This document shows positions 1-64,000 of a DNA stretch of 64,000 nt, one piece after another. Below the pieces are notes generated by a model. It did no database searches and was not told the DNA's origin. It saw nothing but the letters and a program-made list of their open reading frames with translations. The number at the start of each line of letters is the position of its first letter. Position 1 is the stretch's first letter. Where the stretch lies: assembly GCF_020735465.1 (NCBI RefSeq), contig NZ_CP085935.1, positions 1,860,001 to 1,924,000 on the forward strand. The letters are read 5' to 3'. The position numbers were made by a program, and so were the translations under genes. The DNA comes from Collinsella stercoris DSM 13279 (GTDB lineage Bacteria > Actinomycetota > Coriobacteriia > Coriobacteriales > Coriobacteriaceae).

Positions 1-120
1 GACCTCAACTCGCTCAACGGCACGCTGGTGAACGGCCGCGCGCTGCAGGAGCCCGCCACGCTGCGCGAGGGCGATGAGGTGCAGATCGGCGACGTGGTCA
101 TGAAGGTGAATCGCCGATGA
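1..120 (+). CDS. FHA-domain protein, C-terminal end (partial)
   Basis: The window opens inside a reading frame that ends at the TGA at 118-120. The visible 39 residues contain NSLNGTLVNGR followed by LREGDEVQIGD, the usual last strands of a forkhead-associated (FHA) phosphothreonine-binding domain. The stop overlaps the ATG of the PP2C phosphatase (ATGA), so the two are translationally coupled. In actinobacteria an FHA protein (fhaA/fhaB) commonly heads the pstP-rodA-pbpA-pknB operon and is a substrate of the kinase, which is inferred here from position. The N-terminus lies outside the window. Confidence 0.85.
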   Translation, partial: DLNSLNGTLVNGRALQEPATLREGDEVQIGDVVMKVNRR

Positions 121-2054
121 CGATGGAGCGGGACAACGCATCCTTTTTAGAGGAGGGCCTTGCGAGCGCGCCCCAGGGAGCGCACGCCGAGCCCCCTCGG
201 CACGCCGCGGCGCCGACCGCGCCCGCGCACGCCGCCCCCGGATCGTTTGAGCCCGACCTCCATCCCGCAAGCCCATTCGTCGAGCCCCAAGGCGCCGCCG
301 ATGCGGACGCCCTGGCAGAGCTCGGAGGCGAGCACACGGGCGCGGCCTTGGACGATGTCCCGGCAAAACCCGAACACGCACCCCAGGCGAGCCATTTTTC
401 CGACCCCAGCGACGACTTTGCGGCGTCCGACCCCGAGAGCCTCGCCGAACTCGGCGGGAGCCCTCAATCGGACCCCGCCGCCGCGGTAGCGGAATGGACC
501 GTGGCGGGCGATTCCCTCGACCTTGACAGCCCGCTCGACGAGCCGGACGACCGGCCGGGCATCGGCGAGCACGCCGCACGCGAAGAAGAATCCCCGCACG
601 GCGTCCCGCCCTTCCTGGCAGACGCCGCGAGCGCCGGCGCCTCCCCCATCGACGTCCTCCCCGACCCCACCGCCCCCGCATCCCCAGAAGACACCGCCGA
701 GATCGACATCACGGCGGTCGAGGCGCAGCTGAGCGACCCGGGGTCGACCCAAAGCTTCGAGCCCATCACCGACGACCTCATCGACACCGACGAGACCTTC
801 GACGCGGGCACGTCCTCCATGCTCATGTGGGGCGCCCGCTCCGACGTGGGATGCGTGCGCAGCCACAACGAGGACTCCTACCTAGTCGCCTCTCCGCTCT
901 TTTGCGTGTGCGACGGCATGGGCGGGCATGCGGCAGGCGAGGTGGCGAGCGCCATCGCCGTCGAGACCATCGCCAAGACCGGCCCCAAAACCGCCGACGC
1001 AACACAGCTTGGCGCTGCCGTCGAGGCCGCCAACGCCGCCATCATCGAGGCCGCCGTCAACGGCGTCGGCCGCCCGGGCATGGGCTGCACCGCCACCGCC
1101 GCCGTCATCGAGGGCACCACGCTCGCCATCGCGCACGTGGGCGACTCGCGCGCCTACCTGCTGCACGAGGGCACGCTCATCCGCGTGACGCGCGACCATT
1201 CCTACGTCGAGGAGCTCGTGGACGCCGGCGAGATCACCGCCGACGAGGCGCGCGTACACCCCAACCGCTCCGTGATCACCCGCGCGCTGGGTTCCGACCC
1301 CGCCATGTACGCGGACCACTTCACCCTGAACGTCGAGGAGGGCGACCGCCTGATCCTGTGCTCCGACGGATTGTCGAGCATGATCCCCGACGGCGAGATC
1401 GAGCGCGTGGCGCAGCAGAGCTCCACCGCCCAGATCTGCACCGATAACCTGGTGGACGCCGCGCTTGCGGCGGGCGGCGGCGACAACGTGACCGTGGTGG
1501 TGGTGGACATCACCGACGACGGTCGGGCGCGCGAGCTCGCCAAGAAGCACCGCCGCATCGCCACGCTCTCCGCCGTGGGGCTCCTGGCGGTCATCGCCAT
1601 CGCCGCGATCGTCTCGTTCGTCTCCATCACGCACTCCGTGTACCTGGGCGTCAAGGACGACGCGGTGGCCATCTACACCGGCGTCCCCGGCACGCCCCTT
1701 GGCCTCAAGCTGCATTGGCTCGAGGACGAGACGTCGATCGAGCTCGCCGACCTGCCCGAGGACACGCAAAACCGCCTGCGCGAGGGCATTCCGCAAAAGA
1801 GCCTTGAGGACGCGAGCAAGGCGGTCGAGAACTATCGCGCCCAGATCGACGAGTCCAAGACCAAGGCGTTGCTCGACGCCCGCGCCATCTCTCAGGACGT
1901 GGAAGACCCGGCCGGCGAGGGCGGCGCGAGCTCGGCGAGCGATGCGCCCGCGACGGCGGATGCCTCCGGGCCCGCCGACGCCGTGGGATCGAGCGGCTCA
2001 TCCGACGCCGCAACGTCCGCCAGCACTACGACCGAGGGAGGTGCCGCGCAATGA
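117..2054 (+). CDS. pstP: PP2C-family Ser/Thr protein phosphatase, membrane-anchored
   Basis: This 645-residue protein should remove phosphate from the targets of the PASTA kinase encoded two genes downstream. Residues 1-230 are acidic, Ala/Pro-rich and probably disordered. The PP2C (PPM) domain runs from about 235 to 465 and shows RSHNED, CDGMGGHAAGE, HVGDSRAYLL, CSDGLSSM and GGGDNVTVVVV, which carry the metal-binding aspartates. A single membrane segment follows at about 485-510 and then a roughly 140-residue extracytoplasmic tail ending in a Ser/Ala/Asp-rich stretch. Mycobacterial PstP has the same phosphatase/TM/outer-domain order. The 230-residue N-terminal extension is much longer than usual. 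The ATG overlaps the upstream FHA stop, and the TGA overlaps the ATG of the next gene. Confidence 0.93.
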   Translation: MTMERDNASFLEEGLASAPQGAHAEPPRHAAAPTAPAHAAPGSFEPDLHPASPFVEPQGAADADALAELGGEHTGAALDDVPAKPEHAPQASHFSDPSDDFAASDPESLAELGGSPQSDPAAAVAEWTVAGDSLDLDSPLDEPDDRPGIGEHAAREEESPHGVPPFLADAASAGASPIDVLPDPTAPASPEDTAEIDITAVEAQLSDPGSTQSFEPITDDLIDTDETFDAGTSSMLMWGARSDVGCVRSHNEDSYLVASPLFCVCDGMGGHAAGEVASAIAVETIAKTGPKTADATQLGAAVEAANAAIIEAAVNGVGRPGMGCTATAAVIEGTTLAIAHVGDSRAYLLHEGTLIRVTRDHSYVEELVDAGEITADEARVHPNRSVITRALGSDPAMYADHFTLNVEEGDRLILCSDGLSSMIPDGEIERVAQQSSTAQICTDNLVDAALAAGGGDNVTVVVVDITDDGRARELAKKHRRIATLSAVGLLAVIAIAAIVSFVSITHSVYLGVKDDAVAIYTGVPGTPLGLKLHWLEDETSIELADLPEDTQNRLREGIPQKSLEDASKAVENYRAQIDESKTKALLDARAISQDVEDPAGEGGASSASDAPATADASGPADAVGSSGSSDAATSASTTTEGGAAQ

Positions 2055-4873
2055 GTCGCCGCACGACCGAATTGCTCTTGCTCATAGCCGCAGCGTTCCC
2101 CGTGACCCTGCTGTACGCCCTGTACGTGGTCAACGCGGGCGCCGTGCTCTCGTTCCAGACGCTCGCCGTGCCGTTGGGCCTGTTCGCCGCCTTCGCCGCG
2201 GCGCACATCGGCGTGCGCCTCTTCGCTCCGGGCGCCGATCCCGCCCTGCTTCCCATCGTGTTCGCGCTCTCCGGCATAGGCATCACCTTTGTCACGCGCC
2301 TTGAGCCCTCCGCCTCCATGGGCCAGATCATCTATCTGTTCCTCGGCGTCGCCCTCATGGTGGGCACGCTTGCCGTGGTCAAGAACCTCGACGTCGTCAA
2401 GAGGTACAAATACGTGCTCGGCGCCGCGGGCATCGCCCTGCTCGTGCTGCCCATGCTCATCGGCACCGAGATCTACGGCTCCAAGCTGTGGATCAAGATC
2501 GGCAGCTTCCAGTTCCAGCCCGGCGAGTTCGCCAAGGTGTTCATCGTCTTGTTCCTCGCAGGCTACCTGGCCGAGAACCGCGAGCTGCTCTCCATCTCCA
2601 ACCGTACCGTGCTGGGCGTCAAGCTGCCCCGCCTGCGCCTGCTCTACCCCCTGTTCATCGTGTGGGGCGTCTGCCTGCTCGTGGTGGCCTTCGAGCGCGA
2701 CCTGGGCAGCGCGCTGTTGTTCTACACCATCTTCCTCATCATGCTCTACGTCGCCACCGGCCGCGTGTCCTACGTGCTCATCGGGCTGGTGCTCCTTGCC
2801 GTGGGCGCATTTGGCATGTACCAGATCATGGGACACGTGCAGGTGCGCGTGGCCATTTGGCTCGACCCGTTCAAAGACGCCCAGAACCTGGGCTTCCAGA
2901 TCGTCCAGGCCCTCTACTCGCTCGCCGACGGAGGCCTGCTGGGCGTGGGCATCGGCAAGGGCCTGGGCGGCGACACCATCCCGGTCGTCGCCTCCGACAT
3001 GATCTTTGCCGCCATCGGCGAGGAGATGGGCCTGCTGGGCGGCGCCGCGGTGCTGCTGCTGTTCATGCTGTTCGCCGTCCGCGGCCTCACCACGGCGGCG
3101 CGCGCCAAGTCCGACCTCGCCGCGTTCTCGGCCGCGGGACTCACCGCCGCGATCTCCTTCCAGGCGTTCACCATCGTGGGCGGCGTGACCAAGCTCATCC
3201 CGCTCACCGGCGTCACCCTGCCCTTTATGAGCCAGGGCGGCTCATCGCTGCTGGCGAGCTTCGTGATCGTGGCGCTGCTGTTGCGCGCCGGGGACGAGGC
3301 CACCGGCCGCTCGACCGAGATCGCCAACACCAGCACCGAGCTCACGCCCGTGGGCTATCGCCCCGGCGGGTCGCGCGGCTCGCACGTGCGCCGCCCCGCC
3401 CTCGACACGCCCGAGAGCGGCCTGCTGGGCCGCGTCGCCCTGGCCAACCGCCTCACGCGCACCGTCTTCCTGTTCACCGCGCTGTTCGCCGTGCTCATTG
3501 GCAACCTCACCTACATCCAGGTGTTCAAGGCATCCGAGTATCAGGACATGCCCAGCAACAACCACACCATCACCAAGGCTCGCTACATCAAGCGCGGCTC
3601 CATCATCACCGCCGACGGCCTCACGCTCGCCGAGTCCATCCAGCAGGAGGACGGCACGTACGTGCGCTCGTACCCCAACGGCAACCTCGCGGCGCACGCC
3701 GTGGGCTACTACTCGCAGCAGTACGGCAGCTCCGGCGTCGAGTCCTCGCAGGATAAGACGCTCACCGGCTCCAAGGATTACTCGAGCTGGCAAAACGCGC
3801 TCAACTCGCTCGCCGGCATCACCGAGCCGGGCAATTCCGTGCAACTCACCATCGACTCGCGCATCCAGCAAGCCGCCGAGCAAGCGCTGGCGGGCCGCAA
3901 GGGCGCCATCGTGGTGCTCGACCCCCGCACCGGCGCCGTGCTGGCCTGGGCGAGCGCCCCGGCGTACGACAACACGGACATCGCCGCAGCCATGGAGGCG
4001 GCGAACGCCAGCGGCGGTGCCGACACCTCCATGTTCGATCGCGCCACCCAGGCCCTCTACTCGCCCGGCTCCACGTTCAAGACCGTCACGCTCTCCTCGG
4101 CCCTCGAAAACGGCGTGGCGGCGCTCTCGTCCACGTACAGCAGCCCCGGCCGCATGGAGATCGGCGGTGCCGACGTGGTGAGCGTCAACGAGCAGGGCCA
4201 TGGCACCATCACGCTCGACCGCGCGTTCGCGGTGTCCTCCAACACGGTCTTTGGCCAGGTCGCCGAGCAGCTCGGCGCCGATCGGCTCGTCGCGACCGCG
4301 CAGGCGTTCGGCTATGGCCAGAACCTGGGCATCGACTTCTCCACCGCGGTGTCGATCATGCCCGACCCGGCCGACATGTCCACCTGGGAGCTCGCCTGGG
4401 CGGGCGCCGGCCAGCCCGTCGGCCAGGGTCATACGCCCGGCCCCCAGACCACCGTCATGCAGAACGCCGTCATCGCGGCGGCGATCGCCAACAACGGCAT
4501 CGCGATGAACCCCTACGTCGTGGGCCAGATCCTGGCACCGGACGGAACGGTCATCAAGACCACGCGCGAGCGCTCGCTCGGCCAGGCCGTCAGCAGCGGA
4601 ACCGCCGAGCAGGTCAAGGAGGCCATGCTCGACGTCGTCCAAAACGGCAGCGGCTCGGCCGCAGGCATCGCGGGCGTCAAGGTGGCCGGCAAGACCGGCA
4701 CCGCCGAGACCAACAGCGCCACCCCCAACTCGACCTTTATCGGGTTTGCACCATACGACACCCCCACCCTCGCGGTTTCGCTGGTTCTTGAGGAGACGAC
4801 GGAAAACGAGGCGACCGCGGCCGCCGTTGCAGGGCAAGTCCTGCGAGCGGCGCTAGCGGCACAGGGCATGTAA
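2051..4873 (+). CDS. FtsW/RodA glycosyltransferase fused to a class B penicillin-binding protein
   Basis: A single 940-residue frame joins two proteins that are usually separate. Residues 1-410 form a polytopic SEDS (FtsW/RodA) domain, the peptidoglycan polymerase, with its conserved loops (for example FQPGEFAKV, and FMSQGGSSL near the end). After a linker, a further membrane segment at about 465-490 leads into a class B PBP. Its transpeptidase motifs are S-T-F-K (nucleophile Ser674), S-S-N and K881-T-G. SEDS and class B PBP form an obligate pair, so the fusion fixes them 1:1. The ATG overlaps the stop of the phosphatase gene. The open frame is continuous across the junction, so this is not a missed stop. 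Whether it serves division (FtsW/FtsI) or elongation (RodA/PBP2) cannot be read from the sequence; operon order resembles mycobacterial rodA-pbpA. Confidence 0.93.
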   Translation: MSRRTTELLLLIAAAFPVTLLYALYVVNAGAVLSFQTLAVPLGLFAAFAAAHIGVRLFAPGADPALLPIVFALSGIGITFVTRLEPSASMGQIIYLFLGVALMVGTLAVVKNLDVVKRYKYVLGAAGIALLVLPMLIGTEIYGSKLWIKIGSFQFQPGEFAKVFIVLFLAGYLAENRELLSISNRTVLGVKLPRLRLLYPLFIVWGVCLLVVAFERDLGSALLFYTIFLIMLYVATGRVSYVLIGLVLLAVGAFGMYQIMGHVQVRVAIWLDPFKDAQNLGFQIVQALYSLADGGLLGVGIGKGLGGDTIPVVASDMIFAAIGEEMGLLGGAAVLLLFMLFAVRGLTTAARAKSDLAAFSAAGLTAAISFQAFTIVGGVTKLIPLTGVTLPFMSQGGSSLLASFVIVALLLRAGDEATGRSTEIANTSTELTPVGYRPGGSRGSHVRRPALDTPESGLLGRVALANRLTRTVFLFTALFAVLIGNLTYIQVFKASEYQDMPSNNHTITKARYIKRGSIITADGLTLAESIQQEDGTYVRSYPNGNLAAHAVGYYSQQYGSSGVESSQDKTLTGSKDYSSWQNALNSLAGITEPGNSVQLTIDSRIQQAAEQALAGRKGAIVVLDPRTGAVLAWASAPAYDNTDIAAAMEAANASGGADTSMFDRATQALYSPGSTFKTVTLSSALENGVAALSSTYSSPGRMEIGGADVVSVNEQGHGTITLDRAFAVSSNTVFGQVAEQLGADRLVATAQAFGYGQNLGIDFSTAVSIMPDPADMSTWELAWAGAGQPVGQGHTPGPQTTVMQNAVIAAAIANNGIAMNPYVVGQILAPDGTVIKTTRERSLGQAVSSGTAEQVKEAMLDVVQNGSGSAAGIAGVKVAGKTGTAETNSATPNSTFIGFAPYDTPTLAVSLVLEETTENEATAAAVAGQVLRAALAAQGM

Positions 4874-4934
4874 GCGCATTTGACGAGGTAACGATATTTC
4901 CGCTCTGCGGATTGACTGATGAGGAGAAAGAGAG

Positions 4935-6893
4935 ATGGCAGAGGCACAGCGCGTACTTGGAGGCAGGTACCTGCTCAAGGACAAGGTGGGCAACGGAGGC
5001 ATGGCAAGCGTGTTCCGCGCTCAGGACCAGGTCCTCGATCGCACGGTCGCCGTCAAGATCATGCTGCCGCAATACGCCGGCGACGCCACGTTCGCCGCGC
5101 GCTTTAAGCAGGAGGCTCAAGCCGCCGCCGGTCTGCAGAGCCCTTACATCGTGGGCGTGTACGACTGGGGCAAGGACGGCGACACGTACTACATCGTCAT
5201 GGAGTACCTGCGCGGCACCGACCTCAAGAGCGGCATCCGCAGCCACGGGGCGCTCGACCCCAAGAAGGTCGCGCAGATCGGCTCGCAGATCTGCGGCGCA
5301 CTCTCCGTGGCCCACAAGCACGAGATCATCCACCGCGACATCAAGCCGCAAAACATCATGGTGCTGCCCGACGGCAACATCAAGGTGATGGACTTTGGCA
5401 TCGCGCGCGCCAAGAACAGCCACCTCACGCAGGACAACAACGTGCTGGGCACCGCGCACTACGTCTCGCCCGAGCAGACGCGCGGCCAGGACCTGGGCCC
5501 CACCTCCGACATCTACTCGCTGGGCGTGGTGATGTACGAGTGCGCCACCGGTCGCGTGCCCTTTGACGGCGACGACGCCATCTCCGTCGCCCTCAAGCAG
5601 GTCAACGAGCTGCCCGTGCCGCCCTCGCAGGTCAACCCCGGCGTCGACCCCGCGCTCGAGCGCATCATCCTCAAGTGCATGGAAAAGGACGCCGCCAACC
5701 GCTTCCAGACGGCGGACGAGCTCCGCGAGGTGCTCAACGCCTACGCCGCGGGCCGCGCGGTGGACGTTGCCGAGCCCACGCACGTCATTGCCGGCGCCGT
5801 GCCCATGGGAGGCATGGGCGGCACCGAAACGCGCGTGATGGGCGACGCCACGCAGGCCATGATCCGACCCGCCGACGGGGCACCCGGCTCCACCGCCGCC
5901 GGCCCGCGCATGGGCGTGCCGAGCCCGGGCACCAGAAACGGCAACTACGAGGAGCCCAAAAAGTCCAACCGCGGCAAGATCGCCGCTGCCGTGATCGGAG
6001 TCATCGCCGTCATCGCCGCCATCGCGATCTTCGCGAGCGGGCTGTTTGGCGACAGCAAGATGGTCACCGTTCCCAACGTGATCAATTACACGAAGGACGA
6101 GGCGGAGAAGACGCTTGAGGCCGCCGGTTTTGAGGTCGAGTACGGCACACCCGTCACCGACGAGGAGGTCGAGAAGGGGAACGTCGTCGACCAGACCCCC
6201 GACGGCAATCGCGAGGCCAAGGAGGGCTCGACCGTCAAGCTGATCCTCTCCAAGGGACCCGAGCCCACCGAGCAGGTCGAGGTGCCCAACCTCACCAACA
6301 TGACCCGCGAGGAGGCCGAGTCCACCCTTACCTCCCTCAACCTCAAGGCCCAGGTGCACGAAGAGGCCAACGAGGCCGACGAGGGCAAGGTCTTTAAGCA
6401 GGGCACGAACACGGGCGAGATGGTCGATGAGGGCTCTACGATTGAGATCTGGGTCTCCACCGGCCCCGACACGGTCGACGTGCCCGCCATCACCGGCTAC
6501 ACCGAGTACGACGCCACCGCCGCCCTCGACAAGGCGGGGCTTGCCTACAAGGTCGCGTACGATTACAGCGATTCCGTGGGGTCCGGCCTGGTCATAAGCT
6601 ATAACCCCGGCGGCAACGTGGCCCCCGGCACGGTCATCGAGATCGTGGTCTCCCAGGGCCCCAAGCCCGTCGAGAAGGTCAACGCCCCCTACTACGTGGG
6701 TGAGTCCGCAGCGACCGCCGCACGCGACCTCAAGGCGCTTGGTTTTGCCGTGACCATCCAGGGTCCGGCCGACGGCGTGGTAACCGCACAGTCCGCCTCC
6801 GGGTCGCTGAACAAGGGCGCGAGCATCACGCTCACCACGCAAGCCGCCAACTCCGGTGGCGACGGCGAGGGCACCGAGAGCGGTGAGGACTAG
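4935..6893 (+). CDS. pknB: PASTA-domain Ser/Thr protein kinase (PknB/PrkC type)
   Basis: This 652-residue membrane receptor kinase senses peptidoglycan fragments or lipid II and phosphorylates cell-wall and division proteins. The Hanks kinase domain (about 10-270) has the glycine loop GNGGMASV, VAVKIM with Lys41, the catalytic HRDIKPQN and DFG. A juxtamembrane linker leads to one TM helix at about 350-372, followed by four PASTA repeats (about 375-640). The first begins VTVPNVINYTKDEAEKTL; the fourth is the most divergent. The start is the ATG at 4935, preceded by GAGGAGAAAGAG. It lies 61 nt after the FtsW-PBP gene and closes the operon. Its natural antagonist is the PP2C phosphatase encoded upstream. 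Confidence 0.95.
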   Translation: MAEAQRVLGGRYLLKDKVGNGGMASVFRAQDQVLDRTVAVKIMLPQYAGDATFAARFKQEAQAAAGLQSPYIVGVYDWGKDGDTYYIVMEYLRGTDLKSGIRSHGALDPKKVAQIGSQICGALSVAHKHEIIHRDIKPQNIMVLPDGNIKVMDFGIARAKNSHLTQDNNVLGTAHYVSPEQTRGQDLGPTSDIYSLGVVMYECATGRVPFDGDDAISVALKQVNELPVPPSQVNPGVDPALERIILKCMEKDAANRFQTADELREVLNAYAAGRAVDVAEPTHVIAGAVPMGGMGGTETRVMGDATQAMIRPADGAPGSTAAGPRMGVPSPGTRNGNYEEPKKSNRGKIAAAVIGVIAVIAAIAIFASGLFGDSKMVTVPNVINYTKDEAEKTLEAAGFEVEYGTPVTDEEVEKGNVVDQTPDGNREAKEGSTVKLILSKGPEPTEQVEVPNLTNMTREEAESTLTSLNLKAQVHEEANEADEGKVFKQGTNTGEMVDEGSTIEIWVSTGPDTVDVPAITGYTEYDATAALDKAGLAYKVAYDYSDSVGSGLVISYNPGGNVAPGTVIEIVVSQGPKPVEKVNAPYYVGESAATAARDLKALGFAVTIQGPADGVVTAQSASGSLNKGASITLTTQAANSGGDGEGTESGED

Positions 6894-6899
6894 GCGCTG

Positions 6900-7360
6900 A
6901 GCCACTCGTAGGGTGGCGGGGGCGCCTCGCGCTCAACGGCACCTCCGCCACCCCCGGCGCCCCCGGCGCTGCCCCGTCGCCCTCAACGGCGCACCGGCCG
7001 CCCTCACCGGCGTCTCGCGCACAAGGCACGCTGCACTCAAAGGGCCTCGGACTCACCGGCACCCCGCCCACGATCAGCAGGCCTTGTTTCCGGCGCCGAC
7101 ACCCTCAACGACGCCCCATCCACGGGCCGCAGGCCCTGTCAACGGCGCGCCGGCTGCAACTTCGACGTGCCAACTAAAACCTCGATGCACTAATCGCAAC
7201 TTCGGCGCACTACGAGAAACTCGATGCACCTGTGAACCATTTTTCAACCCGAATATGGTTCGCAGGTGCATCGAACTTTTTTACGTGCATCGAACTCGTC
7301 ACCGGCCCGACATCCACACGATGCCCTCACCGGCGCCCCGTCGCGCTCAGTGGCGCACAA
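6900..7360. repeat. Non-coding stretch with degenerate short repeats
   Basis: No credible gene is seen between the kinase stop (6893) and the tRNA-Arg terminator. An inverted repeat at about 6909-6955 (GGGTGGCGG ... CCGCCACCC) may end the kinase transcript. The rest is a patchwork of imperfect words: 'CCCTCAACGGCGC', 'CTCACCGGCGCCCC' and 'CACTCAAAGGGCC' variants up to about 7150, then 'AACTTCGATGCAC'/'AAACTCGATGCACC' variants at 7155-7300. Units are neither exact nor evenly spaced. Function unknown. Confidence 0.5.
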
Positions 7361-7461
7361 GATAGACATCGGGCCGATGGAGCGCAACGCCGAAGTAGCT
7401 TGGGAATGGCTAACCGTACCAACGAGGCGCTGACAGCAAGCAGCCTCGCCGCGAACAACAA

Positions 7462-7493
7462 AAAGGCCAGATGAGCAATTGCCCATCTGGCCT
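7462..7493 (-). terminator. Rho-independent terminator of tRNA-Arg
   Basis: Read on the minus strand, GGCCAGATG ... CATCTGGCC forms a 9-bp stem followed by TTTTTG. It lies about 10 nt downstream of the tRNA-Arg CCA end. Confidence 0.85.
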
Positions 7494-7503
7494 GCGAGTT
7501 TGA

Positions 7504-7579
7504 TGGTGCCCCCGATACGATTCGAACGTACGACACCCGCTTTAGGAGAGCGGTGCTCTATCCCCTGAGCTACGGAGGC
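7504..7579 (-). tRNA. tRNA-Arg (anticodon CCT)
   Basis: The minus strand folds as a 76-nt cloverleaf with encoded CCA. The acceptor stem GCCTCCG pairs with CGGGGGC (one G-T wobble). The anticodon stem CCGCT/AGCGG encloses loop CTCCTAA, giving anticodon CCT, which reads AGG (Arg). The T-loop TTCGAAT is canonical. It is followed by a strong terminator. Confidence 0.93.
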
Positions 7580-7735
7580 ATTGCCATTTGCAAGCGAACC
7601 TACACCAACGTCATCCCAACTCGCGATGCGCATCCTGCATGCCATCCGAAACAGGACGCTCAGCCCTCAAACGACTGCAAGCAAGCGAGCATCAAGTCCA
7701 GAGCTGACATGGTGTAAGCACGTGCAAAGGATATT

Positions 7736-8116
7736 CTACCGTTTTTTGCGGAACAGCGACAGCACACCTTGCTTGATCACGTCAAAGAAGCTTAACGAGC
7801 GCAGCAACTTATCCTCGGGCACATGCTCGCGCATGGCGCGCAGGGTCGCCTTGTTGTTGCGCGTGGAGAACGAAAAGCCGCTCTCACTGCCCTTGGTAAA
7901 GATGGCAAAGCGCGCGATCTTCTTTCCGCCAAACAAGACCGAGGCGGCAACGTAGTTGATCTGGTCCCACGGAATCTGGATGTAGTCCTCAGGATTCTTC
8001 TCGTTGTAGAACTCAAAGGCCTTGTTGCCCAGCATGACGGTTCCGTACGTGCCAAGTCCATGGAACGACGTGGCTTTCTCCGTGTAATACACCGAACTGT
8101 TCTGCGACTGGGCCAT
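7736..8116 (-). CDS. DUF956 / ManO-like mannose-PTS accessory protein
   Basis: This 126-residue protein starts MAQSQNSSVYYTEK and contains GLGTYGTVMLGNKAFEFYN and a basic C-terminus LFRKKR. Composition and position match the DUF956 (ManO) family, which is typically encoded at the 3' end of mannose-type PTS operons in Firmicutes and has been linked to their regulation. The fold is probably PH/GRAM-like (inference). The start is taken at the ATG at 8116 because upstream in-frame sequence consists of intergenic repeats. It is unusual that about 550 bp of repeat-rich DNA separates it from the IID gene. Confidence 0.75.
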   Translation of the reverse strand: MAQSQNSSVYYTEKATSFHGLGTYGTVMLGNKAFEFYNEKNPEDYIQIPWDQINYVAASVLFGGKKIARFAIFTKGSESGFSFSTRNNKATLRAMREHVPEDKLLRSLSFFDVIKQGVLSLFRKKR

Positions 8117-8134
8117 ACGCGTCCCGCCCTCTCG

Positions 8135-8205
8135 TTCAATCTGCCGGGAGCGCACCAACGCCCCCATTCGTTCAATCTGCCGGGGCGCGCCAACGCCCCC
8201 ATTCG
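8135..8205. repeat. Two-copy 36/35-bp tandem repeat
   Basis: Copies at 8135-8170 and 8171-8205 both start TTCAATCTGCCGGG and end CAACGCCCCCATTCG, differing by one insertion and one base. They lie just upstream of the DUF956 gene. Confidence 0.85.
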
Positions 8206-8664
8206 TAGAAATTGAATCCGGCTCGCCCTCACACGCGCAAGCGCGAGCTGGGTCCAATTCCTTGTCCAACCCTCGGCATTCCCATCGACCTGAGAAGGGT
8301 CCTCCATCTCGGCAGGTCCAAATTCCTTTCCTTGCCCTCGGTATTCTCGAGTTCCAAGCCCTCCCTAAGTCTAATAGTCCCGAGGACCAGGCCCTCTCCA
8401 GCCCGTCGACCCCGAGGGCCACCCCCTCCTCTGAGTCCAAAAGCTAAAATCCAAGCTCGCTCAGCGCCCGCCGGTCCCAAGGCCAAGCCCCCTCGTGAAC
8501 AGGCACATCGCAAGCAAAACCCGTCGGGCGCGTCTCGCGGGTCAAAACCCGCATCGAACCCAACCCCCCCTGATGGGAAAATCGCGCCCGTCACCGATGG
8601 TAACCCATGGCGACAGGCGCGACATCAGGCACAAGCGCTTACACGCACTCGCTACCGAACTGCC
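8206..8664. other. Non-coding PTS spacer with degenerate words
   Basis: No gene is supported here. From about 8250 to 8450 the DNA consists of loosely repeated words such as 'GTCCAAATTCCTTTCC', 'TTGCCCTCGG' and 'GAGTTCCAAGCCCTCC'. It interrupts what would otherwise be one PTS transcript; no clear promoter or terminator was identified. Confidence 0.45.
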
Positions 8665-9585
8665 TTACATGATGCCGAGCAGGCGGGCAACGATACCCAC
8701 GGCGAACAGGGCGATGATGATGACGATCGGGGAGACCTTCTTCTTGAGCAGCTTGCAGCACAGGAGCGTGAGGCCCACGGCGGCAAGGCCGGGGATCAGC
8801 TGGTCGAGATTGGCCTGGAGCGTGGTCACCTTGGCGGCCTCGAGGCCGGCGGGACCGAGCGCCGCGAACTGGCTCAGGGCCTGATGGATGCCCTCAGCAC
8901 CCGCGGGCAGGTTCGCCCAATCGATGTAGGCGCCGGGGGACTGCTGAACCGTGGAGACGACCGGAGTGAAGGAGATGCTCACCCAGCGCTGCACGAGCGC
9001 GCCGATGATGAACATGCCCAGAATGGAGGCACCCTCGGTGATCTTGCCCATCAGACCGCCAGAGAGATCCTTGGTGATGGAGGTACCAACCTTGTAGCCG
9101 AACTCCTGGGTGTACCAAAGGAACGCGATGCGGATGATGTTCCACGCGAAGAAGAACAGCAGCGGGCCCATGATGGAGCCACCAAGGGCCAGGGAAGCGC
9201 CGAGCGCGCCGAGGATCGGGCGAAGGGTGAACCAGAAGACGGGGTCGCCGACACCGGCCAGCGGGCCCATCATACCGACCTTCACGCCCTGGATCGCAGC
9301 GTCCTCGACCTGAGCGCCGTTGGCGCGGTCCTCCTCAAGAGCGAGGGTTACGCCGATGACGGGAGCGGACACGTACGGATGTGTGTTGTAGAACTCCATG
9401 TGACGCTTGAGCGCCGCAATCTGGTCCTCCTTGTTGGAGTAGAGCTTCTTGATCGCGGGGATCATAGCGAAGCACCAGCCGCCGTTCTGCATGCGCTCGT
9501 AGTTCCACGAGCCCTGCAGGAACTGATGACGCATGCACACCGACATGCGGTCGGACTTGGAAAGCTGAACCTTGTTCTCTGCCAT
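8665..9585 (-). CDS. manZ: PTS mannose-family transporter subunit IID
   Basis: This 306-residue membrane protein forms the sugar channel with IIC. It begins MAENKVQLSKSDR and shows the family hallmarks RHQFLQGSWNYERMQNGGW, GPLAGVGDPVFWFT and C-terminal membrane helices. It is encoded 19 nt downstream of IIC on the same strand. Substrate is probably mannose, glucose, glucosamine or a related hexose; sequence alone does not decide. A ribosome-binding GGAAGGGAGG lies just upstream of the ATG. Confidence 0.93.
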   Translation of the reverse strand: MAENKVQLSKSDRMSVCMRHQFLQGSWNYERMQNGGWCFAMIPAIKKLYSNKEDQIAALKRHMEFYNTHPYVSAPVIGVTLALEEDRANGAQVEDAAIQGVKVGMMGPLAGVGDPVFWFTLRPILGALGASLALGGSIMGPLLFFFAWNIIRIAFLWYTQEFGYKVGTSITKDLSGGLMGKITEGASILGMFIIGALVQRWVSISFTPVVSTVQQSPGAYIDWANLPAGAEGIHQALSQFAALGPAGLEAAKVTTLQANLDQLIPGLAAVGLTLLCCKLLKKKVSPIVIIIALFAVGIVARLLGIM

Positions 9586-9604
9586 GATGTACGTCCTCCC
9601 TTCC

Positions 9605-10420
9605 TTACTCGTAATCGTTCAGGATGTCGCCGAGCGGATCGCCGGTACCGGCAGAGCCGCCGCTGTTCTTGGCCAGGTCCTTGAGGCCGAGGTACAGCAG
9701 GGCGAGGGACACGCCGATGACGCCGAGGGCGATGAGCGTGAGCTGCTTGATAGCGGCGAAGACGAAGCCGAGCGCGAAGAACGGCCAGACCTCCTTGGTC
9801 GCCATCATGTTGATGACCATGGCGTAACCGACGGCAGCGACCATGCCGCCGCCGACGGCCATGCCGCCGGACAGCCATGCGGGCATCATGTTGAGCGCGT
9901 TAGTCACAATCTCGGGCGAGACGAAGCACAGGGCCACAGCCGGGATAGCGATGCGGGCACCCTGCATGAGGATAGCCAGGATCTGCCACATCTCAATGCC
10001 CTTGAAGTCGCCCTTCTCGGCGGCGGCATCCATAGCGTGAACTATGGGGATGGCAAGCGTGCGGCAAATCATCGTCAGGAACAGGCCAGCCACGGACAGC
10101 GGCACGGCGAGAGCGATGGAGGTGGTGATGGCGGTCTGCGAGTCGGCCGTGCCACCGTCGAGCGCGAGCACCATGATGATGGCGGACGCAACGGAGGCCA
10201 GGGCCGCATCGGGCGCGACGGCGGCGCCGACGTTCGCCCAACCGAGGGCGATCATCTGCAGGGAGCCGCCGAGCATGACGCCCTCCTGCAGGTGGCCGGA
10301 CACGAGACCGATGAGCGTGCAGGCCACGAGCGGCTGGTGGAACTGGAACTCGTCCAGAATACCCTCCATACCGGCCAGCAGCGCGATGATGGCGATCAAA
10401 ACGATCGAAAGTGCTGACAT
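9605..10420 (-). CDS. manY: PTS mannose/sorbose-family transporter subunit IIC
   Basis: This 271-residue polytopic protein begins MSALSIVLIAIIALLAGMEG. The motifs FQFHQPLVACTLIGLVSGHLQEGVMLGGSLQMIALGW and APDAALASVAS (read in parts) are typical of EIIC-Man. With IID it forms the membrane domain that imports sugar while IIB phosphorylates it. The start is well set by GGAGGGAATATG. It lies 10 nt after the IIAB gene. Confidence 0.93.
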   Translation of the reverse strand: MSALSIVLIAIIALLAGMEGILDEFQFHQPLVACTLIGLVSGHLQEGVMLGGSLQMIALGWANVGAAVAPDAALASVASAIIMVLALDGGTADSQTAITTSIALAVPLSVAGLFLTMICRTLAIPIVHAMDAAAEKGDFKGIEMWQILAILMQGARIAIPAVALCFVSPEIVTNALNMMPAWLSGGMAVGGGMVAAVGYAMVINMMATKEVWPFFALGFVFAAIKQLTLIALGVIGVSLALLYLGLKDLAKNSGGSAGTGDPLGDILNDYE

Positions 10421-10430
10421 ATTCCCTCCT

Positions 10431-11423
10431 TTACTGGGCGGCCAGCTCGGACTTGGCCTTCTTGATCATCGCGTCGAAGGACTCGGCGGAATCGGCCGGG
10501 ACCTTGCGGATATCGAAGGTGATGCCCTTGGCAGCAAGCTTCTCGAGCGTCTCGACATCGTCGTTATCCATGGCGATGGCGTTGGTCACGACGACCTTGC
10601 CCACGGAGTGGGCCATCGAGCCGAGGTTGACCTCCTTGATGTCCACGCCGCCCTCGACCGCGCGGAGCAGGTCCTGCGGGGTCTCGAACAGGAGCATGGC
10701 CTTGGTGGCGCCGAAACGCGGGTCCTTGGCGACCTCGATCATCTTCTGGACCGGGACGACGTGGGCCTTAACTCCGGGAGGCGCGGCCTCCATGATCATG
10801 GACTTGCGCAGGTCATCGTGAGAGACGGCGTCGGACACGACGATGATGCGATCGGGGTTGGTCATCTTGGTCCACGTGGTTGCCACCTGACCGTGGAGCA
10901 GACGGGTATCGACACGGACGAGCACGAACTTGATATGACCGTCGCCCAGGACCGTGCCCTCGGGGATGGCGCCCTGATGGACGGCCGGCGCCGCGACTGC
11001 CGCGGGCTTGGCCTCCTCAGGCTCGAGAGACTCGGGCTTGACGCGAACGCCGGCGCGGGCCTCGGAAATGACGTGCTTGGCGATATCGTGGGCAGACTTG
11101 GACGCGTCGAAGCGAGCAGTGTACACCTCGACGAGCATCGGCAGGTTCACGCCGGTCAGGATCGCCCAGTTGGGGTGGGCGTCGAACAGACCGCTGATCT
11201 GGTTGAACGGGGTGCCGCCCCACAGATCGACGAGGAACAAGACGTCCTCGGGATCGTCGAAGGAAGCAACCGCCTCTTCCACCTTCTGGCGGAAGTCATC
11301 CGGACCCATGCTCGGCATGAGGGAAACCGTGGCGACGTTGGGCTGATCACCAAAGACCATCGAACCGGTCATCTTGAGACCCTCGGCCAAGTCACCGTGG
11401 CTTGCCAAAACGATACTTACCAT
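10431..11423 (-). CDS. manX: PTS mannose-family fused subunit IIAB
   Basis: This 330-residue cytoplasmic protein relays phosphate from HPr to the sugar. The IIA domain (1-135) has the phospho-acceptor His9 in VLASHGDLAEG. An Ala/Pro/Glu linker (about 140-160) leads to IIB, with VRVDTRLLHGQVATTW carrying the second phospho-His (about 177). The start is the ATG at 11423, with a near-perfect AAAGGAGG 7 nt upstream; the longer in-frame extension is discounted. It is first in the operon IIAB-IIC-IID-(DUF956). No sigma-54 activator gene of the LevR/ManR type lies nearby. Confidence 0.94.
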   Translation of the reverse strand: MVSIVLASHGDLAEGLKMTGSMVFGDQPNVATVSLMPSMGPDDFRQKVEEAVASFDDPEDVLFLVDLWGGTPFNQISGLFDAHPNWAILTGVNLPMLVEVYTARFDASKSAHDIAKHVISEARAGVRVKPESLEPEEAKPAAVAAPAVHQGAIPEGTVLGDGHIKFVLVRVDTRLLHGQVATTWTKMTNPDRIIVVSDAVSHDDLRKSMIMEAAPPGVKAHVVPVQKMIEVAKDPRFGATKAMLLFETPQDLLRAVEGGVDIKEVNLGSMAHSVGKVVVTNAIAMDNDDVETLEKLAAKGITFDIRKVPADSAESFDAMIKKAKSELAAQ

Positions 11424-11600
11424 CACACAACCTCCTTTGTTGTTACACGATTTGAACACAACAATGGTGAGTCTAAACCGCTCACGGCATGCATTCAACC
11501 CTTTAATGATGCAGGAAAATACTCGTCCCCGCATAGGCTCCGATGGATTATACGGATTATCTGGTACTTTGTTATCGATGCCACTTTGTTCAGCGAGGAA

Positions 11601-11635
11601 AAATCTGCCACCCGAGATTTTCCCGGGTGGCAGAT
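11601..11635 (-). terminator. Terminator of the ABC exporter operon
   Basis: CTGCCACCCG and CGGGTGGCAG pair over an 8-9-nt loop (11605-11633), followed on the minus strand by ATTTTTCC. It closes the minus-strand ABC transporter transcript ahead of the PTS promoter region. Confidence 0.85.
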
Positions 11636-11692
11636 AAAAGACACCTGTTGCTTACCGAGGCGGCTCACGCAGCGCACTGAGCCCCGCGCGCC

Positions 11693-13621
11693 TTATGCGA
11701 ACTGGCTGCGGTACAGCTCCGCGTACGGCCCGTTCTCCGCGAGCAGCTCCTCGTGCGTGCCCTGCTCGATGATCGTGCCGGCGCGCATGTGCAAGATCAG
11801 GTCGGCGTCCACGATGGTGCTCAGGCGGTGGGCGATCACAAAGCTCGTGCGACCGTGCATGAGCGTTTCCATGGCGCGCACGATGTCGCGCTCCGTGCGC
11901 GTGTCAACGCTCGACGTCGCCTCGTCCAAGATGAGGATCTTGGGGTCGCACAGGATCACGCGCGCGATGGTGAGCAGCTGCCGCTGGCCCTGCGAGATGT
12001 TCTCCGCGTCGTTTTCCACCCGCGTGTCGTAGCCGTCGGGCATGGTGCGCACAAAGTGGTCCACGTGGGCCATCTTCGCCGCGGCGACGATCTCCTCGCG
12101 CGTCGCGTCCGGGCGACCATAGGCGATGTTCTCGGCAATCGTCCCCTCGAACAGCCACGCATCTTGCAGCACCATGCCAAAGTTCTGACGCAGCGCCGCG
12201 CGCGTGAGCTCATGGGTGTCCACCCCGTCGAGCGCGATACGCCCGCCGCCGATCTCGTAAAAGCGCATGAGCAGGTTGATGAGCGTGGTCTTGCCCGCGC
12301 CCGTCGCGCCCACGATGGCGATCTTCTGACCCGGCTCCACGTGGAACGTCACATCGCGCATGAGCGGCTTTTCGAGATTGTAGCCAAAGCGCACGCGCTC
12401 AAAGTCCACACGCCCCTCGACGGACGCCGGCAGATGCGCCGCGGCCTCGACTGCCGGGTCGGGCTCGACCTCCTCCTCGTCAAGGATGTCGAACACGCGC
12501 TCCACCGAGGCAAGCGCGTTTTGCAGCGTGTTGATGGTGAACGACAGCTGCGTGAGCGGCTCGGACACCTGGTAGATGTAGTGGAAGAACGCCTGGAACA
12601 CGCCGATGGTGATCTGACCGCCCACGAGCATGCCGCCCGCCACCATGGCGATGATCACCTGGGCCAGGCGGATGATGAAGCGGATGAGCGGGCTGATGGC
12701 GTTGGTCACAAAGTCCGCGCGGCGGCTCGCGGTGGCGAGCTTGTCCGCCAGCTCATGCACCTCGGCCGAGCTCGCCTCCTCGCGGTTGAAGCTCTTGATG
12801 ATCAGGCGGCCCGAATAGGCCTCCTCAACCGTGGCGGTGAGCTTGCCCACGTAGCGCTGGCGCTCGGCGGCCAAGCGCAGCGTCTGCTTGGACACGTATT
12901 GCGTCACCAGCGTGGAGAGCAGCGCGAACACCAGGAAGATACCCGTGAGCAGCAGGCTGTAGCGGCACATCATGATAAGCGCGCCGATGATGGTTCCCAC
13001 CGCGCTCATGAGCTTGAGCAGGCCGGTCTGCAGCACCTCGGACATCTTGTCCAGGTCGTTCGTCGCGCGGCTCACCACCTCGCCGGGCTTGTGGCCGTCA
13101 AAGAACTTGAGCGGCAGGCGGTTGAGCTTTTCGGCGATGCTCGTGCGCAGGGAGAGGTTGAGCTTTTCGGCAAAACCCGCCATGACAAAACACTGGACCG
13201 AGTACAGCGCGCAGGCGCCCGTCCAAATGCCAAAGTAGATGGCGAGCTCTTGGCCGCCTGTGTCCCACGTGACCGTAAAGGTACGCCCCGCCGCAAAGGC
13301 CGCCTGGATGTTGGCCCACAGCACGTCGATGACATGCGCGCTGTACGCGGGCGCAGCTACATGGAAGCCGGTGTAGAGCAGGATGGCGGCGATCACCACG
13401 CCAAAGCGCCAGCGCTCGCCCTTGGCGGCCGACCACAAGCGCTTGACCGTGCCCAATGTGTCCTTGGGAACCTCAAGCTCGTCCTCGGGCTGCGCATCGG
13501 GCGTCATGGCGCGGGCGTCCTCGATGGCACCGCGGGCGCGCTCCTCCTCCAAGCGGGCGTTTTCGGCGAACAAGGCGTCCTGCTTGTCCTTCCTGCGCAG
13601 GGGCTTCTTGTTCCATGCCAT
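11693..13621 (-). CDS. ABC exporter half-transporter with canonical ATPase site
   Basis: This 642-residue protein has a charged N-terminus, a six-helix exporter domain (about 75-375) and an ATPase domain with Walker A GATGAGKTT, the signature ISQGQRQ, Walker B ILILDEATSSVD and the H-loop IAHRLSTI. The catalytic glutamate after Walker B is present. The ATG at 13621 is chosen over the GTG at 13630 because GGGAGGTGA sits at the right distance from it. The gene overlaps the upstream region of its partner and the two should form a heterodimeric multidrug or lipid exporter of the LmrCD/BmrCD/TM287-288 type. Substrate unknown. Confidence 0.92.
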   Translation of the reverse strand: MAWNKKPLRRKDKQDALFAENARLEEERARGAIEDARAMTPDAQPEDELEVPKDTLGTVKRLWSAAKGERWRFGVVIAAILLYTGFHVAAPAYSAHVIDVLWANIQAAFAAGRTFTVTWDTGGQELAIYFGIWTGACALYSVQCFVMAGFAEKLNLSLRTSIAEKLNRLPLKFFDGHKPGEVVSRATNDLDKMSEVLQTGLLKLMSAVGTIIGALIMMCRYSLLLTGIFLVFALLSTLVTQYVSKQTLRLAAERQRYVGKLTATVEEAYSGRLIIKSFNREEASSAEVHELADKLATASRRADFVTNAISPLIRFIIRLAQVIIAMVAGGMLVGGQITIGVFQAFFHYIYQVSEPLTQLSFTINTLQNALASVERVFDILDEEEVEPDPAVEAAAHLPASVEGRVDFERVRFGYNLEKPLMRDVTFHVEPGQKIAIVGATGAGKTTLINLLMRFYEIGGGRIALDGVDTHELTRAALRQNFGMVLQDAWLFEGTIAENIAYGRPDATREEIVAAAKMAHVDHFVRTMPDGYDTRVENDAENISQGQRQLLTIARVILCDPKILILDEATSSVDTRTERDIVRAMETLMHGRTSFVIAHRLSTIVDADLILHMRAGTIIEQGTHEELLAENGPYAELYRSQFA

Positions 13622-13622
13622 G

Positions 13623-15458
13623 CTACTCACCTCCCTTCATCTGGCTGTTGGCGATCTCGCGATACACCTCGCACGTCTCCATGAGCTCCTCGTGCGTGCC
13701 CTTGCCCTCAATGCGGCCGTCCTTGAGCACGATGATCTGGTCGGCGTGCAGAATCGTGTTGATACGCTGGGCGATGATCAGCACTGCGGCGTTGCGCGTC
13801 TCGGGCTTGAGCGCGCGACGAAGCGCGGCGTCGGTCTTGAAGTCGAGCGCGGAAAAGCTGTCGTCGAAGATGTAGAGGTCGGCGTGCTTCATGAGGGCGC
13901 GCGCGATGGCCAGGCGCTGACGCTGGCCGCCCGAGAAGTTCGTGCCGCCCTGGGCAACCGGCGCCTCGAGTTTTTCGGAAAGGCCCCACACGAAGTCGGA
14001 CTGAGCCACCGCGAGCGCATGGCGCATCTCCGTCTCGGTGGCACGCTCGTTGCCGTAGCGCAAGTTGCTCGCCACCGTGCCACTGAACAGCCATGCCTTC
14101 TGCGGCACGTACGCGATGCGCTCGCGCAGGTCGTGCTGGGTCAAGCTGCGCAGGTCGGCATCCTCAAAGCGCACCGTTCCACCCGTCGCGTCGTGCAGGC
14201 GCAGCAGCAGCTTGGCGATGGTCGACTTGCCCGAACCGGTGGAGCCGATGATCGCCGTGGTCTGCCCGCGTCGGCAGGCGAAGTCGATATCGTGCAGGGT
14301 GTCCTCGTCGGCATCGGCAAAGCGGAAGGACGCGTGGTCGAATTCCGCCACCACGTTTGACGCGTTGACCGTAGGCGAGGCGGACGGCATGGCCTCGCGG
14401 GCGCCCTCGCCAGAACCTTCGTCACCCGCGTCCGCGTCCGTCGGCAGGGTCTCGCTGCCAGCCGCGACGCCTTCCCCTGCCGGCAGGCTCCCGTCGCCGT
14501 CGACGATGCTCGGCTGCTTGTTGATGACCTCGGCACAGCGCTGCAGGCACACGATGGCGCGCGGCACCATCAGCGCCACGAACTGCGCCATCATGATGTA
14601 GAACATGATGAGCATGGCGTACTCGACCACGGCGGAGATGTTGCCGATCTCCATTGCGTGAGCGCCCACGCGGTTGCCGCCGAGCCACATGAGCAGCACC
14701 TCGGCGATGTTCATCAGGCAAAAGCTAAAGCAGTCCACGCCGGCGAAGATCCAGTTCACCTTGATCGCGGCGTTCGCGTAGTCGCTGAACACGCGGCCCA
14801 TGCGCCCCTCTTCGTGGTGCTCCTTGCCAAAGGCGCGGATCACGCGCACGCCGATGATGTTCTCGCGCAGCACCACGTTCATACGGTCGATAAAGCCCTG
14901 CATCTTCTCAAAGATGGGAGCGGCGCGACGCACGGCGATAACGGCAAAGACCATGACCACCGTGACCACGGCAAGCATCATGGCGCCCATCTGCGCGTCG
15001 ATTTGGAACGCGAGCACCGTGCCCATGACGCAGATGATCGGCACGGGCAGCATGGCCTGTGTGGAGAGCATGACCGTCTGCTGGATGACGTTGATGTCGT
15101 TCAAGGTGCGGGTGATCATGGAGCCGGTACCGAACTCCTCAAAGTCGCTGCCCGAGTAGGCGAGCGAGGCATCGTACACGGCATTGCGGATATCGCGACC
15201 CACATAGGAGGCGAGGCGAGCGCACAGGTAATTGCCCAGCAGGGCGCCGCCGCTCGCACAGCAGCACGCAACGAGCATGCGCAGGCCCTGGGAGACAATG
15301 AAGTCGGTGCCGCCGCTCGTCACGCCCTGGTTAATCATGCCCGCGAGCATGGTGGGCACGTACAGCGTTCCGGCAACGTCGAGCAGCAGCGCGGCGAGCG
15401 TTGCCGCAACGAGGGCCTTGTAGGGTTTGATGGTTTGCCACAGCAGCTTCATTCGCAC
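13623..15458 (-). CDS. ABC exporter half-transporter with degenerate ATPase site
   Basis: This 611-residue partner of the downstream half-transporter has a six-TM domain (about 15-310), an Ala/Gly-rich inter-domain linker at about 325-375, and an ATPase domain with GSTGSGKST, the signature FSGGQRQ and IFDDSFSALD. The residue after the Walker B aspartate is Asp rather than Glu, the mark of the non-hydrolytic site in heterodimeric exporters such as TM287. The 50-residue insertion before the ATPase domain is longer than usual. It is the first gene of the pair, starting 20-30 nt after a GGGGAGGACG ribosome site. Confidence 0.92.
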   Translation of the reverse strand: MRMKLLWQTIKPYKALVAATLAALLLDVAGTLYVPTMLAGMINQGVTSGGTDFIVSQGLRMLVACCCASGGALLGNYLCARLASYVGRDIRNAVYDASLAYSGSDFEEFGTGSMITRTLNDINVIQQTVMLSTQAMLPVPIICVMGTVLAFQIDAQMGAMMLAVVTVVMVFAVIAVRRAAPIFEKMQGFIDRMNVVLRENIIGVRVIRAFGKEHHEEGRMGRVFSDYANAAIKVNWIFAGVDCFSFCLMNIAEVLLMWLGGNRVGAHAMEIGNISAVVEYAMLIMFYIMMAQFVALMVPRAIVCLQRCAEVINKQPSIVDGDGSLPAGEGVAAGSETLPTDADAGDEGSGEGAREAMPSASPTVNASNVVAEFDHASFRFADADEDTLHDIDFACRRGQTTAIIGSTGSGKSTIAKLLLRLHDATGGTVRFEDADLRSLTQHDLRERIAYVPQKAWLFSGTVASNLRYGNERATETEMRHALAVAQSDFVWGLSEKLEAPVAQGGTNFSGGQRQRLAIARALMKHADLYIFDDSFSALDFKTDAALRRALKPETRNAAVLIIAQRINTILHADQIIVLKDGRIEGKGTHEELMETCEVYREIANSQMKGGE

Positions 15459-15729
15459 GTCCTCCCCATAAGCCGCAGGTAAATGACATGAAATTCCACT
15501 ATATCATGCCGCGCAGCGCGACGCATACTTTTAACACGTGCAAGCGCGGGACGGGACCCACGATTGAAAACACGGAAAGGAGCTGCGGGGGCACGAGAAG
15601 CACCAGACGGCACAGACAACAAAATCGCGCGTGCGGGCGCACCAAGAGACGTTCAAGGTTGACGCGAACAAGTGCTACCCGCCCCGCATGCGTCACCCAT
15701 ACAATTGCAGGATGTCTTGGAACGGCATG

Positions 15730-15766
15730 AATAGGCGCCCCATCCCTTGGAAGGGATGGGGCGCCC
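15730..15766. terminator. Strong hairpin, probable terminator of the 15874-16242 gene
   Basis: GGCGCCCCATCCCTT and AAGGGATGGGGCGCC form a perfect long stem with a tiny loop. It lies downstream of the minus-strand small gene at 15874. No long T-run follows on either strand, so the terminator role is likely but not certain. The rest of 15459-15873 holds no recognisable gene. Confidence 0.6.
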
Positions 15767-15873
15767 ATGCCTCAGGCATCCAACGCTTCACGCGACGCGG
15801 CAGCCTTCACGGCCACACGGAGCGTCGCCGTCTACGGGGCCGCTTGGGCCCCAAGCCTGTCGGGCGGCGTCTC

Positions 15874-16242
15874 CTACTCAGCCTCCTCAACAGCAGGCTC
15901 CTCAACGGACTCCTCAGCCTCAACGGGCTCGGCGCCGGGGCGCACCCAGCCCTCCTGGATTGACTCGAAGAACGTGGCCCCATCGGCAAGGTCGTGCACG
16001 CTCTTGCCGTCGAGCCAGGGCAGCTCGACCAGCTCGGGCAAGGTGGTCACAAGTTCGGAGCAGTCGACGAAACGGCCCTTGTCATTCAACTGCTCGCAGT
16101 CCTGCACGCGCCAATACCCATCGGTGTGGGTGACATAGTACTCATGGCCGTCGACGTCCATGAACACGCGCGTCTTAGAGCGGAGGTAGGACAAAAGCCC
16201 CTCGAAATCCAAGGAGATCTCCTGATCAGCCTTCATTCCCAT
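15874..16242 (-). CDS. Hypothetical acidic protein, 122 aa
   Basis: This protein begins MGMKADQEISLDFEGLLSYL and contains VFMDVDGHEYYVTHTDGYWR. The last 25 residues are a Glu/Val/Ala-rich tail. A GGAGCC ribosome site precedes the ATG. I do not recognise a family. It has no signal peptide or membrane segment and should be cytoplasmic. It is flanked by hairpins (15730-15766 and an inverted repeat GCGCCCGG/CCGGGCGC at about 16264-16287), which suggests a single-gene transcript. Confidence 0.7.
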   Translation of the reverse strand: MGMKADQEISLDFEGLLSYLRSKTRVFMDVDGHEYYVTHTDGYWRVQDCEQLNDKGRFVDCSELVTTLPELVELPWLDGKSVHDLADGATFFESIQEGWVRPGAEPVEAEESVEEPAVEEAE

Positions 16243-16395
16243 AGTTGGCTCCTATCTGTCGGGCGCCCGGACCCGACGCCGGGCGCTTGCATAACCGATG
16301 CTTCCATCTTTCCCGCCTTACGCACGTTTTACGAGCAAAACTTGGTGGACGGCTCTTTTGTTCGAGCAACGGTATGCATACGAATGGCGCCCGAC

Positions 16396-17454
16396 CTACC
16401 AAATGCCAAGCAAGTGCTGCATGCCCACACTCACCAGCGTGATGCCAATCCAGCAGCACAGACCCATGAAGATAGGCTTGCCGCCCGTCTTAACCAGCTT
16501 GACCACATCGGTGTTGAAGCCAATCGCCGCCATGGCCATGACAATGAAGAACTTGGAGAGGGTCTTGATGGGAGCGGTCACGGTAACCGGCAGGGCGAAT
16601 ACGGTGGTGATGACGCTCGCCAAAACGAAGAAGAGGATAAAGAACGGGAAGATCTTCTTGATGTCGAACGTGCCCGCTGCCGCGCCGTCGCCCTTGCCCA
16701 TTTCGGTGGCGCGCTTTGCCTGTCGGACCTGCCAAAAGGCCAGGAACAGCGTAATGGGAATAATCGCGAGCGTACGGGTGAGCTTGACGATCGTGGCATG
16801 GTCGAGCGCGTTGGAGCCGGGGTGCATGCCGTCCCACGCCGCCGCCGCGGCGGTCACCGACGACGTGTCGTTCACGGCGGTGCCGGCGAACAGGCCAAAG
16901 CCCTCGTTGCTCATGCCGAGCACGCCGCCAAGCGTGGGAAACACCAGCGCGGCGATAATGTTGAACAGGAAGATAACACTGATTGCCTGGGCGATCTCCT
17001 CGTCGTCCGCATCGATGACCGGAGCCGTGGCGGCGATAGCGGAACCGCCGCAGATCGACGAGCCCACACCCACGAGCGTCGATATCTTGCGCGGGATGTT
17101 CATGACGCGGCACAGGACAAAGGAGATCACGAGCGAGGTCGTGATGGTGGAGACAATGATGGGCAGCGAGCTGGCGCCCACCTTGGCGATCTGCCCCAAA
17201 TTGAGTCCGAATCCGAGCAAGATGACCGCATACTGGAGAATCTTCTTAGAGGTGTACTTGATGCCCGGGGCGGCGGCTTCCGCAACACCCGAGCGCTTAC
17301 GCAGCACGTGTCCCATCACCATGCCGATGAGAATGGCGAAGACGGGACCACCGATGACCTCGAATCGCCTCCCCAGCAACCAGGCCGGCACCGAGATCAC
17401 CAACGTCAGCGCCACCCCGCGCCACAGGTCCTTGAAATCCTTGAAGAGCTCCAC
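16396..17454 (-). CDS. YeiH/UPF0324-family membrane transporter
   Basis: This 352-residue integral membrane protein has about ten hydrophobic segments. Family signatures are visible: [32 protein letters not shown] (the conserved Gly/Ser-rich half-helix) and [14 protein letters not shown]. YeiH proteins are putative sulfate or sulfonate exporters; function remains inferential. The GTG at 17454 is chosen because AAAGGTGG lies just upstream. It is transcribed divergently from a LysR regulator, as yeiH and yeiE are in enterobacteria. Confidence 0.85.
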
Positions 17455-17673
17455 ACATCCACCTTTCCGAACCTCAATGTAGCAACGTGCTCCTCTTGAG
17501 GTTTCTCGCATTGAGGCTTGTATTCACCGCTATGCCCACTTGAGCGAGCTACGAAGCGGCACCCGTGTTGTCGAAACTATGGTAGGACCTTTATCTATAA
17601 TTATTTCTATCTAATTAGTTATAGTTTCATTAGATATCTTTATTATATAAGAAAGAGCAGACGGGAAACAAGC
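17455..17673. promoter_or_regulatory. Divergent promoter region, yeiH-like / LysR
   Basis: About 220 bp of markedly AT-rich DNA (17585-17655) separates the two divergent starts. It contains CTAATTAG and ATTAGATATCT, AT-rich dyads of the T-N11-A kind bound by LysR proteins. Autoregulation and control of the transporter from here is inferred. Confidence 0.55.
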
Positions 17674-18690
17674 ATGCTTGATTACCGCACCCACACCTTC
17701 TTGGAGGTCTATCGGCAGCGCAGCTTCACGCAAGCCGCAGCCTCCCTCATGATCACGCAGCCCGCCGTCTCCCAGCACATCAAACAGCTCGAATCGCACT
17801 ATGGATGCCCGCTATTCACCAAAACGGGCCGCGGCATCGAACCCACGCCCGCCGCAGACGTGCTGTATCAGAGACTTCTTGCCATGGAAAACGACGAGGA
17901 GAGATTGATCACCGAGGTAGGGAACCTCGCAGCGGAGCCCACAAGGGCCCACACCGTGCCACTCAAGTTCGGCTGCACGCGGACCATCGCCGACTTCACG
18001 GCGCCGAAGCTCATGGCAGTCCATCTCACTCGGCACCCCAACAGCTCTATCACCATGCGCGCCGGCAACACGCGCGACCTAGTGGGGGCGCTCGATCGGG
18101 GCGACATCGACTTCGCGCTCGTGGAGGGCTCATTCGACCGCGAGCGCTTTGACTACGAGATCCTCTCGCGCGAGCCGTATATCACCATCGCCGGAAGGGC
18201 AGGCGCAAAAGGGATCGTCACTCCCGGGGCAGGAGGAGGCGTCGCGCACGGGGCGGGCACTAAAACCGAGGTCGGCAACCCAGCAGATGCCGAACAGGGC
18301 GACTCCCCCACAGAGTTTCGAACCCACGTTGCCCGGCCCAGCTCCATTCGCGACCTTCTTGGCGAGCGCCTCATCCTGCGCGAGGCGGGATCGGGCACGC
18401 GCGAGATCCTCGAAAAGCACCTGGCGGCGCGCGATCTCGCCGTGACGGACTTCGCGGGAGTCGTCGAGCTCGAGAGCATCCCGACCATCAAGGCATGCGT
18501 GCGAAGCGGCGCGGGAATAACGTTCATGTATCGCGTGGCAGCAGCAGAGGAACTCGCCCGAGGGGAGTTCGTGGATATTACACCTGTCGACTTCTTTATC
18601 GAACACGACTTTTGCCTCATCTGGCAACGGGGCAGCCAATACGCACCACGATATCGCGCCCTCTGCAAAGCATGGCGCAGCCTACCGTGA
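17674..18690 (+). CDS. LysR-family transcriptional regulator (YeiE-like)
   Basis: This 338-residue protein has the N-terminal winged helix: MLDYRTHTFLEVYRQRSFTQ, then AAASLMITQPAVSQHIKQLE. A periplasmic-binding-like effector domain follows. The ATG at 17674 is chosen because it begins the conserved HTH; the upstream in-frame sequence is AT-rich promoter. Between the two halves of the effector domain (about 180-225) there is an extra Gly/Ala/Thr-rich stretch, so the protein is about 40 residues longer than YeiE. It is divergent from the YeiH-like gene, its likely target. It ends near the convergent IS256-carrying region. Confidence 0.88.
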   Translation: MLDYRTHTFLEVYRQRSFTQAAASLMITQPAVSQHIKQLESHYGCPLFTKTGRGIEPTPAADVLYQRLLAMENDEERLITEVGNLAAEPTRAHTVPLKFGCTRTIADFTAPKLMAVHLTRHPNSSITMRAGNTRDLVGALDRGDIDFALVEGSFDRERFDYEILSREPYITIAGRAGAKGIVTPGAGGGVAHGAGTKTEVGNPADAEQGDSPTEFRTHVARPSSIRDLLGERLILREAGSGTREILEKHLAARDLAVTDFAGVVELESIPTIKACVRSGAGITFMYRVAAAEELARGEFVDITPVDFFIEHDFCLIWQRGSQYAPRYRALCKAWRSLP

Positions 18691-18906
18691 GCCCTCATGC
18701 CGCGGGCGATCAAAAAGCGACGCACAACAGGTTGCGACAAGTACGACAGGCTGCGACGACATCTACTTTTGCTCAAAGTGGCTAAAAACTACCGTTTTGT
18801 ATCGCTCTCCTCATGCCAACGCCGCCTTGAAGGCAACTTAGAAGGCGCAATCCGAGGGCGAGCGCATCAAAACGAGACGTTTTACCCGAAAAGACGCGTG
18901 TCTGGG

Positions 18907-20288
18907 GTCGCGTCCGTAAAGTGGTGTAAATAGCAAAGGCGAGCCAGAGGCCCGCCGACCAAGTAAACTTGCAATCGCCAAACCACAACGATTACTTGGA
19001 GGACGAGCATGGCTCGAATCAATCTTACACTAGACCAGGACGAGATCCTCTCCCTTCTCGCCGGCGACACCGGCGGCGCGTTCGCGGCCCTGCTGCAGAA
19101 GTCCCTGAACGCGGTGCTGCTCGCGGAGTCCGACGAGCAGCTCGGGGCGGCCCGCTACGAGAGGGCCGAGGCGCGCACCGACGTGCGCAACGGCACGAGG
19201 GAGAGGCCCCTGGCGACGCGCGTCGGCACGATCGAGCTGACGGTCCCGAGGCACCGGAACGCGCCGTTCAGGACGCTCGTCTTCGACAACTACAGCCGCA
19301 GCGAGGCCGCGCTGGTCACGACCATGGCCGAGATGGTCGTCTCCGGCGTCTCCACCGCCAAGGTCGGCAGGGTCATGGAGACCATCTGCGGGAAGAGCTT
19401 CTCGAAGCAGTGCGTCTCCGAGGCGTGCCGCGACCTCGACGCGATCGTCGGGGAGTTCCTCGCGCGGCCCATCGAGGGAGACCACCCGTTCCTCATGGCG
19501 GACGCCACCTACATCAAGTGCCGCGAGGGCCACAGGGTCGTGGCGAAGGCGCTGCTCGTGGCCATCGGGTTCACGCCGGACGGCCGCAAGGAGGTGCTCG
19601 GCTTCGAGGTCGCGGACGCCGAGACGACCGAGAGCTGGACGCGGTTCCTCGCCGGGCTGCGCCGCCGCGGCCTGTCGGGGGTCCGGCTCGCGACCACCGA
19701 CGCGCACGAGGGGCTCGTCGCCGCGCTGCAGTCCGTGTTCCCCGAGGTGCCCTGGCAGCGCTGCCAGGCCCACTTCGCCCGCAACGTCGTCGACGCCGCG
19801 CCGAAGCGCCTGAGGGTCGGGCTGCGCGGCGAGCTCGCGGAGATGTTCAACGCGAAGACCATGGCGGAGGCGCGTCGCAGGCGCGACGAGATCGCGGCCG
19901 ACTACGCCGGGGCCGCGCCCAGGGCGGTCGAGCGGCTCGACGCCGGGTTCGACGACGCGATGACGGTGATGGAGCTGCCCGAGGCGCTGCGGCGGGTCGT
20001 GCGGACGTCGAACCACCTCGAGAGGCTGAACGGGGAGGTGAAGAGGAGGTCGTCGGTGGTCAAGGTGTTCCCGAACGCGGACTCGATAGCGAGGCTGATC
20101 GGGGCCGTGCTCATCGAGGAGGGCGAGCGCTGGGCGGCCGGTCGCAGGCTGTTCTACTCGCCGGCCGTGAAGGAGCTGCAGGGCGTGGTCCCGCGCCTGG
20201 AGGTCATCGCGCGCGAGCAGCGCCAGCTGAGGCTCGCGGCATAGGAGAAAGCGGCGGTTGCGAATTTACACACAAAAATGGACTTGAC
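18907..20288 (+). mobile_element. IS256-family insertion sequence (1,382 bp) with target duplication
   Basis: The ends are imperfect inverted repeats: the left begins GTCGCGTCCG and contains TGTAAATAGCAA; the right end, complemented, begins GTCAAGTCCA and contains TGTAAATTCGCAA. Ten identical bases, CGTGTCTGGG, flank both sides (18897-18906 and 20289-20298), consistent with a target-site duplication (8-9 bp is usual for the family). It carries one intact transposase. Confidence 0.88.
19009..20244 (+). CDS. IS256-family transposase (Mutator-like)
   Basis: This 411-residue DDE transposase has the family landmarks: NGTRERPLATRVGTIELTVPR, then FLMADATYIKCREG with the first Asp, RLATTDAHEGL with the second, a CQAHFARN motif, and TSNHLERLNGEVKRR with the terminal Glu. 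The frame is complete and undamaged, so the element may be active. A strong AGGACG precedes the ATG. The synonymous codon bias is even more G/C-rich than in neighbouring genes, which fits recent transfer. Confidence 0.96.
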   Translation: MARINLTLDQDEILSLLAGDTGGAFAALLQKSLNAVLLAESDEQLGAARYERAEARTDVRNGTRERPLATRVGTIELTVPRHRNAPFRTLVFDNYSRSEAALVTTMAEMVVSGVSTAKVGRVMETICGKSFSKQCVSEACRDLDAIVGEFLARPIEGDHPFLMADATYIKCREGHRVVAKALLVAIGFTPDGRKEVLGFEVADAETTESWTRFLAGLRRRGLSGVRLATTDAHEGLVAALQSVFPEVPWQRCQAHFARNVVDAAPKRLRVGLRGELAEMFNAKTMAEARRRRDEIAADYAGAAPRAVERLDAGFDDAMTVMELPEALRRVVRTSNHLERLNGEVKRRSSVVKVFPNADSIARLIGAVLIEEGERWAAGRRLFYSPAVKELQGVVPRLEVIAREQRQLRLAA

Positions 20289-20432
20289 CGTGTCTGGGCG
20301 TCTCGTCGGGCATCCCGCGAACCCAAACACCGGCGAGCCACGATGCTAAGAATACAAAACGGTAGTTTTTAGCCACTTTGAGTCAAGCCTTGTCTCTTAC
20401 CGCCCCGCTCTTTTTCTCGAGTTCCGAAGGAG

Positions 20433-22298
20433 CTACTCCACCGTCACGCTCTTGGCAAGGTTACGGGGCTGGTCGACATCGCATCCGCGCAGAATGGCGA
20501 CCTCGCGCGCCAATAGCTGCAGGGGCACGGTGGCAGTGATGGCACTCAGCGCATCACGCACGGCAGGCACGTAGATAACATGGTCCGCGACCTTACGAAT
20601 GTCCTCGTCGCCCTCGGTCGCGACCGCGATGATGCGCGCGCCGCGAGCCTCGCACTCCTTGAGGTTGCTCACGGTCTTGTCGTACGTGGGGCTCTTGGTG
20701 GCAACAGCGATGACCGGGAAACCGGGGTCGATCAGCGCGATGGGTCCGTGCTTCATCTCGCCCGCTGCATACGCCTCGGCGTGCAGATAGCTGATCTCTT
20801 TGAGCTTGAGCGCGCCCTCGTTTGAGATGGCGGCACCCATGCCGCGGCCCACAAAGAGCGCCGAGCGCGCGTCCTTGCACGCCAAGGCGGCCTCGTGAAC
20901 GGCCTCTTTCTGCGTGTCGAGCACCCACTGAATCTGCTCGGCAGTGTCGCCCAGTTCGTGGAACAGCATACGCACCTGAGCGGTCGTGAGCTTGCCTTTG
21001 ACCTGGCCAAGCAGCAACGCGAGCAGCGTCAAGCTCACCACCTGGCCAATAAAGCTCTTGGTGGAGGCCACCGCGATCTCCTTGTTCGCCTTGGTGTAGA
21101 TCACGCCGTCGCTCTCGCGGGCCACCGGGCTGCCCACTACGTTGGTGATGCCGAAGACCTTGGCGCCCTTGATGCGGGCATCGCGGATGGCAGCGAGGGT
21201 GTCCGCCGTCTCTCCCGACTGAGACACGGCGACCACCAGCGTCGAGGGCGTGATGATGGGGTTGCGGTACCTAAATTCGCTCGCCGCCTCAACCTCGCAG
21301 GGAATGCGCGCCCAGCCCTCGATAAGGTTCTTCGCGATCAGGCCCGCATGATAGCTCGTGCCGCACGCGATTACGTACACGCGATCGATCACGTCGAGCT
21401 GCTCGTACGTCAGGCCGAGCTCGTCGATGTCGAGCTCCCCCGTGGGGGCAAGGCGGCCCACCAGCGTGTCGCGCACCACGCGCGGCTGCTCGAAAATCTC
21501 CTTGAGCATGAAGTCGGGATAGCCGCCCTTTTCCGCCATATCGATATCCCAATCGATATGCGTGACCTGGGGTCGAATGGAGCGCCCCTGCTCATCGGTG
21601 TACTCGATGCCCTGGGGTGTCAGACATGCGAACTGCCCATCCTCCAGCACCACTACGTCGCGCGTCGCATCGATGAGCGCGATCACGTCGGACGCCACGT
21701 AGCTGCCGTCCGGTCCGCAGCCCACCACAATCGGGCTGTCCTTGCGCGCCACGGCAATGGTGCCCGGCTCGTCGGCGCACACCACGGCAAGGCCGTATGC
21801 GCCAACCACAAAGGTGCACGCCTCGCGCACGGCGGCCATGAGCGCATCGGGCTCCGCGCGGTGGCGATCATATGCCTCCTCGATGAGATGTGCGAACACC
21901 TCGGTGTCGGTCTCGCTCTTGAACTGGTGCCCACGGCTCTTGAGCTCATCGCGAAGCTCGGCGAAATTCTCGATGATGCCATTGTGGACCACGGCGATCC
22001 TGCCGTCGCAGCTCGTGTGCGGATGGGCGTTCTTCACCGACGGGCGCCCGTGCGTCGCCCAGCGCGTATGGCCAATTCCACAGGTGGCGTTCGAATGATG
22101 AGCCTCGAGCTCCTCCTCGAGCCCGGCAACCTTGCCCGTGCTGCGGACTACGTCGAGAACGCAGCCAGGCGTGCTGCCGTCCGCGAGCTCAAGCGCCACG
22201 CCGGCCGAGTCATAGCCACGGTACTCCAAGCGCTTGAGCCCGGAAACCAGCACGTTAGTCGCTGAGCCCGACCCCGTGTAGCCAACAATTCCGCACAT
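20433..22298 (-). CDS. glmS: Glutamine--fructose-6-phosphate aminotransferase (isomerizing)
   Basis: This 621-residue cytoplasmic enzyme makes glucosamine-6-phosphate, the first step towards UDP-GlcNAc for peptidoglycan. The N-terminal glutaminase domain starts MCGIVGYTG with catalytic Cys2. RLEYRGYDSAGVAL and HTRWATHG are typical, as are two SIS domains (about 300-610) with SQSGETADT and the C-terminal PRNLAKSVTVE. The ATG at 22298 is fixed by Cys2. It is preceded by GAAAGGA. No glmS ribozyme is evident in the short leader. It converges on the IS256-containing region. Confidence 0.97.
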   Translation of the reverse strand: MCGIVGYTGSGSATNVLVSGLKRLEYRGYDSAGVALELADGSTPGCVLDVVRSTGKVAGLEEELEAHHSNATCGIGHTRWATHGRPSVKNAHPHTSCDGRIAVVHNGIIENFAELRDELKSRGHQFKSETDTEVFAHLIEEAYDRHRAEPDALMAAVREACTFVVGAYGLAVVCADEPGTIAVARKDSPIVVGCGPDGSYVASDVIALIDATRDVVVLEDGQFACLTPQGIEYTDEQGRSIRPQVTHIDWDIDMAEKGGYPDFMLKEIFEQPRVVRDTLVGRLAPTGELDIDELGLTYEQLDVIDRVYVIACGTSYHAGLIAKNLIEGWARIPCEVEAASEFRYRNPIITPSTLVVAVSQSGETADTLAAIRDARIKGAKVFGITNVVGSPVARESDGVIYTKANKEIAVASTKSFIGQVVSLTLLALLLGQVKGKLTTAQVRMLFHELGDTAEQIQWVLDTQKEAVHEAALACKDARSALFVGRGMGAAISNEGALKLKEISYLHAEAYAAGEMKHGPIALIDPGFPVIAVATKSPTYDKTVSNLKECEARGARIIAVATEGDEDIRKVADHVIYVPAVRDALSAITATVPLQLLAREVAILRGCDVDQPRNLAKSVTVE

Positions 22299-22563
22299 AG
22301 GAAATCCTTTCGGTCGACCGTCGTCCATCCGTCGATTGTCATAGGCAATCGATTGTAAAAATGAATTATTACCATCATGTAACGGTGGTATTTGATTTTT
22401 AAGACCATCAGAAGGAGATGCGATGACGCCGGCGACGGGACCGCCGCGATGGAGAACAGCGAGACAGCACCGCGGACTTCACGCGCCGCCCTTTGAAGCG
22501 ATACAATACTCCCGTATCAGCATCACCATCTCGCGCGCCACCTGCGCGCTTATTGGAGGCCTC

Positions 22564-23643
22564 GTGGCTCGCCGCACCACCGTGACCATCAACGACGTCG
22601 CCAATGAGGCGGGCGTTGCGCTCGGCACCGTGTCGAACGCCTTAAACCATCCGGAAAAAGTTCGCCCCGAGACCCTCAAGCGCATCAACGAGGCCTCCGC
22701 GAAGCTCGGCTACGCCCCCAACCAGAGCGCGCGCATGCTTGCGGGCGGGCAAAACCGGTCGTTTGGCCTGGTGCTTCCCAGCCTGGAACACGGCATCTCG
22801 CTCCAAATCGCCAACGGCGCCAACGCCGAGGCGCAAAAACACGGGTACGGCCTGCTCATCGCCAATGCGGACAACGACGACATCCTCTCCGCGCGTTACC
22901 TCACCTATTTTATGGGCACGCAGATGGCGGGCATTTTGGTGCAGCCCATGAGCGTCTATGGATGGAAGCCCTCTTTGGCGACGCCCTCGGTCCCCACGGT
23001 GTATCTCGACTTCCACAGCAGCGAGCCCGGCTATTTTGTCGGCGCTGACAACCGCGCGCAAGGGCGCCTGGTGGCGCAGCACGCCATCGATGCCGGCGCT
23101 CGCAGAATCGCGGTGTTTGGAAAGGACGAGTTCGAGAAGCTCGGCATGCGCATCGCGGGCGTGCGGGACATCATGCGCACCACGACGGGCGTGGCGTTCG
23201 AGTTCATCGACGAGGGCGCCTGGAATTTGGCGCGCGACGGCTATTCCGTTGGGTATCGCCTGGCCAAGCGCCCCGCCTCCGAGCGGCCCGACTTTATCAT
23301 CGCGCTTTCGGACGTGCTTGCGACGGGGGCCGTCGCGGGCATCCAGGCAGCCGGCCTCAACGTTCCCGGCGACATTAAAGTCGCTGGTAGCGATGGCAAT
23401 CCGCTTGCCTGGAGCGGCAACGTGTCCCTCACCACCATCGCGCCCCCCGGCTACGAAATTGGCCGCAAGGGCGTGCAATACCTCATCGCGCAGATCGAGG
23501 AGAACCGCCGCGCCGGCAACGCCATGCCCACCGAAAACCACCAGGCGCTGGTCCGCCCCTTCCTGCTCGCCCGCGCGAGCTCGGGCGAGGGCAATGCCAC
23601 CGAATTTGCCGATCCGGACCTAGATATCAGCGGGTACCTGTAG
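22564..23643 (+). CDS. LacI-family transcriptional regulator
   Basis: This 359-residue repressor-type regulator has the N-terminal HTH VTINDVANEAGVALGTVSNAL with the hinge sequence NQSARMLAGG, then a periplasmic-binding-like sugar-sensing domain ending with GRKGVQYLIAQIE. The GTG at 22564, preceded by GGAGGCCTC, is chosen because the HTH begins a few residues later. The first residues VARRTTV are normal for the family. It lies upstream of fucO on the same strand, and a perfect LacI-type operator (23807-23818) sits in between, so fucO is its likely target. The effector is unknown. Confidence 0.93.
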   Translation: MARRTTVTINDVANEAGVALGTVSNALNHPEKVRPETLKRINEASAKLGYAPNQSARMLAGGQNRSFGLVLPSLEHGISLQIANGANAEAQKHGYGLLIANADNDDILSARYLTYFMGTQMAGILVQPMSVYGWKPSLATPSVPTVYLDFHSSEPGYFVGADNRAQGRLVAQHAIDAGARRIAVFGKDEFEKLGMRIAGVRDIMRTTTGVAFEFIDEGAWNLARDGYSVGYRLAKRPASERPDFIIALSDVLATGAVAGIQAAGLNVPGDIKVAGSDGNPLAWSGNVSLTTIAPPGYEIGRKGVQYLIAQIEENRRAGNAMPTENHQALVRPFLLARASSGEGNATEFADPDLDISGYL

Positions 23644-23806
23644 GGGCGAACAGCTGAGCAGGAGACGCTCGAACCGTCGGTCTGTCGAATACCCCGCGCA
23701 TCATGTGAGTAAGCACCTCGTGTCCTTGAAGTCGCAATGGGCAACCATTTTGTCCTATCGGACTCGGCGGGTGGATGGTATTTCTCGGTGAACGGTTAAT
23801 TCAACT

Positions 23807-23818
23807 TGAAACGTTTCA
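23807..23818. promoter_or_regulatory. LacI-type operator in front of fucO
   Basis: TGAAACGTTTCA is a perfect 12-bp palindrome with the central CG typical of LacI/GalR operators. It lies 118 bp upstream of the fucO start and 160 bp after the LacI gene. The rest of 23644-23935 shows no gene. Confidence 0.8.
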
Positions 23819-23935
23819 TTTATGTAAAGAGGGGCGCTCTTCGGCGTATTATGTGACCATCTTCGTGGCGGCCGCTCGACCCCTGCACGGACATGCGGCG
23901 ACGCCACAAACCTGGTCATCGAGAAAGGACCCATC

Positions 23936-25096
23936 ATGGCTAATCGCATCGTCCTCAACACCATCTCCTACCACGGGGCCGGCGCCATCGCCGAGATTCC
24001 GGGCGAGCTCCAGCGCCGCGGCTACAAGAAGGTATTCATCTGCACCGACCCCGACCTGGTGAAGTTCGGCGTCGCCGCCAAGGTCACCGACCTGCTCGAC
24101 GAGGCCGGCATCGCCTACAGCGTCTACTCCGACATCAAGCCCAACCCCACCATCAAAAACGTCACCGACGGCGTGGAGGCCTTTAAGGCGGCCGAGGCGG
24201 ACTCCATCGTGACCATCGGCGGCGGCTCCGCCATGGACACCGCCAAGGCCATCGGCGTCATCATCACCAACCCCGAGTTCGCCGACGTCCGCTCGCTCGA
24301 GGGCGTCGCCCCCACCAAGAACCACGCCGTGTTCACCATCGCCGTGCCCACCACCGCCGGCACCGCGGCCGAGGTCACCATCAACTACGTCATCACTGAC
24401 GTGGAGAAGGTCCGCAAGTTCGTCTGCGTCGATACCAACGACGCCCCCGAGGTCGCCGTGGTCGATCCCGAGATGATGGCCACCATGCCCGCCGGCCTCA
24501 CCGCCTCCACCGGCATGGATGCGCTCACCCACGCCATTGAGGGCTACACCACCAAGGGCGCCTGGGAGATGTCCGACATGTTCCACCTCAAGGCGATCGA
24601 GCTCATCTCCAAGAACCTGCGCGACGCCGTCGCCGAGGCCAAGAGCGGCGTCCCCGGCTCCGGCCGCGAGGGCATGGCGCTCGCCCAGTACATCGCCGGC
24701 ATGGGATTCTCCAACGTCGGCCTGGGCGTCGACCACTCCATGGCCCACACGCTCTCCGCGCACTTCGACACCCCGCACGGCGTGGCCTGCGCCATGCTGC
24801 TGCCCATCGCGATGGAGTTCAACAAGCCCGTCGTGACTGAGCGCCTGGCCAAGGTCGCCGAGGCCATGGGCGTCGACACCACCGGCATGAGCACCGAGGA
24901 GGCCGCCGACGCCGCCATCGCCGCCGTCAAGCAGCTCTCCGTGGACGTGAACATCCCCACCGTGTGCGAGGCCATCACCGAGGACGAGCTCGACACGCTC
25001 ACCAAGGACGCCATGGCCGACGCTTGCTTCCCGGGCAACCCCCGCGAGGCAACCTACGATGACGTCATGGGCATGTTCCGCCAGATCATGAAGTAG
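23936..25096 (+). CDS. fucO: Lactaldehyde reductase / 1,2-propanediol oxidoreductase, Fe-dependent
   Basis: This 386-residue group III iron-dependent alcohol dehydrogenase reduces lactaldehyde (from fucose or rhamnose breakdown) to 1,2-propanediol with NADH. The N-terminus MANRIVLNTISYHGAGAI and the blocks NPEFADVRSLEG, PTTAGTAAEVTINYVITD, GMGFSNVGLGVDHSMAHTL and GNPREAT closely parallel E. coli FucO as I recall it. Metal ligands are visible: the Asp and His of MDALTHAIEGY, the His of SMAHTL and that of DTPHG. GGIGS-like nucleotide binding is TIGGGSAMDTAK. No fucose or rhamnose kinase or aldolase gene is in the window, so its physiological substrate is open. A LacI-type site precedes it and a strong terminator follows. 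Confidence 0.93.
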   Translation: MANRIVLNTISYHGAGAIAEIPGELQRRGYKKVFICTDPDLVKFGVAAKVTDLLDEAGIAYSVYSDIKPNPTIKNVTDGVEAFKAAEADSIVTIGGGSAMDTAKAIGVIITNPEFADVRSLEGVAPTKNHAVFTIAVPTTAGTAAEVTINYVITDVEKVRKFVCVDTNDAPEVAVVDPEMMATMPAGLTASTGMDALTHAIEGYTTKGAWEMSDMFHLKAIELISKNLRDAVAEAKSGVPGSGREGMALAQYIAGMGFSNVGLGVDHSMAHTLSAHFDTPHGVACAMLLPIAMEFNKPVVTERLAKVAEAMGVDTTGMSTEEAADAAIAAVKQLSVDVNIPTVCEAITEDELDTLTKDAMADACFPGNPREATYDDVMGMFRQIMK

Positions 25097-25129
25097 CGTT
25101 TGATTGAGTTTCCGAGCCTGCTCGGCAGT

Positions 25130-25165
25130 GCGCCCGCCCCGTTTCGATGGGGCGGGCGCGTTTGC
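25130..25165 (+). terminator. Terminator after fucO
   Basis: GCGCCCGCCCC and GGGGCGGGCGC form an 11-bp GC stem with an 8-nt loop (25130-25159), followed by GTTTGC. It lies between convergent fucO and the HAD gene. Confidence 0.75.
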
Positions 25166-25222
25166 AAAAAGAGCCTCGCTCGGCAGCAGGGGCGTCTTCC
25201 CGCCAGAATCGGCGTTTTCCTC

Positions 25223-25885
25223 CTATGCGTTGCGAGCCGCAATGGCGGCGGGCAGCTCGCGCAGGCTCGGCAGGACCGCCGCGCACATATCCGCAATCTC
25301 CTCGGTGGGCGACACCATGTCGGGGATCATAAACACCTGAGCGCCGGCGGCATGACCTGCGCGAACGCCGTTATGGGAGTCCTCGATCACCGCGCAGTGC
25401 GCAGGGTCCACGCCCATGCGCTCGGCGGCCTTGAGGAAGATATCCGGCGCGGGCTTGCCATTCTCGACATCATCTCCGCAGGTGATGGTTGCAAAGGCAT
25501 CACCCAGGCCAAAACGCTCCAGACGCATCAACGCCTTTTCCCGATACGTCGACGTGGCCAGCGCAAGCGGAAAGCCCGCCGCTTGGAGCTGGTCGAGCGC
25601 CTCGCGCGCACCCGGCATCAACGTGAGGTCGGTCTGCGAGAGCTCGTCAAAATGCACGTTGTGCAGGCGAATGGCCTCGTTTGCGGCATCGACGCTGCCG
25701 CCCAGGCGCTCCGCTAAAAGCGCACGGACCGACACGACGTTGCGCCCGATAAACGAGCACGTGAACTCGCCGGGCAGCTCGACGCCAAGGTCGACAGCGG
25801 CGCCTTGCCACGCCTTTTGGCTCACGCTCTCAGAATCGACGAGCGTTCCGTCCATATCGAAAATGACCGTCTGAATATGCCGCAT
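25223..25885 (-). CDS. HAD-family phosphatase (beta-phosphoglucomutase-like)
   Basis: This 220-residue cytoplasmic hydrolase starts MRHIQTVIFDMDGTLVDSES, giving the DxD nucleophile motif. A helical cap follows (about 15-85), then motif II LALATST, the Lys of motif III in GKPAPDIFLKAAE, and motif IV IEDSHNGVRAG. The layout is that of the subfamily I HADs that include beta-phosphoglucomutase and many sugar-phosphate phosphatases; the substrate cannot be told. The ATG at 25885 is preceded by AAAGGGG. It is divergent from larE. Confidence 0.9.
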   Translation of the reverse strand: MRHIQTVIFDMDGTLVDSESVSQKAWQGAAVDLGVELPGEFTCSFIGRNVVSVRALLAERLGGSVDAANEAIRLHNVHFDELSQTDLTLMPGAREALDQLQAAGFPLALATSTYREKALMRLERFGLGDAFATITCGDDVENGKPAPDIFLKAAERMGVDPAHCAVIEDSHNGVRAGHAAGAQVFMIPDMVSPTEEIADMCAAVLPSLRELPAAIAARNA

Positions 25886-25984
25886 GGCCTTGCCCCTTTC
25901 CAATTGGCACCACGTGTCCGCGACCAATACGGTATTTTACTCAGCCCGGGCGCGGGGCGCCCTTCGATGGGTATCATTGCCCAC

Positions 25985-27301
25985 ATGGAAACTTGCATTG
26001 ACATATCAGCCAAGACGCACGGCGGCGGTGAGCCGGGCGAGGGCAGCGGACTTTCTGCCGTACCCGCACGCTCTGCTGAAAGCGCGGTTTCCGATAGCGC
26101 CGCAAATCGCGATGCATGCGCTACCTCCGTCGCCCCCACCGATCGCGATGCGTTCGAGCCCATCGACGCGTGCGCGGCCACCGATGCCTCATTTCGTTCC
26201 ACCGCGTTCGAACCCTTTGCCACGCCCGCACAAACCGCCATCCCTGTACCCCGCGGGCTGCAACGTAAGCTGGACAGCCTGGTGAACCTCCTCCTTTCCT
26301 ACGAGAGCATGGCAATCGGGTTTTCTGGAGGCGTCGACAGCACATTTTTGGCTGCCGTGTGCGCGTGCTTTGTGCCCGCCTGCCGCGTCGCACTCATCCA
26401 CTTGGATACGCCGCTGATCGGCACCCCGGAACACGCGTCCTTTGAGCGTGAGCGCGAGCGCTTTGCCCGTATGGGCCTACAGATCATTTGCCTCACCGAA
26501 AACCCCCTTGAGCACGCCTCCGTTACCGCCAACCCCGCAGACCGTTGCTACCACTGCAAACGGGCGGCATTTTCAAGCGTTGTTACCGAGGCGCGGCGGC
26601 GCGGGTTTGCCACGGTGCTCGAGGGCAGCAATGCCGATGACGCCGGCGACTACCGCCCTGGCATGCGCGCCATGCGCGAGCTGGGCGTCCAGTCGCCCCT
26701 CATGGAAACCGGCTGGCACAAGTCGGAAGAACGCGAGGTGCTCAAGCTGTGGGGCCACGAGGTGTGGAGCCTGCCCGCCGGCGCATGCCTGGCCACGCGC
26801 ATCCCCTGCGGCGAGATGCTCACCCAGAAGAAACTAAAGGTTGTACGCGCATGCGAGGATTATCTGCACGAGTTGGGCATTGCGCAGGTCCGCGTGCGGC
26901 TAGACAACGGAACCGCGCGGGTAAGCACCGACAGCGCGGGGCTCAATGTGCTCCAACGCCTTTCGATCGAGAAAGCAGACGTAGAGGGCGCAACTAGAAG
27001 AGTTGCCGCAGGCAAAGGGAGCGATGCTGAAGTGCGCGTGGGCACGGACGTCAAGCGCTCCGACGATGAGCGCGACGACACGGCCAACGAACGCGCCGAC
27101 AGTGAACGCGACGGCGCAACCGGCAGCGAGCCCACGAGCTCGAGCATCGCTGCGTGCAGCAACGGCGTTTTGCACGCGGGCAATCCGTGCACGCCACTCC
27201 CCCGCCAGGTAATGGACGCTCTAATCGCCAACGGCGCAACCGCCGTCGACCCCACAGCACGCCTGTATCTCCATGGCGAAATGAGCGTCGTCCTGCCCTA
27301 G
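25985..27301 (+). CDS. larE: LarE-like ATP-dependent sulfur transferase, extended
   Basis: LarE is the sulfur donor that builds the nickel-pincer cofactor of lactate racemase. The PP-loop SGGVDS is at residues 114-119 and is followed by a CYHCKRAAF segment and by LPAGACLATRIPCGE. The Cys268 there corresponds in position to the sacrificial cysteine of Cys-type LarE enzymes (inference). The protein has 438 residues against about 270-280 for the family. The surplus is a low-complexity N-terminal extension of about 85 residues and a Ser/Asp/Glu/Arg-rich insertion of about 60 residues near 340-400. No larA, larB or larC gene is in the window, so it may act on another substrate. Confidence 0.85.
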   Translation: METCIDISAKTHGGGEPGEGSGLSAVPARSAESAVSDSAANRDACATSVAPTDRDAFEPIDACAATDASFRSTAFEPFATPAQTAIPVPRGLQRKLDSLVNLLLSYESMAIGFSGGVDSTFLAAVCACFVPACRVALIHLDTPLIGTPEHASFERERERFARMGLQIICLTENPLEHASVTANPADRCYHCKRAAFSSVVTEARRRGFATVLEGSNADDAGDYRPGMRAMRELGVQSPLMETGWHKSEEREVLKLWGHEVWSLPAGACLATRIPCGEMLTQKKLKVVRACEDYLHELGIAQVRVRLDNGTARVSTDSAGLNVLQRLSIEKADVEGATRRVAAGKGSDAEVRVGTDVKRSDDERDDTANERADSERDGATGSEPTSSSIAACSNGVLHAGNPCTPLPRQVMDALIANGATAVDPTARLYLHGEMSVVLP

Positions 27302-27459
27302 CGAGGGCTAAGCGCAGTCAATTGCGCCGTCATCGAACAAATCGCCTGCCGAATTAATGCGAAAGGATACTCCGGCAGCATGCGAGAGGCAGATGAGCAA
27401 ATATGCCCAAGCGCCCATGCTCGCAACGCACGACAATGCCCAGCCAGCACGCATATAAA

Positions 27460-27548
27460 AAAGCTCAGAAGCCTTTCGGCTCTCGAGCTGTAAGCTCTTG
27501 GTTGCGGAGCAGGATTTGAGTTTACGACCTCCGAACCTGTAAGCCCGT
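27460..27548 (-). repeat. Degenerate tRNA-fMet 3' end plus terminator (att scar 1)
   Basis: Read on the minus strand, the segment runs from CGGGCTTACAGGTTCGGAGG through CAAATCCTGCTCCGCAACCA and a terminator hairpin to TTTTTT. It parallels the 3' half and terminator of the intact tRNA-fMet at 34300-34376, with several substitutions. It is best read as the distal attachment-site copy left by an integrated element. Confidence 0.75.
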
Positions 27549-27667
27549 CCGTGAAGCTATTTATCGGCCGAGATCCTGCTGCCTCCCATTTCTTGGACTT
27601 GAAAGTAAAGTCCGAGCCGATAAGGTTCATCGTCGTCGGGCCGGACCCGGGTGCACACCCTGACCGG

Positions 27668-27835
27668 GCGCCAAACTCGTCGAGCGTGAGGTCGTGCGCG
27701 GCGGCACCGCCTGGGTCGAGGGGCGGTGGATCACGGTCTCCTCGGCCGCTAAGCTCCTGGAGATCCAGTACGGGACAGGTGCGCCCACCACCATCGAGGA
27801 GAGCCGGATCACCGTCATGGCGAGGGGCATTTAAC
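27668..27835 (+). pseudogene. Unidentified coding remnant
   Basis: An open frame without a start begins GAKLVEREVVRGG and continues ..WVEGRWITVSSAAKLLEIQ.. to the TAA at 27833-27835. The composition is protein-like, but I do not recognise the family. It sits between the first tRNA scar and the AlbA_2-type gene and is probably debris of an older element. Otherwise 27302-27885 has no gene. Confidence 0.35.
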
Positions 27836-27885
27836 CGCTTTACGGAACAACTAGGGTTCGGGTGCCGTGCTAACCGGGTGATAAA

Positions 27886-29388
27886 ATGGGGCAACCGATC
27901 GAGAGGATGAAGATGGCCAACCGACCAGACGAATACTACCGCAGCCTCGTGGCCGAGCTTTCCAAGCTGACCGACGAGACCGAATGGGTCGAATTCAAGG
28001 TCGGCAACGATCAACCCGAGCGCATCGCCAAGTACATCTCGGCGCTCAGCAATTCCGCCGCGCTCTGCGGCAAGCCCACAGCCTATCTCTTCTGGGGCAT
28101 AGACGACTCCACCCACGAAATAGTTGGCGCGCCCTTCTCCTACCGCAGCCTCCGCAAGGGTAACGAGGAGCTGGAGGCGTGGTTGGCGCGAATGGTGAAC
28201 CCCAAACTCAATCTCTCCTTCCACGATGTCGATATGGGAGACGGAACCAACGTGGTCATCCTCGAGGTCCCGGCGGCAACCCACGAGCCGACGAGGTACG
28301 GACCCTCCGCCTATGTGAGAGTCGGCAGCAACGTTAAATCGCTCGCGAATTTCAAGGATCGAGAGGCTCAGCTCTGGCGCACGTTCGACTCGACTCCCAC
28401 CGAGCTTAGGACCGTCGCTGACGGGCTAAGCGAGGAGGAGCTGTTCGGACTCCTCGATTATCCCGGTTACTACCGCTCGCTCGGGTTGCCCATACCGGCC
28501 CACCGCAACTAGGCGCTCGCCGACCTCGCGAAAGAGAAGTTCATCGCGCCCGAGGACGCCGGCACTTGGAGCGTTACAGCGCTGGGCGCGCTCATGATCG
28601 CCTATGACCTCGGCGCGTTCGACGGCCTCGCCCGCAGAGTGATTCGCGTCGTGAAGTACAAGGGAGACATGCGGCTGGAAGACGGGGGCGATAGGGAGGA
28701 AAGCTTTCCCGCAGGCTATGCGATTTCCTATGAGGAGATTGCACGATATATCATGGCCATCACCCCGAGCCAAGAGGTCTTGGACAGCTCCATACGGCGT
28801 CAGCACACTGCATTCCCCGAGATAGCCGTGCGTGAGCTCCTCGCAAATATGATGGTCCATCAGTCCCTCGATCAGCGCGGAACGAACCCGATGGTGGAAG
28901 TGTTCTCGAACCGTATCGAGTTCTCGAATCCGGGCGCTCCTCTTGTCCCAATCGAACGGCTAATCGACACAGTGCCTCTCTCGCGCAACGAGAACATGGC
29001 TGGATTCATGCGCAAATGCGGCGTCTGCGAGGAACGCGGCAGCGGCTATGACAAGATCGTCATGGCAACCTGCGAGAACGAGCTCATCGCCCCGATCGTC
29101 CAAAACCAGATGGATCTGTTCACTAAGGCGGTCCTCTTCGCCAAGATGCCCTTCGACCTCACGAGCAAGGAGGACCGGGTCCGGACCTGCTACATGCAGG
29201 CCTGCCTTGCCTACGTCAACTTCGGCTCAATCACCAACACCGACGTGCGGCGCGTGTTCGGCCTCGAGGCGTCGAAGAGCTCCCAGGCGAGCAAGATTAT
29301 TCGAGACGCCGTGGCCGCAGGCTTAGTCAAGCCTGTCGACCCCAGCACGGCACCGCGCCACATGCGCTACGTCCCATACTGGGCCTAA
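27886..29388 (+). pseudogene. AlbA_2-domain ATP-binding/regulator protein, split by an in-frame amber codon
   Basis: The frame from 27886 (or the ATG at 27913, MANRPDEYY) stays open to 28512, where TAG follows HRN. The same frame continues at once, ALADLAKEKFIAPEDAG, to the TAA at 29388, for about 500 codons in all. Residues 25-140 match the AlbA_2 (divergent AAA-4) DNA-binding domain: EWVEFKVGN and YLFWGIDDSTHEI. The C-terminal half has a GHKL-like ATP-binding region (AVRELLANMMVHQ.., GSGYDKI) and a winged helix at the end. A single C-to-T change from CAG would create this stop. Probably a recent pseudogene; readthrough or reinitiation cannot be excluded. Confidence 0.85.
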
Positions 29389-29412
29389 GGGGCAGCCTAA
29401 CTTTCCGTAACT

Positions 29413-29443
29413 TTCCAAAAGAGGGGAATTATCCCTCTTTTTT
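29413..29443 (+). terminator. Rho-independent terminator after the AlbA_2 gene
   Basis: AGAGGG and CCCTCT form a short stem around GAATTAT, followed by seven T residues. It is on the plus strand, about 30 nt after the stop. Nothing else is seen in 29389-29660. Confidence 0.85.
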
Positions 29444-29712
29444 TGATGGGCGGGGCTTCGAGCTGCGAATACGCATCTCCTCAAGTCGCCCCTAACTTTC
29501 CTTAACTTCCCACCAATCCCATTCCCACGTGTTGCCCCCCGCTGCGCAGTGCTTCGGAACTCCGCAGGTAGAAGCCACGTAAAGAACTCTTGACGCGCGT
29601 TTCTCATCCCGTAGCGCCCTATGTCGGGACCCTTTGATGGTACGATTTCGCGGGACGTGTCATGGTCTGGCCCGTAAGAGGCCGCGCCGAGAAGGACGGA
29701 GGGAGAGTGGGC

Positions 29713-30342
29713 ATGAAAATCGGCGGGAGGATACGCGAGCTGCGCGCGATTCACGGGATGTCCCAGGACGACCTCGCGGCGCGCGTGTACGTGAGCCGCC
29801 AGACGATATCGTCCTGGGAGAACGGCAAGACCTACCCCGACGTCCAGAGTCTGCTTCTGCTCTCCGAGATATTCGGTGCGTCCGTGGATTCTCTCATCAA
29901 AGGAGACGTGAACGCAATGAACGAGACCATCGACCGTGACGCCAAGACCATGAAGCGCCTGACCTACGCGATGTTCGCCTTCCTGCTGCTCATGATAGCC
30001 GCGCTGGCATGGGCCGTCGTGCAGCTCGTCGCTTGGGATTGGCCGCTTCCACAAACGGCGCCCTCCTTCATCCTCGCCTTCGTGCTGTGGGGCATCGCCA
30101 TGTTCGCCGCCTGCTGGATCGAGTGCATCAAGCGCGACCACAACCTCGTGACGTATCTCGAAGTGCTGGATTTCTTGAACGGCGTCGAGCCAAACCGCGA
30201 CACCGAGCGCGGTCGCCACGAACGGTCGATTCCGAGTTGGATGCGCGTCGTGCGCGCCGTCGGCATTGGGGTTCTCGCCGCCGCGGTCGGCTACCTGTGC
30301 GGCCACTACGGCGCCCAGCTCTTGCAGGGGCTCCTCGGCTGA
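29713..30342 (+). CDS. Xre-family HTH protein with three membrane segments
   Basis: This 209-residue protein starts MKIGGRIRELRAIHGMSQDD with the Xre/Cro HTH over residues 3-62 (VYVSRQTISSWENGKTYPDV). Hydrophobic helices follow at about 82-104, 118-138 and 182-202. DNA-binding domains tethered to membrane helices are common in small Firmicute/Actinobacterial regulators; the signal is unknown. The ATG at 29713 is chosen because the HTH starts directly; GGAGGGAGAG lies upstream. It sits within the tRNA-fMet island and is intact. Confidence 0.88.
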   Translation: MKIGGRIRELRAIHGMSQDDLAARVYVSRQTISSWENGKTYPDVQSLLLLSEIFGASVDSLIKGDVNAMNETIDRDAKTMKRLTYAMFAFLLLMIAALAWAVVQLVAWDWPLPQTAPSFILAFVLWGIAMFAACWIECIKRDHNLVTYLEVLDFLNGVEPNRDTERGRHERSIPSWMRVVRAVGIGVLAAAVGYLCGHYGAQLLQGLLG

Positions 30343-30414
30343 GGACAGCCCCTCAAGGATGCGCGATGCTGGGCGAAGTTCAAACGACTCCCTCCGCCTT
30401 GCCAGCGCATTTGA

Positions 30415-30546
30415 GCATACAATACGGCGTTCCACAAAAAGGACCGCACGGTCTACGAGCGCAACCTCGCTAACCTCATAGCCCATACCAAGAAGGGCGA
30501 GCTCTATGGCGAATGGAACGACTATGGCAGATTGTTCGACTATTAG
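30415..30546 (+). pseudogene. C-terminal remnant of an unidentified protein
   Basis: A 43-residue frame without a start reads AYNTAFHKKDRTVYERNL.. and ends ..EWNDYGRLFDY at TAG 30544-30546. It is clearly protein-like but lacks its N-terminus. It is probably debris of the island, next to the tRNA scar at about 30575. Confidence 0.5.
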
Positions 30547-30574
30547 TTTGACAAAGCGGTTGGTTTTGGATGCA

Positions 30575-30960
30575 GGGAGGGCTTGATTTGAACCAATACC
30601 CTCCGGTGCATGAGCCCGTTTACAATGGCGTTCATCAGCAACCGCTCCTCGCACTCCCTTGTTTCCGCAGGTACATTTGGCCTGATCTCACCCAATTCTT
30701 CCTTGTAAATTCTTCGCGGCGATGATTCGAGGCGGATTCTTCGCGAAGAATCCGCCTCCAGTGTCGCTGCGAAATAGGTGCGAAATTACTGCGAAATAGG
30801 TGCGAACTCCATCTTAAAGAGTAGTACTGTCCCGGGTCGTTAACGGCCGAACCATGCCACTCAAGCGGACCAACAGGGCCCGAAATCCCCTTAAGAACAT
30901 TGCCGGCGGTGCGACGCGTGCGCCCAATGTGGTCGGCAAGCTCTCTAGCAGTCACAAATG
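30575..30960 (-). repeat. Diverged island repeat R1 (tRNA-like scar plus regulator tail)
   Basis: About 385 bp align with 31785-32160 at an estimated three quarters identity by eye. R1 starts with a worn tRNA-fMet 3' sequence (GGTTCAAATCAAGCCCTCC on the minus strand). It then carries, on the minus strand, the tail of a winged-helix regulator (DHIGRTRRTAGNVLKGISGP .. NDPGQYYSL). In R1 the regulator stop is lost. It looks like the distal end of an AlbA_2-type element. Confidence 0.75.
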
Positions 30961-30969
30961 CCTTGAGTA

Positions 30970-31715
30970 ATCAGAACCACCCCTAAAAGGGGTGTTTGCT
31001 CTTAGGGTGTAACCCTCGGGTCGCTGGCCCGCGCCTAAAGACGCCGGCCTTCACGGTGTTCAGGCCGCATTGCGTTTTGACCCGTGGCGGGCCGGTCGAA
31101 CCGGCGTCAGCGCTTCGGCCGGCTCCCGCGCGAGAACGGGTCCTCGTACTCCTTCACGCTCAGCCGGTCCAGCGCGATGTCCGCCTTCTCCTGCTCCCGT
31201 ATGTACTTGGCTATCGTCGCCTCGTTCAGGCCGACGGTCGACACGTAGTAGCCGGCCGACCAGAACTTCCGGTTGCCGAACTTGTACTTCATGTTCGCGT
31301 GCCGGTCGAAGATCATCAGCGAGCTCTTGCCCTTCAGGTAGCCCATCACGCTCGCCACGCTGTACTTCGGCGGTATCGCGAGCAGCATGTGGACGTGGTC
31401 GGGCATGAGGTGCCCCTCGGTTATCTCTATCCCCTTGTACCGGCAGAGCTTCCTGAAGATCTCCCCGAGGTCGGACCTGATTTGGTTGTAGATCACTTTC
31501 CTTCTATACTTCGGCGTGAACACGATGTGGTACTTGCACATCCACTTCGTGTGCGACAGGCTGTAGGCCTTCTCGGCCATACGCCCCGCCACCCTTCCAT
31601 CTCGGAATCCCTGCGGCCTGAACAATCGCAAGTGTCCGGTGGGAGGGTGGTTTTGTAAAGCCGGTTAACTCCACCCGCCTAGCAGGTGGGTTTAGATGCG
31701 GCGCTGCGCGCCGCA
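30970..31715 (-). mobile_element. IS200/IS605-family element
   Basis: A single Y1 transposase gene is bracketed by small hairpins: CACCCC/GGGGTG at about 30975-30991 and a CCACCTGC/GCGGGTGG stem at about 31668-31688. There are no inverted terminal repeats, as expected for the family. It sits between the repeats R1 and R2 and has no tnpB companion. Exact ends are uncertain to about 20 bp. Confidence 0.8.
31107..31580 (-). CDS. tnpA: IS200/IS605-type Y1 transposase TnpA
   Basis: This 157-residue HUH nuclease moves the element as single-stranded DNA. It starts MAEKAYSLSHTKWMCKYHIVF. The metal-binding motif HVHM lies in LMPDHVHMLLAIPPKY, and the nucleophile is probably the Tyr in TIAKYIREQEK. 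The length is normal for the family and the frame is intact. The C-terminus EDPFSRGSRPKR is slightly extended. Confidence 0.94.
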   Translation of the reverse strand: MAEKAYSLSHTKWMCKYHIVFTPKYRRKVIYNQIRSDLGEIFRKLCRYKGIEITEGHLMPDHVHMLLAIPPKYSVASVMGYLKGKSSLMIFDRHANMKYKFGNRKFWSAGYYVSTVGLNEATIAKYIREQEKADIALDRLSVKEYEDPFSRGSRPKR

Positions 31716-31734
31716 CAGGCTAAAGCCTTACGAA

Positions 31735-32160
31735 AAACTCGGGAGCCATTCGGCTCCCGAGCTGCAAGTTCTTGGTCGCGGGGGTAGGATTTGGACCTAC
31801 GACCTCCGGGTTATGAGCCCGTTTACAATGCCGTTCATCAGCGACAGCTCTTCGCATCCCCTTGTTTCCGCAGGTATATTTGACATGATTCCACTCAATT
31901 CTTTCCTCGCAAGTTCTTCGCGGAGATGATTCGAGGCTGATTCCACGCGGATTCTTCGCGAGGAATCAGCCTCAGGCTCTACTGCGACAAAGGTGCGACA
32001 CTACTGCAAAATGGGCGCAAAATAGGTGCGAACTCTATCGCAGAGAGCAGTACTGCCCCGGATCGTTGACGACAGAGCCGTGCCACTCGAGCGGATCGGA
32101 AGGACCCGAAATCCCCTTGAGAACGTTCCCGGCCGTGCGGCGCGTGCGCTCAACCTCAAT
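31735..32160 (-). repeat. tRNA-fMet 3' copy with terminator (att scar 2) and island repeat R2
   Basis: On the minus strand, GGGCTCATAACCCGGAGG leads through GGTCCAAATCCTACCCC and CGCGACCA to a terminator stem (GCTCGGGAGCC..). This is nearly identical to the intact tRNA-fMet 3' half and its terminator. The adjoining 31785-32160 is the second copy (R2) of the island repeat and retains the regulator tail with an in-frame stop after YCSLR. R2 ends exactly at the 41-bp palindrome. Confidence 0.8.
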
Positions 32161-32189
32161 TTAGGGACTGTCCCTAAATTGAGGTTGAG
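32149..32189. repeat. 41-bp perfect palindrome
   Basis: Two 20-nt arms (left arm CTCAACCTCAATTTAGGGAC) flank a single T with no mismatch. It begins exactly where repeat R2 stops. The TTTAGGGAC/GTCCCTAAA core is like hairpins found next to Y1/REP-associated transposases (from memory). It is downstream of the lipoprotein gene on the minus strand but lacks a T-run. Confidence 0.9.
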
Positions 32190-32268
32190 TCCGTGGCCAA
32201 AAACACGGAGGCGCCAGGGAACCCCCGACGACCCCGCAGGAACAGATTGTGCAAACTGCCTGGTAGGC

Positions 32269-32910
32269 CTACTCGGCAGCTACCTTGTACACGAACGGAG
32301 ACGCCTCCCCCTCGGAGTTCGGCAGATTGACGACGACCTCATATTCGCCGCCCAAATCCTCGATATCAACTGGGATGTCCACGTAGCACAGGTACGACGA
32401 GCTCTCACCAACCTCCATCAAGTCGTTCACCGTATCCATGCTGACCCATCCGCCCTTCACGCTCTTAGCACCGAGCTTAAAGGTGTCTAAGTCGGCGGAA
32501 AACTCTTCGCCGTTGCACTTGATCGTGAACAGGTCATCCCCAACCTCAACATAATACCTATCGAGATTGCCGGCGGTGAACGTCAGGTGGATCAGGGTAT
32601 GACCCTTCGCAGCAACATAGGGATTTTTCTTGTCCTCCTCGGGGTCATATTCCCGCGGCATAAAGTACCCCTCTACCGCAAGCCCATCGGAACCGGGGCC
32701 AAAGGTTGCCGCGCCGCTATTCTCCACCGCGATGGTGGGTTGCACGGCGTCGAGCGTGAAGCTCATGACATCACTCTCGACCGTATCGCCAATGGCGTAC
32801 GTTGGCTCCTGCTGCGAGGAGCAACCCGCAAGGAACAGTGTCCCCAGCAGAAACATCGAAAGAATCAATGAGAGGATCTTTTTTTCATGAGTCGTTTCTC
32901 CTTCTTGCAA
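32269..32910 (-). CDS. Putative lipoprotein; natural start out of frame at an A7 tract
   Basis: The frame encodes a lipoprotein signal (KKILSLILSMFLLGTLFLAGC, shown here in part as the LFLAGC lipobox) and a beta-rich exported domain of about 185 residues resembling DUF4352-like proteins. The open frame begins at a TTG at 32910. The ATG with a good GAAGGAG ribosome site (about 32890) is one base out of frame: ATG is followed by seven A, and eight would give MKKKILSL. Either translation uses the TTG, or the gene is off through a one-base loss, or the base count is wrong. Confidence 0.7.
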   Translation of the reverse strand: MQEGETTHEKKILSLILSMFLLGTLFLAGCSSQQEPTYAIGDTVESDVMSFTLDAVQPTIAVENSGAATFGPGSDGLAVEGYFMPREYDPEEDKKNPYVAAKGHTLIHLTFTAGNLDRYYVEVGDDLFTIKCNGEEFSADLDTFKLGAKSVKGGWVSMDTVNDLMEVGESSSYLCYVDIPVDIEDLGGEYEVVVNLPNSEGEASPFVYKVAAE

Positions 32911-33097
32911 TCGACCTCTGCTGCGGTCTCTCTTGGGTGAGAGATGCCACCGCAGCCATCAACAAGACAACTTGATTATCGCAGAATACGACCCTCGATT
33001 TATTGCGCAACAAATCGAGCCGAGCCAGCTCGGCATACGTTTGAGCGCCATCTGCCAAACGCCTGCAGGCAAACCGAGAACGCGTGGCCAACAACCC

Positions 33098-33388
33098 CTA
33101 CAGCCCCCGACCGCGCCGAAGCCTGAAGCAGGTGATCACAACGTCGACCACGGCAGCCAGCGCAGCACATCCGAGCAGCACCGACATGGGATTTGCCTCC
33201 AGCGCCGCACCGAGATCGCCCCTCAAAAACGCCAGCGGACCCGTTCTCATGCCGCAAGCAAGGCATCGCGCCCCGGCGTCACACACGAAATGCGCGAGGG
33301 GCGTGAAGCAGTACCCGCCAACGATGCCGGCGATTCCATATGCCACCAAACGGGCTTCGAAGAAATCTCCGTCGACCTGGCTATTCAT
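33098..33388 (-). CDS. DUF2752-family membrane protein
   Basis: This 96-residue protein has three hydrophobic segments and the DUF2752 signature region FVCDAGARCLACGMRTGPLAF followed by LEANPMSVLLGC. The family is of unknown function. Its start overlaps the stop of the upstream zinc-ribbon gene by 8 nt, so the two are coupled. Confidence 0.8.
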   Translation of the reverse strand: MNSQVDGDFFEARLVAYGIAGIVGGYCFTPLAHFVCDAGARCLACGMRTGPLAFLRGDLGAALEANPMSVLLGCAALAAVVDVVITCFRLRRGRGL

Positions 33389-33890
33389 CGATTTTCAGGG
33401 AGGCGTTCATCATCTTCGCCGCGCCGACCAACTGGAGAATGGGCTCCCAAAGGAACAGAGGGCCAAGGCACAGCGCCATGACGTTCATGTACAGGACCAT
33501 GCCGACCGTCCCAATGAACGCGAAGACCAGCGCGACGGCGGAAATGCCGAGGAGCACCTTTCTGCCGGCGCTTTTCGCCGTGGTGAGACCGGCTGCGAAC
33601 ACCGCCGTGTTGGCGAAAATGCAGATTCCCGCTTCCAGCTCCCACACGGGAACCTCGCGCCCACTCGACTCAACGCCGGCATTCATGGCGTTCATGTAAC
33701 CGATCCCCAGTATCACGATGAACGCGATGCTTCCGATGAGACCCATGATGGCGCCGGAGCGATACGGGTTCCTCACGGCAGCGGGCGCCGCATCCGAACT
33801 CGGCGACTTGAGCGGATATGAGCAGTTTGGACAAACATCCGCCTTATCCGACACCTCATGATTGCACTCGGGACACGTGATCAAAGCCAT
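33381..33890 (-). CDS. Zinc-ribbon membrane protein
   Basis: This 169-residue protein starts MALITCPECNHEVSDKADVC with a four-cysteine zinc ribbon (CPEC..CPNC) and has four hydrophobic helices (about 48-70, 88-108, 112-135, 138-158). Function unknown. An unusual feature is the run of 11 G residues 6-16 nt before the ATG, which takes the place of the ribosome-binding site. It is coupled to the DUF2752 gene. Confidence 0.82.
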   Translation of the reverse strand: MALITCPECNHEVSDKADVCPNCSYPLKSPSSDAAPAAVRNPYRSGAIMGLIGSIAFIVILGIGYMNAMNAGVESSGREVPVWELEAGICIFANTAVFAAGLTTAKSAGRKVLLGISAVALVFAFIGTVGMVLYMNVMALCLGPLFLWEPILQLVGAAKMMNASLKIDE

Positions 33891-33895
33891 GAAGA

Positions 33896-33906
33896 CCCCC
33901 CCCCCC
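33896..33906 (-). promoter_or_regulatory. G11 homopolymer as ribosome-binding site
   Basis: Eleven C on the plus strand (G11 on the coding strand) lie five bases upstream of the zinc-ribbon ATG. Length change here would alter ribosome binding or spacing. A second tract, C9, lies at about 34022-34030. Confidence 0.6.
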
Positions 33907-34124
33907 GTTTTTGAGCCGCGTCGGGCAAGCCGACCGACTGCCTATTGATACGCTGCCAATTCTATATCATCCTGCTCCGCAAATGTCAGGAGCAGCCCTA
34001 GACTCTTCACGGCAAAGTTAACCCCCCCCCTCGAAACGGCAAAATCCCACCAACGTGCACCGTTGAGCGGGATTTGAACCATCGACCCGCGAGCCGAAAG
34101 GACGACGAAACGTCATCGAGACTT

Positions 34125-34215
34125 CGAATGCGACAGTGTCGTTTTCCTGCCGCGACAGCGTCGTCTTGCCGTCGCGACATTGTCGCTTGCGCGAGCATGT
34201 CGCATCGTGTCCATT
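34125..34215. repeat. Degenerate palindromic repeats upstream of tRNA-fMet terminator
   Basis: Three to four imperfect copies of a GCGACA(n)TGTCG dyad, spaced by 'TTTCCTGCC' or 'TTGCCGTC' words, fill this stretch. 33907-34260 contains no credible gene. Confidence 0.6.
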
Positions 34216-34261
34216 CGCGAACACAGTCGGAAAGCAGTCGGCTCATAGTCGAAAAGCAATA

Positions 34262-34292
34262 AAAAAGCTCGCCGGCATAGCCGACGAGCTGC
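34262..34292 (-). terminator. Terminator of tRNA-fMet
   Basis: On the minus strand AGCTCG..CGAGCT pairs over TCGGCTATGCCGGC and is followed by TTTTTTATT. The same hairpin, worn, accompanies the tRNA scars at about 27470 and 31740. Confidence 0.85.
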
Positions 34293-34299
34293 AAGTTCT

Positions 34300-34376
34300 T
34301 GGTCGCGGGGGCAGGATTTGAACCTACGACCTCCGGGTTATGAGCCCGGCGAGCTACCAGACTGCTCCACCCCGCA
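34300..34376 (-). tRNA. Initiator tRNA-fMet (anticodon CAT)
   Basis: The minus strand gives a 77-nt tRNA with encoded CCA. The loop CTCATAA sits on an anticodon stem with three consecutive G-C pairs (GGG/CCC), the hallmark of initiator tRNA. Position 1 (T) cannot form a Watson-Crick pair with position 72 (G), another initiator trait. Degraded copies of its 3' half recur at about 27.5, 30.6 and 31.8 kb, and an inverted one at 34.5 kb, so it is a hotspot for integration. Confidence 0.93.
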
Positions 34377-34480
34377 ATGTCTGGACGCACCGTGTGCGCA
34401 AGGAGTTATATTACGCAGGAGCCCGCCTTCCTGCAAGAGTATGCCCATGCTTCTCCACAATTCCAACACGCAACCCATAC

Positions 34481-34532
34481 CGCCGGGCTCATAACCCGGA
34501 GGTCGTAGGTTCAAATCCTGCCCCCGCGACCA
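34481..34532 (+). repeat. Inverted tRNA-fMet 3' fragment
   Basis: Fifty-two bases identical to the last 52 nt of tRNA-fMet lie on the plus strand, about 105 bp from the intact gene and inverted to it. The 5' third of the tRNA is missing. A terminator (AGCTCGGAGG/CCTCCGAGCT then TTTTTT, 34538-34568) follows. The fragment contains the att core of the large element. Confidence 0.9.
34495..34514. other. attL core of the integrated element
   Basis: CCCGGAGGTCGTAGGTTCAA is repeated exactly and in direct orientation at 55209-55228. It comprises the anticodon-stem/variable/T-arm part of tRNA-fMet, a common core for tyrosine recombinases. The integrase gene lies 90 bp inside. Confidence 0.85.
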
Positions 34533-34604
34533 AAAGCCCAGCTCGGAGGCCTTTTCCTCCGAGCTTTTTTCTTTAGAAAACACCAAAATGGTCTTTGAAA
34601 TGGT

Positions 34605-35864
34605 CTAACTCGCCGGACGCCCCGACGGCGCCTGCGCGGGCTCGGGGCGCACCATCCCCGCGAGCACGGACAGGTCGATGTCCGCCGTGTAATACTGTCT
34701 GTTGACCTCGACCGAGTGGCCGAAGTACGCCGAGCGCACCTCGGCCGGCACCCCGCGGTCGCGCCACTCGCTGTTGAGCGTGGCCCTCCATACATGGGAC
34801 GCCACGTTGCGGAGCAGCGGGATCCCGAGGTCGTCCGCCAGCTCGTCGTACAGGGCGCGCACCGCCTTCTGCGCGTTCGAGCTGTCCCACATCGCGCCGG
34901 GGGCAGCGGGGGCGCCGAACACGTAGGGGTCGCCGTCGGCGGGGAGCCTGCGGACGCGCTCCCTGATGCGCTCGGCGACGCGCTCGTCGTCCACGAAGCA
35001 CATGCGCCCCCGGCGCGTCTTCGAGGCCTCGTCGGTGATCTCGAGCAGGAGCATCCCGTTTGCCTCCGCGACGCACGAGCGCGTCAGCCTCCTGATCTCG
35101 ACGATGCGGAGTCCGCATGTCGCCTGGGTGAGGGTCGCGTCGATGACCAGGAGGCGCTTCGCCGTCCGCTCTTCGGCGGTGTAGCGCCCGCGGGCGCCCC
35201 TGGGCATCGTCGGGTCGATCGAAAGCAGATGGTCGACGACCCTGAGCCGCTGGTCGCGGGTGAGCGCCTGGCCGCCCTTGGGCTTGCTGCCCTTTCGCTG
35301 GTCCCCCGTGTAGTCGGGATTGAGCCCGATGGCCTCGTTGACGGAGATGACATGGTCGGACTTCAGCTCGGCGACGACGTACTTTCTGACGACCTTCTGA
35401 ACCTGCTTCGCCGTCGCGGTGCCGTGCCCGCGCTCTATGCTGAGGAGGGCCTCCTCGAGGGCGTCGGAGGTGGCGGCGTCGGCGATCGGGTAGCGCCGCG
35501 CCGCCTCGGCGTACAGCCGCAGGAGCTCGACGTACTTCTTCCTGGTCCGTGGCCTGAGCTTCGAGTCGGGCTTCGCCTCGATGGCGGGGATTGTCTCCTT
35601 CAGGACGTAGTCCCGCATGCCGTCGCTGCTTCGCCACAGGCTCGTGCGCGGCCGGCCGTGCGTTGCCAGGAACTCCTCGGTCTTCGCATGGGCCCGCCGC
35701 CTGAGCTCCGCCTGCGAGCAGTTGCCTTGAACCGTGAGTTTGGCGGGCCTCTCGCCGTTGAGCGGCCGGACCCGCCATTGAAGGACGTAGCCGCCCTGCG
35801 GCCTTTGCCGGCACGAGCACGAGTCGATCGTGCTCTGCCCCGGCTCGAGCGCCATGCTTCTCAT
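34605..35864 (-). CDS. int: Tyrosine-type site-specific recombinase (integrase)
   Basis: This 419-residue integrase has an N-terminal arm-binding/SAM-like core (about 50-190) and a C-terminal catalytic domain. The catalytic set is visible: Arg in ATCGLRIVEIRRL, His-x-x-Arg in SHVWRATLNSEW, and the nucleophile in YFGHSVEVNRQYYT, where the second Tyr of the pair is the more usual choice. It reads towards attL, 90 bp away, and its stop codon lies within a subterminal repeat shared with the right end. The ATG at 35864 has GGAGGGG upstream. It catalyses integration at, and with help excision from, the tRNA-fMet-derived core. Confidence 0.94.
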   Translation of the reverse strand: MRSMALEPGQSTIDSCSCRQRPQGGYVLQWRVRPLNGERPAKLTVQGNCSQAELRRRAHAKTEEFLATHGRPRTSLWRSSDGMRDYVLKETIPAIEAKPDSKLRPRTRKKYVELLRLYAEAARRYPIADAATSDALEEALLSIERGHGTATAKQVQKVVRKYVVAELKSDHVISVNEAIGLNPDYTGDQRKGSKPKGGQALTRDQRLRVVDHLLSIDPTMPRGARGRYTAEERTAKRLLVIDATLTQATCGLRIVEIRRLTRSCVAEANGMLLLEITDEASKTRRGRMCFVDDERVAERIRERVRRLPADGDPYVFGAPAAPGAMWDSSNAQKAVRALYDELADDLGIPLLRNVASHVWRATLNSEWRDRGVPAEVRSAYFGHSVEVNRQYYTADIDLSVLAGMVRPEPAQAPSGRPAS

Positions 35865-35876
35865 CGGGAACCCCTC

Positions 35877-36176
35877 CTAGCGACGCGGATGCGACGGGGC
35901 TCCCGTGCGGCGGCCGGACCGGGCGCCGCGTGATGTGGCCGCCAGACCGGTCGCGCAGTTGACGGTGCGGGAGTCGATCCACGAGATGACGTCCTCGCGG
36001 CGGTACCCCACGGGGGAGCGCTTCGCGCCGAGGCGCACGTAGTCGGGCCCCTTGCCCGCCGCGCGCCAGTTCGCGAGCGTGCTCGCGGAGATCCCCAGCA
36101 TCGCGGCCGCCTCCGCCGAGCTGAGCAGGCGGCAAGGGTCGTCCTGATTCGAGATGGCGTTATCGTGCGTTTTCAT
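35877..36176 (-). CDS. Excisionase-like helix-turn-helix protein
   Basis: This 99-residue protein starts MKTHDNAISNQDDPCRLLSS. Its HTH_17/MerR-like motif AEAAAMLGISASTLANWRAA is followed by the winged part VGYRREDVISWID, as in the recombination directionality factors of actinobacterial elements. The basic Arg/Ser-rich tail adds about 25 residues. It lies 12 nt upstream of the integrase on the same strand, which suggests co-expression. An excisionase role is inferred from fold and position. Confidence 0.85.
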   Translation of the reverse strand: MKTHDNAISNQDDPCRLLSSAEAAAMLGISASTLANWRAAGKGPDYVRLGAKRSPVGYRREDVISWIDSRTVNCATGLAATSRGARSGRRTGAPSHPRR

Positions 36177-36746
36177 TCCTGGCCTCCCCGGCAGCGCGTT
36201 CGTGCGCCGGGCAGCGGTTCCATGCGGGCGCCATCCGGGCGCCCCCGCCCCCGGCCGGGGAGGTTGTCGAGAAGCCTTGCTGCCCCCACCGGGCGTCGCT
36301 TCCGACGTGGCTCCGACCTCTTTTCTAGAACCCCGGCCGAGCCCGCGATTCTGTCTCACGCGCGAACAGGGCTGGCGCCGATACAATGCGTCAAGGGAGG
36401 CCGTAACCTCGGGGTACAGTTGCGCCGGCCCCTGAGCGGGGCTGCGGCTGACCGGTGTGCTTGGAAGGGCCCCGCCGGTCCACGGCAAAACGGAATACCC
36501 TCAGCGGGCTTCAAAGTCAAACCGCGGGAGGCTTAGGGGGCCTGTCGTTTTTTCGTTTCGGAAGGCTTCCGGCGGGGCAGGATGAGGCGCATCGGCCCCG
36601 TTCGGCCGCCCGTCCACGGCGGGCCTACCGGAGGGCGATTTTTCGCCATCGCCCGACAGGCGCTCATAAAACATTCACAACTTCGAATATCAGCTGCTAG
36701 AAGTCGGTGCGCGCGACGGGCCCGAGGCGGATGGGAGGCGACGGAG
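36177..36746. other. Non-coding stretch upstream of xis
   Basis: No gene is supported. GC-rich, with a dyad GGCGCCATCC..GGGCGCC at about 36225-36243. It probably contains the int/xis promoter, but no confident -35/-10 pair was found. Confidence 0.4.
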
Positions 36747-36963
36747 ATGGACATCGAGGAGAGCAAGGGCTTCGGCTCGCGTCGGCGGACGCGGAGGAGC
36801 GGAGGTCGCGCCTCCGAGTTCCCCGGCTGCCCCGCTGCGTTTCAAAACACCGCCCGCCACATCGGGCTTAATTGTCGCAAGGTGCCTGTCGCCACAGCGT
36901 TCGAGGCATTCTGCGAGCGGGCGGCCCAGGGCTTGTCATGCCGGCCATCGGAAGCACCTCGTC
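36747..36963 (+). pseudogene. Truncated hypothetical gene interrupted by IS1634-type element
   Basis: An ATG at 36747 with GGGAGGCGACGG upstream opens MDIEESKGFGSRRRTRRSGG and about 72 codons remain before the probable IS end. The frame then runs to 37079 through IS sequence. No continuation was recognised beyond the other IS end. The product is unknown and basic. Confidence 0.35.
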
Positions 36964-38734
36964 GCGATAGCCCTTTAAGGTGTATCGCTCATCGGCTCTT
37001 TCGTCTCAGACATCGCGTTTATCATTTGCGACCTTGTCATAATCTTGTGGGACAAATCGATTCCAACAGCGGCGCATAACGCATCGGTAAGTTCTGTTCG
37101 ATAATCGAAAAGCCAGGCGTCGCCGCTAAGATGGTGCCCAACCATGCGGGCAAGATCCTCCGCGATTGCCCGGGCACCAGTCTTTGAGCCAGTCATCGAA
37201 GCGACGTCCTTCTGCATGAGCCTCATGATCAGGAACGCCACATAGCACACAAGAAAATGAGCTCGTATGTAATCCTCACGTGAGACGTAGGAAGGTCGTG
37301 TGCGCGCATCATCGTTGAGCACGCGGAACGAATCCTTGATGTGCGCAAGGTCGAAATATATCTCAACCGTGTCGCGATCATCGTAATAGGTGTTATTCGT
37401 TATGATGCAGCCATAACCGTCAAAAGCCTCATCCATAGCGATTCTGGTCTCGTCGAGAACCCATTTGTGGAACGAGGCCTCATCAGCTCCATAACAAGCA
37501 ACGGGGGCTCCGTCGGCGAAATAACAGGCCTCTTCCTGCCCGGCAGAGATCAGGTGACCATGTTCCATCGCGGAACGGGACATCTCTAAGGCTTTTGCCC
37601 GTTCGTACCGACCCGCCTCGAAACGATCCCTTGACCAGAAGGCGACCTCCTTAACCTTTTCGTACGTATACCTGCTCTTAACCCGGTGCAGGCGAACCGC
37701 CGTATCGGAGATGCGGCTCTTTATTCTGAAGTCTCCAGAGGCATCCGATACGTAATCATCGTCAGAGAGTACCCACTTTTTCTCGTTCTTCCTTGCATGC
37801 CGCATAGACATGGGCAGCACGAAGCGATACAGGCTTCTCGCACAGTCGGCGGCGCAATTCAGGGCATCACGCTCCCTATCGGCCACAATCACGATTTCAA
37901 AAGGCTGCTTTCCCTTGAGATCTGTTTCATCCATAAAGGACAGCATCTTGAGGACCTGCATGCGGTTCCCTGGGAACAGCTCGTAGTCCAAAGGAATGCC
38001 GTCGGCGTCCAACAACAGGCCCATCTGGACAAACGGGTCCGCGCGACGCTGCGCGGGCACGTCCCTCGTTTGAAAACCGTTCCCGACCTCAAAGTAGTAG
38101 TCAGTGATCTTATAGAACAGCTGACCACGATTGCGGGGACCGCGCGCCCGATCGAGGGAGGCGTTAATGTGCCTGATGAGATCGCGAGAGCACGCGGCGA
38201 GGTGCGCAAGTGATCGGTAAATGTCGTCAAGCGAAAACCCGCAGTCTCGAGGGAAAAGCCCGCGCCTCTCCCAGGCCTCGCGTTTCGAGGAGGGATGGGC
38301 GATGCGATCCCATACAAGAAACTCCAAGATGCCACACAAGTCAAGTGAGGTGTCGTGCGGGGCATGGTCACTTTCGAAGAAATCCCGCAACCCCAAAACG
38401 CGGCAATAATATGCGGACGGCACCGCCGCTCCCATTTCGACACACGGGTTTTCATCGTTCATGTCGATCCTTTGCGCATCCTCGAGATTCGCCCCAATGG
38501 GAGCGATTCCTGCGCGCATCCGCTCGTTCTCGGCCTTTACTTCGGCCTCGAAATGCGCAATCGGGTCGTCGTATTGTTTCTCAAGCACATCAAGATATCC
38601 GAGCGAGCGGATATATCTGGACCGCGGCTTGCCGTCCTCATCGCGATAGCTTTGCACGAGCGACAGATAAACCCTGCCGTTCTTCATCCTCTGCTTCCTG
38701 ATATGCATGATGCCCCCATATCCAAAGCTATCGC
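36964..38734 (-). mobile_element. IS1634-family-like insertion sequence
   Basis: One long transposase frame occupies the element. GCGATAGC at 36964-36971 and its inverse at 38727-38734 are the best inverted-end candidates I can see. No target duplication was found, so the limits are approximate. It inserted within the mobile element between the xis region and the polymerase module. Confidence 0.55.
36975..38708 (-). CDS. IS1634-family (IS4 superfamily) transposase
   Basis: This 577-residue protein has the layout of IS1634 transposases: N-terminal SLVQSYRDEDGKPRSRYIRSLG, a central GQLFYKITDYYFEVGNG block, VIVADRERDALN with the second Asp, FDGYGCIITNN and a C-terminal HFLVCYVAFLIMR. In most relatives as I recall them the first catalytic Asp sits in a YDVTT-like motif; here it reads YKITD, so the Asp position is shifted or lost. 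The frame is otherwise intact. Confidence 0.82.
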   Translation of the reverse strand: MHIRKQRMKNGRVYLSLVQSYRDEDGKPRSRYIRSLGYLDVLEKQYDDPIAHFEAEVKAENERMRAGIAPIGANLEDAQRIDMNDENPCVEMGAAVPSAYYCRVLGLRDFFESDHAPHDTSLDLCGILEFLVWDRIAHPSSKREAWERRGLFPRDCGFSLDDIYRSLAHLAACSRDLIRHINASLDRARGPRNRGQLFYKITDYYFEVGNGFQTRDVPAQRRADPFVQMGLLLDADGIPLDYELFPGNRMQVLKMLSFMDETDLKGKQPFEIVIVADRERDALNCAADCARSLYRFVLPMSMRHARKNEKKWVLSDDDYVSDASGDFRIKSRISDTAVRLHRVKSRYTYEKVKEVAFWSRDRFEAGRYERAKALEMSRSAMEHGHLISAGQEEACYFADGAPVACYGADEASFHKWVLDETRIAMDEAFDGYGCIITNNTYYDDRDTVEIYFDLAHIKDSFRVLNDDARTRPSYVSREDYIRAHFLVCYVAFLIMRLMQKDVASMTGSKTGARAIAEDLARMVGHHLSGDAWLFDYRTELTDALCAAVGIDLSHKIMTRSQMINAMSETKEPMSDTP

Positions 38735-39072
38735 CATCAACTGCTATCTACATTAACCTACAAACATCATGCTATTGGAAGGCGTACAACAAACAATCTA
38801 TTCTATCTACATTAACCCACGTAGATCTAACGGAAAATCATAGGGCCACAGCCCTAAGAAACGAGAATATTGATTGAGGGCAGCCATGCGGTATAATTAA
38901 GCAAGCTAGTATAGTGACAGCACCGAGATCACCGGATAGTCACGAGCATCGTGTAGCAAGAAGCTGCATGATGTCTGGAGAATGGCGTTTAGCCGACCCG
39001 TGGTTGGGGCCTTACGATCCCAGGAAAATAGGCGGGGCGTCCAGAGTCAAAGCATGACGCGCAAGCGTCTGT
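38735..39072 (+). other. AT-richer leader with possible structured RNA
   Basis: CTATCTACATTAACC occurs twice as a direct repeat (about 38743 and 38805). GCGGTATAATTAAGC at about 38889 contains a TATAAT box. Downstream, 38910-39055 has several pairable segments (GTGAC..GTCAC, GTAGC..GCTGC) and reads like a folded leader rather than a coding region. It precedes the small HTH gene and the polymerase operon. Confidence 0.45.
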
Positions 39073-39093
39073 TTGATTCTGGACGTGATTTTT

Positions 39094-39315
39094 GTGGCAA
39101 ACGACAAGCAAACTAGGCTTAATACTGACAAAACACCGAAACTCGCGCTACGTGAAGACGAAGCTGCTGTTGCACTCGGAATCAAAGTAAAAACGCTTCG
39201 AAACTGGCGCTGCCAGACCCCTCAGAAAGGGCCGCGCTTCGCACGCCTCGGTCGCACCGTCGTATACCCCATAGCTGAACTCGAGCGCTATCTCAACGCG
39301 CATCTAAGCGAGTAG
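39094..39315 (+). CDS. Small helix-turn-helix DNA-binding protein
   Basis: This protein of 73 residues (GTG at 39094; a TTG at 39073 would give 80) contains LALREDEAAVALGIKVKTLR followed by NWRCQ..GPRFARLGRTVVYPIAELERYL, a MerR/HTH_17-type winged helix typical of excisionases and plasmid-like control proteins. It heads a short operon with a 49-aa ORF and the polymerase. It may regulate the replication module; the target is unknown. Confidence 0.8.
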   Translation: MANDKQTRLNTDKTPKLALREDEAAVALGIKVKTLRNWRCQTPQKGPRFARLGRTVVYPIAELERYLNAHLSE

Positions 39316-39326
39316 GTGGTTGACCG

Positions 39327-39476
39327 ATGAAGCCACCTACAACAGATCGAGTTCATGCGAACGACGAATCTCTCGAAGCGGCGTCCGTGAAACACGCACA
39401 GCGCTGTTTCGCCAAACAAAACCCGGCACCCACCGACGAACAGAAGCGGCGCCTCGGCGCGCTGCTCTCCGACTAG
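39327..39476 (+). CDS. Small hypothetical protein, 49 aa
   Basis: ATG 39327 to TAG 39476, product MKPPTTDRVHANDESLEAAS.. to ..QKRRLGALLSD. It fills the space between the HTH gene (11 nt before) and the polymerase gene (3 nt after), which suggests a real, coupled gene. No recognised domain. Confidence 0.55.
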   Translation: MKPPTTDRVHANDESLEAASVKHAQRCFAKQNPAPTDEQKRRLGALLSD

Positions 39477-39479
39477 GCG

Positions 39480-42400
39480 GTGGGCGTCGTGAAGAAGCAG
39501 CCTGAACGCACCTACAAGGTCATTCTCAGCGATGGAACCGAGACCACCGTCACGGAGCAGTCCACAACGCGCGACCAGCAACAGAGTTATCCCGCGATGC
39601 CCCTACAGCTAACGGAGCAGCAGCTCAAGACTCTGGAACAGCAAGGCTGGAATTATTCGGGATACAAACCCGGATACGGTTTCGCTGGGTACGGGGAGCT
39701 GGTCAAAAGCCGTTACGCCCCGCAGTTCGGCGTCCTGTATCGCGAGGTAAAAGCGCTTGACACAGCAAAGCTATCTGTTGCGCAAAACACCCCCCAGACG
39801 CCCTCTCCGAGGTGCACGACGGTGCAAAACGAGGCTTTTGCACCACAGGTTTCAGGGCCCACTTCATTGTCTACCTGCGAAAACAAACCGGGGGCACTTC
39901 GCGAGCTGGGGTGCCCAACCCGCGAGGCGCCCCTGTTTGCCCCCGCCCGCCCCGCCGCACCGTGCGCGGGCGGCGCGCCGAGCGCGCCCTGCGCGCGGGA
40001 TTCCGGGGCCCCGTCGGGGCAGGCCGCCGGGCGGGCTGTGGGGGTCTCCGCGCCCTTGCCGGTGCTCGCGCGAGGCGACGCGACCACGGCCATCGAGCGC
40101 ATCCACAACGGCTTCGGTATTCCGGCCCTGGACGCCATGCGCGGGCGCGAGTTCACCGGGCCGCACGTCGAAGTGGGGTTTGACACGGAGTACGTGGAGG
40201 TTGACGGCGTGCGGTACGTCTTGACGTACCAGTTCACCGTGCTGGATGGCGACGCGGTGCGCCAGTGGATCATGTTCTCGATGACCGGGGAGCGCCTTTC
40301 GCGCGATGACGCGCTCGCGGTCGTGATTCGCGGGATGTCTCCCGCCTACGAGTATGCGGACTATCAGTGCTGGTTCGTGCACATGCCCGTGGACGGCAAG
40401 CCCGGGGAGTGCGAGCTGGTGAGCGTGCACGCGCCTCGCATCACCGGTAGGCATGGGAGCGGTGAGCGCATGGCGTCCGCCAGGGCTCGCGTGGAAACGT
40501 TCCTCGCCATGTGCGAAGCGCTGCCCTACGACGAGGAGCTCACCGCCCTGATGGAGCCTGCCCGAATGACGAAAGCGGAGGCCCGCGACCTTCCCGTGAT
40601 CGGCAGGTCTTACGACAAGCACGGCGCCGTGACCGAGGAGTTCACGTATCGTGGTCTGCTCCGGGCCGAATCCTCCTATGACGACGACCGGCTGGCCGAC
40701 CATGAGGAGCCGTCGGCGTACCGCTACCGCGATGTGTTCGCTGGGACGCGCGCCTCGGGCTGCTCCGTCGGTTACACGAACGACTATACCGATGTGGGGC
40801 GTGACAGCGCCGGCGAACGGGACCCCGACTGGCGACTGGTCGTCACGCTGGTTGAGCACTTCGGGATGGCCGATGCGACCACGTTCGAGCGCGGCCTGTT
40901 CGAGAAGGACCTCATGACGCGCCTATCGAAGGTGCAGGGCGGCCTCGTGACGCTCCGCCCCGTGTCTCTCATGGTGGGAACAGCGACGCGATCCTGGGCG
41001 TTCCAGCAGGTGCTGCTGAATGTGCGCGACACGATGTGCTATGCGCCGGCCGCGAAGAAGACGCTCGCCGCCCTCGGCGAGGCCATCGGGCTTCCGAAGA
41101 TTGATATTCCCCATGAGTGGAAGGAGAACATGGATCAGTTGTGGACCGTCGACCCCGTGCTGTTCTGCGAGTACGCCGTCAACGATGCCGTGATTGCCCT
41201 GTTCTATGCGAAGGCCCTTTTCGGCGAGAACAACGAGCTGCCCGTCACGGCAAATGGCGCCGCCGCCCGCGTGGCGCGTCAATCCATCGGCGAATATCTG
41301 CGCTGCGCGAACCAGGCTGAATTTGACCTCAAATATCGCGGCCTTGTCAAAATCAAGCGCGGTATGGCCTACACGGCGACGGGGATGGTGCCCTTCTCGA
41401 AGCTCACGCCGCACTCGACCGACGCCGCCACGGTCATGAACATGGCGTCGGCCGGGTACCACGGAGGGCTGAACGGTTGCATGCACGTCGGGAGCTTCCC
41501 TTACATCACCTACGACGTCGACGCGCGCAACGCCTACCCTACGGGGATGATGCTCGTCGTCGACATCGACTGGACATCCCCCATCCTCAGGGAATGGCGC
41601 GACGCCGAGCTCTCTTGGGATGACTTCGATGCCGCGCTAGGGCCCTGCACGCCGCTGCTCGCTGAGGTTGAGTTCGAGTTTCCCCGCAGCGTGTATCAGC
41701 CGTCCATCGGTATCGCCTGCGATGGGTCGCTCGTTTTCCCCCGCACGTCAAAGGGCGCGAACGTGTGCGTCGCCTCTGGCCCCGAGCTTTGGGCAGCGAA
41801 GAAGCTGGGGGCGAGGGTCATCATTCGTCACGCCGTACTCCTGCGGACGCTTCGCAACGACGACGGGGTGTTCTCTCGCAGCCTATCCGAGGTGTGTCGC
41901 ATGTTCGTCGAGTCCCGTGCTCAGGCTGTGGAAATGTACGGCGCCAAGTCTCTCGCCGAACTGCTCGCAAAGCTCGGCATCAACTGCAATTATGGCAAAG
42001 TGTCGCAGGGAGTGAGCCCCAAGGCCACATATAACGCCATGACCGGGTGCATGGAAGACCTGGAGGGATCGTCCATTACGAGCCCCTATCATGCGTGCAT
42101 GATCACCGCTCTCGTGCGCGTCCTGCTCGTGATGGCGATCAATCAGCTTCACGACCTCGGTTACGAGGTCTTTTCCGTCACGACGGACGGCTTCATCACC
42201 GATGCCCCGGCCGACGTTATCGAGGAGCTCGATCTTTACGGGCTCGCGAAATATTTCCGCGAGGCTCGCCTGCAGCTCACGGGGTATAAGGATCCGTCCG
42301 TCTGGTCGCTGAAGCATGTCCAAGACGACCTTTGCAATTTCACTACGCGCGGCAACGTCTCGCTGCGCGTGGGCGGCGCCGATTCCGTGCTGGGCGGGCA

Positions 42401-43142
42401 CCCGGGCGTCTGCGCCCACAACTCGCTCGTGACCGGTGAGGAGAAGGACTCGTACGAGGACCGGCACGCGCTCATGCTTGCCGTGGCGTCGCGCACGGGG
42501 CGCGTGGAGACCCACAAGGCCCGCCCCACGTCGTTCCGCGCCCTCACGTCGCGCTCCGAGCGCGCGGACTTCGGCTTTAGGGACCAGGGCCGCTATCTTT
42601 CGATGGACTTCGATATGAAGCGCCGTCCCCTGCGCGAGACGCTTGCTGAGGGCACCCTGACTCTCGACGGCGTTGATTTCAAGGTGGCGTCTGTTGATAC
42701 GGCCCCATGGGACAGCGTCGAGGAATTCATGAAGGGGAAGCGCCTCGGCGAGCGCATCGCCCGTGAGGGCGGTTGTTTGCGCACGCGCGCCGACTGGGAC
42801 GTCTGGTTTTTGCGCTATGGGCTCGAGGGCGCGTACGTCAGCAAGGATCCCGTATGGACGCTCGTCCGCGCCGCCGTCTGCGCGTACCGGCAGGGCGCCC
42901 TGGCGATCGGTCCGCTTGCGGCCCTCGATACCGGCAAGCGCGGCAGCGTCGATGCCTGCTGCCGATGGATCAACCGCTTCATCCCCCGTTCCTCCAAGCA
43001 CCACGGGAAGTTCAACGCGAACACGTGGAAGGATTGCCGCAAAAGCAACCGCAACATCGTCGCGCCCGAGGACATGCTGGCCGAGATCGTCGAGTGCATG
43101 CGCAGCGATGACCCCGATTCGTGGCTGGTGTTGTGGCCATGA
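39480..43142 (+). CDS. Family-B DNA polymerase (DNA_pol_B_2-like) of a mobile element
   Basis: This 1,220-residue polymerase has a low-complexity Pro/Ala/Gly stretch at about 100-190. The 3'-5' exonuclease shows Exo I FDTEY (Asp235, Glu237) and Exo III EYAVNDAVIALFY (about 563-575). The polymerase domain shows motif A YDVDARNAYPTGMM (Asp679/681), motif B LGINCNYGKVSQG (Tyr838) and motif C SVTTDGFITD (Asp903). The usual motif C, DTDS, is here TTDG: the metal-binding second Asp stays and the first is Thr. The order resembles protein-primed or primer-independent (piPolB) polymerases of plasmids, viruses and pipolins. No terminal-protein gene was recognised. It starts at the GTG at 39480, 3 nt after the 49-aa ORF. 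Confidence 0.88.
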   Translation: MGVVKKQPERTYKVILSDGTETTVTEQSTTRDQQQSYPAMPLQLTEQQLKTLEQQGWNYSGYKPGYGFAGYGELVKSRYAPQFGVLYREVKALDTAKLSVAQNTPQTPSPRCTTVQNEAFAPQVSGPTSLSTCENKPGALRELGCPTREAPLFAPARPAAPCAGGAPSAPCARDSGAPSGQAAGRAVGVSAPLPVLARGDATTAIERIHNGFGIPALDAMRGREFTGPHVEVGFDTEYVEVDGVRYVLTYQFTVLDGDAVRQWIMFSMTGERLSRDDALAVVIRGMSPAYEYADYQCWFVHMPVDGKPGECELVSVHAPRITGRHGSGERMASARARVETFLAMCEALPYDEELTALMEPARMTKAEARDLPVIGRSYDKHGAVTEEFTYRGLLRAESSYDDDRLADHEEPSAYRYRDVFAGTRASGCSVGYTNDYTDVGRDSAGERDPDWRLVVTLVEHFGMADATTFERGLFEKDLMTRLSKVQGGLVTLRPVSLMVGTATRSWAFQQVLLNVRDTMCYAPAAKKTLAALGEAIGLPKIDIPHEWKENMDQLWTVDPVLFCEYAVNDAVIALFYAKALFGENNELPVTANGAAARVARQSIGEYLRCANQAEFDLKYRGLVKIKRGMAYTATGMVPFSKLTPHSTDAATVMNMASAGYHGGLNGCMHVGSFPYITYDVDARNAYPTGMMLVVDIDWTSPILREWRDAELSWDDFDAALGPCTPLLAEVEFEFPRSVYQPSIGIACDGSLVFPRTSKGANVCVASGPELWAAKKLGARVIIRHAVLLRTLRNDDGVFSRSLSEVCRMFVESRAQAVEMYGAKSLAELLAKLGINCNYGKVSQGVSPKATYNAMTGCMEDLEGSSITSPYHACMITALVRVLLVMAINQLHDLGYEVFSVTTDGFITDAPADVIEELDLYGLAKYFREARLQLTGYKDPSVWSLKHVQDDLCNFTTRGNVSLRVGGADSVLGGHPGVCAHNSLVTGEEKDSYEDRHALMLAVASRTGRVETHKARPTSFRALTSRSERADFGFRDQGRYLSMDFDMKRRPLRETLAEGTLTLDGVDFKVASVDTAPWDSVEEFMKGKRLGERIAREGGCLRTRADWDVWFLRYGLEGAYVSKDPVWTLVRAAVCAYRQGALAIGPLAALDTGKRGSVDACCRWINRFIPRSSKHHGKFNANTWKDCRKSNRNIVAPEDMLAEIVECMRSDDPDSWLVLWP

Positions 43143-43228
43143 GCGGGGGCGTTCGGGCACGCGACGGCCCTGAGCGATCAGTCAGGTCAGCTCGCCAGAC
43201 AATCCGTCACGGATGAAAGGAAAAGGAA

Positions 43229-43531
43229 ATGGAAACGACAAACGACTCGCCCAAGAAGCCCGGCGACATCGGGTACGGGCCCGACGGGGGCCTCATCCTC
43301 TACGGCTACATGCCCGAGGGCGGCATCAGCACCCCCAAGACGTCGCCGACCCTGTCCGAACACCTCGACGAGTTGTTCGAGCTCTACGGGTTCTACGATC
43401 CCAGCGATCTCTGCGATACCGACTATGTCTACGGTTCCGGCGATCTCTGCGATCCCGATGATTTCTACGATCCCGACGACGAGGACATGCCCGACGGCCC
43501 CGACGAGGATCGCCTCGGGCGCTGGATCTAG
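43229..43531 (+). CDS. Strongly acidic hypothetical protein
   Basis: This 100-residue protein starts METTNDSPKKPGDIGYGPDG. The last 50 residues are a run of Asp/Glu/Tyr-rich repeats (YDPSDLCD, GDLCDPDDFYD, DPDDEDMPDGPDED). Such charge is seen in DNA-mimic antirestriction proteins, but no homology is claimed. It follows the polymerase by 86 nt. AAAGGAAAAGGAAATG gives a good ribosome site. Confidence 0.75.
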   Translation: METTNDSPKKPGDIGYGPDGGLILYGYMPEGGISTPKTSPTLSEHLDELFELYGFYDPSDLCDTDYVYGSGDLCDPDDFYDPDDEDMPDGPDEDRLGRWI

Positions 43532-43603
43532 GCGGCCGGCCGCCCCGCCCCTCTCCGGGGAGCGGGGCCCGGTGCCGCGACACCGTGAAAGGAGGCCATC
43601 GTT

Positions 43604-43891
43604 ATGGCGAAGAAGACCGACGACGAGCTCATCGAGCTCTACGCGAGGAGGCTCTCGGAGGCGCGCAGGCGCAAGGCGGAGGCCGTGCGCCGCGCGGCGG
43701 AGCGCCGGGCGCGCGACATCGCGGCCGCGGCCGACCGCATGACGGTCGGCGCGTTCGAGCGCCTCTGCCGTGAGGCGCACGCGAGCCCCGACGCCCCGCT
43801 GGCGGAGGTGCTGCTCGAGGCCCGCGAGGGCCGGGGCGCGGACGGGCCCGAGGCTCCCGCCGAGTGCCCTCCGGGACCCGGCCCGACGTGA
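43604..43891 (+). CDS. Small basic helical protein, possible mobilization accessory
   Basis: This 95-residue protein starts MAKKTDDELIELYARRLSEA. Residues 15-50 are an Arg/Ala-rich helix and the C-terminus is Pro/Gly-rich. AAAGGAGG precedes the ATG. Size, charge and position just before the relaxase resemble MobC-type accessory proteins, but no defining motif is seen. Confidence 0.65.
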   Translation: MAKKTDDELIELYARRLSEARRRKAEAVRRAAERRARDIAAAADRMTVGAFERLCREAHASPDAPLAEVLLEAREGRGADGPEAPAECPPGPGPT

Positions 43892-43898
43892 GGCCGGC

Positions 43899-44072
43899 CG
43901 GCCCGGGGAGCCCCGCTCCCCGGGCCCTCCCCGTCCGCGAGGCGGACGGGCGCGGCGCTCGCCCCGTGCGGGCGGCAGCGTTGCCACGGCAACGCTGCGT
44001 ACTGCGTTACGTGGCGTGGGCACGCCACGGGAGACCCCCGCGCCGCCGCCCTGTGGCGGCGCGCGCGGGGGA
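43899..44072. other. Cluster of five strong hairpins, candidate oriT
   Basis: Perfect or near-perfect stems follow each other: 43900-43926 (GGCCCGGGGAGC/GCTCCCCGGGCC), 43930-43950 (CCCGTCCGC/GCGGACGGG), 43975-43998 (GCAGCGTTGCC/GGCAACGCTGC), 44010-44029 (CGTGGCGTG/CACGCCACG) and about 44035-44071. They lie directly upstream of the relaxase genes, where MobV-type elements place their oriT. The nick site cannot be assigned by eye. Confidence 0.5.
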
Positions 44073-44102
44073 GTTGACGGACGAGTTATCAAGGAGGACG
44101 CC

Positions 44103-44309
44103 ATGAAGACATCTCTTCACAACCAGCGCGGCGCTCTGGGCGCCGCGAGCGGCCACCGGCCGCAACACAACGACGCCCTGATGTACCTCCGGGGCGTCGA
44201 GCGGTTCCATGCCGACGCGCCGCACCGCGAGCGCCTAGACCGTGCGGCGCCCGAGGACGGGCGCCCGGCGGGCGGCGCGGTGCGGGCGGAGAAGGCGGAC
44301 GAGCTCTAG
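44103..44309 (+). pseudogene. Truncated duplicate of the relaxase N-terminus
   Basis: Sixty-eight residues starting MKTSLHNQRGALGAASGHRP match the start of the following relaxase (MKASLHAQRGPRGGKGGYQP), including QHND, then diverge and stop at TAG. Its leader, GGAGGACGCCATGAAG, is also duplicated. It could be a remnant or a short regulator or competitor of the relaxase. Confidence 0.7.
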
Positions 44310-44319
44310 GGAGGACGCC

Positions 44320-46155
44320 ATGAAGGCATCTCTTCACGCCCAGCGCGGCCCCCGGGGCGGCAAGGGCGGCTACCAGCCGCAGCACAACGACGGCTCGATG
44401 TACCTCTGGGACGGTGCGCGGTTCGGTGCCGGCAGGCCGCTCAACTTGCACTGGGACGAGACCATGCCCGAGGGCGAGTGGCTGACGGGCGGCGAGCAGG
44501 CCGGGCGGACCGGCGCCGCCGTCGACTCGTTCTACGAGTCGACCCTGCGCGCCGAGTACGCGAGGAAGCTCGCCAGCGCCGGCTGGCGCAAGAACCCGTC
44601 CCGCGTCAAGGAGTTCGGCGACTACTGCAACGATGCGCGCCACCGCCTGTTCGAGACGATAATCCAGGTCGGCGACGCGGAGGAGTCGCCCGCCGAGGGC
44701 TGTCTCGAGGCCGCCCTCGGCGGCGCGCTCGGGCGGATGCGCGAGCTCGGCGCCCGGATCGTCGCCGTCGACGTCCACCTGGACGAGGCGACGCCCCACG
44801 CGCACGTTCTCTGGGCGCTCATCGACTCCGAGGGCGAGTTCAACGTCGACCGCACCCTCCGCGAGCACGGCGTCGAGCCCGCCGAGGCGGCCTCGGGCGG
44901 CAAGCGCGACGTGAGGCGCGCGACGCGTCTCGCGGCGTTCACCGCGAGCGTGCGCGAGGCGATGGAGGACGCGGCCGACGAGTGGCTCGCCGAGCACGGG
45001 ATGGAGGCGCTCGACCGCGAGCGCGACCCCCGGCGCAAGGGCGAGACCCTCCCCGAGTACAAGGGGCGCAAGCGCCGCGAGCGCGCGCAGCGCGAGAAGA
45101 TCGAGCGGATGCGCGAGGACGCGGAGGCCGTGCTCGACGGCGCGATCGAGAAGGCGGACGAGATCGTCCTCAAGGCGTGGGAGGAGGCCTGCGAGATCAA
45201 GGCGGGGGCGCTCTCGGACCGGAGGCTGGCGCGGGGGGAGACAGAGTCCGCCCGGGCCGCCGCCCGCGAGCTCTCCCGGCGGGAGGCGCAGGCGAGCGTC
45301 CTGCTCAACGGTTACGAGCCGCCCGCCTTCGCGCACCTCGTGAGGCCCGCGCAGATGCCGCCCGACATGCACGCCCTATGGCTCTACCTCTACGGGCCGA
45401 GGCTCGAGGGCTACGAGCCCGACGACTCCGAGGTCCCCGACCGCTACCGCACCTGCGTCCTGCCGGGCTCCGACGCCCCGGTCGTCGACCCCGACGCCGT
45501 CGAGGACGACTTCGACGAGCTGCTTGACGGGCTCTACGGCGACCGCGACGCCTGCGCGAAGGCCTGCGGGGAGGAGGGCGTCTGGCTCTTCGACGCCATC
45601 CCGGAGGACTACGAGCTGAACGAGTGGTTCCTCGACGAGGAGGGCCGCGTGGACCCGGACGTCTGGGGCGACGCCCTCGACAGTTACGCCTCGGACGCGA
45701 TGGACGCGATCGGTGTCCCGCTCCGCCTCGGGCTCGACCCCGAGCTCCCGCACCCCGGCCTCGCCGAGCGGGAGGCCGCCGTCGAGTCCCGCGAGCGGGA
45801 GGCCGCCGAGCGCGAGCGCGCGGCCGCCGAGGAGGAGGCGCGTGCCCGCGACGCCCGCGAGCGCGCCGAAGCCGAGCTCCGGGAGGCGGAGCGCCTCCGG
45901 GCGCTGGCGGGCAGCGCCTGCGATGTCCTCCGGCGTGGCCTCATCTTCCTCGCCGACCGCTTCGGGCGCGACCGGCTCACCGGCGGGCAGAACGAGGTCG
46001 GGCGCGTGCTGTCCGGGCTCGTGAGGAGGATGGGCACGCGGGAGTTCGAGGGCGCCTCCCACGAGTTCGAGGAGCTGGTGTTCCCGCCGCGCTCGCCCTC
46101 GGCCCCCGCCCCCTCGGTCCCGTGCGCCGAGCCGCAGGACTCGCCGGAGCTCTAG
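44320..46155 (+). CDS. MobV/Pre-like mobilization relaxase
   Basis: This 611-residue HUH-type nuclease should nick oriT and lead the strand into the recipient. The N-terminus has the QHND segment with His22, which matches the position of the catalytic His of MobV proteins. The metal-binding motif VHLDEATPHAHV (153-164) is the classic HxDExxPHxH. Residues 235-300 and 460-540 are charged Arg/Glu/Ala-rich helices, probably coiled coil. The ATG at 44320 has GGGAGGACG upstream. It follows the truncated copy by 10 nt and the hairpin cluster by about 250 bp. No type IV secretion gene accompanies it. Confidence 0.88.
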   Translation: MKASLHAQRGPRGGKGGYQPQHNDGSMYLWDGARFGAGRPLNLHWDETMPEGEWLTGGEQAGRTGAAVDSFYESTLRAEYARKLASAGWRKNPSRVKEFGDYCNDARHRLFETIIQVGDAEESPAEGCLEAALGGALGRMRELGARIVAVDVHLDEATPHAHVLWALIDSEGEFNVDRTLREHGVEPAEAASGGKRDVRRATRLAAFTASVREAMEDAADEWLAEHGMEALDRERDPRRKGETLPEYKGRKRRERAQREKIERMREDAEAVLDGAIEKADEIVLKAWEEACEIKAGALSDRRLARGETESARAAARELSRREAQASVLLNGYEPPAFAHLVRPAQMPPDMHALWLYLYGPRLEGYEPDDSEVPDRYRTCVLPGSDAPVVDPDAVEDDFDELLDGLYGDRDACAKACGEEGVWLFDAIPEDYELNEWFLDEEGRVDPDVWGDALDSYASDAMDAIGVPLRLGLDPELPHPGLAEREAAVESREREAAERERAAAEEEARARDARERAEAELREAERLRALAGSACDVLRRGLIFLADRFGRDRLTGGQNEVGRVLSGLVRRMGTREFEGASHEFEELVFPPRSPSAPAPSVPCAEPQDSPEL

Positions 46156-46454
46156 GGCGCCCGTTTTGGCCCCTCACGCCGCCCTGGCGGCCCGCCGACC
46201 CGGGGGCGGCTGCGGGCGCACCCGCACACCCCCGTGCGCGCCGTCGGCGGGGCGTGAGGGGCCTTAAAACGGAAACGGCAGCTCAGGGCACCCGAAATGC
46301 GGTGCAGCGCTGCCGGCGCCGACCGGGGCCCGCCCCGCCGAGGCGCAAAACCCCGGGTCAAACGCGTGTTCGCGAATGTCGCCGGGCCGACCCCTCCGGC
46401 GGGGGACAATGTCAGCGAGAAAGCCAGCGAGGGAGACGAAGGGAGGTGACAAAG
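46156..46454. other. Non-coding GC-rich spacer
   Basis: No gene is seen. A long imperfect dyad (46155-46262, beginning GGCGCCCGTTTTGGCCCCTC and ending GGGGCCTTAAAAC) may end the relaxase transcript. Confidence 0.45.
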
Positions 46455-46730
46455 ATGTGCAAATACGATTTGGAGACGGCCGCCGACAAGTACCCGGGCC
46501 TGACGCACGCGCTCAGCACGGCGAGCCGCGACCGGCTGGCGGAGCTCTGCATGGACCTCATCACCTACATCGGGCGACCGGCGCCCGAGCTCATCGTCAG
46601 CTTCATCCTGGAGTGCTACCTCAGCGAGGACCTCCTGGTGGAACGCCTCGAGCGGCAGGAGAAGCGTTGCGCGAGGCTCTCGGAGGAGAACAAGCGGCTC
46701 AGCGATCAGCCGGGCGGCGAGTGCGCCTAG
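46455..46730 (+). CDS. Hypothetical protein, 91 aa
   Basis: It starts MCKYDLETAADKYPGLTHAL with an excellent GGGAGGTGACAAAG ribosome site. The middle is helical (LAELCMDLITYIG) and the C-terminus is a short coiled coil (LERQEKRCARLSEENKRLSD). Cytoplasmic, function unknown. It is the last plus-strand gene of the mobilization half. Confidence 0.75.
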   Translation: MCKYDLETAADKYPGLTHALSTASRDRLAELCMDLITYIGRPAPELIVSFILECYLSEDLLVERLERQEKRCARLSEENKRLSDQPGGECA

Positions 46731-46969
46731 CGGGCTGGAGGCGGGGCCGCTTCGTACCGGTCCCGCCCCCAGCATCGGGCCTCGAGCTTGTGAGCCGAAG
46801 ACTCCCCTGGGCGATACGCCCGACGAACGCGCCGGCTTTTGGCTCGCGGCACGGACAGCATCGCGCCTGATAAAAAATGGAGCGGGCCCCGCGCTGCGGG
46901 ACGCGCCGACGCGCGCAAGAAAAAGCGGGGCCGATAATCGACCCCGCCTATTCCGCTCAGCCCGCGCCC

Positions 46970-47761
46970 CTACTCGGGGGCGGTATAGGCGTAGATGCTG
47001 CGGACGGGCGTGCCGTCCTCCCAGCACAGAGCGGAGGCGACCGGCTCGCCATTTTGATAGAACTCGATGAAGGGGAGGTACTTCCCCTCCGCCCCCCACA
47101 GGAACGGGCCGTCCACGGAGTACGTGATGGACGGGTCGTCGGGCACGCTGAGCCCGGAGCGAGCCTTGGCGACGAAGGCCTCGTCGACGGACGGTGCGCC
47201 GGAATCCTCCGCCTCGTCAGTCTTGAGCGCGATGGTCGCAAGGTCGGGATCGGTCACGCCGTTGACGATGGTGACGAAGTCGTCCCCTTCGAAGCGGCCG
47301 TCCGTGGCGAAGAAGGGCGCGCCGACGCCGAAGAGGTACACCGCAGTCCCGTCCGGCGCGGGACCGACGACCGCGCTGTACTGCTCCAGCCGGGGGCCGC
47401 CCACGATCACGGTGTCGCCGCCCACGTTGCCGTCCGCGCCGACGTTCGCGCCGGTCACATGGAAGCGGTACACGACGGCCCCGTCGTCCGCCTCCGTCGG
47501 GCCCTCGACGAACCACGTGTTCGGGCCGCCGTCCTCGCTGTAGGTCCAGCCGTCGGGCACGTCCACGTAGAACCATTCGGTCTCGTAGTCGTGCTCGGCG
47601 ACGGGCTCGGCCTCCTCTTTCGGAGCCGCCTCCTGCCTGGCCGCCGAGCCCTCCGCCGGCCCCGATCCCTGCGAGCCGCTCCCCGCGGCGCCCGGCGCGC
47701 ACCCGGCGAGTCCCAGTACCGCGACGAGCCCGAGCGCCGCCGCCCTCCTGCTCCCTGTCAT
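46970..47761 (-). CDS. Putative secreted lipoprotein
   Basis: This 263-residue protein starts MTGSRRAAALGLVAVLGLAG with a lipobox LAGC, so it should be lipid-anchored outside the cell. A Gly/Ser/Glu-rich spacer (about 25-55) precedes a globular domain with YETEWFYVDVPDGWTYSEDG, which resembles the PsbP/DUF-type 'wFsv..P..W' domains often found in lipoproteins. GAAAGGAGC precedes the ATG at 47761; the longer frame upstream is discounted. Confidence 0.82.
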   Translation of the reverse strand: MTGSRRAAALGLVAVLGLAGCAPGAAGSGSQGSGPAEGSAARQEAAPKEEAEPVAEHDYETEWFYVDVPDGWTYSEDGGPNTWFVEGPTEADDGAVVYRFHVTGANVGADGNVGGDTVIVGGPRLEQYSAVVGPAPDGTAVYLFGVGAPFFATDGRFEGDDFVTIVNGVTDPDLATIALKTDEAEDSGAPSVDEAFVAKARSGLSVPDDPSITYSVDGPFLWGAEGKYLPFIEFYQNGEPVASALCWEDGTPVRSIYAYTAPE

Positions 47762-47792
47762 GATTTGCTCCTTTCCGCCCTTGTCGACAAAA

Positions 47793-47823
47793 AAGGGGCC
47801 GACGATAGAGCGTCGGCCCCGCG
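47793..47823 (-). terminator. Terminator between two minus-strand cargo genes
   Basis: GGGGCCGACG and CGTCGGCCCC form a 10-bp stem (47796-47821), followed on the minus strand by TTTTTTG. It ends the zinc-ribbon gene transcript, so the lipoprotein has its own promoter. Confidence 0.85.
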
Positions 47824-47929
47824 CCCCGTCCCTCAGCCGGCAACGGCCGGGGCGAGCGGATTCTCGGCATACCGCCGCGCACGGCGGCATCGTCGTTCGC
47901 CGCGACCACGTCGTGCTGGGGCGTGGCGG

Positions 47930-48943
47930 CTAGACGTCCTTCTCCACGAGGACGTATATCGCCTCGGCTCGCGGCGCCTCGCTTCTTGCCCCGACCTCCG
48001 ATACGAGGTCGACGGTGGCCCCCGGCTTCACGTACTCCGCGTAGACGTCGGCGTAGCTGAACGACGTCCTCAAGTCGTCGCTCGCCATTTTCAGAAGGGC
48101 TCCGCCCGGGCCGCCGTTCCCGTCCTCCGCGCGCAGGAAGACCTCGGCTTTGCGCCACCTGTCCTCGGTGTTGTTCGTGATAGTCCCGCTCAGCTTCCCG
48201 TCCGGCGCGATGTCGATGGTGAGGTCGCACTCCTCCGGGGTGAGGATGTCGTAGTTCTGCTCGAGCTGCTCCCAGCCGCCGGTCTCAATCTCGATGTCGC
48301 TTGCATCCTCGAGGCCGAACTTCTGCTCGTCACCGTTGTCGGGCGTGTAGGAAGCCACCGTGCCGTCCCCTTTCTCGGCGAGCAGCACGACCTCGTTCTC
48401 GCCCGGCATCAGGTAGGCGATGGTCCCGCCCGTGCCGTAACCTGGCGACCAGCAGGAGAGCGTCATCTCGAGTTGCGTCTTGTCCTTGTCGCCGTACTCG
48501 TCGACGATCTCGAAATCGCCCGTCGCCGTGATCTCGACGTTCCGCGCGATTTCGTCGGTGTTGTTGGTGACGGTGAGCTTCACGCAGCGGCCGAGGCCCT
48601 CCTCGTCGTCGGCCTTGATCCCGCTCACCTCGAGGTCCTCGTACGCTTCCTCCTCGACGCCCGATTCGGCCTGCTTGGCGACATGGGGGTCCTCCTTGGG
48701 TGCCGCGAGTGCGCGGATGCACATGAAGCCGCCCACCGCGACGAGCGCGATGGCGACTGCCGCGATGAGCGGCCTCTTCGAGCGCTTTTTCTTCATGGGA
48801 ACGGGTGCGAGACTAGGCTCCGATGAATCGTCCGGCGTGGATTCCACGTTGACGGTCGACTCCTTCTCGGTGAGGGGCGAGCCGCAAGACGGGCAGAACG
48901 AGGAGCCTTCCGGGGCCTTCTTTCCGCATTTGGGACAGAACAT
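47930..48943 (-). CDS. Zinc-ribbon membrane-anchored protein
   Basis: This 337-residue protein starts MFCPKCGKKAPEGSSFCPSC (four-Cys zinc ribbon). A Ser/Pro-rich linker leads to one TM helix at about 62-83. The rest, about 250 residues, is probably extracytoplasmic and contains two FxxE-type beta domains (KLTVTNNTDEIARNVEITAT and LSGTITNNTEDRWRKAEVFL), repeats of a 'TNNT' fold similar to FxLYD proteins. GAAAGGAGGCAG precedes the ATG. Function unknown; it lies next to the giant surface protein. Confidence 0.8.
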   Translation of the reverse strand: MFCPKCGKKAPEGSSFCPSCGSPLTEKESTVNVESTPDDSSEPSLAPVPMKKKRSKRPLIAAVAIALVAVGGFMCIRALAAPKEDPHVAKQAESGVEEEAYEDLEVSGIKADDEEGLGRCVKLTVTNNTDEIARNVEITATGDFEIVDEYGDKDKTQLEMTLSCWSPGYGTGGTIAYLMPGENEVVLLAEKGDGTVASYTPDNGDEQKFGLEDASDIEIETGGWEQLEQNYDILTPEECDLTIDIAPDGKLSGTITNNTEDRWRKAEVFLRAEDGNGGPGGALLKMASDDLRTSFSYADVYAEYVKPGATVDLVSEVGARSEAPRAEAIYVLVEKDV

Positions 48944-49007
48944 ACTGCCTCCTTTCAAGTTGGTAAGGGGCCCGGCGCATGGGCGGGCCCCTCGGAATCG
49001 GATGTCT

Positions 49008-52000
49008 TTACAGTTGGTTCCTGCGACGGAAGTGCGCGCCTGCGCCGACAGCGGCCATGCCGGCGAGCGCGAGGCCGGCGATCATGGCGCCCGCCGCGTC
49101 GCCGGTCTGCGGCAGGTCGCCGCGCACGGTCTTCTCTGCGGGCTTGTAGCCGGCCTGGGTCATGCCGCCCTGCTCCGCGCCCTGCTTGGGCTCATCGGGC
49201 GTGGCCTCCGGCTTCTCCTCGGGCAGCAGCGCCACGAGCTCGTCGTAGGCTGCCTGCGCCTCTGCGAGTGCCGCCTTCTTCTCAGCGAGCTCGGCTGCGG
49301 TGGCGTCCTTGTCCTCGAGCGCGGACTCGTAGGCGGCCTTCGCTTGCGCGAGGCGCTCCGTGGCCATCTCGGCGAGCACGGCCTTCTCCTCGTAGGCGAG
49401 GTGCGCCGCATCGAGCGCGGCCTTCACGTCCGCGTCGCCCGCGGTGCCGCCGTTCAGGACGGCGTCCTTCACGGCATCGGCGTCCGGCAGCGCCGCGGCC
49501 CATGCGTCGGCCTTGGCCTGGGCCTTAGGCAGCGCGGCCTCGGCGGCCTGCTTGATGCCCGTCTGCTCCTCGATGTCGGCCATGATGGCGTTCACGAGGG
49601 CGTCGACCTCGTCCTTGGCCGCTGCGGCCTCGTCTGCCGTCTGCTTGGCCGCGTCGCGGTCGCGCTCAAGCTGGGCGACCTGCTGCTTCTTGGTCTCGAG
49701 TGCGGCCTCGGCATTCTTTAGCACCTGGATCTGCTCCTCGGATGCGCCGGCGGCTTCTGCTGCGGCCTTCTTCTGGTCATAGTCGGCCCGGGCAGCCTCG
49801 ATCTGGCCGTTGAGCTCGGCGATCTGGCTGTTCAGGCTCTTCACGAGCGCGCTGGCAGTCTCGTAGGCATTATCAGCCTCGGTCGCGTTGGCCTCCGCGT
49901 TGTCGAGCGCCTCGGCGGCGTCGGTGAGGCTCTTGTACTGGGCGCGGGTGTCGGCGAGCTGGCGGGCGGCCTCCTCGGAGGCGGTGCGGAGATTGTCAAG
50001 CTGGCCCTTGGCCGTGTCGAGCTGCTTCTGCAGCTCGGACTTCCGGCCGGTGAGCTCGCTGACCTTCTGGTTCACCGCATCGGTGACGGTGTCGAGGTTG
50101 TCCTGGGCGTTAGACTGCTGCTTCTTGGCATCATTCAGCTCTTGCTGGGCTTTGTCGTAGGCGGCCTGCAAGCCGTCCTCGGTCGGGCGCGCGCCGATGG
50201 CGGCGAGGTCGTTGTTCGCCTGGGTGAGCTGGCCATTGGCGGCGGTGACGCCGTTCTGGGCGGTCGTCACCTCGCCCTCGGCCGCGGTCTTCTGCTGCTC
50301 GAGCTCGGCGAGCTGGGATTTCAGCTGCTCGAGCTGCTCGACGAGAGAGCCATTGTCAGCTGTGGAGCTGATGCCGCTATTCATTGCGAGCTCGATGAGG
50401 TCGCGGAATTGATCCGTGGTAAAACGATGTTTGTCATAGGAGTTAGCGTTGAGGCCCATGCCATAGAATTTATTGGTGGCGATGTTATTCTCCCAATTGT
50501 AGACCTGACTCGACATGCCTTTCGTATAGGCCGCTCCGGTGACCTCGTATCGGTCGCTCATCAAATTGATGTAATGCCCGCACGTAGCAAATGCCTGTTG
50601 CATGGCGGGGTCGCGGCGATGCTCGTAATAGAAGTTGTAGGTATCCGCTGCCGCTGGTACCGTGCCGTAGGTCTCTTGGCAGAACTTCTCCCAGTCGACT
50701 TTCTCGGATGCCCAGAGTGAGACGGGATTGTTGCTCCCATATGCAAGGTTTTCCGCTACGTTCATGCCGTTCGGAAGTTTGTTGCTCGGGGTGTTCGCGA
50801 TGACGGTCTGCGCATGTTCAAGTTTATGAGTCTGATCAATGTGATATTTCGACCAGTTCGCGTTGAGGATCGACACGGCGGTCATGAGATAGGTCACCTT
50901 GAGCGGTTCGAGCCCGGCCTCCTCACGCAGCTCATTCGCGGCATCGATGGAGTCGAGCGCTTTGAGAACGTTGGTTAGGGAACTCGCATCGTTCTTATCA
51001 CCCATGTGGGTATACCACTGGATGAAGTCGGCATCTTTGAAGCTCACACCGCAATGTGGGTTGTTTGCGGGATTCTCACCGGACATCACATAGCCGAAAT
51101 TAGCGATAAAGCCGTCGTGGTCATGTGAATCCCATCCTTGAAGTAGGTCAAGTTCATTTGTGCCTAGGTAATCGTCCTCGAGGTATCCATTAGCATCTGC
51201 CCAAGTGAGGAAGTCGCCGAAGTCATCGATCATCTGAGTAGTGCCATGGTCGATCTGGTCTTGGATCTTCTTGATCTCGGCGTTCTTCGCCTTGATCTGG
51301 CCGTCGAGGTCGGCGACCTTGGCCTCGGCCTGCTCGAGCGCAGCTTTAGCCGTGGCGACGCCCTGCTTGGCCGTCTCGACGGCCTCCTTGAGCGGCGCGG
51401 CCTTCTCGTCCCATTCCTTCTGCGCGGCCTCGAGGTCCTCGAGCGCCTTCTCGGCGAGGTCGAGCTTTTCCTGCTTCTCGTTCACGAGCTTGTTGGCGGC
51501 ATCGACCGTGGCCTGCGCGTCGGTCACCTTTTGCTCCTCGGACGCGATCTGGGCGTCGATGCCCTCGATCTGGCCGGGGAGGGTCGCGATCTTGTTCTCG
51601 CAGTCGGCGAGCTCGGCTGCGGCGTTATCGGCAGCGGTCTGCTTCTCTTGGATCGCAGCGGTGGCCTCGGCCTCGGCCTTGGCACCTGCGGTCGCGACGG
51701 CCTGGTCATAGGCTGCCTGGGCGGTGCCCAGCTTCTCGTTGGCGGCGTCGAGCGCGGCCTTGGCCTCGGCGATGGCCCCCTCGTCCTCGCCGTCCTTGAC
51801 GGCGTCGTAGGCGGCCTGGGCGTTCGCCTGCTCGGTGCCGGCGGCGTCGAGCGCGGCCTTCTCGTCGGCGACGAGCTCGCCCTTGATGGCCTCGACGGAT
51901 GAGGCGTAGTTCGCCTTCGCGGTCGCGAGCGCCTCGTCGGCCCGCTGCTTCGCGGCCTGCTTGTTCGCGAGATCGCTCTGTGCGGTCGCGAGCTCGCCCT

Positions 52001-52727
52001 GCTTGGAGGCCAGCTCGGCGGTGAGCTGATCGAGCGCGGATTTCGCCTCGTCGGCGGCCTGCTGCTTGGCCTGCTGGTCCGCGACGGCCTCGTCATAGGC
52101 CTTCTTGGCGTCGTCGTAGGCGGCCTGCTCGTCCGCGGTCGGGTTCTCGCCGAGCGCGTCGAGGGCGGCCTGAGCCTCCTTCAGCGCCTCGTTGGCCTCA
52201 TCGAGCGCGGTCTGCGCTTGCGTCTGGCTCTTCTCGGCCTCGGCCTTGTCGGCCTCGAGGCCCTCGAGCGCGGCGCTGGCGTCGGCGGACTGCTTGTTCA
52301 GGTCCTCGACCTTCTTTTGGGCGGCGACGAGCTCGGCGTTGAGCGCCTCGATCTGGCGCTCGAGCTCGGCGACCTTCGCGGCGTCGGCCTGGCTGGCGGC
52401 GGCAGAGGCGCCGTCGTAGCTGCCCTTCGCGTTCGCGACGACCGTCGCCTGCTGGGCGTCGGCGCCCTCGGCGCGTGCGGCGTCGCTCTTCGCGGCATCG
52501 AGGGCCTTCGCGGCCTTATCGATCGCGGCCTTGAGCTCCTCTGCCGTCATGCGGCCCTCGCCCTTGATGATGCGCTGGGCGGCGCCCGTGAAGCTCGTGT
52601 CGACGGTGACGCGCTCGATCGCGGGCGCGTCTGCCGCCACCGCCTGCGAGACGGGCGCGAGCGCGCTCGGCGCCACCATCGCGACGGTCAGCGCGCCTAC
52701 GAGGGCGCGGCTCCCCAGCTTGTTCAT
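49008..52727 (-). CDS. Sortase-anchored coiled-coil surface protein with CAP domain
   Basis: This 1,239-residue surface protein starts MNKLGSRALVGALTVAMVAP with a signal peptide to about residue 32. Residues 45-515 and 795-1,170 are long Ala/Glu/Lys/Gln-rich coiled coils (with many 'AKAALDAANEKL'-type heptads). The 280-residue middle is a globular domain with GHYINLMSDRYEVTGAAY, a CAP/SCP (PR1) signature. The C-terminus DLPQTGDAAGAMIAGLALAG then RRRNQL is a complete LPxTG sorting signal. GAGAGGGG precedes the ATG at 52727. Coiled-coil arms holding a CAP head suggest an adhesin-like role, inferred. No sortase gene is in the element. Confidence 0.93.
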   Translation of the reverse strand: MNKLGSRALVGALTVAMVAPSALAPVSQAVAADAPAIERVTVDTSFTGAAQRIIKGEGRMTAEELKAAIDKAAKALDAAKSDAARAEGADAQQATVVANAKGSYDGASAAASQADAAKVAELERQIEALNAELVAAQKKVEDLNKQSADASAALEGLEADKAEAEKSQTQAQTALDEANEALKEAQAALDALGENPTADEQAAYDDAKKAYDEAVADQQAKQQAADEAKSALDQLTAELASKQGELATAQSDLANKQAAKQRADEALATAKANYASSVEAIKGELVADEKAALDAAGTEQANAQAAYDAVKDGEDEGAIAEAKAALDAANEKLGTAQAAYDQAVATAGAKAEAEATAAIQEKQTAADNAAAELADCENKIATLPGQIEGIDAQIASEEQKVTDAQATVDAANKLVNEKQEKLDLAEKALEDLEAAQKEWDEKAAPLKEAVETAKQGVATAKAALEQAEAKVADLDGQIKAKNAEIKKIQDQIDHGTTQMIDDFGDFLTWADANGYLEDDYLGTNELDLLQGWDSHDHDGFIANFGYVMSGENPANNPHCGVSFKDADFIQWYTHMGDKNDASSLTNVLKALDSIDAANELREEAGLEPLKVTYLMTAVSILNANWSKYHIDQTHKLEHAQTVIANTPSNKLPNGMNVAENLAYGSNNPVSLWASEKVDWEKFCQETYGTVPAAADTYNFYYEHRRDPAMQQAFATCGHYINLMSDRYEVTGAAYTKGMSSQVYNWENNIATNKFYGMGLNANSYDKHRFTTDQFRDLIELAMNSGISSTADNGSLVEQLEQLKSQLAELEQQKTAAEGEVTTAQNGVTAANGQLTQANNDLAAIGARPTEDGLQAAYDKAQQELNDAKKQQSNAQDNLDTVTDAVNQKVSELTGRKSELQKQLDTAKGQLDNLRTASEEAARQLADTRAQYKSLTDAAEALDNAEANATEADNAYETASALVKSLNSQIAELNGQIEAARADYDQKKAAAEAAGASEEQIQVLKNAEAALETKKQQVAQLERDRDAAKQTADEAAAAKDEVDALVNAIMADIEEQTGIKQAAEAALPKAQAKADAWAAALPDADAVKDAVLNGGTAGDADVKAALDAAHLAYEEKAVLAEMATERLAQAKAAYESALEDKDATAAELAEKKAALAEAQAAYDELVALLPEEKPEATPDEPKQGAEQGGMTQAGYKPAEKTVRGDLPQTGDAAGAMIAGLALAGMAAVGAGAHFRRRNQL

Positions 52728-52807
52728 ATCGACCCCTCTCTGCGCCTTGGGCGCCATGTGCCTCGGTTGGTACTTTCCCATCCGGCTTTCTCTCCCTCGC
52801 TTGTGGT

Positions 52808-52856
52808 CCGCTATAGCGAACCGAATAGTACATGGTTAATGATAGCGAACCGGCGG
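52808..52856. promoter_or_regulatory. Divergent promoter with repeated ATAGCGAACCG sites
   Basis: ATAGCGAACCG occurs at about 52813-52823 and 52843-52853 as a direct repeat, one partly palindromic (CGCTATAGCG). It lies between the divergent surface-protein and Xre genes, and is a plausible operator of the Xre regulator. Confidence 0.6.
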
Positions 52857-52883
52857 GCTGTTTCAAGCGGTTACGCTCGGGAA

Positions 52884-53099
52884 ATGGAAAAGAAGGAGCG
52901 CCGCCTGAGGCTCGGCAGGAACATCAAGGCGAGGCGCATCGAGGCCGGACACTCGATGCGCCAGTTCGCCGCTATGGTTGGGACCTCGCACAACTATCTA
53001 TGGGAGATCGAGACCGGTCGCGTGAGCGTCGGCTTCGACATCTTGTGCGTCATCGCGGACTCCCTTGGCGTGAGGGTGCGCGACCTCGTCGACTTCTAA
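52884..53099 (+). CDS. Xre-family transcriptional regulator
   Basis: This 71-residue protein starts MEKKERRLRLGRNIKARRIE and is a single Cro/C1-type HTH (MRQFAAMVGTSHNYLWEIET, then GFDILCVIADSLGV). It is divergent from the surface-protein gene with repeat operator-like sites between them, so it probably controls that gene, itself, or both. Its stop overlaps by 4 nt the end of the convergent 53-aa gene. Confidence 0.88.
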   Translation: MEKKERRLRLGRNIKARRIEAGHSMRQFAAMVGTSHNYLWEIETGRVSVGFDILCVIADSLGVRVRDLVDF

Positions 53100-53257
53100 C
53101 CCGCCTCGTCCTCGAGCTCGAGCGCGATCTTCGCCGCGTTCGCGATCCCGGCGACGTACCCCCGCACCCATGCGGGGTCGCTCGAGTCGTCCGAGGCGAC
53201 CGCCGCCAGCTCCTCGAGGAGCGCCCGGGCGAGGCGCTTTCCCGCTTCCGCTTCCAT
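53096..53257 (-). CDS. Hypothetical protein, 53 aa (coupled operon gene 4)
   Basis: It starts MEAEAGKRLARALLEELAAV and ends ALELEDEAG. ATGA overlap with the upstream 115-aa gene. Acidic, helical, cytoplasmic. It is last in the coupled operon that starts at 54694. No known family. Confidence 0.65.
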   Translation of the reverse strand: MEAEAGKRLARALLEELAAVASDDSSDPAWVRGYVAGIANAAKIALELEDEAG

Positions 53258-53604
53258 CACAGCTCTCCCTTCTCGTCGGCCTCGGTGTAGAAGGTCACCT
53301 CGGGCTCGAACGCCGGGTCGTCGTAGGCCGCCTCGATCTCCTCCGGGGACATCGCCGCGACCTCGGCCGCCGACCACCGCCCGTTGTCCGCGAGCATCCA
53401 CGCCTTCTCGTGCCATGCCGGGCGTCCGCCCCAGACCTCGCGCCAGTCGTCCTCGGAGACGTACTCGCCGAGGTCATCGATCTGGTAGACGCCCTCGAAC
53501 GGCTCGAAGGCCCGCCGCACGCGCGCCCTCAGCTCGCCCGTCACCGCCAGGATACCGTCCATGGTGTCGCGGCCTATGGGCCCCGCCTTCCCGTCTTCCA
53601 GCAC
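53257..53604 (-). CDS. Hypothetical protein, 115 aa (coupled operon gene 3)
   Basis: The GTG at 53604 has GGGAGGAGG upstream, giving (M)LEDGKAGPIGRDTMDGILA. The body contains YVSEDDWREVWGGRPAWHEK and an acidic C-terminus. The longer in-frame extension upstream overlaps the preceding gene and is discounted. Function unknown; it probably acts with the neighbouring MGNRAI-type protein. Confidence 0.65.
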   Translation of the reverse strand: MLEDGKAGPIGRDTMDGILAVTGELRARVRRAFEPFEGVYQIDDLGEYVSEDDWREVWGGRPAWHEKAWMLADNGRWSAAEVAAMSPEEIEAAYDDPAFEPEVTFYTEADEKGEL

Positions 53605-53621
53605 AGCCGTCGGCCTCCTCC

Positions 53622-54302
53622 CTAGATCGCGCGGACCGGCACCCTGCGCACCGTCGGCGTGAGCAGGTAGTTGTTGACGTTGCCCGACCAGCCGGCGTCG
53701 TCGGCCCCGTACATCGCCACGTAGGGCACGCCCGAAGTGTCGAGCCCGTTCACGACGCGGCCGTCGCCGACGCCGGCCACCGGGTACGCCTCGAAGCGCC
53801 CGTCGACCCGCCGCATGAACACCTCGTCGCCCGGGACGACCCCGGAGGCGGGCACCTCCTCGGCGTCGAGGTAGGCCCCGAGCCTCTGGTCCTCGGGCTG
53901 GGCGGCGTCGATGTCGCGCAGCATCTCGGCGCGGGAGTACACGTCCTGCTCCTCCTCGGGGCGGACCTCCCGCATCCCCACCGGCTCCCAGCCGGGGCCG
54001 TACTCCGTCGTCAGGCGGCGGGCGATGCGCCACCCCTCGATGACGTAGATGCCGTTGTCGCCGGGGTCCATGCGCGCGTCGCCCTCGTAGCGCGAGATAC
54101 CCACGGAGAGCCCCTCGGCGCCCATGTAGTTGCAGATGACCTGGCAGAGCCTCGCCCAGCCGTAGGTGTCGCCGTCCGGTGCGCGGAAGCCCCTCAGCTC
54201 GCAGTACTCGAGGAACGCCCCGACGGAGTCCCTGCCCCCGTTCCAGTGCAGGTAGACGCCCAGGTCTCGCTTCTTGGTTGTGATGATCGCTCGGTTTCCC
54301 AT
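53622..54302 (-). CDS. Hypothetical element protein, MGNRAI-type, 226 aa (coupled operon gene 2)
   Basis: It starts MGNRAIITTKKRDLGVYLHW and continues NGGRDSVGAFLEYCELRGFR, a pattern I associate with uncharacterised proteins of gut-bacterial mobile elements. Residues 60-85 (RLCQVICNYMGAEGLSVGIS) form a conserved-looking core; the C-terminal half is beta-rich with GDEVFMRRVDG. ATGA overlap with the gene upstream. Cytoplasmic; function unknown, accessory or antirestriction possible. Confidence 0.75.
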   Translation of the reverse strand: MGNRAIITTKKRDLGVYLHWNGGRDSVGAFLEYCELRGFRAPDGDTYGWARLCQVICNYMGAEGLSVGISRYEGDARMDPGDNGIYVIEGWRIARRLTTEYGPGWEPVGMREVRPEEEQDVYSRAEMLRDIDAAQPEDQRLGAYLDAEEVPASGVVPGDEVFMRRVDGRFEAYPVAGVGDGRVVNGLDTSGVPYVAMYGADDAGWSGNVNNYLLTPTVRRVPVRAI

Positions 54303-54694
54303 CAGGCAGCCCCCTCCGCCTCGTCGTCGAACCAGACTCCCGCCCTGCGCGAGACCGCCGCCGTCGAGGCGCCGGTGAACTCGACCGTGACCGCGTCCGC
54401 GCTCACGGTGTGGGGCGGGGTGCGGAACTCCGCGCAGAAGAGGCGGGCGAGGGCCCGCGCCCTCCCCTCGGCCCGGGCCTCGGCGAGCCCGTCGCCGCGC
54501 TCCTCCTCGACCGCCGCGACGGTCCACGGCGTCGAGGCGCCCCTGACGATGATGGCGGCGCCCAGCGCCCCGGTCGCGGCCGGGCGGTACGCCCTCGGGC
54601 TCACGTCAAGTCCTCCCATGGCGAGCGCCGTCGCGGCGACCTGCTCCGCCGCCGTCGCCGCGCGCAGCGTGATCGCCCTTGCTCCCCTCCGCAT
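54302..54694 (-). CDS. Hypothetical protein, 130 aa (coupled operon gene 1)
   Basis: It starts MRRGARAITLRAATAAEQVA, with GGGAGAAGATC before the ATG. It is Ala-rich with a segment RALARLFCAEFRTPPHTV. It heads a four-gene operon with successive ATGA overlaps. No family recognised. Confidence 0.65.
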   Translation of the reverse strand: MRRGARAITLRAATAAEQVAATALAMGGLDVSPRAYRPAATGALGAAIIVRGASTPWTVAAVEEERGDGLAEARAEGRARALARLFCAEFRTPPHTVSADAVTVEFTGASTAAVSRRAGVWFDDEAEGAA

Positions 54695-55208
54695 GATCTT
54701 CTCCCTCCGTCGGATCGCGGGGCTTCCGCCCCCTGTCGGGAGGGTGTCCGTGAGCGCGGCGGGGCGCAGCGCTCAGATGATGAAGGCTGCAGGATTAAGG
54801 CGACGCAAGCTCATTGGTTCCAGGCTAACCGATCAAAAGTGTCTAATTTTAGTTAGACATCTCCCTTCGTCGGATCACGGGACCTCCGCCCGGGGCCAGA
54901 GCGGAGGCGCAGCCCATGGGAACGGGCCAGCATGATGAAAATATGTATACTGTTTTCATCAACGAGAGGGGGCGGATTATCAACGGAAGCAGGAAGGGTT
55001 GGAGAGGGTCAGGGAAACTGACCCTTGCAGAGTTTCGATGGCATTCGGATGGCGACGGGGTCGAAAGAATGGTCTCCAAAATGGTCTAACTCGCCATGAT
55101 TTTCAGTGATCCAGCGTGATACGGCGTGAGACTAGTTTGATGAATCTCAGCAGGTAAACAGCGGTGTTAAGCGTGATACCTCGGGATACTCAATTATGTT
55201 CTGCATTG
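54695..55208. repeat. Right end of the element: duplicated leader and arm repeats
   Basis: No gene is seen. TCTCCCTCCGTCGGATCGCG (about 54711) recurs with few changes at about 54864 as a duplicated operon leader. TGTCTAA..TTAGACA (54838-54857) is a dyad. AATGGTCT occurs twice at about 55070-55087, the second within AATGGTCTAACTCGCC, which is also present near the left end (about 34598-34613). AGCGTGATAC is repeated at about 55113 and 55169. Confidence 0.7.
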
Positions 55209-55228
55209 CCCGGAGGTCGTAGGTTCAA
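55209..55228. other. attR core of the integrated element
   Basis: Exact direct copy of the attL core CCCGGAGGTCGTAGGTTCAA. The bases that follow (CTTGCCCGAAGCTGCC) differ from the tRNA, so the present right flank is not an intact tRNA gene. Confidence 0.85.
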
Positions 55229-55293
55229 CTTGCCCGAAGCTGCCATAATACTAAGGTCAACACATTCACACAGCGCCGACGCAAGGAGAGCCC

Positions 55294-58191
55294 ATGGCGT
55301 CCACGTCCCCCAACGCCTCACGCGAGGCATCGCACGAGTTCTTCGCCAGCTGCCCGGAGGGCTTCGAGGTCGCCCTTGCCGACGAGCTGCGCGCTCTGGG
55401 CCTGCGCCAAGTGCGCCGCCTCAAGGGCCGCGTCACCTTTGTCGGACCCGTCGCGGACGCGTACCGCGCGTGCCTGTGGTCGCGCCTCGCCAGCCGCATC
55501 TTTGTCACGCTCGCGCGCTTTGACGCCCGCGACGCCGATGAGCTTTACGAGAACGCTGCCGCCATCGCCTGGGAGCACGTCCTGCGCCCCGGCGCCACGC
55601 TCGCCGTTGCGGCGCGCGGCACCTCCGACGAGCTGCGCAACTCGCACTTCTCCGCCCTGCGCGTGAAGGATGCCGTCTGCGACCGTCTGGCGCGTGTGCT
55701 GGGCGAACGGCCCTCCGTGGACACCGATTGCCCCGACTGCCGTCTTTCCCTCACGATCCGCGACGACCGCGCCAGCCTGCATCTCGACCTCTCCGGTGAC
55801 CCGCTCTTCAAGCGCCTGCCGCGCGAGGCCACGCGCCCCGGCGCGGCCCACGTGCTGCGCCCCGACTACGCCGCGCTCGCGCTCGCCCAGATCAACTGGC
55901 AGCAGACGTGCGCCAACGCGCTGGTGAACACCGGCGACGCCGCGGCACCCGCCGCAGAAAACGATGCCGCACCTGCGGCCAATCGCGCTAAATCCGACGA
56001 ACCCAACGCAAGCGCCAACTCCGACAGCGACCTCGACGCCGCAACGTCCGAAGAGGCGGGCACCGACAGCGCTCAGTCCATCGCCCGCGACTCCGCCCCC
56101 ACCACCTTCCCTGTCCTTATCGACCTGTGCTGCGCCGGTGGCGGCATCACCCTCGAGGCGGCCTCCGTCCTCGCCGGGCGCGCCCCCGGCATCGACCGCG
56201 AACGCTGGGGCTTTTTTGGCTGGGCCGAGCACGACGAAGCCGCATGGGCCGAGCTGCGCGCCGACGCCCTCGCCCAGGCCGAGCGCGCCCGCGGGCGCGC
56301 CGCGCGCATCGTGGCAACCGACCTTTCCGGCGATGCCGTCTCCTGCGCCCGCCGCGTGCTCAAGGCCGCAGGCCTGGCGGACCGCGTGATCTTTGCCCAG
56401 CCCGACGCGGAGAAGATCCTGCGCAAGCTGTCCATCCCCGTTATCAGCGGCGCCGCCGTGGCGGGCGGCATTGCGCTCGACACCACCGAGGTCGCCCTCA
56501 CCAAGCTCCCGCGCCTGCTCGCACTCGTCAACGACGTGCGCGACGGCTCCCCGCTCTCCAGCAGCGGCATCGCGCTCGACCTGCCGATTGCGACCCTCAC
56601 GCGCGACGCGGTAATCGAGCAGACCCTGGGCACGGCGACCAACCGCATCGCCGTCATGCCCAACAACGAGGAAGCCCAGCTCCTCACCTTTGCCGAGCGC
56701 ACGCCTGCGGGCAGTGCCCCAGAAGGTGAAGGCGACAGCGCGACAGACCCCTGCGACAACCGCATCGCCCTCGATTTGGGCGACGGCGCGCCCTGCCCGG
56801 TGTTCCTGCCCGAGTCCGACCAGTTTGCCCGCCGCCTGCGCAAGATGGCCAAGTTGCGCCGCAAGTGGGCCCAACGCGAGGGCGTGACCTGCTACCGCGT
56901 GTACGACGCCGACCTGCCCGACTACTCCGCCGCCATCGACCTGTACGAGGGCAGCTCCGCAACGCCGGGCCGTTGGCTGGTCATCGCCGAGTACGCCGCG
57001 CCGCGCTCGGTCGACCCCGCCTTGGCCGAGAAGCGCCTGCTCGACATCCTCGCCATCGCGCCGCGCATCCTCAACGTCGACCCCGAGAACGTGTTCGCCA
57101 AGGCCCGCATCCGCTCGCGTGGCGGCTCGCAGTACGGCAAGCAGGCCGGTGGCACTTCCGCCACCGGCGCGGGCGATGCCAAAGGACGCACCCGCAACAC
57201 GCCCAAGGGCGGTCGCCCCGGCAAGGCGGCGGCGCCCGCCACGCCCGCGGACATCCGAACGCGCCACCTCCCTCTCATCGAGGAGGGCGGCCTGACCTTT
57301 GCCGTGAACTTCAACGACTACCTGGACACCGGCGTCTTCCTGGACCACCGCATCACGCGCGGCCTGGTGCGCGAGCACGCCAAGAGCGCCCGCTATTTCC
57401 TCAACCTGTTCGCCTACACGGGCACCGCCACCTGCTACGCGGCCGACGCCGGCGTGGAGGAGACGGTGACGGTCGACCTGTCCAACACATATTTGGACTG
57501 GGCCGAACGCAACATGGAGCAGAACGGCTTTGTGGGGCCGCAGCACCACTATGTGCGCGCCGACGTCATGAGCTGGATCCGCGACATGCGAGAGACCCGC
57601 AACCGCTGGGACCTTATCTTCTGCGACCCGCCCACGTTCTCCAACTCGAGCAAGATGGGGCACCGCACTTGGGATGTCCAACGCGACCACGTCGAGCTGC
57701 TCATCGGACTTTCGCGCTTGCTCACTCGCGAGGGCGAGGCGATCTTCTCGTGCAACCTGCGCACGTTCCGCCCCGACACCGAGGAGCTCGCGCGCGCCGG
57801 CGTGGTGCTCACCGACATCACCGAGCAGACGATCCCCGAGGACTTCGCACGCAACCAGCGCATCCACAAGTGCTACCTGGTACGCCGCTACACCTCCGAG
57901 GAGGCCATGCGCATGGTCGGCATGGACGAGGAGGCGATCCGCGAGCGCACGCGCGAGCTGCGCAGCAACGCCGAGCGCCACGGCGGCCCGACGCCCAAGG
58001 GCCCCGCGCGCAAGGGCGGCCCGCGTCGCGACAACGACCGCGACGGCGGTCCGCGCAACAGTGACGGCACCAGCCACGGCGGATCTCGCAACGGAAGCCC
58101 GCGCAACGGCGGTCTCCGTAACAGCAGCCCTCGCAATAGCGGCCCGCGTGACGGCGGCCCTCGCAACGACCGCCCACGCGGCAGGCGCTAA
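55294..58191 (+). CDS. rlmKL: RlmKL-type bifunctional 23S rRNA methyltransferase with degenerate RlmL half
   Basis: This 965-residue protein has an N-terminal ferredoxin/THUMP part (about 8-170) and an RlmL-like methyltransferase part with LIDLCCAGGGITLEAA (about 275-290). The C-terminal RlmK-like methyltransferase has FLNLFAYTGTATCYAADAG and FCDPPTFSNSSKM (about 773-785). RlmL should have an NPPYGER-type catalytic motif; I cannot find one, and an Ala/Glu/Asp/Asn insertion (about 210-265) interrupts the domain. G2069-N7 methylation is therefore better supported than G2445-N2. The C-terminal 55 residues are Gly/Asn/Arg/Pro repeats (GGPRN.., RNGSPRN), probably RNA-binding. GCAAGGAGAGCCC precedes the ATG. 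Confidence 0.88.
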   Translation: MASTSPNASREASHEFFASCPEGFEVALADELRALGLRQVRRLKGRVTFVGPVADAYRACLWSRLASRIFVTLARFDARDADELYENAAAIAWEHVLRPGATLAVAARGTSDELRNSHFSALRVKDAVCDRLARVLGERPSVDTDCPDCRLSLTIRDDRASLHLDLSGDPLFKRLPREATRPGAAHVLRPDYAALALAQINWQQTCANALVNTGDAAAPAAENDAAPAANRAKSDEPNASANSDSDLDAATSEEAGTDSAQSIARDSAPTTFPVLIDLCCAGGGITLEAASVLAGRAPGIDRERWGFFGWAEHDEAAWAELRADALAQAERARGRAARIVATDLSGDAVSCARRVLKAAGLADRVIFAQPDAEKILRKLSIPVISGAAVAGGIALDTTEVALTKLPRLLALVNDVRDGSPLSSSGIALDLPIATLTRDAVIEQTLGTATNRIAVMPNNEEAQLLTFAERTPAGSAPEGEGDSATDPCDNRIALDLGDGAPCPVFLPESDQFARRLRKMAKLRRKWAQREGVTCYRVYDADLPDYSAAIDLYEGSSATPGRWLVIAEYAAPRSVDPALAEKRLLDILAIAPRILNVDPENVFAKARIRSRGGSQYGKQAGGTSATGAGDAKGRTRNTPKGGRPGKAAAPATPADIRTRHLPLIEEGGLTFAVNFNDYLDTGVFLDHRITRGLVREHAKSARYFLNLFAYTGTATCYAADAGVEETVTVDLSNTYLDWAERNMEQNGFVGPQHHYVRADVMSWIRDMRETRNRWDLIFCDPPTFSNSSKMGHRTWDVQRDHVELLIGLSRLLTREGEAIFSCNLRTFRPDTEELARAGVVLTDITEQTIPEDFARNQRIHKCYLVRRYTSEEAMRMVGMDEEAIRERTRELRSNAERHGGPTPKGPARKGGPRRDNDRDGGPRNSDGTSHGGSRNGSPRNGGLRNSSPRNSGPRDGGPRNDRPRGRR

Positions 58192-58267
58192 CCCCGCAGC
58201 AGCCCCCTCGCCACCCCGCATCCCCGCCAGGCCGCGCCACCCCCATTCCGCCGCAACCCCATAGCCG

Positions 58268-58314
58268 CCCCACCGCCGCTAGCGCACGTCGCCGGCGGCG
58301 GCTTTTTTTACATT
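58268..58314 (+). terminator. Terminator after rlmKL
   Basis: CCGCCGCTAGCG and CGCCGGCGGCGG-type arms pair and are followed by TTTTTTT (58303-58309). Confidence 0.8.
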
Positions 58315-58454
58315 CCCGCAGCTTGCGGGTTATAGCGTTTGACCTGCGCAACCCCTATAATGGCTTGCACGTTTAGATGGCATGCAAATGCCTCTCGGCT
58401 CCGACGCCTCGGGCGCCGCCGCCGGGTCACCCCCGCCAAGGAGCAACAACCGCA

Positions 58455-60494
58455 ATGGTACAGGCAACTGAATCACACGCGTCCGAGCACCATTCGCACG
58501 CGATACCCGTGAGCATCGGCGCGATGCTCATCACGCTCGGCGTGGTGTACGGCGACATCGGAACGTCGCCTATGTACGTCACCAAGGCCCTCCTCGCGGG
58601 CCAGGGCGGCATCATGACCGTCACCGAGGAGTTCATCCTCGGCGCGCTCTCGCTCGTCATCTGGACGGTCACCCTACTCACCACCGTCAAGTACGTGCTG
58701 GTCTCGCTCAAGGCGGACAACCACGGCGAGGGCGGCATCTTCGCCTTGTACAGCATCGTGCGCAAATACGGCAAGTGGCTCATCATCCCCGCCATGCTCG
58801 GCGGCGCCGCGCTGCTCGCCGACGGCGTGCTCACCCCTGCGGTGACCATCACCACGGCAATCGAGGGCCTGCGCACCATCCCCGCCGTCCACGACATCAT
58901 GGGCGACAACCAGATGAACGTCGTGATCATCACGCTCATCATCGTGTGCCTGCTCTTTGCCGTGCAGCGCGCCGGCACGTCTAAGATCGGCCACGCGTTC
59001 GGCCCGGTCATGACGTTCTGGTTCCTGTTCCTGGGCGGCGCGGGTCTGCTGTACGTCATCGGCAACCCCGTCGTGCTGCTCGCGTTCAACCCCATCCGCG
59101 GCATCAGCTTCCTGCTGTCGCCCAACAACCATGCGGGCATCATGATCTTGGGCAGCTGCTTCCTCGCCACCACCGGTGCCGAGGCGCTGTACTCCGACAT
59201 GGGCCATGTGGGTCGCGGCAACATCTACGCCACCTGGCCGTTCGTCAAGATCTGCCTCATCCTGTCCTATCTGGGCCAGGGCGCATGGTTGCTCGCCAAC
59301 GCTGGCAACGCCGACCTCGCCATGATCGAGGACCTCAACCCGTTCTTCCAGATGCTCCCCGAGATGATCCGCCCGTTCGGCGTCATCCTCTCCACCTGCG
59401 CGGCCATCATCGCCAGCCAGGCGCTCGTCACCGGCGCGTTCTCGCTCGTGTCCGAGGCCAGCCGCCTGGACCTCATGCCGCACATGCAGATCTTCTACCC
59501 CGCCGAGACCAAGGGCCAGCTCTACATCCCCATGGTCAACAACGTCATGTGGGTGGGTTGCGTCATCGTGGTGCTGCTGTTCCAGAGCTCCGCGCACATG
59601 GAGGCCGCCTACGGCCTGGCCATCACCATCACGATGATCTGCACCTCCGTGCTGTTGTTCTTCTACCTGCATGGCATCCGCAAGATGCGCGTGTTCCCGT
59701 ATGTCTTCGTGATCTTCTTCGTGGCGCTTGAGGGCTTCTTCTTCGTGTCCTCGCTCACCAAGTTCTTCCACGGCGGCTACTTCACCATCCTCATGGCCGC
59801 CCTCATCATGGGCATCATGGTGAGCTGGTACAACGGCAGCCGCGTTGAGCGCCGCCAGTACACCATGCTCCCCGTGCGCAAGTACCTGGACCAGCTCGAC
59901 CGCCTGCGCAATGACCCGAGCTACGAGATGCTCTGCGACAACCTGGTGTACCTCACCAACAGCACCTCGACCGACATGCTCGACCGCGACATCCTGTACT
60001 CGATCTTCGACAAGCACCCCAAGCGCGCCCGCGCGTACTGGTTCCTGAACGTCGAGGTCACGGAGGAGCCGCACACGTTCGAGTACTCCGTTGAGAACTT
60101 TGGCACCGACTACGTGTTCCGCGTGCACCTGCACCTGGGCTACAAGGTCAACCAGCGCGTGAACGCCTACCTGCGCCAGATCGTGTCCGACCTGTCCGCC
60201 TCCGGTGAGCTGCCGGTCCAGACGCACGACTACTCCGTGTACGAAGAGCCCGGCTCGATCGGCTCGTTCCGTTTCTGCCTGATTCGCAAGACGCTCGCGC
60301 CGGAGTCCGATGTCGAGCAGCAGGAGCGCCACGCCATCGCCATGAAGTACGCCATCCGCCGCTTTGCCGGCTCGCCCGTGCAGTGGTTCGGTCTGGAGAA
60401 CTCCAACGTGTTCTACGAGTACGTGCCGCTGTTTACCAAGTTCAAGCACGTCGACCGCATGGAGCGCGTGAGCGTAGAGGAGCGCCGGGCGTAA
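58455..60494 (+). CDS. kup: KUP-family potassium uptake transporter
   Basis: This 679-residue K+/H+ symporter starts at the ATG at 58455 (MVQATESHASEHHSHAIPVS), with AAGGAG 12 nt upstream. The hallmark GVVYGDIGTSPMYV in the first helix is followed by LKADNHGEGGIFALYS, and there are about twelve membrane helices to residue 455. A soluble C-terminal domain of about 220 residues follows, as in E. coli Kup. A TATAAT box lies at 58356-58361, about 95 nt upstream, without a well-placed -35. A perfect terminator follows the gene. Confidence 0.95.
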   Translation: MVQATESHASEHHSHAIPVSIGAMLITLGVVYGDIGTSPMYVTKALLAGQGGIMTVTEEFILGALSLVIWTVTLLTTVKYVLVSLKADNHGEGGIFALYSIVRKYGKWLIIPAMLGGAALLADGVLTPAVTITTAIEGLRTIPAVHDIMGDNQMNVVIITLIIVCLLFAVQRAGTSKIGHAFGPVMTFWFLFLGGAGLLYVIGNPVVLLAFNPIRGISFLLSPNNHAGIMILGSCFLATTGAEALYSDMGHVGRGNIYATWPFVKICLILSYLGQGAWLLANAGNADLAMIEDLNPFFQMLPEMIRPFGVILSTCAAIIASQALVTGAFSLVSEASRLDLMPHMQIFYPAETKGQLYIPMVNNVMWVGCVIVVLLFQSSAHMEAAYGLAITITMICTSVLLFFYLHGIRKMRVFPYVFVIFFVALEGFFFVSSLTKFFHGGYFTILMAALIMGIMVSWYNGSRVERRQYTMLPVRKYLDQLDRLRNDPSYEMLCDNLVYLTNSTSTDMLDRDILYSIFDKHPKRARAYWFLNVEVTEEPHTFEYSVENFGTDYVFRVHLHLGYKVNQRVNAYLRQIVSDLSASGELPVQTHDYSVYEEPGSIGSFRFCLIRKTLAPESDVEQQERHAIAMKYAIRRFAGSPVQWFGLENSNVFYEYVPLFTKFKHVDRMERVSVEERRA

Positions 60495-60553
60495 GTGTGC
60501 CCCAGCAATGGGACCGTGCGCCTCGCACCCCATTGATTCGATGATTCGAGCCC

Positions 60554-60590
60554 AAGGGCCGCGATGGAAATCCATCGCGGCCCTTTTAGT
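60554..60590 (+). terminator. Terminator after kup
   Basis: AAGGGCCGCGATGGA and TCCATCGCGGCCCTT form a perfect 15-bp stem with a 2-nt loop, followed by TTAG. It is 60 nt past the kup stop. Confidence 0.88.
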
Positions 60591-60639
60591 TGGTGGAGAC
60601 ACCGGGTGGAGCGACGGGTTATTACACGCTGTGCGCAGC

Positions 60640-60945
60640 CACGTGCGGCTTTCACGGCGCCCCAGGCGCGACCCGCCCCCTTCCAGACGCAGCACCCCAA
60701 GCGTGACCCGTGCCCCTTCCAGACGTTGCGTCCCGAGGCGCATTGGCGGGCCTGGATAGACGCAAGTTCCGACCGCGCCCCCCTAAACGTTGCGCTCCCA
60801 GGCGTGACCCATGCCCTCCCCCTCCAAACATTGCGTCCTCAGACGCGGCCTTTCCCCAAATGTCGCCCGCGCCCAGATGCCGCCCGTGCCCCCTTCCAGA
60901 CGTTGTCCACACTCCCCCAGATGCTGTCCATGCCCCTTTCCAAGC
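60640..60945. repeat. Locus-specific degenerate repeat, 'TTCCAGACGTTGCG' type
   Basis: At least eight imperfect units of CCCCTTCCAGACGTTGCG / CAGGCGTGACCCGTGCC variants run without exact periodicity. Frames through it are artefacts of composition. No gene seen. Confidence 0.75.
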
Positions 60946-60979
60946 ACCGCATGTGTCCTCTCTGTGTGATTGGCTTTCA

Positions 60980-61102
60980 AAAATGTGTGGGGTTTATCGG
61001 CGATCCGGCCGCATGCGCGAGTTTCAGCTCTTCGCTATTTGGGGTTTTACGCTCGCGGTCAGCTCTCTACATAACTCCGGTCAGATAAACCCCACACATT
61101 TT
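60980..61102. repeat. 123-bp inverted-repeat element, copy 1
   Basis: The ends are perfect 19-bp inverted copies (left AAAATGTGTGGGGTTTATC). The interior is about 85 bp and partly self-complementary (GCGCGAG..CTCGCGG, CCGG..CCGG). It ends 64 bp before the AbiEi-like gene. Confidence 0.9.
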
Positions 61103-61166
61103 CAGTTTGGCCCCGGATTTCCCTTGATATAACGCTCTTCCAATCCCAAAACGCATTGGAGGGCCT

Positions 61167-62258
61167 ATGCACGGAGAAAAAGACATTCTATTTGGCTTGA
61201 GTTCGTTTCGGCTGCATCGCATTCCCTACCAGGTGCTTATGTTATGTCCTCCCATCCCTCCCCTGTGGGACAACGTACGCGATCCGCTCCTGCCAAAGCA
61301 CCCCGTGATACACGAGATTCTCGGCAGCCCGCTCCACGTGCTTGTCACCAACAGAAAAGACCGCCGAACCGCAAAGAATGTCCGCACGCACCTCGTGGAA
61401 TCCCGTCTACCCGCTGGGGCGATTGTGGACTCCGTCCTCGGCGTGCAAACCTGCTCGCCGCTTTTCACGCTGCTAACCCTCGCACGCGACCTCAACACCA
61501 TCGAGCTCGCCATGGCCATGTACGAGTTCTGCGGGAATTTTTCCGTCTTTAAGCCAAGTGAGGCAATCGAAGGGTTGCTCAAGACTCCCGAAGCCGCCGA
61601 GCTGAACAGGCAACCCGGAGCTTGGAAGAGGGTTCGCAGCTCAGCGGCAACCACCTCGGGCAAAACGTCGTCCCTTTGGATGCGTCCTCCGCTCGTCTCA
61701 CTCGACGAGCTGCACAGCGCCCTTGACGAGTATCCGCATTTTCATGGCAAGACGAGATTCCGTGAGGCAGCAAATCTTGTTACCGGTGTCACGTCTTCGC
61801 CCTTCGAGGCGCAGCTTTCGATGCTGCTGGCTCTCCCGGAGTCGATGGGCGGCAAAGGCATGCCGCTCTTTACCAACAACGCAAAGATCGCCTTAACCAA
61901 AGAGGCGCGAAAAATGTATCCTCACAACTTCATCCGCGCCGACCTGCTTTTTGAGGGCAACGAAAGCCGCCCCGACATCGACGTTGAATGCCAGGGCTCG
62001 ATCATTCACGAGAATGAAAAACAAGCCATCAGCGATAGCGACCGATCAACTGCGTTGGCGTCCATGAATATCGAGGTGCTCTGGATCACATATGAGAAGG
62101 TATCGAACGCCAGCACGTTTCAGTCCATCGCGGGCCTCATTGCGAAAAGAATCGATTACCCGCTCCCCGAGTCAACCGGAGAAGCGCTCAGGCGCGAGAA
62201 CGAACTCAGACGAAATCTCATGATCGATTGGTCGACACTCGGAGGTCGCCCCATGTAG
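61167..62258 (+). CDS. AbiEi-like / DUF559-type endonuclease-domain protein
   Basis: This 363-residue protein starts MHGEKDILFGLSSFRLHRIP after a GGAGGGCCT ribosome site. The middle (SPLFTLLTLARDLNTIELAM) resembles AbiEi-type toxin-antitoxin proteins common in Coriobacteriia. The C-terminal third has TSSPFEAQLSMLLALP, then FIRADLLFEG.. DIDVECQGSIIH, a vsr/DUF559-like nuclease core with E, D and E-x-Q residues in place. A defence or TA role is inferred; no antitoxin or AbiEii gene is adjacent. Its codons and flanking palindromes suggest an acquired gene. Confidence 0.65.
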   Translation: MHGEKDILFGLSSFRLHRIPYQVLMLCPPIPPLWDNVRDPLLPKHPVIHEILGSPLHVLVTNRKDRRTAKNVRTHLVESRLPAGAIVDSVLGVQTCSPLFTLLTLARDLNTIELAMAMYEFCGNFSVFKPSEAIEGLLKTPEAAELNRQPGAWKRVRSSAATTSGKTSSLWMRPPLVSLDELHSALDEYPHFHGKTRFREAANLVTGVTSSPFEAQLSMLLALPESMGGKGMPLFTNNAKIALTKEARKMYPHNFIRADLLFEGNESRPDIDVECQGSIIHENEKQAISDSDRSTALASMNIEVLWITYEKVSNASTFQSIAGLIAKRIDYPLPESTGEALRRENELRRNLMIDWSTLGGRPM

Positions 62259-62274
62259 CCCAGTCGGTTGAATC

Positions 62275-62565
62275 CGTGGACCAGCTTACCGCCGGTAGGT
62301 TGAACATGCGCGGCCAGCCCAGCGCCAGCAAGGCGAGCGTGCACGACCAAACCCCCGTCAGCGAGGTGAACCCATGCCTAACCGACCCATCGCCGGCAAG
62401 GCGAGCGCGCACGACCAGCCCACCGCCGGCAAGGCGAGCGCGCACGACCAGCGCGCCGCCAGCGAAGTGAGTCCATGCCCGACCAGCGCACGCCAGCGAG
62501 GCGAGCCCAAGCCCTGCCGAGCGGCCGCCGGAAAGGACAGCCAGCGCGCCGATGAAACCCCACCG
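62275..62565. repeat. Locus-specific degenerate repeat, 'GCCGGCAAGGCGAGCGCGCACGA' type
   Basis: Imperfect 20-30-bp units built on CAAGGCGAGCGCGCACGACC recur about eight times (two at 62392-62450 nearly identical). They start within 20 bp of the stop of the AbiEi-like gene. No gene seen. Confidence 0.75.
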
Positions 62566-62636
62566 ATTGAACGCGCGCCCGAGCCGACAAGAACGAGAAA
62601 ATGGAAACTTTCACGCTAAACAGGGGGTCTATTTTT

Positions 62637-62759
62637 AAAATGTGTGGGGTTTATTGGAAAGGTCTGAGTAGACCTCCTTTATTTCAAGCGTTTTCTCAGT
62701 TGGCGGTTGAGAAAAATGGGCGTCTACTCCACCTCTCCAATTTAAACCCCACACATTTT
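62637..62759. repeat. 123-bp inverted-repeat element, copy 2
   Basis: Same length and ends as copy 1 (AAAATGTGTGGGGTTTA and its inverse), but a different interior. The arms extend with GGA.AGGT..GAGTAGAC on the left matching GTCTACT..ACCTCTCC on the right. Confidence 0.9.
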
Positions 62760-62894
62760 AATTTCGAACACCCCGGGTAATCGCTTTTGCGCAACTTGAA
62801 ATGCAAAAACGCTCTGACTTGGGCCCGGGAGCACGAGCGGCAACGAATGGAAGGCCAAACTCAAAGCGAAAACGGGAACAGCTTGATGGGACGT

Positions 62895-63035
62895 GGTGTC
62901 TCCGGCCCGCCCTGCGACTCCCCGGCCCGACCTACGGCTTCCCGACCCGCCCTGCGACTTCCTGGCCCGACCTCCAGCTTCCTGGGCCACCCTGAAACTT
63001 CTAGACCCGCCCTGCGGCTTCTTGGCCCATTCTAT
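62895..63035. repeat. Locus-specific degenerate repeat, 'GGCCCGCCCTGCGACTTCC' type
   Basis: About seven units of 18-20 bp (CGGCCCGCCCTGCGACTCC, CGGCCCGACCTACGGCTTCC and similar) in tandem. The wider gap 62259-63212 contains no gene other than these repeats and the 123-bp element. Confidence 0.8.
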
Positions 63036-63212
63036 GAAAACTGCGACGAACCGCAGGCTATCGACCAAATCTCGACAATCCATGAGTACTATGTTCCCTT
63101 GTTGTTTACTGTTCACAGTGCATGGCATCAATACCGGACGAGCGGCGAGTCGCGTTCGAGCACGCGCCGCTCGTCCGTCGCAATACGTAATGAGCAAAGA
63201 AGAGGTCATCGT

Positions 63213-64000
63213 ATGTTCACTACCATCATTTCCCTTGTGGGGCTCGTCGCCTCCGCCTATCTGGGCCGACGGGAGCTCAGCCGCCGCAAGGCTTCCGGGG
63301 AGCGCTCCGGCTTGGGCTGGGCTGTCGCATTTTGCGTCATGCAGCTCATCGCCGCCCTGCTCGGCGTGCTGGGTATGGCGCCCGATGACATCCTTTCCCC
63401 CATCGTTCTGAACTTGGTGCTCACGGCGTGTGCATGGGGCAGCTTTGCCCGCGACCTCGTGTGGCAGCGCGTGACCTCCTACATCGAGCGCGGCGCCCAA
63501 GCCGAAGCGCGCACATTCGCGCCCGACTGCGCCGCCTGCGACAAGTACGAAACCTGCGGCCACCGCATTGCCAAACCCGAGGACCTCACCCTCGCCGGAC
63601 GCCTAGGTGCCACCCTTCGCAAGCTGGGACGCACTGCCAGCGCGCTCCTGCACCGCCCCACCGCCGTTCGCATCATCATCCTGCTGCTCGCGGGCCTCTT
63701 TGCCATGCTCGCACTCGAGATTCCCTCCAACCACGATCTCACGTGGTACTACCCGCTGTGCATCCTGCTCGAGTGGTCGCTCATCAGCGCCGTCATGATC
63801 GGCTTGTACCACCTGTTCCAGCGCCATGGCGTCGCCCCCGCCGTTATCGCTTTTGCGCTATGGGGCATCGGCATGGCCCAGTTCTTTGTCATCACGTTCA
63901 AGTCCATGCCCATCCAGCCCGCTGACCTCTCCGCCCTGGGCACCGCCGCTGCGGTGAGCGCCGGCTACGACTACATCTTTAGTGCCTTTGGCCTGTACGG
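63213..64000 (+). CDS. LTA-synthase-like membrane phosphoglycerol transferase, N-terminal part (partial)
   Basis: An open frame from the ATG at 63213 (MFTTIISLVGLVASAYLGRR, GAGGTC upstream) runs out of the window after 262 codons. It has hydrophobic helices at about 1-18, 36-56, 150-170, 182-202 and 208-230, separated by a cytoplasmic loop with a Cys-rich patch (CAACDKYETCGHR). The last visible part, FFVITFKSMPIQPADLSALG, matches the 'P..P.DL' element that follows the membrane part in LtaS-type sulfatase-fold enzymes. The catalytic sulfatase domain would lie beyond the window. Family call moderate. Confidence 0.7.
   Translation, partial: MFTTIISLVGLVASAYLGRRELSRRKASGERSGLGWAVAFCVMQLIAALLGVLGMAPDDILSPIVLNLVLTACAWGSFARDLVWQRVTSYIERGAQAEARTFAPDCAACDKYETCGHRIAKPEDLTLAGRLGATLRKLGRTASALLHRPTAVRIIILLLAGLFAMLALEIPSNHDLTWYYPLCILLEWSLISAVMIGLYHLFQRHGVAPAVIAFALWGIGMAQFFVITFKSMPIQPADLSALGTAAAVSAGYDYIFSAFGLY

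Follow-up and report, generated by a model that had tools for sequence, protein, structure and literature searches.

The polymerase gene and its surroundings

The window, a stretch of 64,000 nucleotides from the Collinsella stercoris DSM 13279 chromosome, carries a long gene for a family B DNA polymerase (PolB) together with genes for recombination and mobilisation, and this group of genes lies between two direct repeats of a tRNA-Met sequence (Table 1). The polymerase frame is free of internal stops over its 1220 codons in the translation, and the next in-frame GTG, at 39489, is a possible alternative start. The genes are arranged in the order of integrase, excisionase-like HTH protein, IS1634-family transposase, a second HTH protein, a 49-aa peptide, polymerase, two small ORFs, relaxase and cargo.

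The integrase scores 23.7 bits with the Phage_integrase profile, below the Pfam cut-off of 27.1, and is 42-45% identical to the integrases adjoining genes for primer-independent PolBs (piPolBs) in Olsenella intestinalis and in an uncultured Atopobiaceae genome (G296). The IS1634-family transposase is probably an insertion inside the element; it separates the integrase/excisionase pair from the HTH-polymerase pair, and no clear terminal inverted repeats of this insertion were found. The charged ORF between the polymerase and the relaxase may, from its position, encode a relaxosome accessory protein. Just upstream of the relaxase gene, its start is partly duplicated in tandem (44055-44223 and 44271-44440, 79%). 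Past the relaxase, the cargo includes a lipoprotein-like ORF, a zinc-ribbon protein and small ORFs besides the cell-surface protein, and no defence system was recognised among it. Matches of the surface protein to SMC, LmuB and JetC were taken as coiled-coil artefacts. In other actinobacterial pipolins, the mobile elements that carry piPolB, the HTH protein itself ends in the motif carried here by the 49-aa peptide; in the window this gene is split. The split HTH gene, the disruption by IS1634 and the duplicated relaxase start suggest that the element may be decaying, but the polymerase frame has stayed intact despite these disruptions.

Table 1. Features of the polymerase-bearing element, with window coordinates
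Feature	Coordinates	Strand	Basis and remarks
Left att core, CCCGGAGGTCGTAGGTTCAA	34495..34514	+	Repeat search; empty site in G021
Tyrosine recombinase (integrase)	34605..35864	-	phrog_1 9e-12; Phage_integrase 4.6e-5
Excisionase-like HTH_17 protein	35880..36177	-	Pfam-A, PHROGs; 60% identical homologue in the G296 pipolin
IS1634-family transposase	36978..38708	-	NF033559 8e-51
HTH_17 (excisionase-like) protein	39073..39315	+	Pfam-A; homologues at 46-60% identity in the O. intestinalis and G296 pipolins
49-aa peptide with C-terminal motif (AP.LT.EQ..RL..LL)	39327..39476	+	Comparison with actinobacterial pipolins
piPolB gene	39480..43142	+	1220 aa, GTG start; exonuclease and polymerase motifs; TTDG at residues 901-904
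Small acidic ORF	43229..43531	+	ORF list; Pfam-A, PHROGs
Small charged ORF	43604..43891	+	ORF list; NCBIfam, PHROGs
MobV/Pre-type relaxase, motif HLDEATPHAH	44320..46155	+	NCBIfam MobV 2e-5 (weak); Mob_Pre E 0.18
Cargo: coiled-coil LPXTG-type cell-surface protein, 1257 aa	49008..52781	-	NCBIfam and homologue comparison
Right att core, direct repeat of left	55209..55228	+	Repeat search; empty site in G021

Motif C of the polymerase

The exonuclease and polymerase motifs of the window polymerase are intact. Exo I is FDTEY (D235/E237), Exo II is of the EHFGMAD type (H...D, against the canonical N...FD) and Exo III is YAVND (Y565/D569); motif A is DVDARNAYP with D681 as the catalytic Asp, and motif B is NCNYG (K831...G839). 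Motif C lies in the context SVTTDGFITD (T901-T902-D903-G904). An earlier note on this DNA had listed these same Exo I, Exo III, motif A and motif B residues, and its reading of motif C, with only the second Asp (Asp903) retained and Gly in place of Ser, is borne out by the translation. In family B polymerases, the motif A Asp and the second Asp of motif C are the ligands of the catalytic metals, and the window polymerase keeps both, as D681 and D903.

The same note had allowed that the true motif C might lie elsewhere. When a profile of 40 relatives was aligned by hhalign with a profile of 10 protein-primed PolBs from phages and viruses (probability 99.2%, covering Exo III and motifs A, B and C), TTDG fell onto the CDTDS of phi29 polymerase; thus, TTDG is the true motif C, and the protein has no motif C at another place. 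In this alignment the A-B and B-C spacings are close to the phi29 lengths, so that no large deletion of TPR1/TPR2 is seen at the sequence level. For residues 201-1220, an AlphaFold2 model (pLDDT 84, pTM 0.79) has phi29 polymerase as its top Foldseek match (E 5e-12), and VIA-align gave a Z of 19.6 over 513 residues (rmsd 3.9) against 11.9 for the next family. Judged from this predicted model, phi29 polymerase is the closest solved fold.

In alignments of 25 and 40 sequences, the motif residues vary little or not at all, which argues that motif C and the other motifs did not arise by chance. Since further relatives from genome contigs had been picked partly by the TTDG pattern, conservation was judged first on relatives gathered without use of the motif; these have TTDG as motif C, except for VTDG in Fusobacterium. 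In the aligned relatives, (T/V)TDG and about 20 further residues are invariant. As reviewed in PMC7544198, the first motif C Asp is absent from piPolBs, which still polymerise efficiently. Thus, the motif that made the polymerase look divergent in the earlier note turns out to be the norm of its family, a mark and not an anomaly.

A polymerase with Thr at the position of the first motif C Asp might instead be catalytically dead and kept for a different function, for instance in DNA binding or as an exonuclease only, and archaeal B2 PolBs with a similar loss were once thought to be inactivated (PMC7544198). However, the substitution is found throughout the family and does not prevent efficient polymerisation by piPolBs, the motif A Asp, the motif B Lys, the second motif C Asp and the Exo Asp/Glu are all kept, and the frame is intact, so that we regard a dead enzyme as extremely improbable.

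The polymerase of Bifidobacterium phage BD811P3 (L097:814-2265) is of the phi29 type, has NTDG as motif C and has a degenerate exonuclease part. Loss of the first motif C Asp is thus not exclusive to piPolBs and is no proof of membership by itself.

Placement among piPolBs

General profile collections say little about this polymerase. A Pfam-A search with it gave no match, DNA_pol_B_2 included; NCBIfam and PDB sequence searches gave no useful family, PHROGs gave a weak phage polymerase match and nothing else, and no close relative was found in the phage and viral-contig collections searched. Of the two profile comparisons suggested in the earlier note, the one with DNA_pol_B_2 thus gave no match and the one with piPolB gave a strong one: an HMM of piPolBs that left out the window and its class (Coriobacteriia) scored the window polymerase at 751 bits and any protein-primed polymerase at 61 bits at most. 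In a quick maximum-likelihood tree, 25 piPolB-like sequences and 10 protein-primed ones are split by a branch with an SH-aLRT of 100, and the window polymerase adjoins that of the uncultured Atopobiaceae genome; the finer order is unsure because of long branches.

By tblastn against plasmid records, the relatives are mostly on small plasmids with relaxases. The polymerase of Staphylococcus epidermidis plasmid pSE-12228-03 matches at E 8e-44, and other matches are in S. warneri, Fusobacterium, Helicobacter and, on a larger plasmid, Pseudosulfitobacter. Identity to these plasmid homologues is about 25%, and the link to the characterised E. coli piPolB, which stands outside the alignment, HMM and tree, runs through them. 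In S. epidermidis and L. fermentum, pipolins are known to occur as plasmids that also encode relaxases and resolvases (PMC9710591, ExplorePipolin). The gene content of pSE-12228-03 agrees with that description (relaxase, resolvase), and the polymerase of L. fermentum plasmid NC_004566 belongs to the same family as the window polymerase. Related polymerases were seen at 54 further loci in Actinomycetota, Bacillota, Pseudomonadota and others, while 369 genomes from the class of a Solimonas relative added nothing new. Within the class of the window organism, 4 of 398 sampled genomes carry one, the window genome counted, and among 45 genomes of the genus it is the only one.

Members of the piPolB family are reported to prime de novo (PMC7544198, PMC7385651). 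From sequence, the window polymerase is very probably a member of this known family, and its primer independence, which the earlier note had suspected, is well supported through kinship, by sequence, profile, tree and element anatomy together.

A rival reading takes it as a protein-primed polymerase of the phi29/PRD1 type, for which the hydroxyl of a terminal protein, encoded by a gene that went unrecognised, would prime synthesis at the ends of a linear genome. The phi29 and PRD1 polymerases share the overall fold and motif order with the window polymerase, phi29 polymerase is the closest solved fold to the predicted model, and BD811P3, which groups with the phi29 type, also has NTDG. However, phi29 and PRD1 have DTDS as motif C, linear genomes and a terminal-protein gene adjoining that of the polymerase. 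The HMM of protein-primed PolBs did not report the window polymerase, and the tree separates the two groups with full support; by tree and HMM, it does not belong to the protein-primed PolBs, nor does it group with a terminal-protein-dependent family as the earlier note had considered.

The element and its insertion site

A tRNA-Met gene at 34300-34376 (-) is accompanied by a 48-bp inverted partial copy of itself at 34485-34532, and 20 bp of this copy are repeated, in the same direction, as the right att core. Beyond the left att core, the tRNA-Met 3' tail continues to 34532; past the right att core the chromosome resumes, with rlmL at 55294. In another genome of the same genus (G021), a single unbroken tRNA-Met relic lies between tRNA-Met and rlmL, and both window flanks are matched. 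This uninterrupted relic is an empty site, and it defines the element as 34495-55228, about 20.7 kb. Paired AATGGTCT repeats just inside the ends (34588-34606 and 55068-55087) look, by sequence, like integrase arm sites. Fragments of tRNA-Met are found near tRNA-Met(CAT) at 34300 (31773-31820, 27509-27533 and 34485-34532), which suggests repeated integrations there.

Attachment repeats in tRNA genes and a tyrosine recombinase belong to the published anatomy of pipolins (PMC7385651). In the window, piPolB lies between direct, tRNA-related att-like repeats and a tyrosine recombinase, below the Pfam cut-off as noted above, is encoded inside; as an integrative pipolin, the element is typical.

The borders also bear on protein priming. 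No terminal inverted repeats were found between the two element ends, the plasmid homologues are circular, and a circular form is implied by integration at direct att repeats of a tRNA, all of which argue against it. A search of the neighbouring genes against Pfam-A, NCBIfam and PHROGs gave no match to a terminal protein, although such proteins are poorly conserved. Taken with the HMMs and the tree, the missing inverted repeats and the signs of a circular form make protein priming very unlikely.

Comparison with other pipolins

The window polymerase shares family, TTDG and the exonuclease and polymerase motifs with the pipolin polymerase of pSE-12228-03 (Redrejo-Rodriguez et al., 2017), and both have relaxase and recombinase genes as neighbours. 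In contrast to that 8-kb Staphylococcus plasmid, the window element is chromosomal and much larger, and its polymerase has a longer N-terminal part (1220 aa in all) and TTRG in place of KTRG. E. coli pipolins likewise have piPolB, direct att repeats in a tRNA and tyrosine recombinases (Flament-Simon et al., 2020). They sit at tRNA-Leu, whereas the window element sits at tRNA-Met, in an inverted relic beside the intact gene, and has a MobV-type relaxase and surface-protein cargo.

The closest counterparts are in O. intestinalis (G177) and in the uncultured Atopobiaceae genome. Both share the tRNA-Met att core with the window, have a related integrase, an HTH protein and piPolBs 34-55% identical to the window polymerase, and also carry Mob_Pre relaxases and surface-protein cargo. 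The O. intestinalis pipolin is about 10.6 kb and, unlike the window element, undisrupted; it lies between an intact tRNA-Met gene and a direct repeat of that gene's 3' end, and encodes an integrase, an HTH protein, piPolB, a SpaA-type surface protein and a Mob_Pre relaxase. Because the same tRNA-Met repeats are used in all three, tRNA-Met is a recurrent target in Coriobacteriales.

Two side observations concern these genomes. In the uncultured Atopobiaceae genome, two different genes for piPolB adjoin each other (G296:C6:128000-162000; L024, L025 and L035) across a 38-bp tRNA-Met att repeat, and the pair is apparently tandem pipolins. Cell-wall-anchored or pilin-like proteins, as cargo or neighbours, occur in all three Coriobacteriales pipolins (window 49008-52781; L024:1833-5519; L026:16094-16888).

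Proposed mode of replication

The kinship of the polymerase, its motif positions and predicted fold, the att repeats, the empty site and the gene content point to one reading: the gene very probably encodes the piPolB of an integrative pipolin (34495-55228), for which priming, excision, replication and mobilisation can be proposed. The integrase and excisionase would shuttle the element between its chromosomal site at a tRNA-Met sequence and a circle. On the excised circle, piPolB would lay the first nucleotides on the template itself and then extend them; Asp681 of motif A and Asp903 of motif C would hold the metals, and the missing motif C Asp would be dispensable. The MobV-type relaxase may permit transfer of the element through a helper conjugation system.

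It is also conceivable, though unlikely, that the enzyme is a real piPolB but serves mainly for something other than replicating the element, for example bypass of host DNA damage, or synthesis primed at a relaxase nick. The biological role of piPolB is called unclear in PMC9710591, which reports putative damage tolerance, and a relaxase able to yield a 3'-OH is encoded next to piPolB in the window. However, piPolB is carried by small plasmids of few genes without an annotated Rep, and with these a role as replicase fits.

A gene coupled to piPolB

At about 20 actinobacterial loci (L036, L039, L040, L043, L050, L067 and L073 among them), an HTH_17 gene with a product of about 100 aa overlaps the start of piPolB by 4 bases, and most of these proteins end in AP.LT.EQR.RLA.ILGG. 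An excisionase gene is counted among the common genes of pipolins (PMC9710591); neither the coupling nor the C-terminal motif was found described in the literature, of which the key papers were covered in part. A second difference lies after motif C, where most actinobacterial and Lachnospiraceae members, the window polymerase included, have TTRG, and Staphylococcus and proteobacterial members have KTRG. The lysine of KTRG is reportedly involved in de novo synthesis, according to the 2017 paper on piPolB. One could speculate that the HTH protein is a dedicated origin-binding or priming partner and that, with TTRG, this clade initiates in a partner-dependent manner, unlike the enzyme that has been studied; we consider this quite doubtful.

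Implications

The window polymerase and its element add to the known kind of piPolB and pipolin, and TTDG is no new invention; an active-site motif that is apparently broken is explained as a hallmark of piPolBs. For Coriobacteriales, a clearly bounded pipolin with a proven empty site and with tRNA-Met sequences as targets is added, and a conserved partner gene of the HTH type, coupled to piPolB, is pointed out. Self-priming polymerases serve whole-genome amplification, and GC-rich actinobacterial piPolBs are natural candidates for tests.
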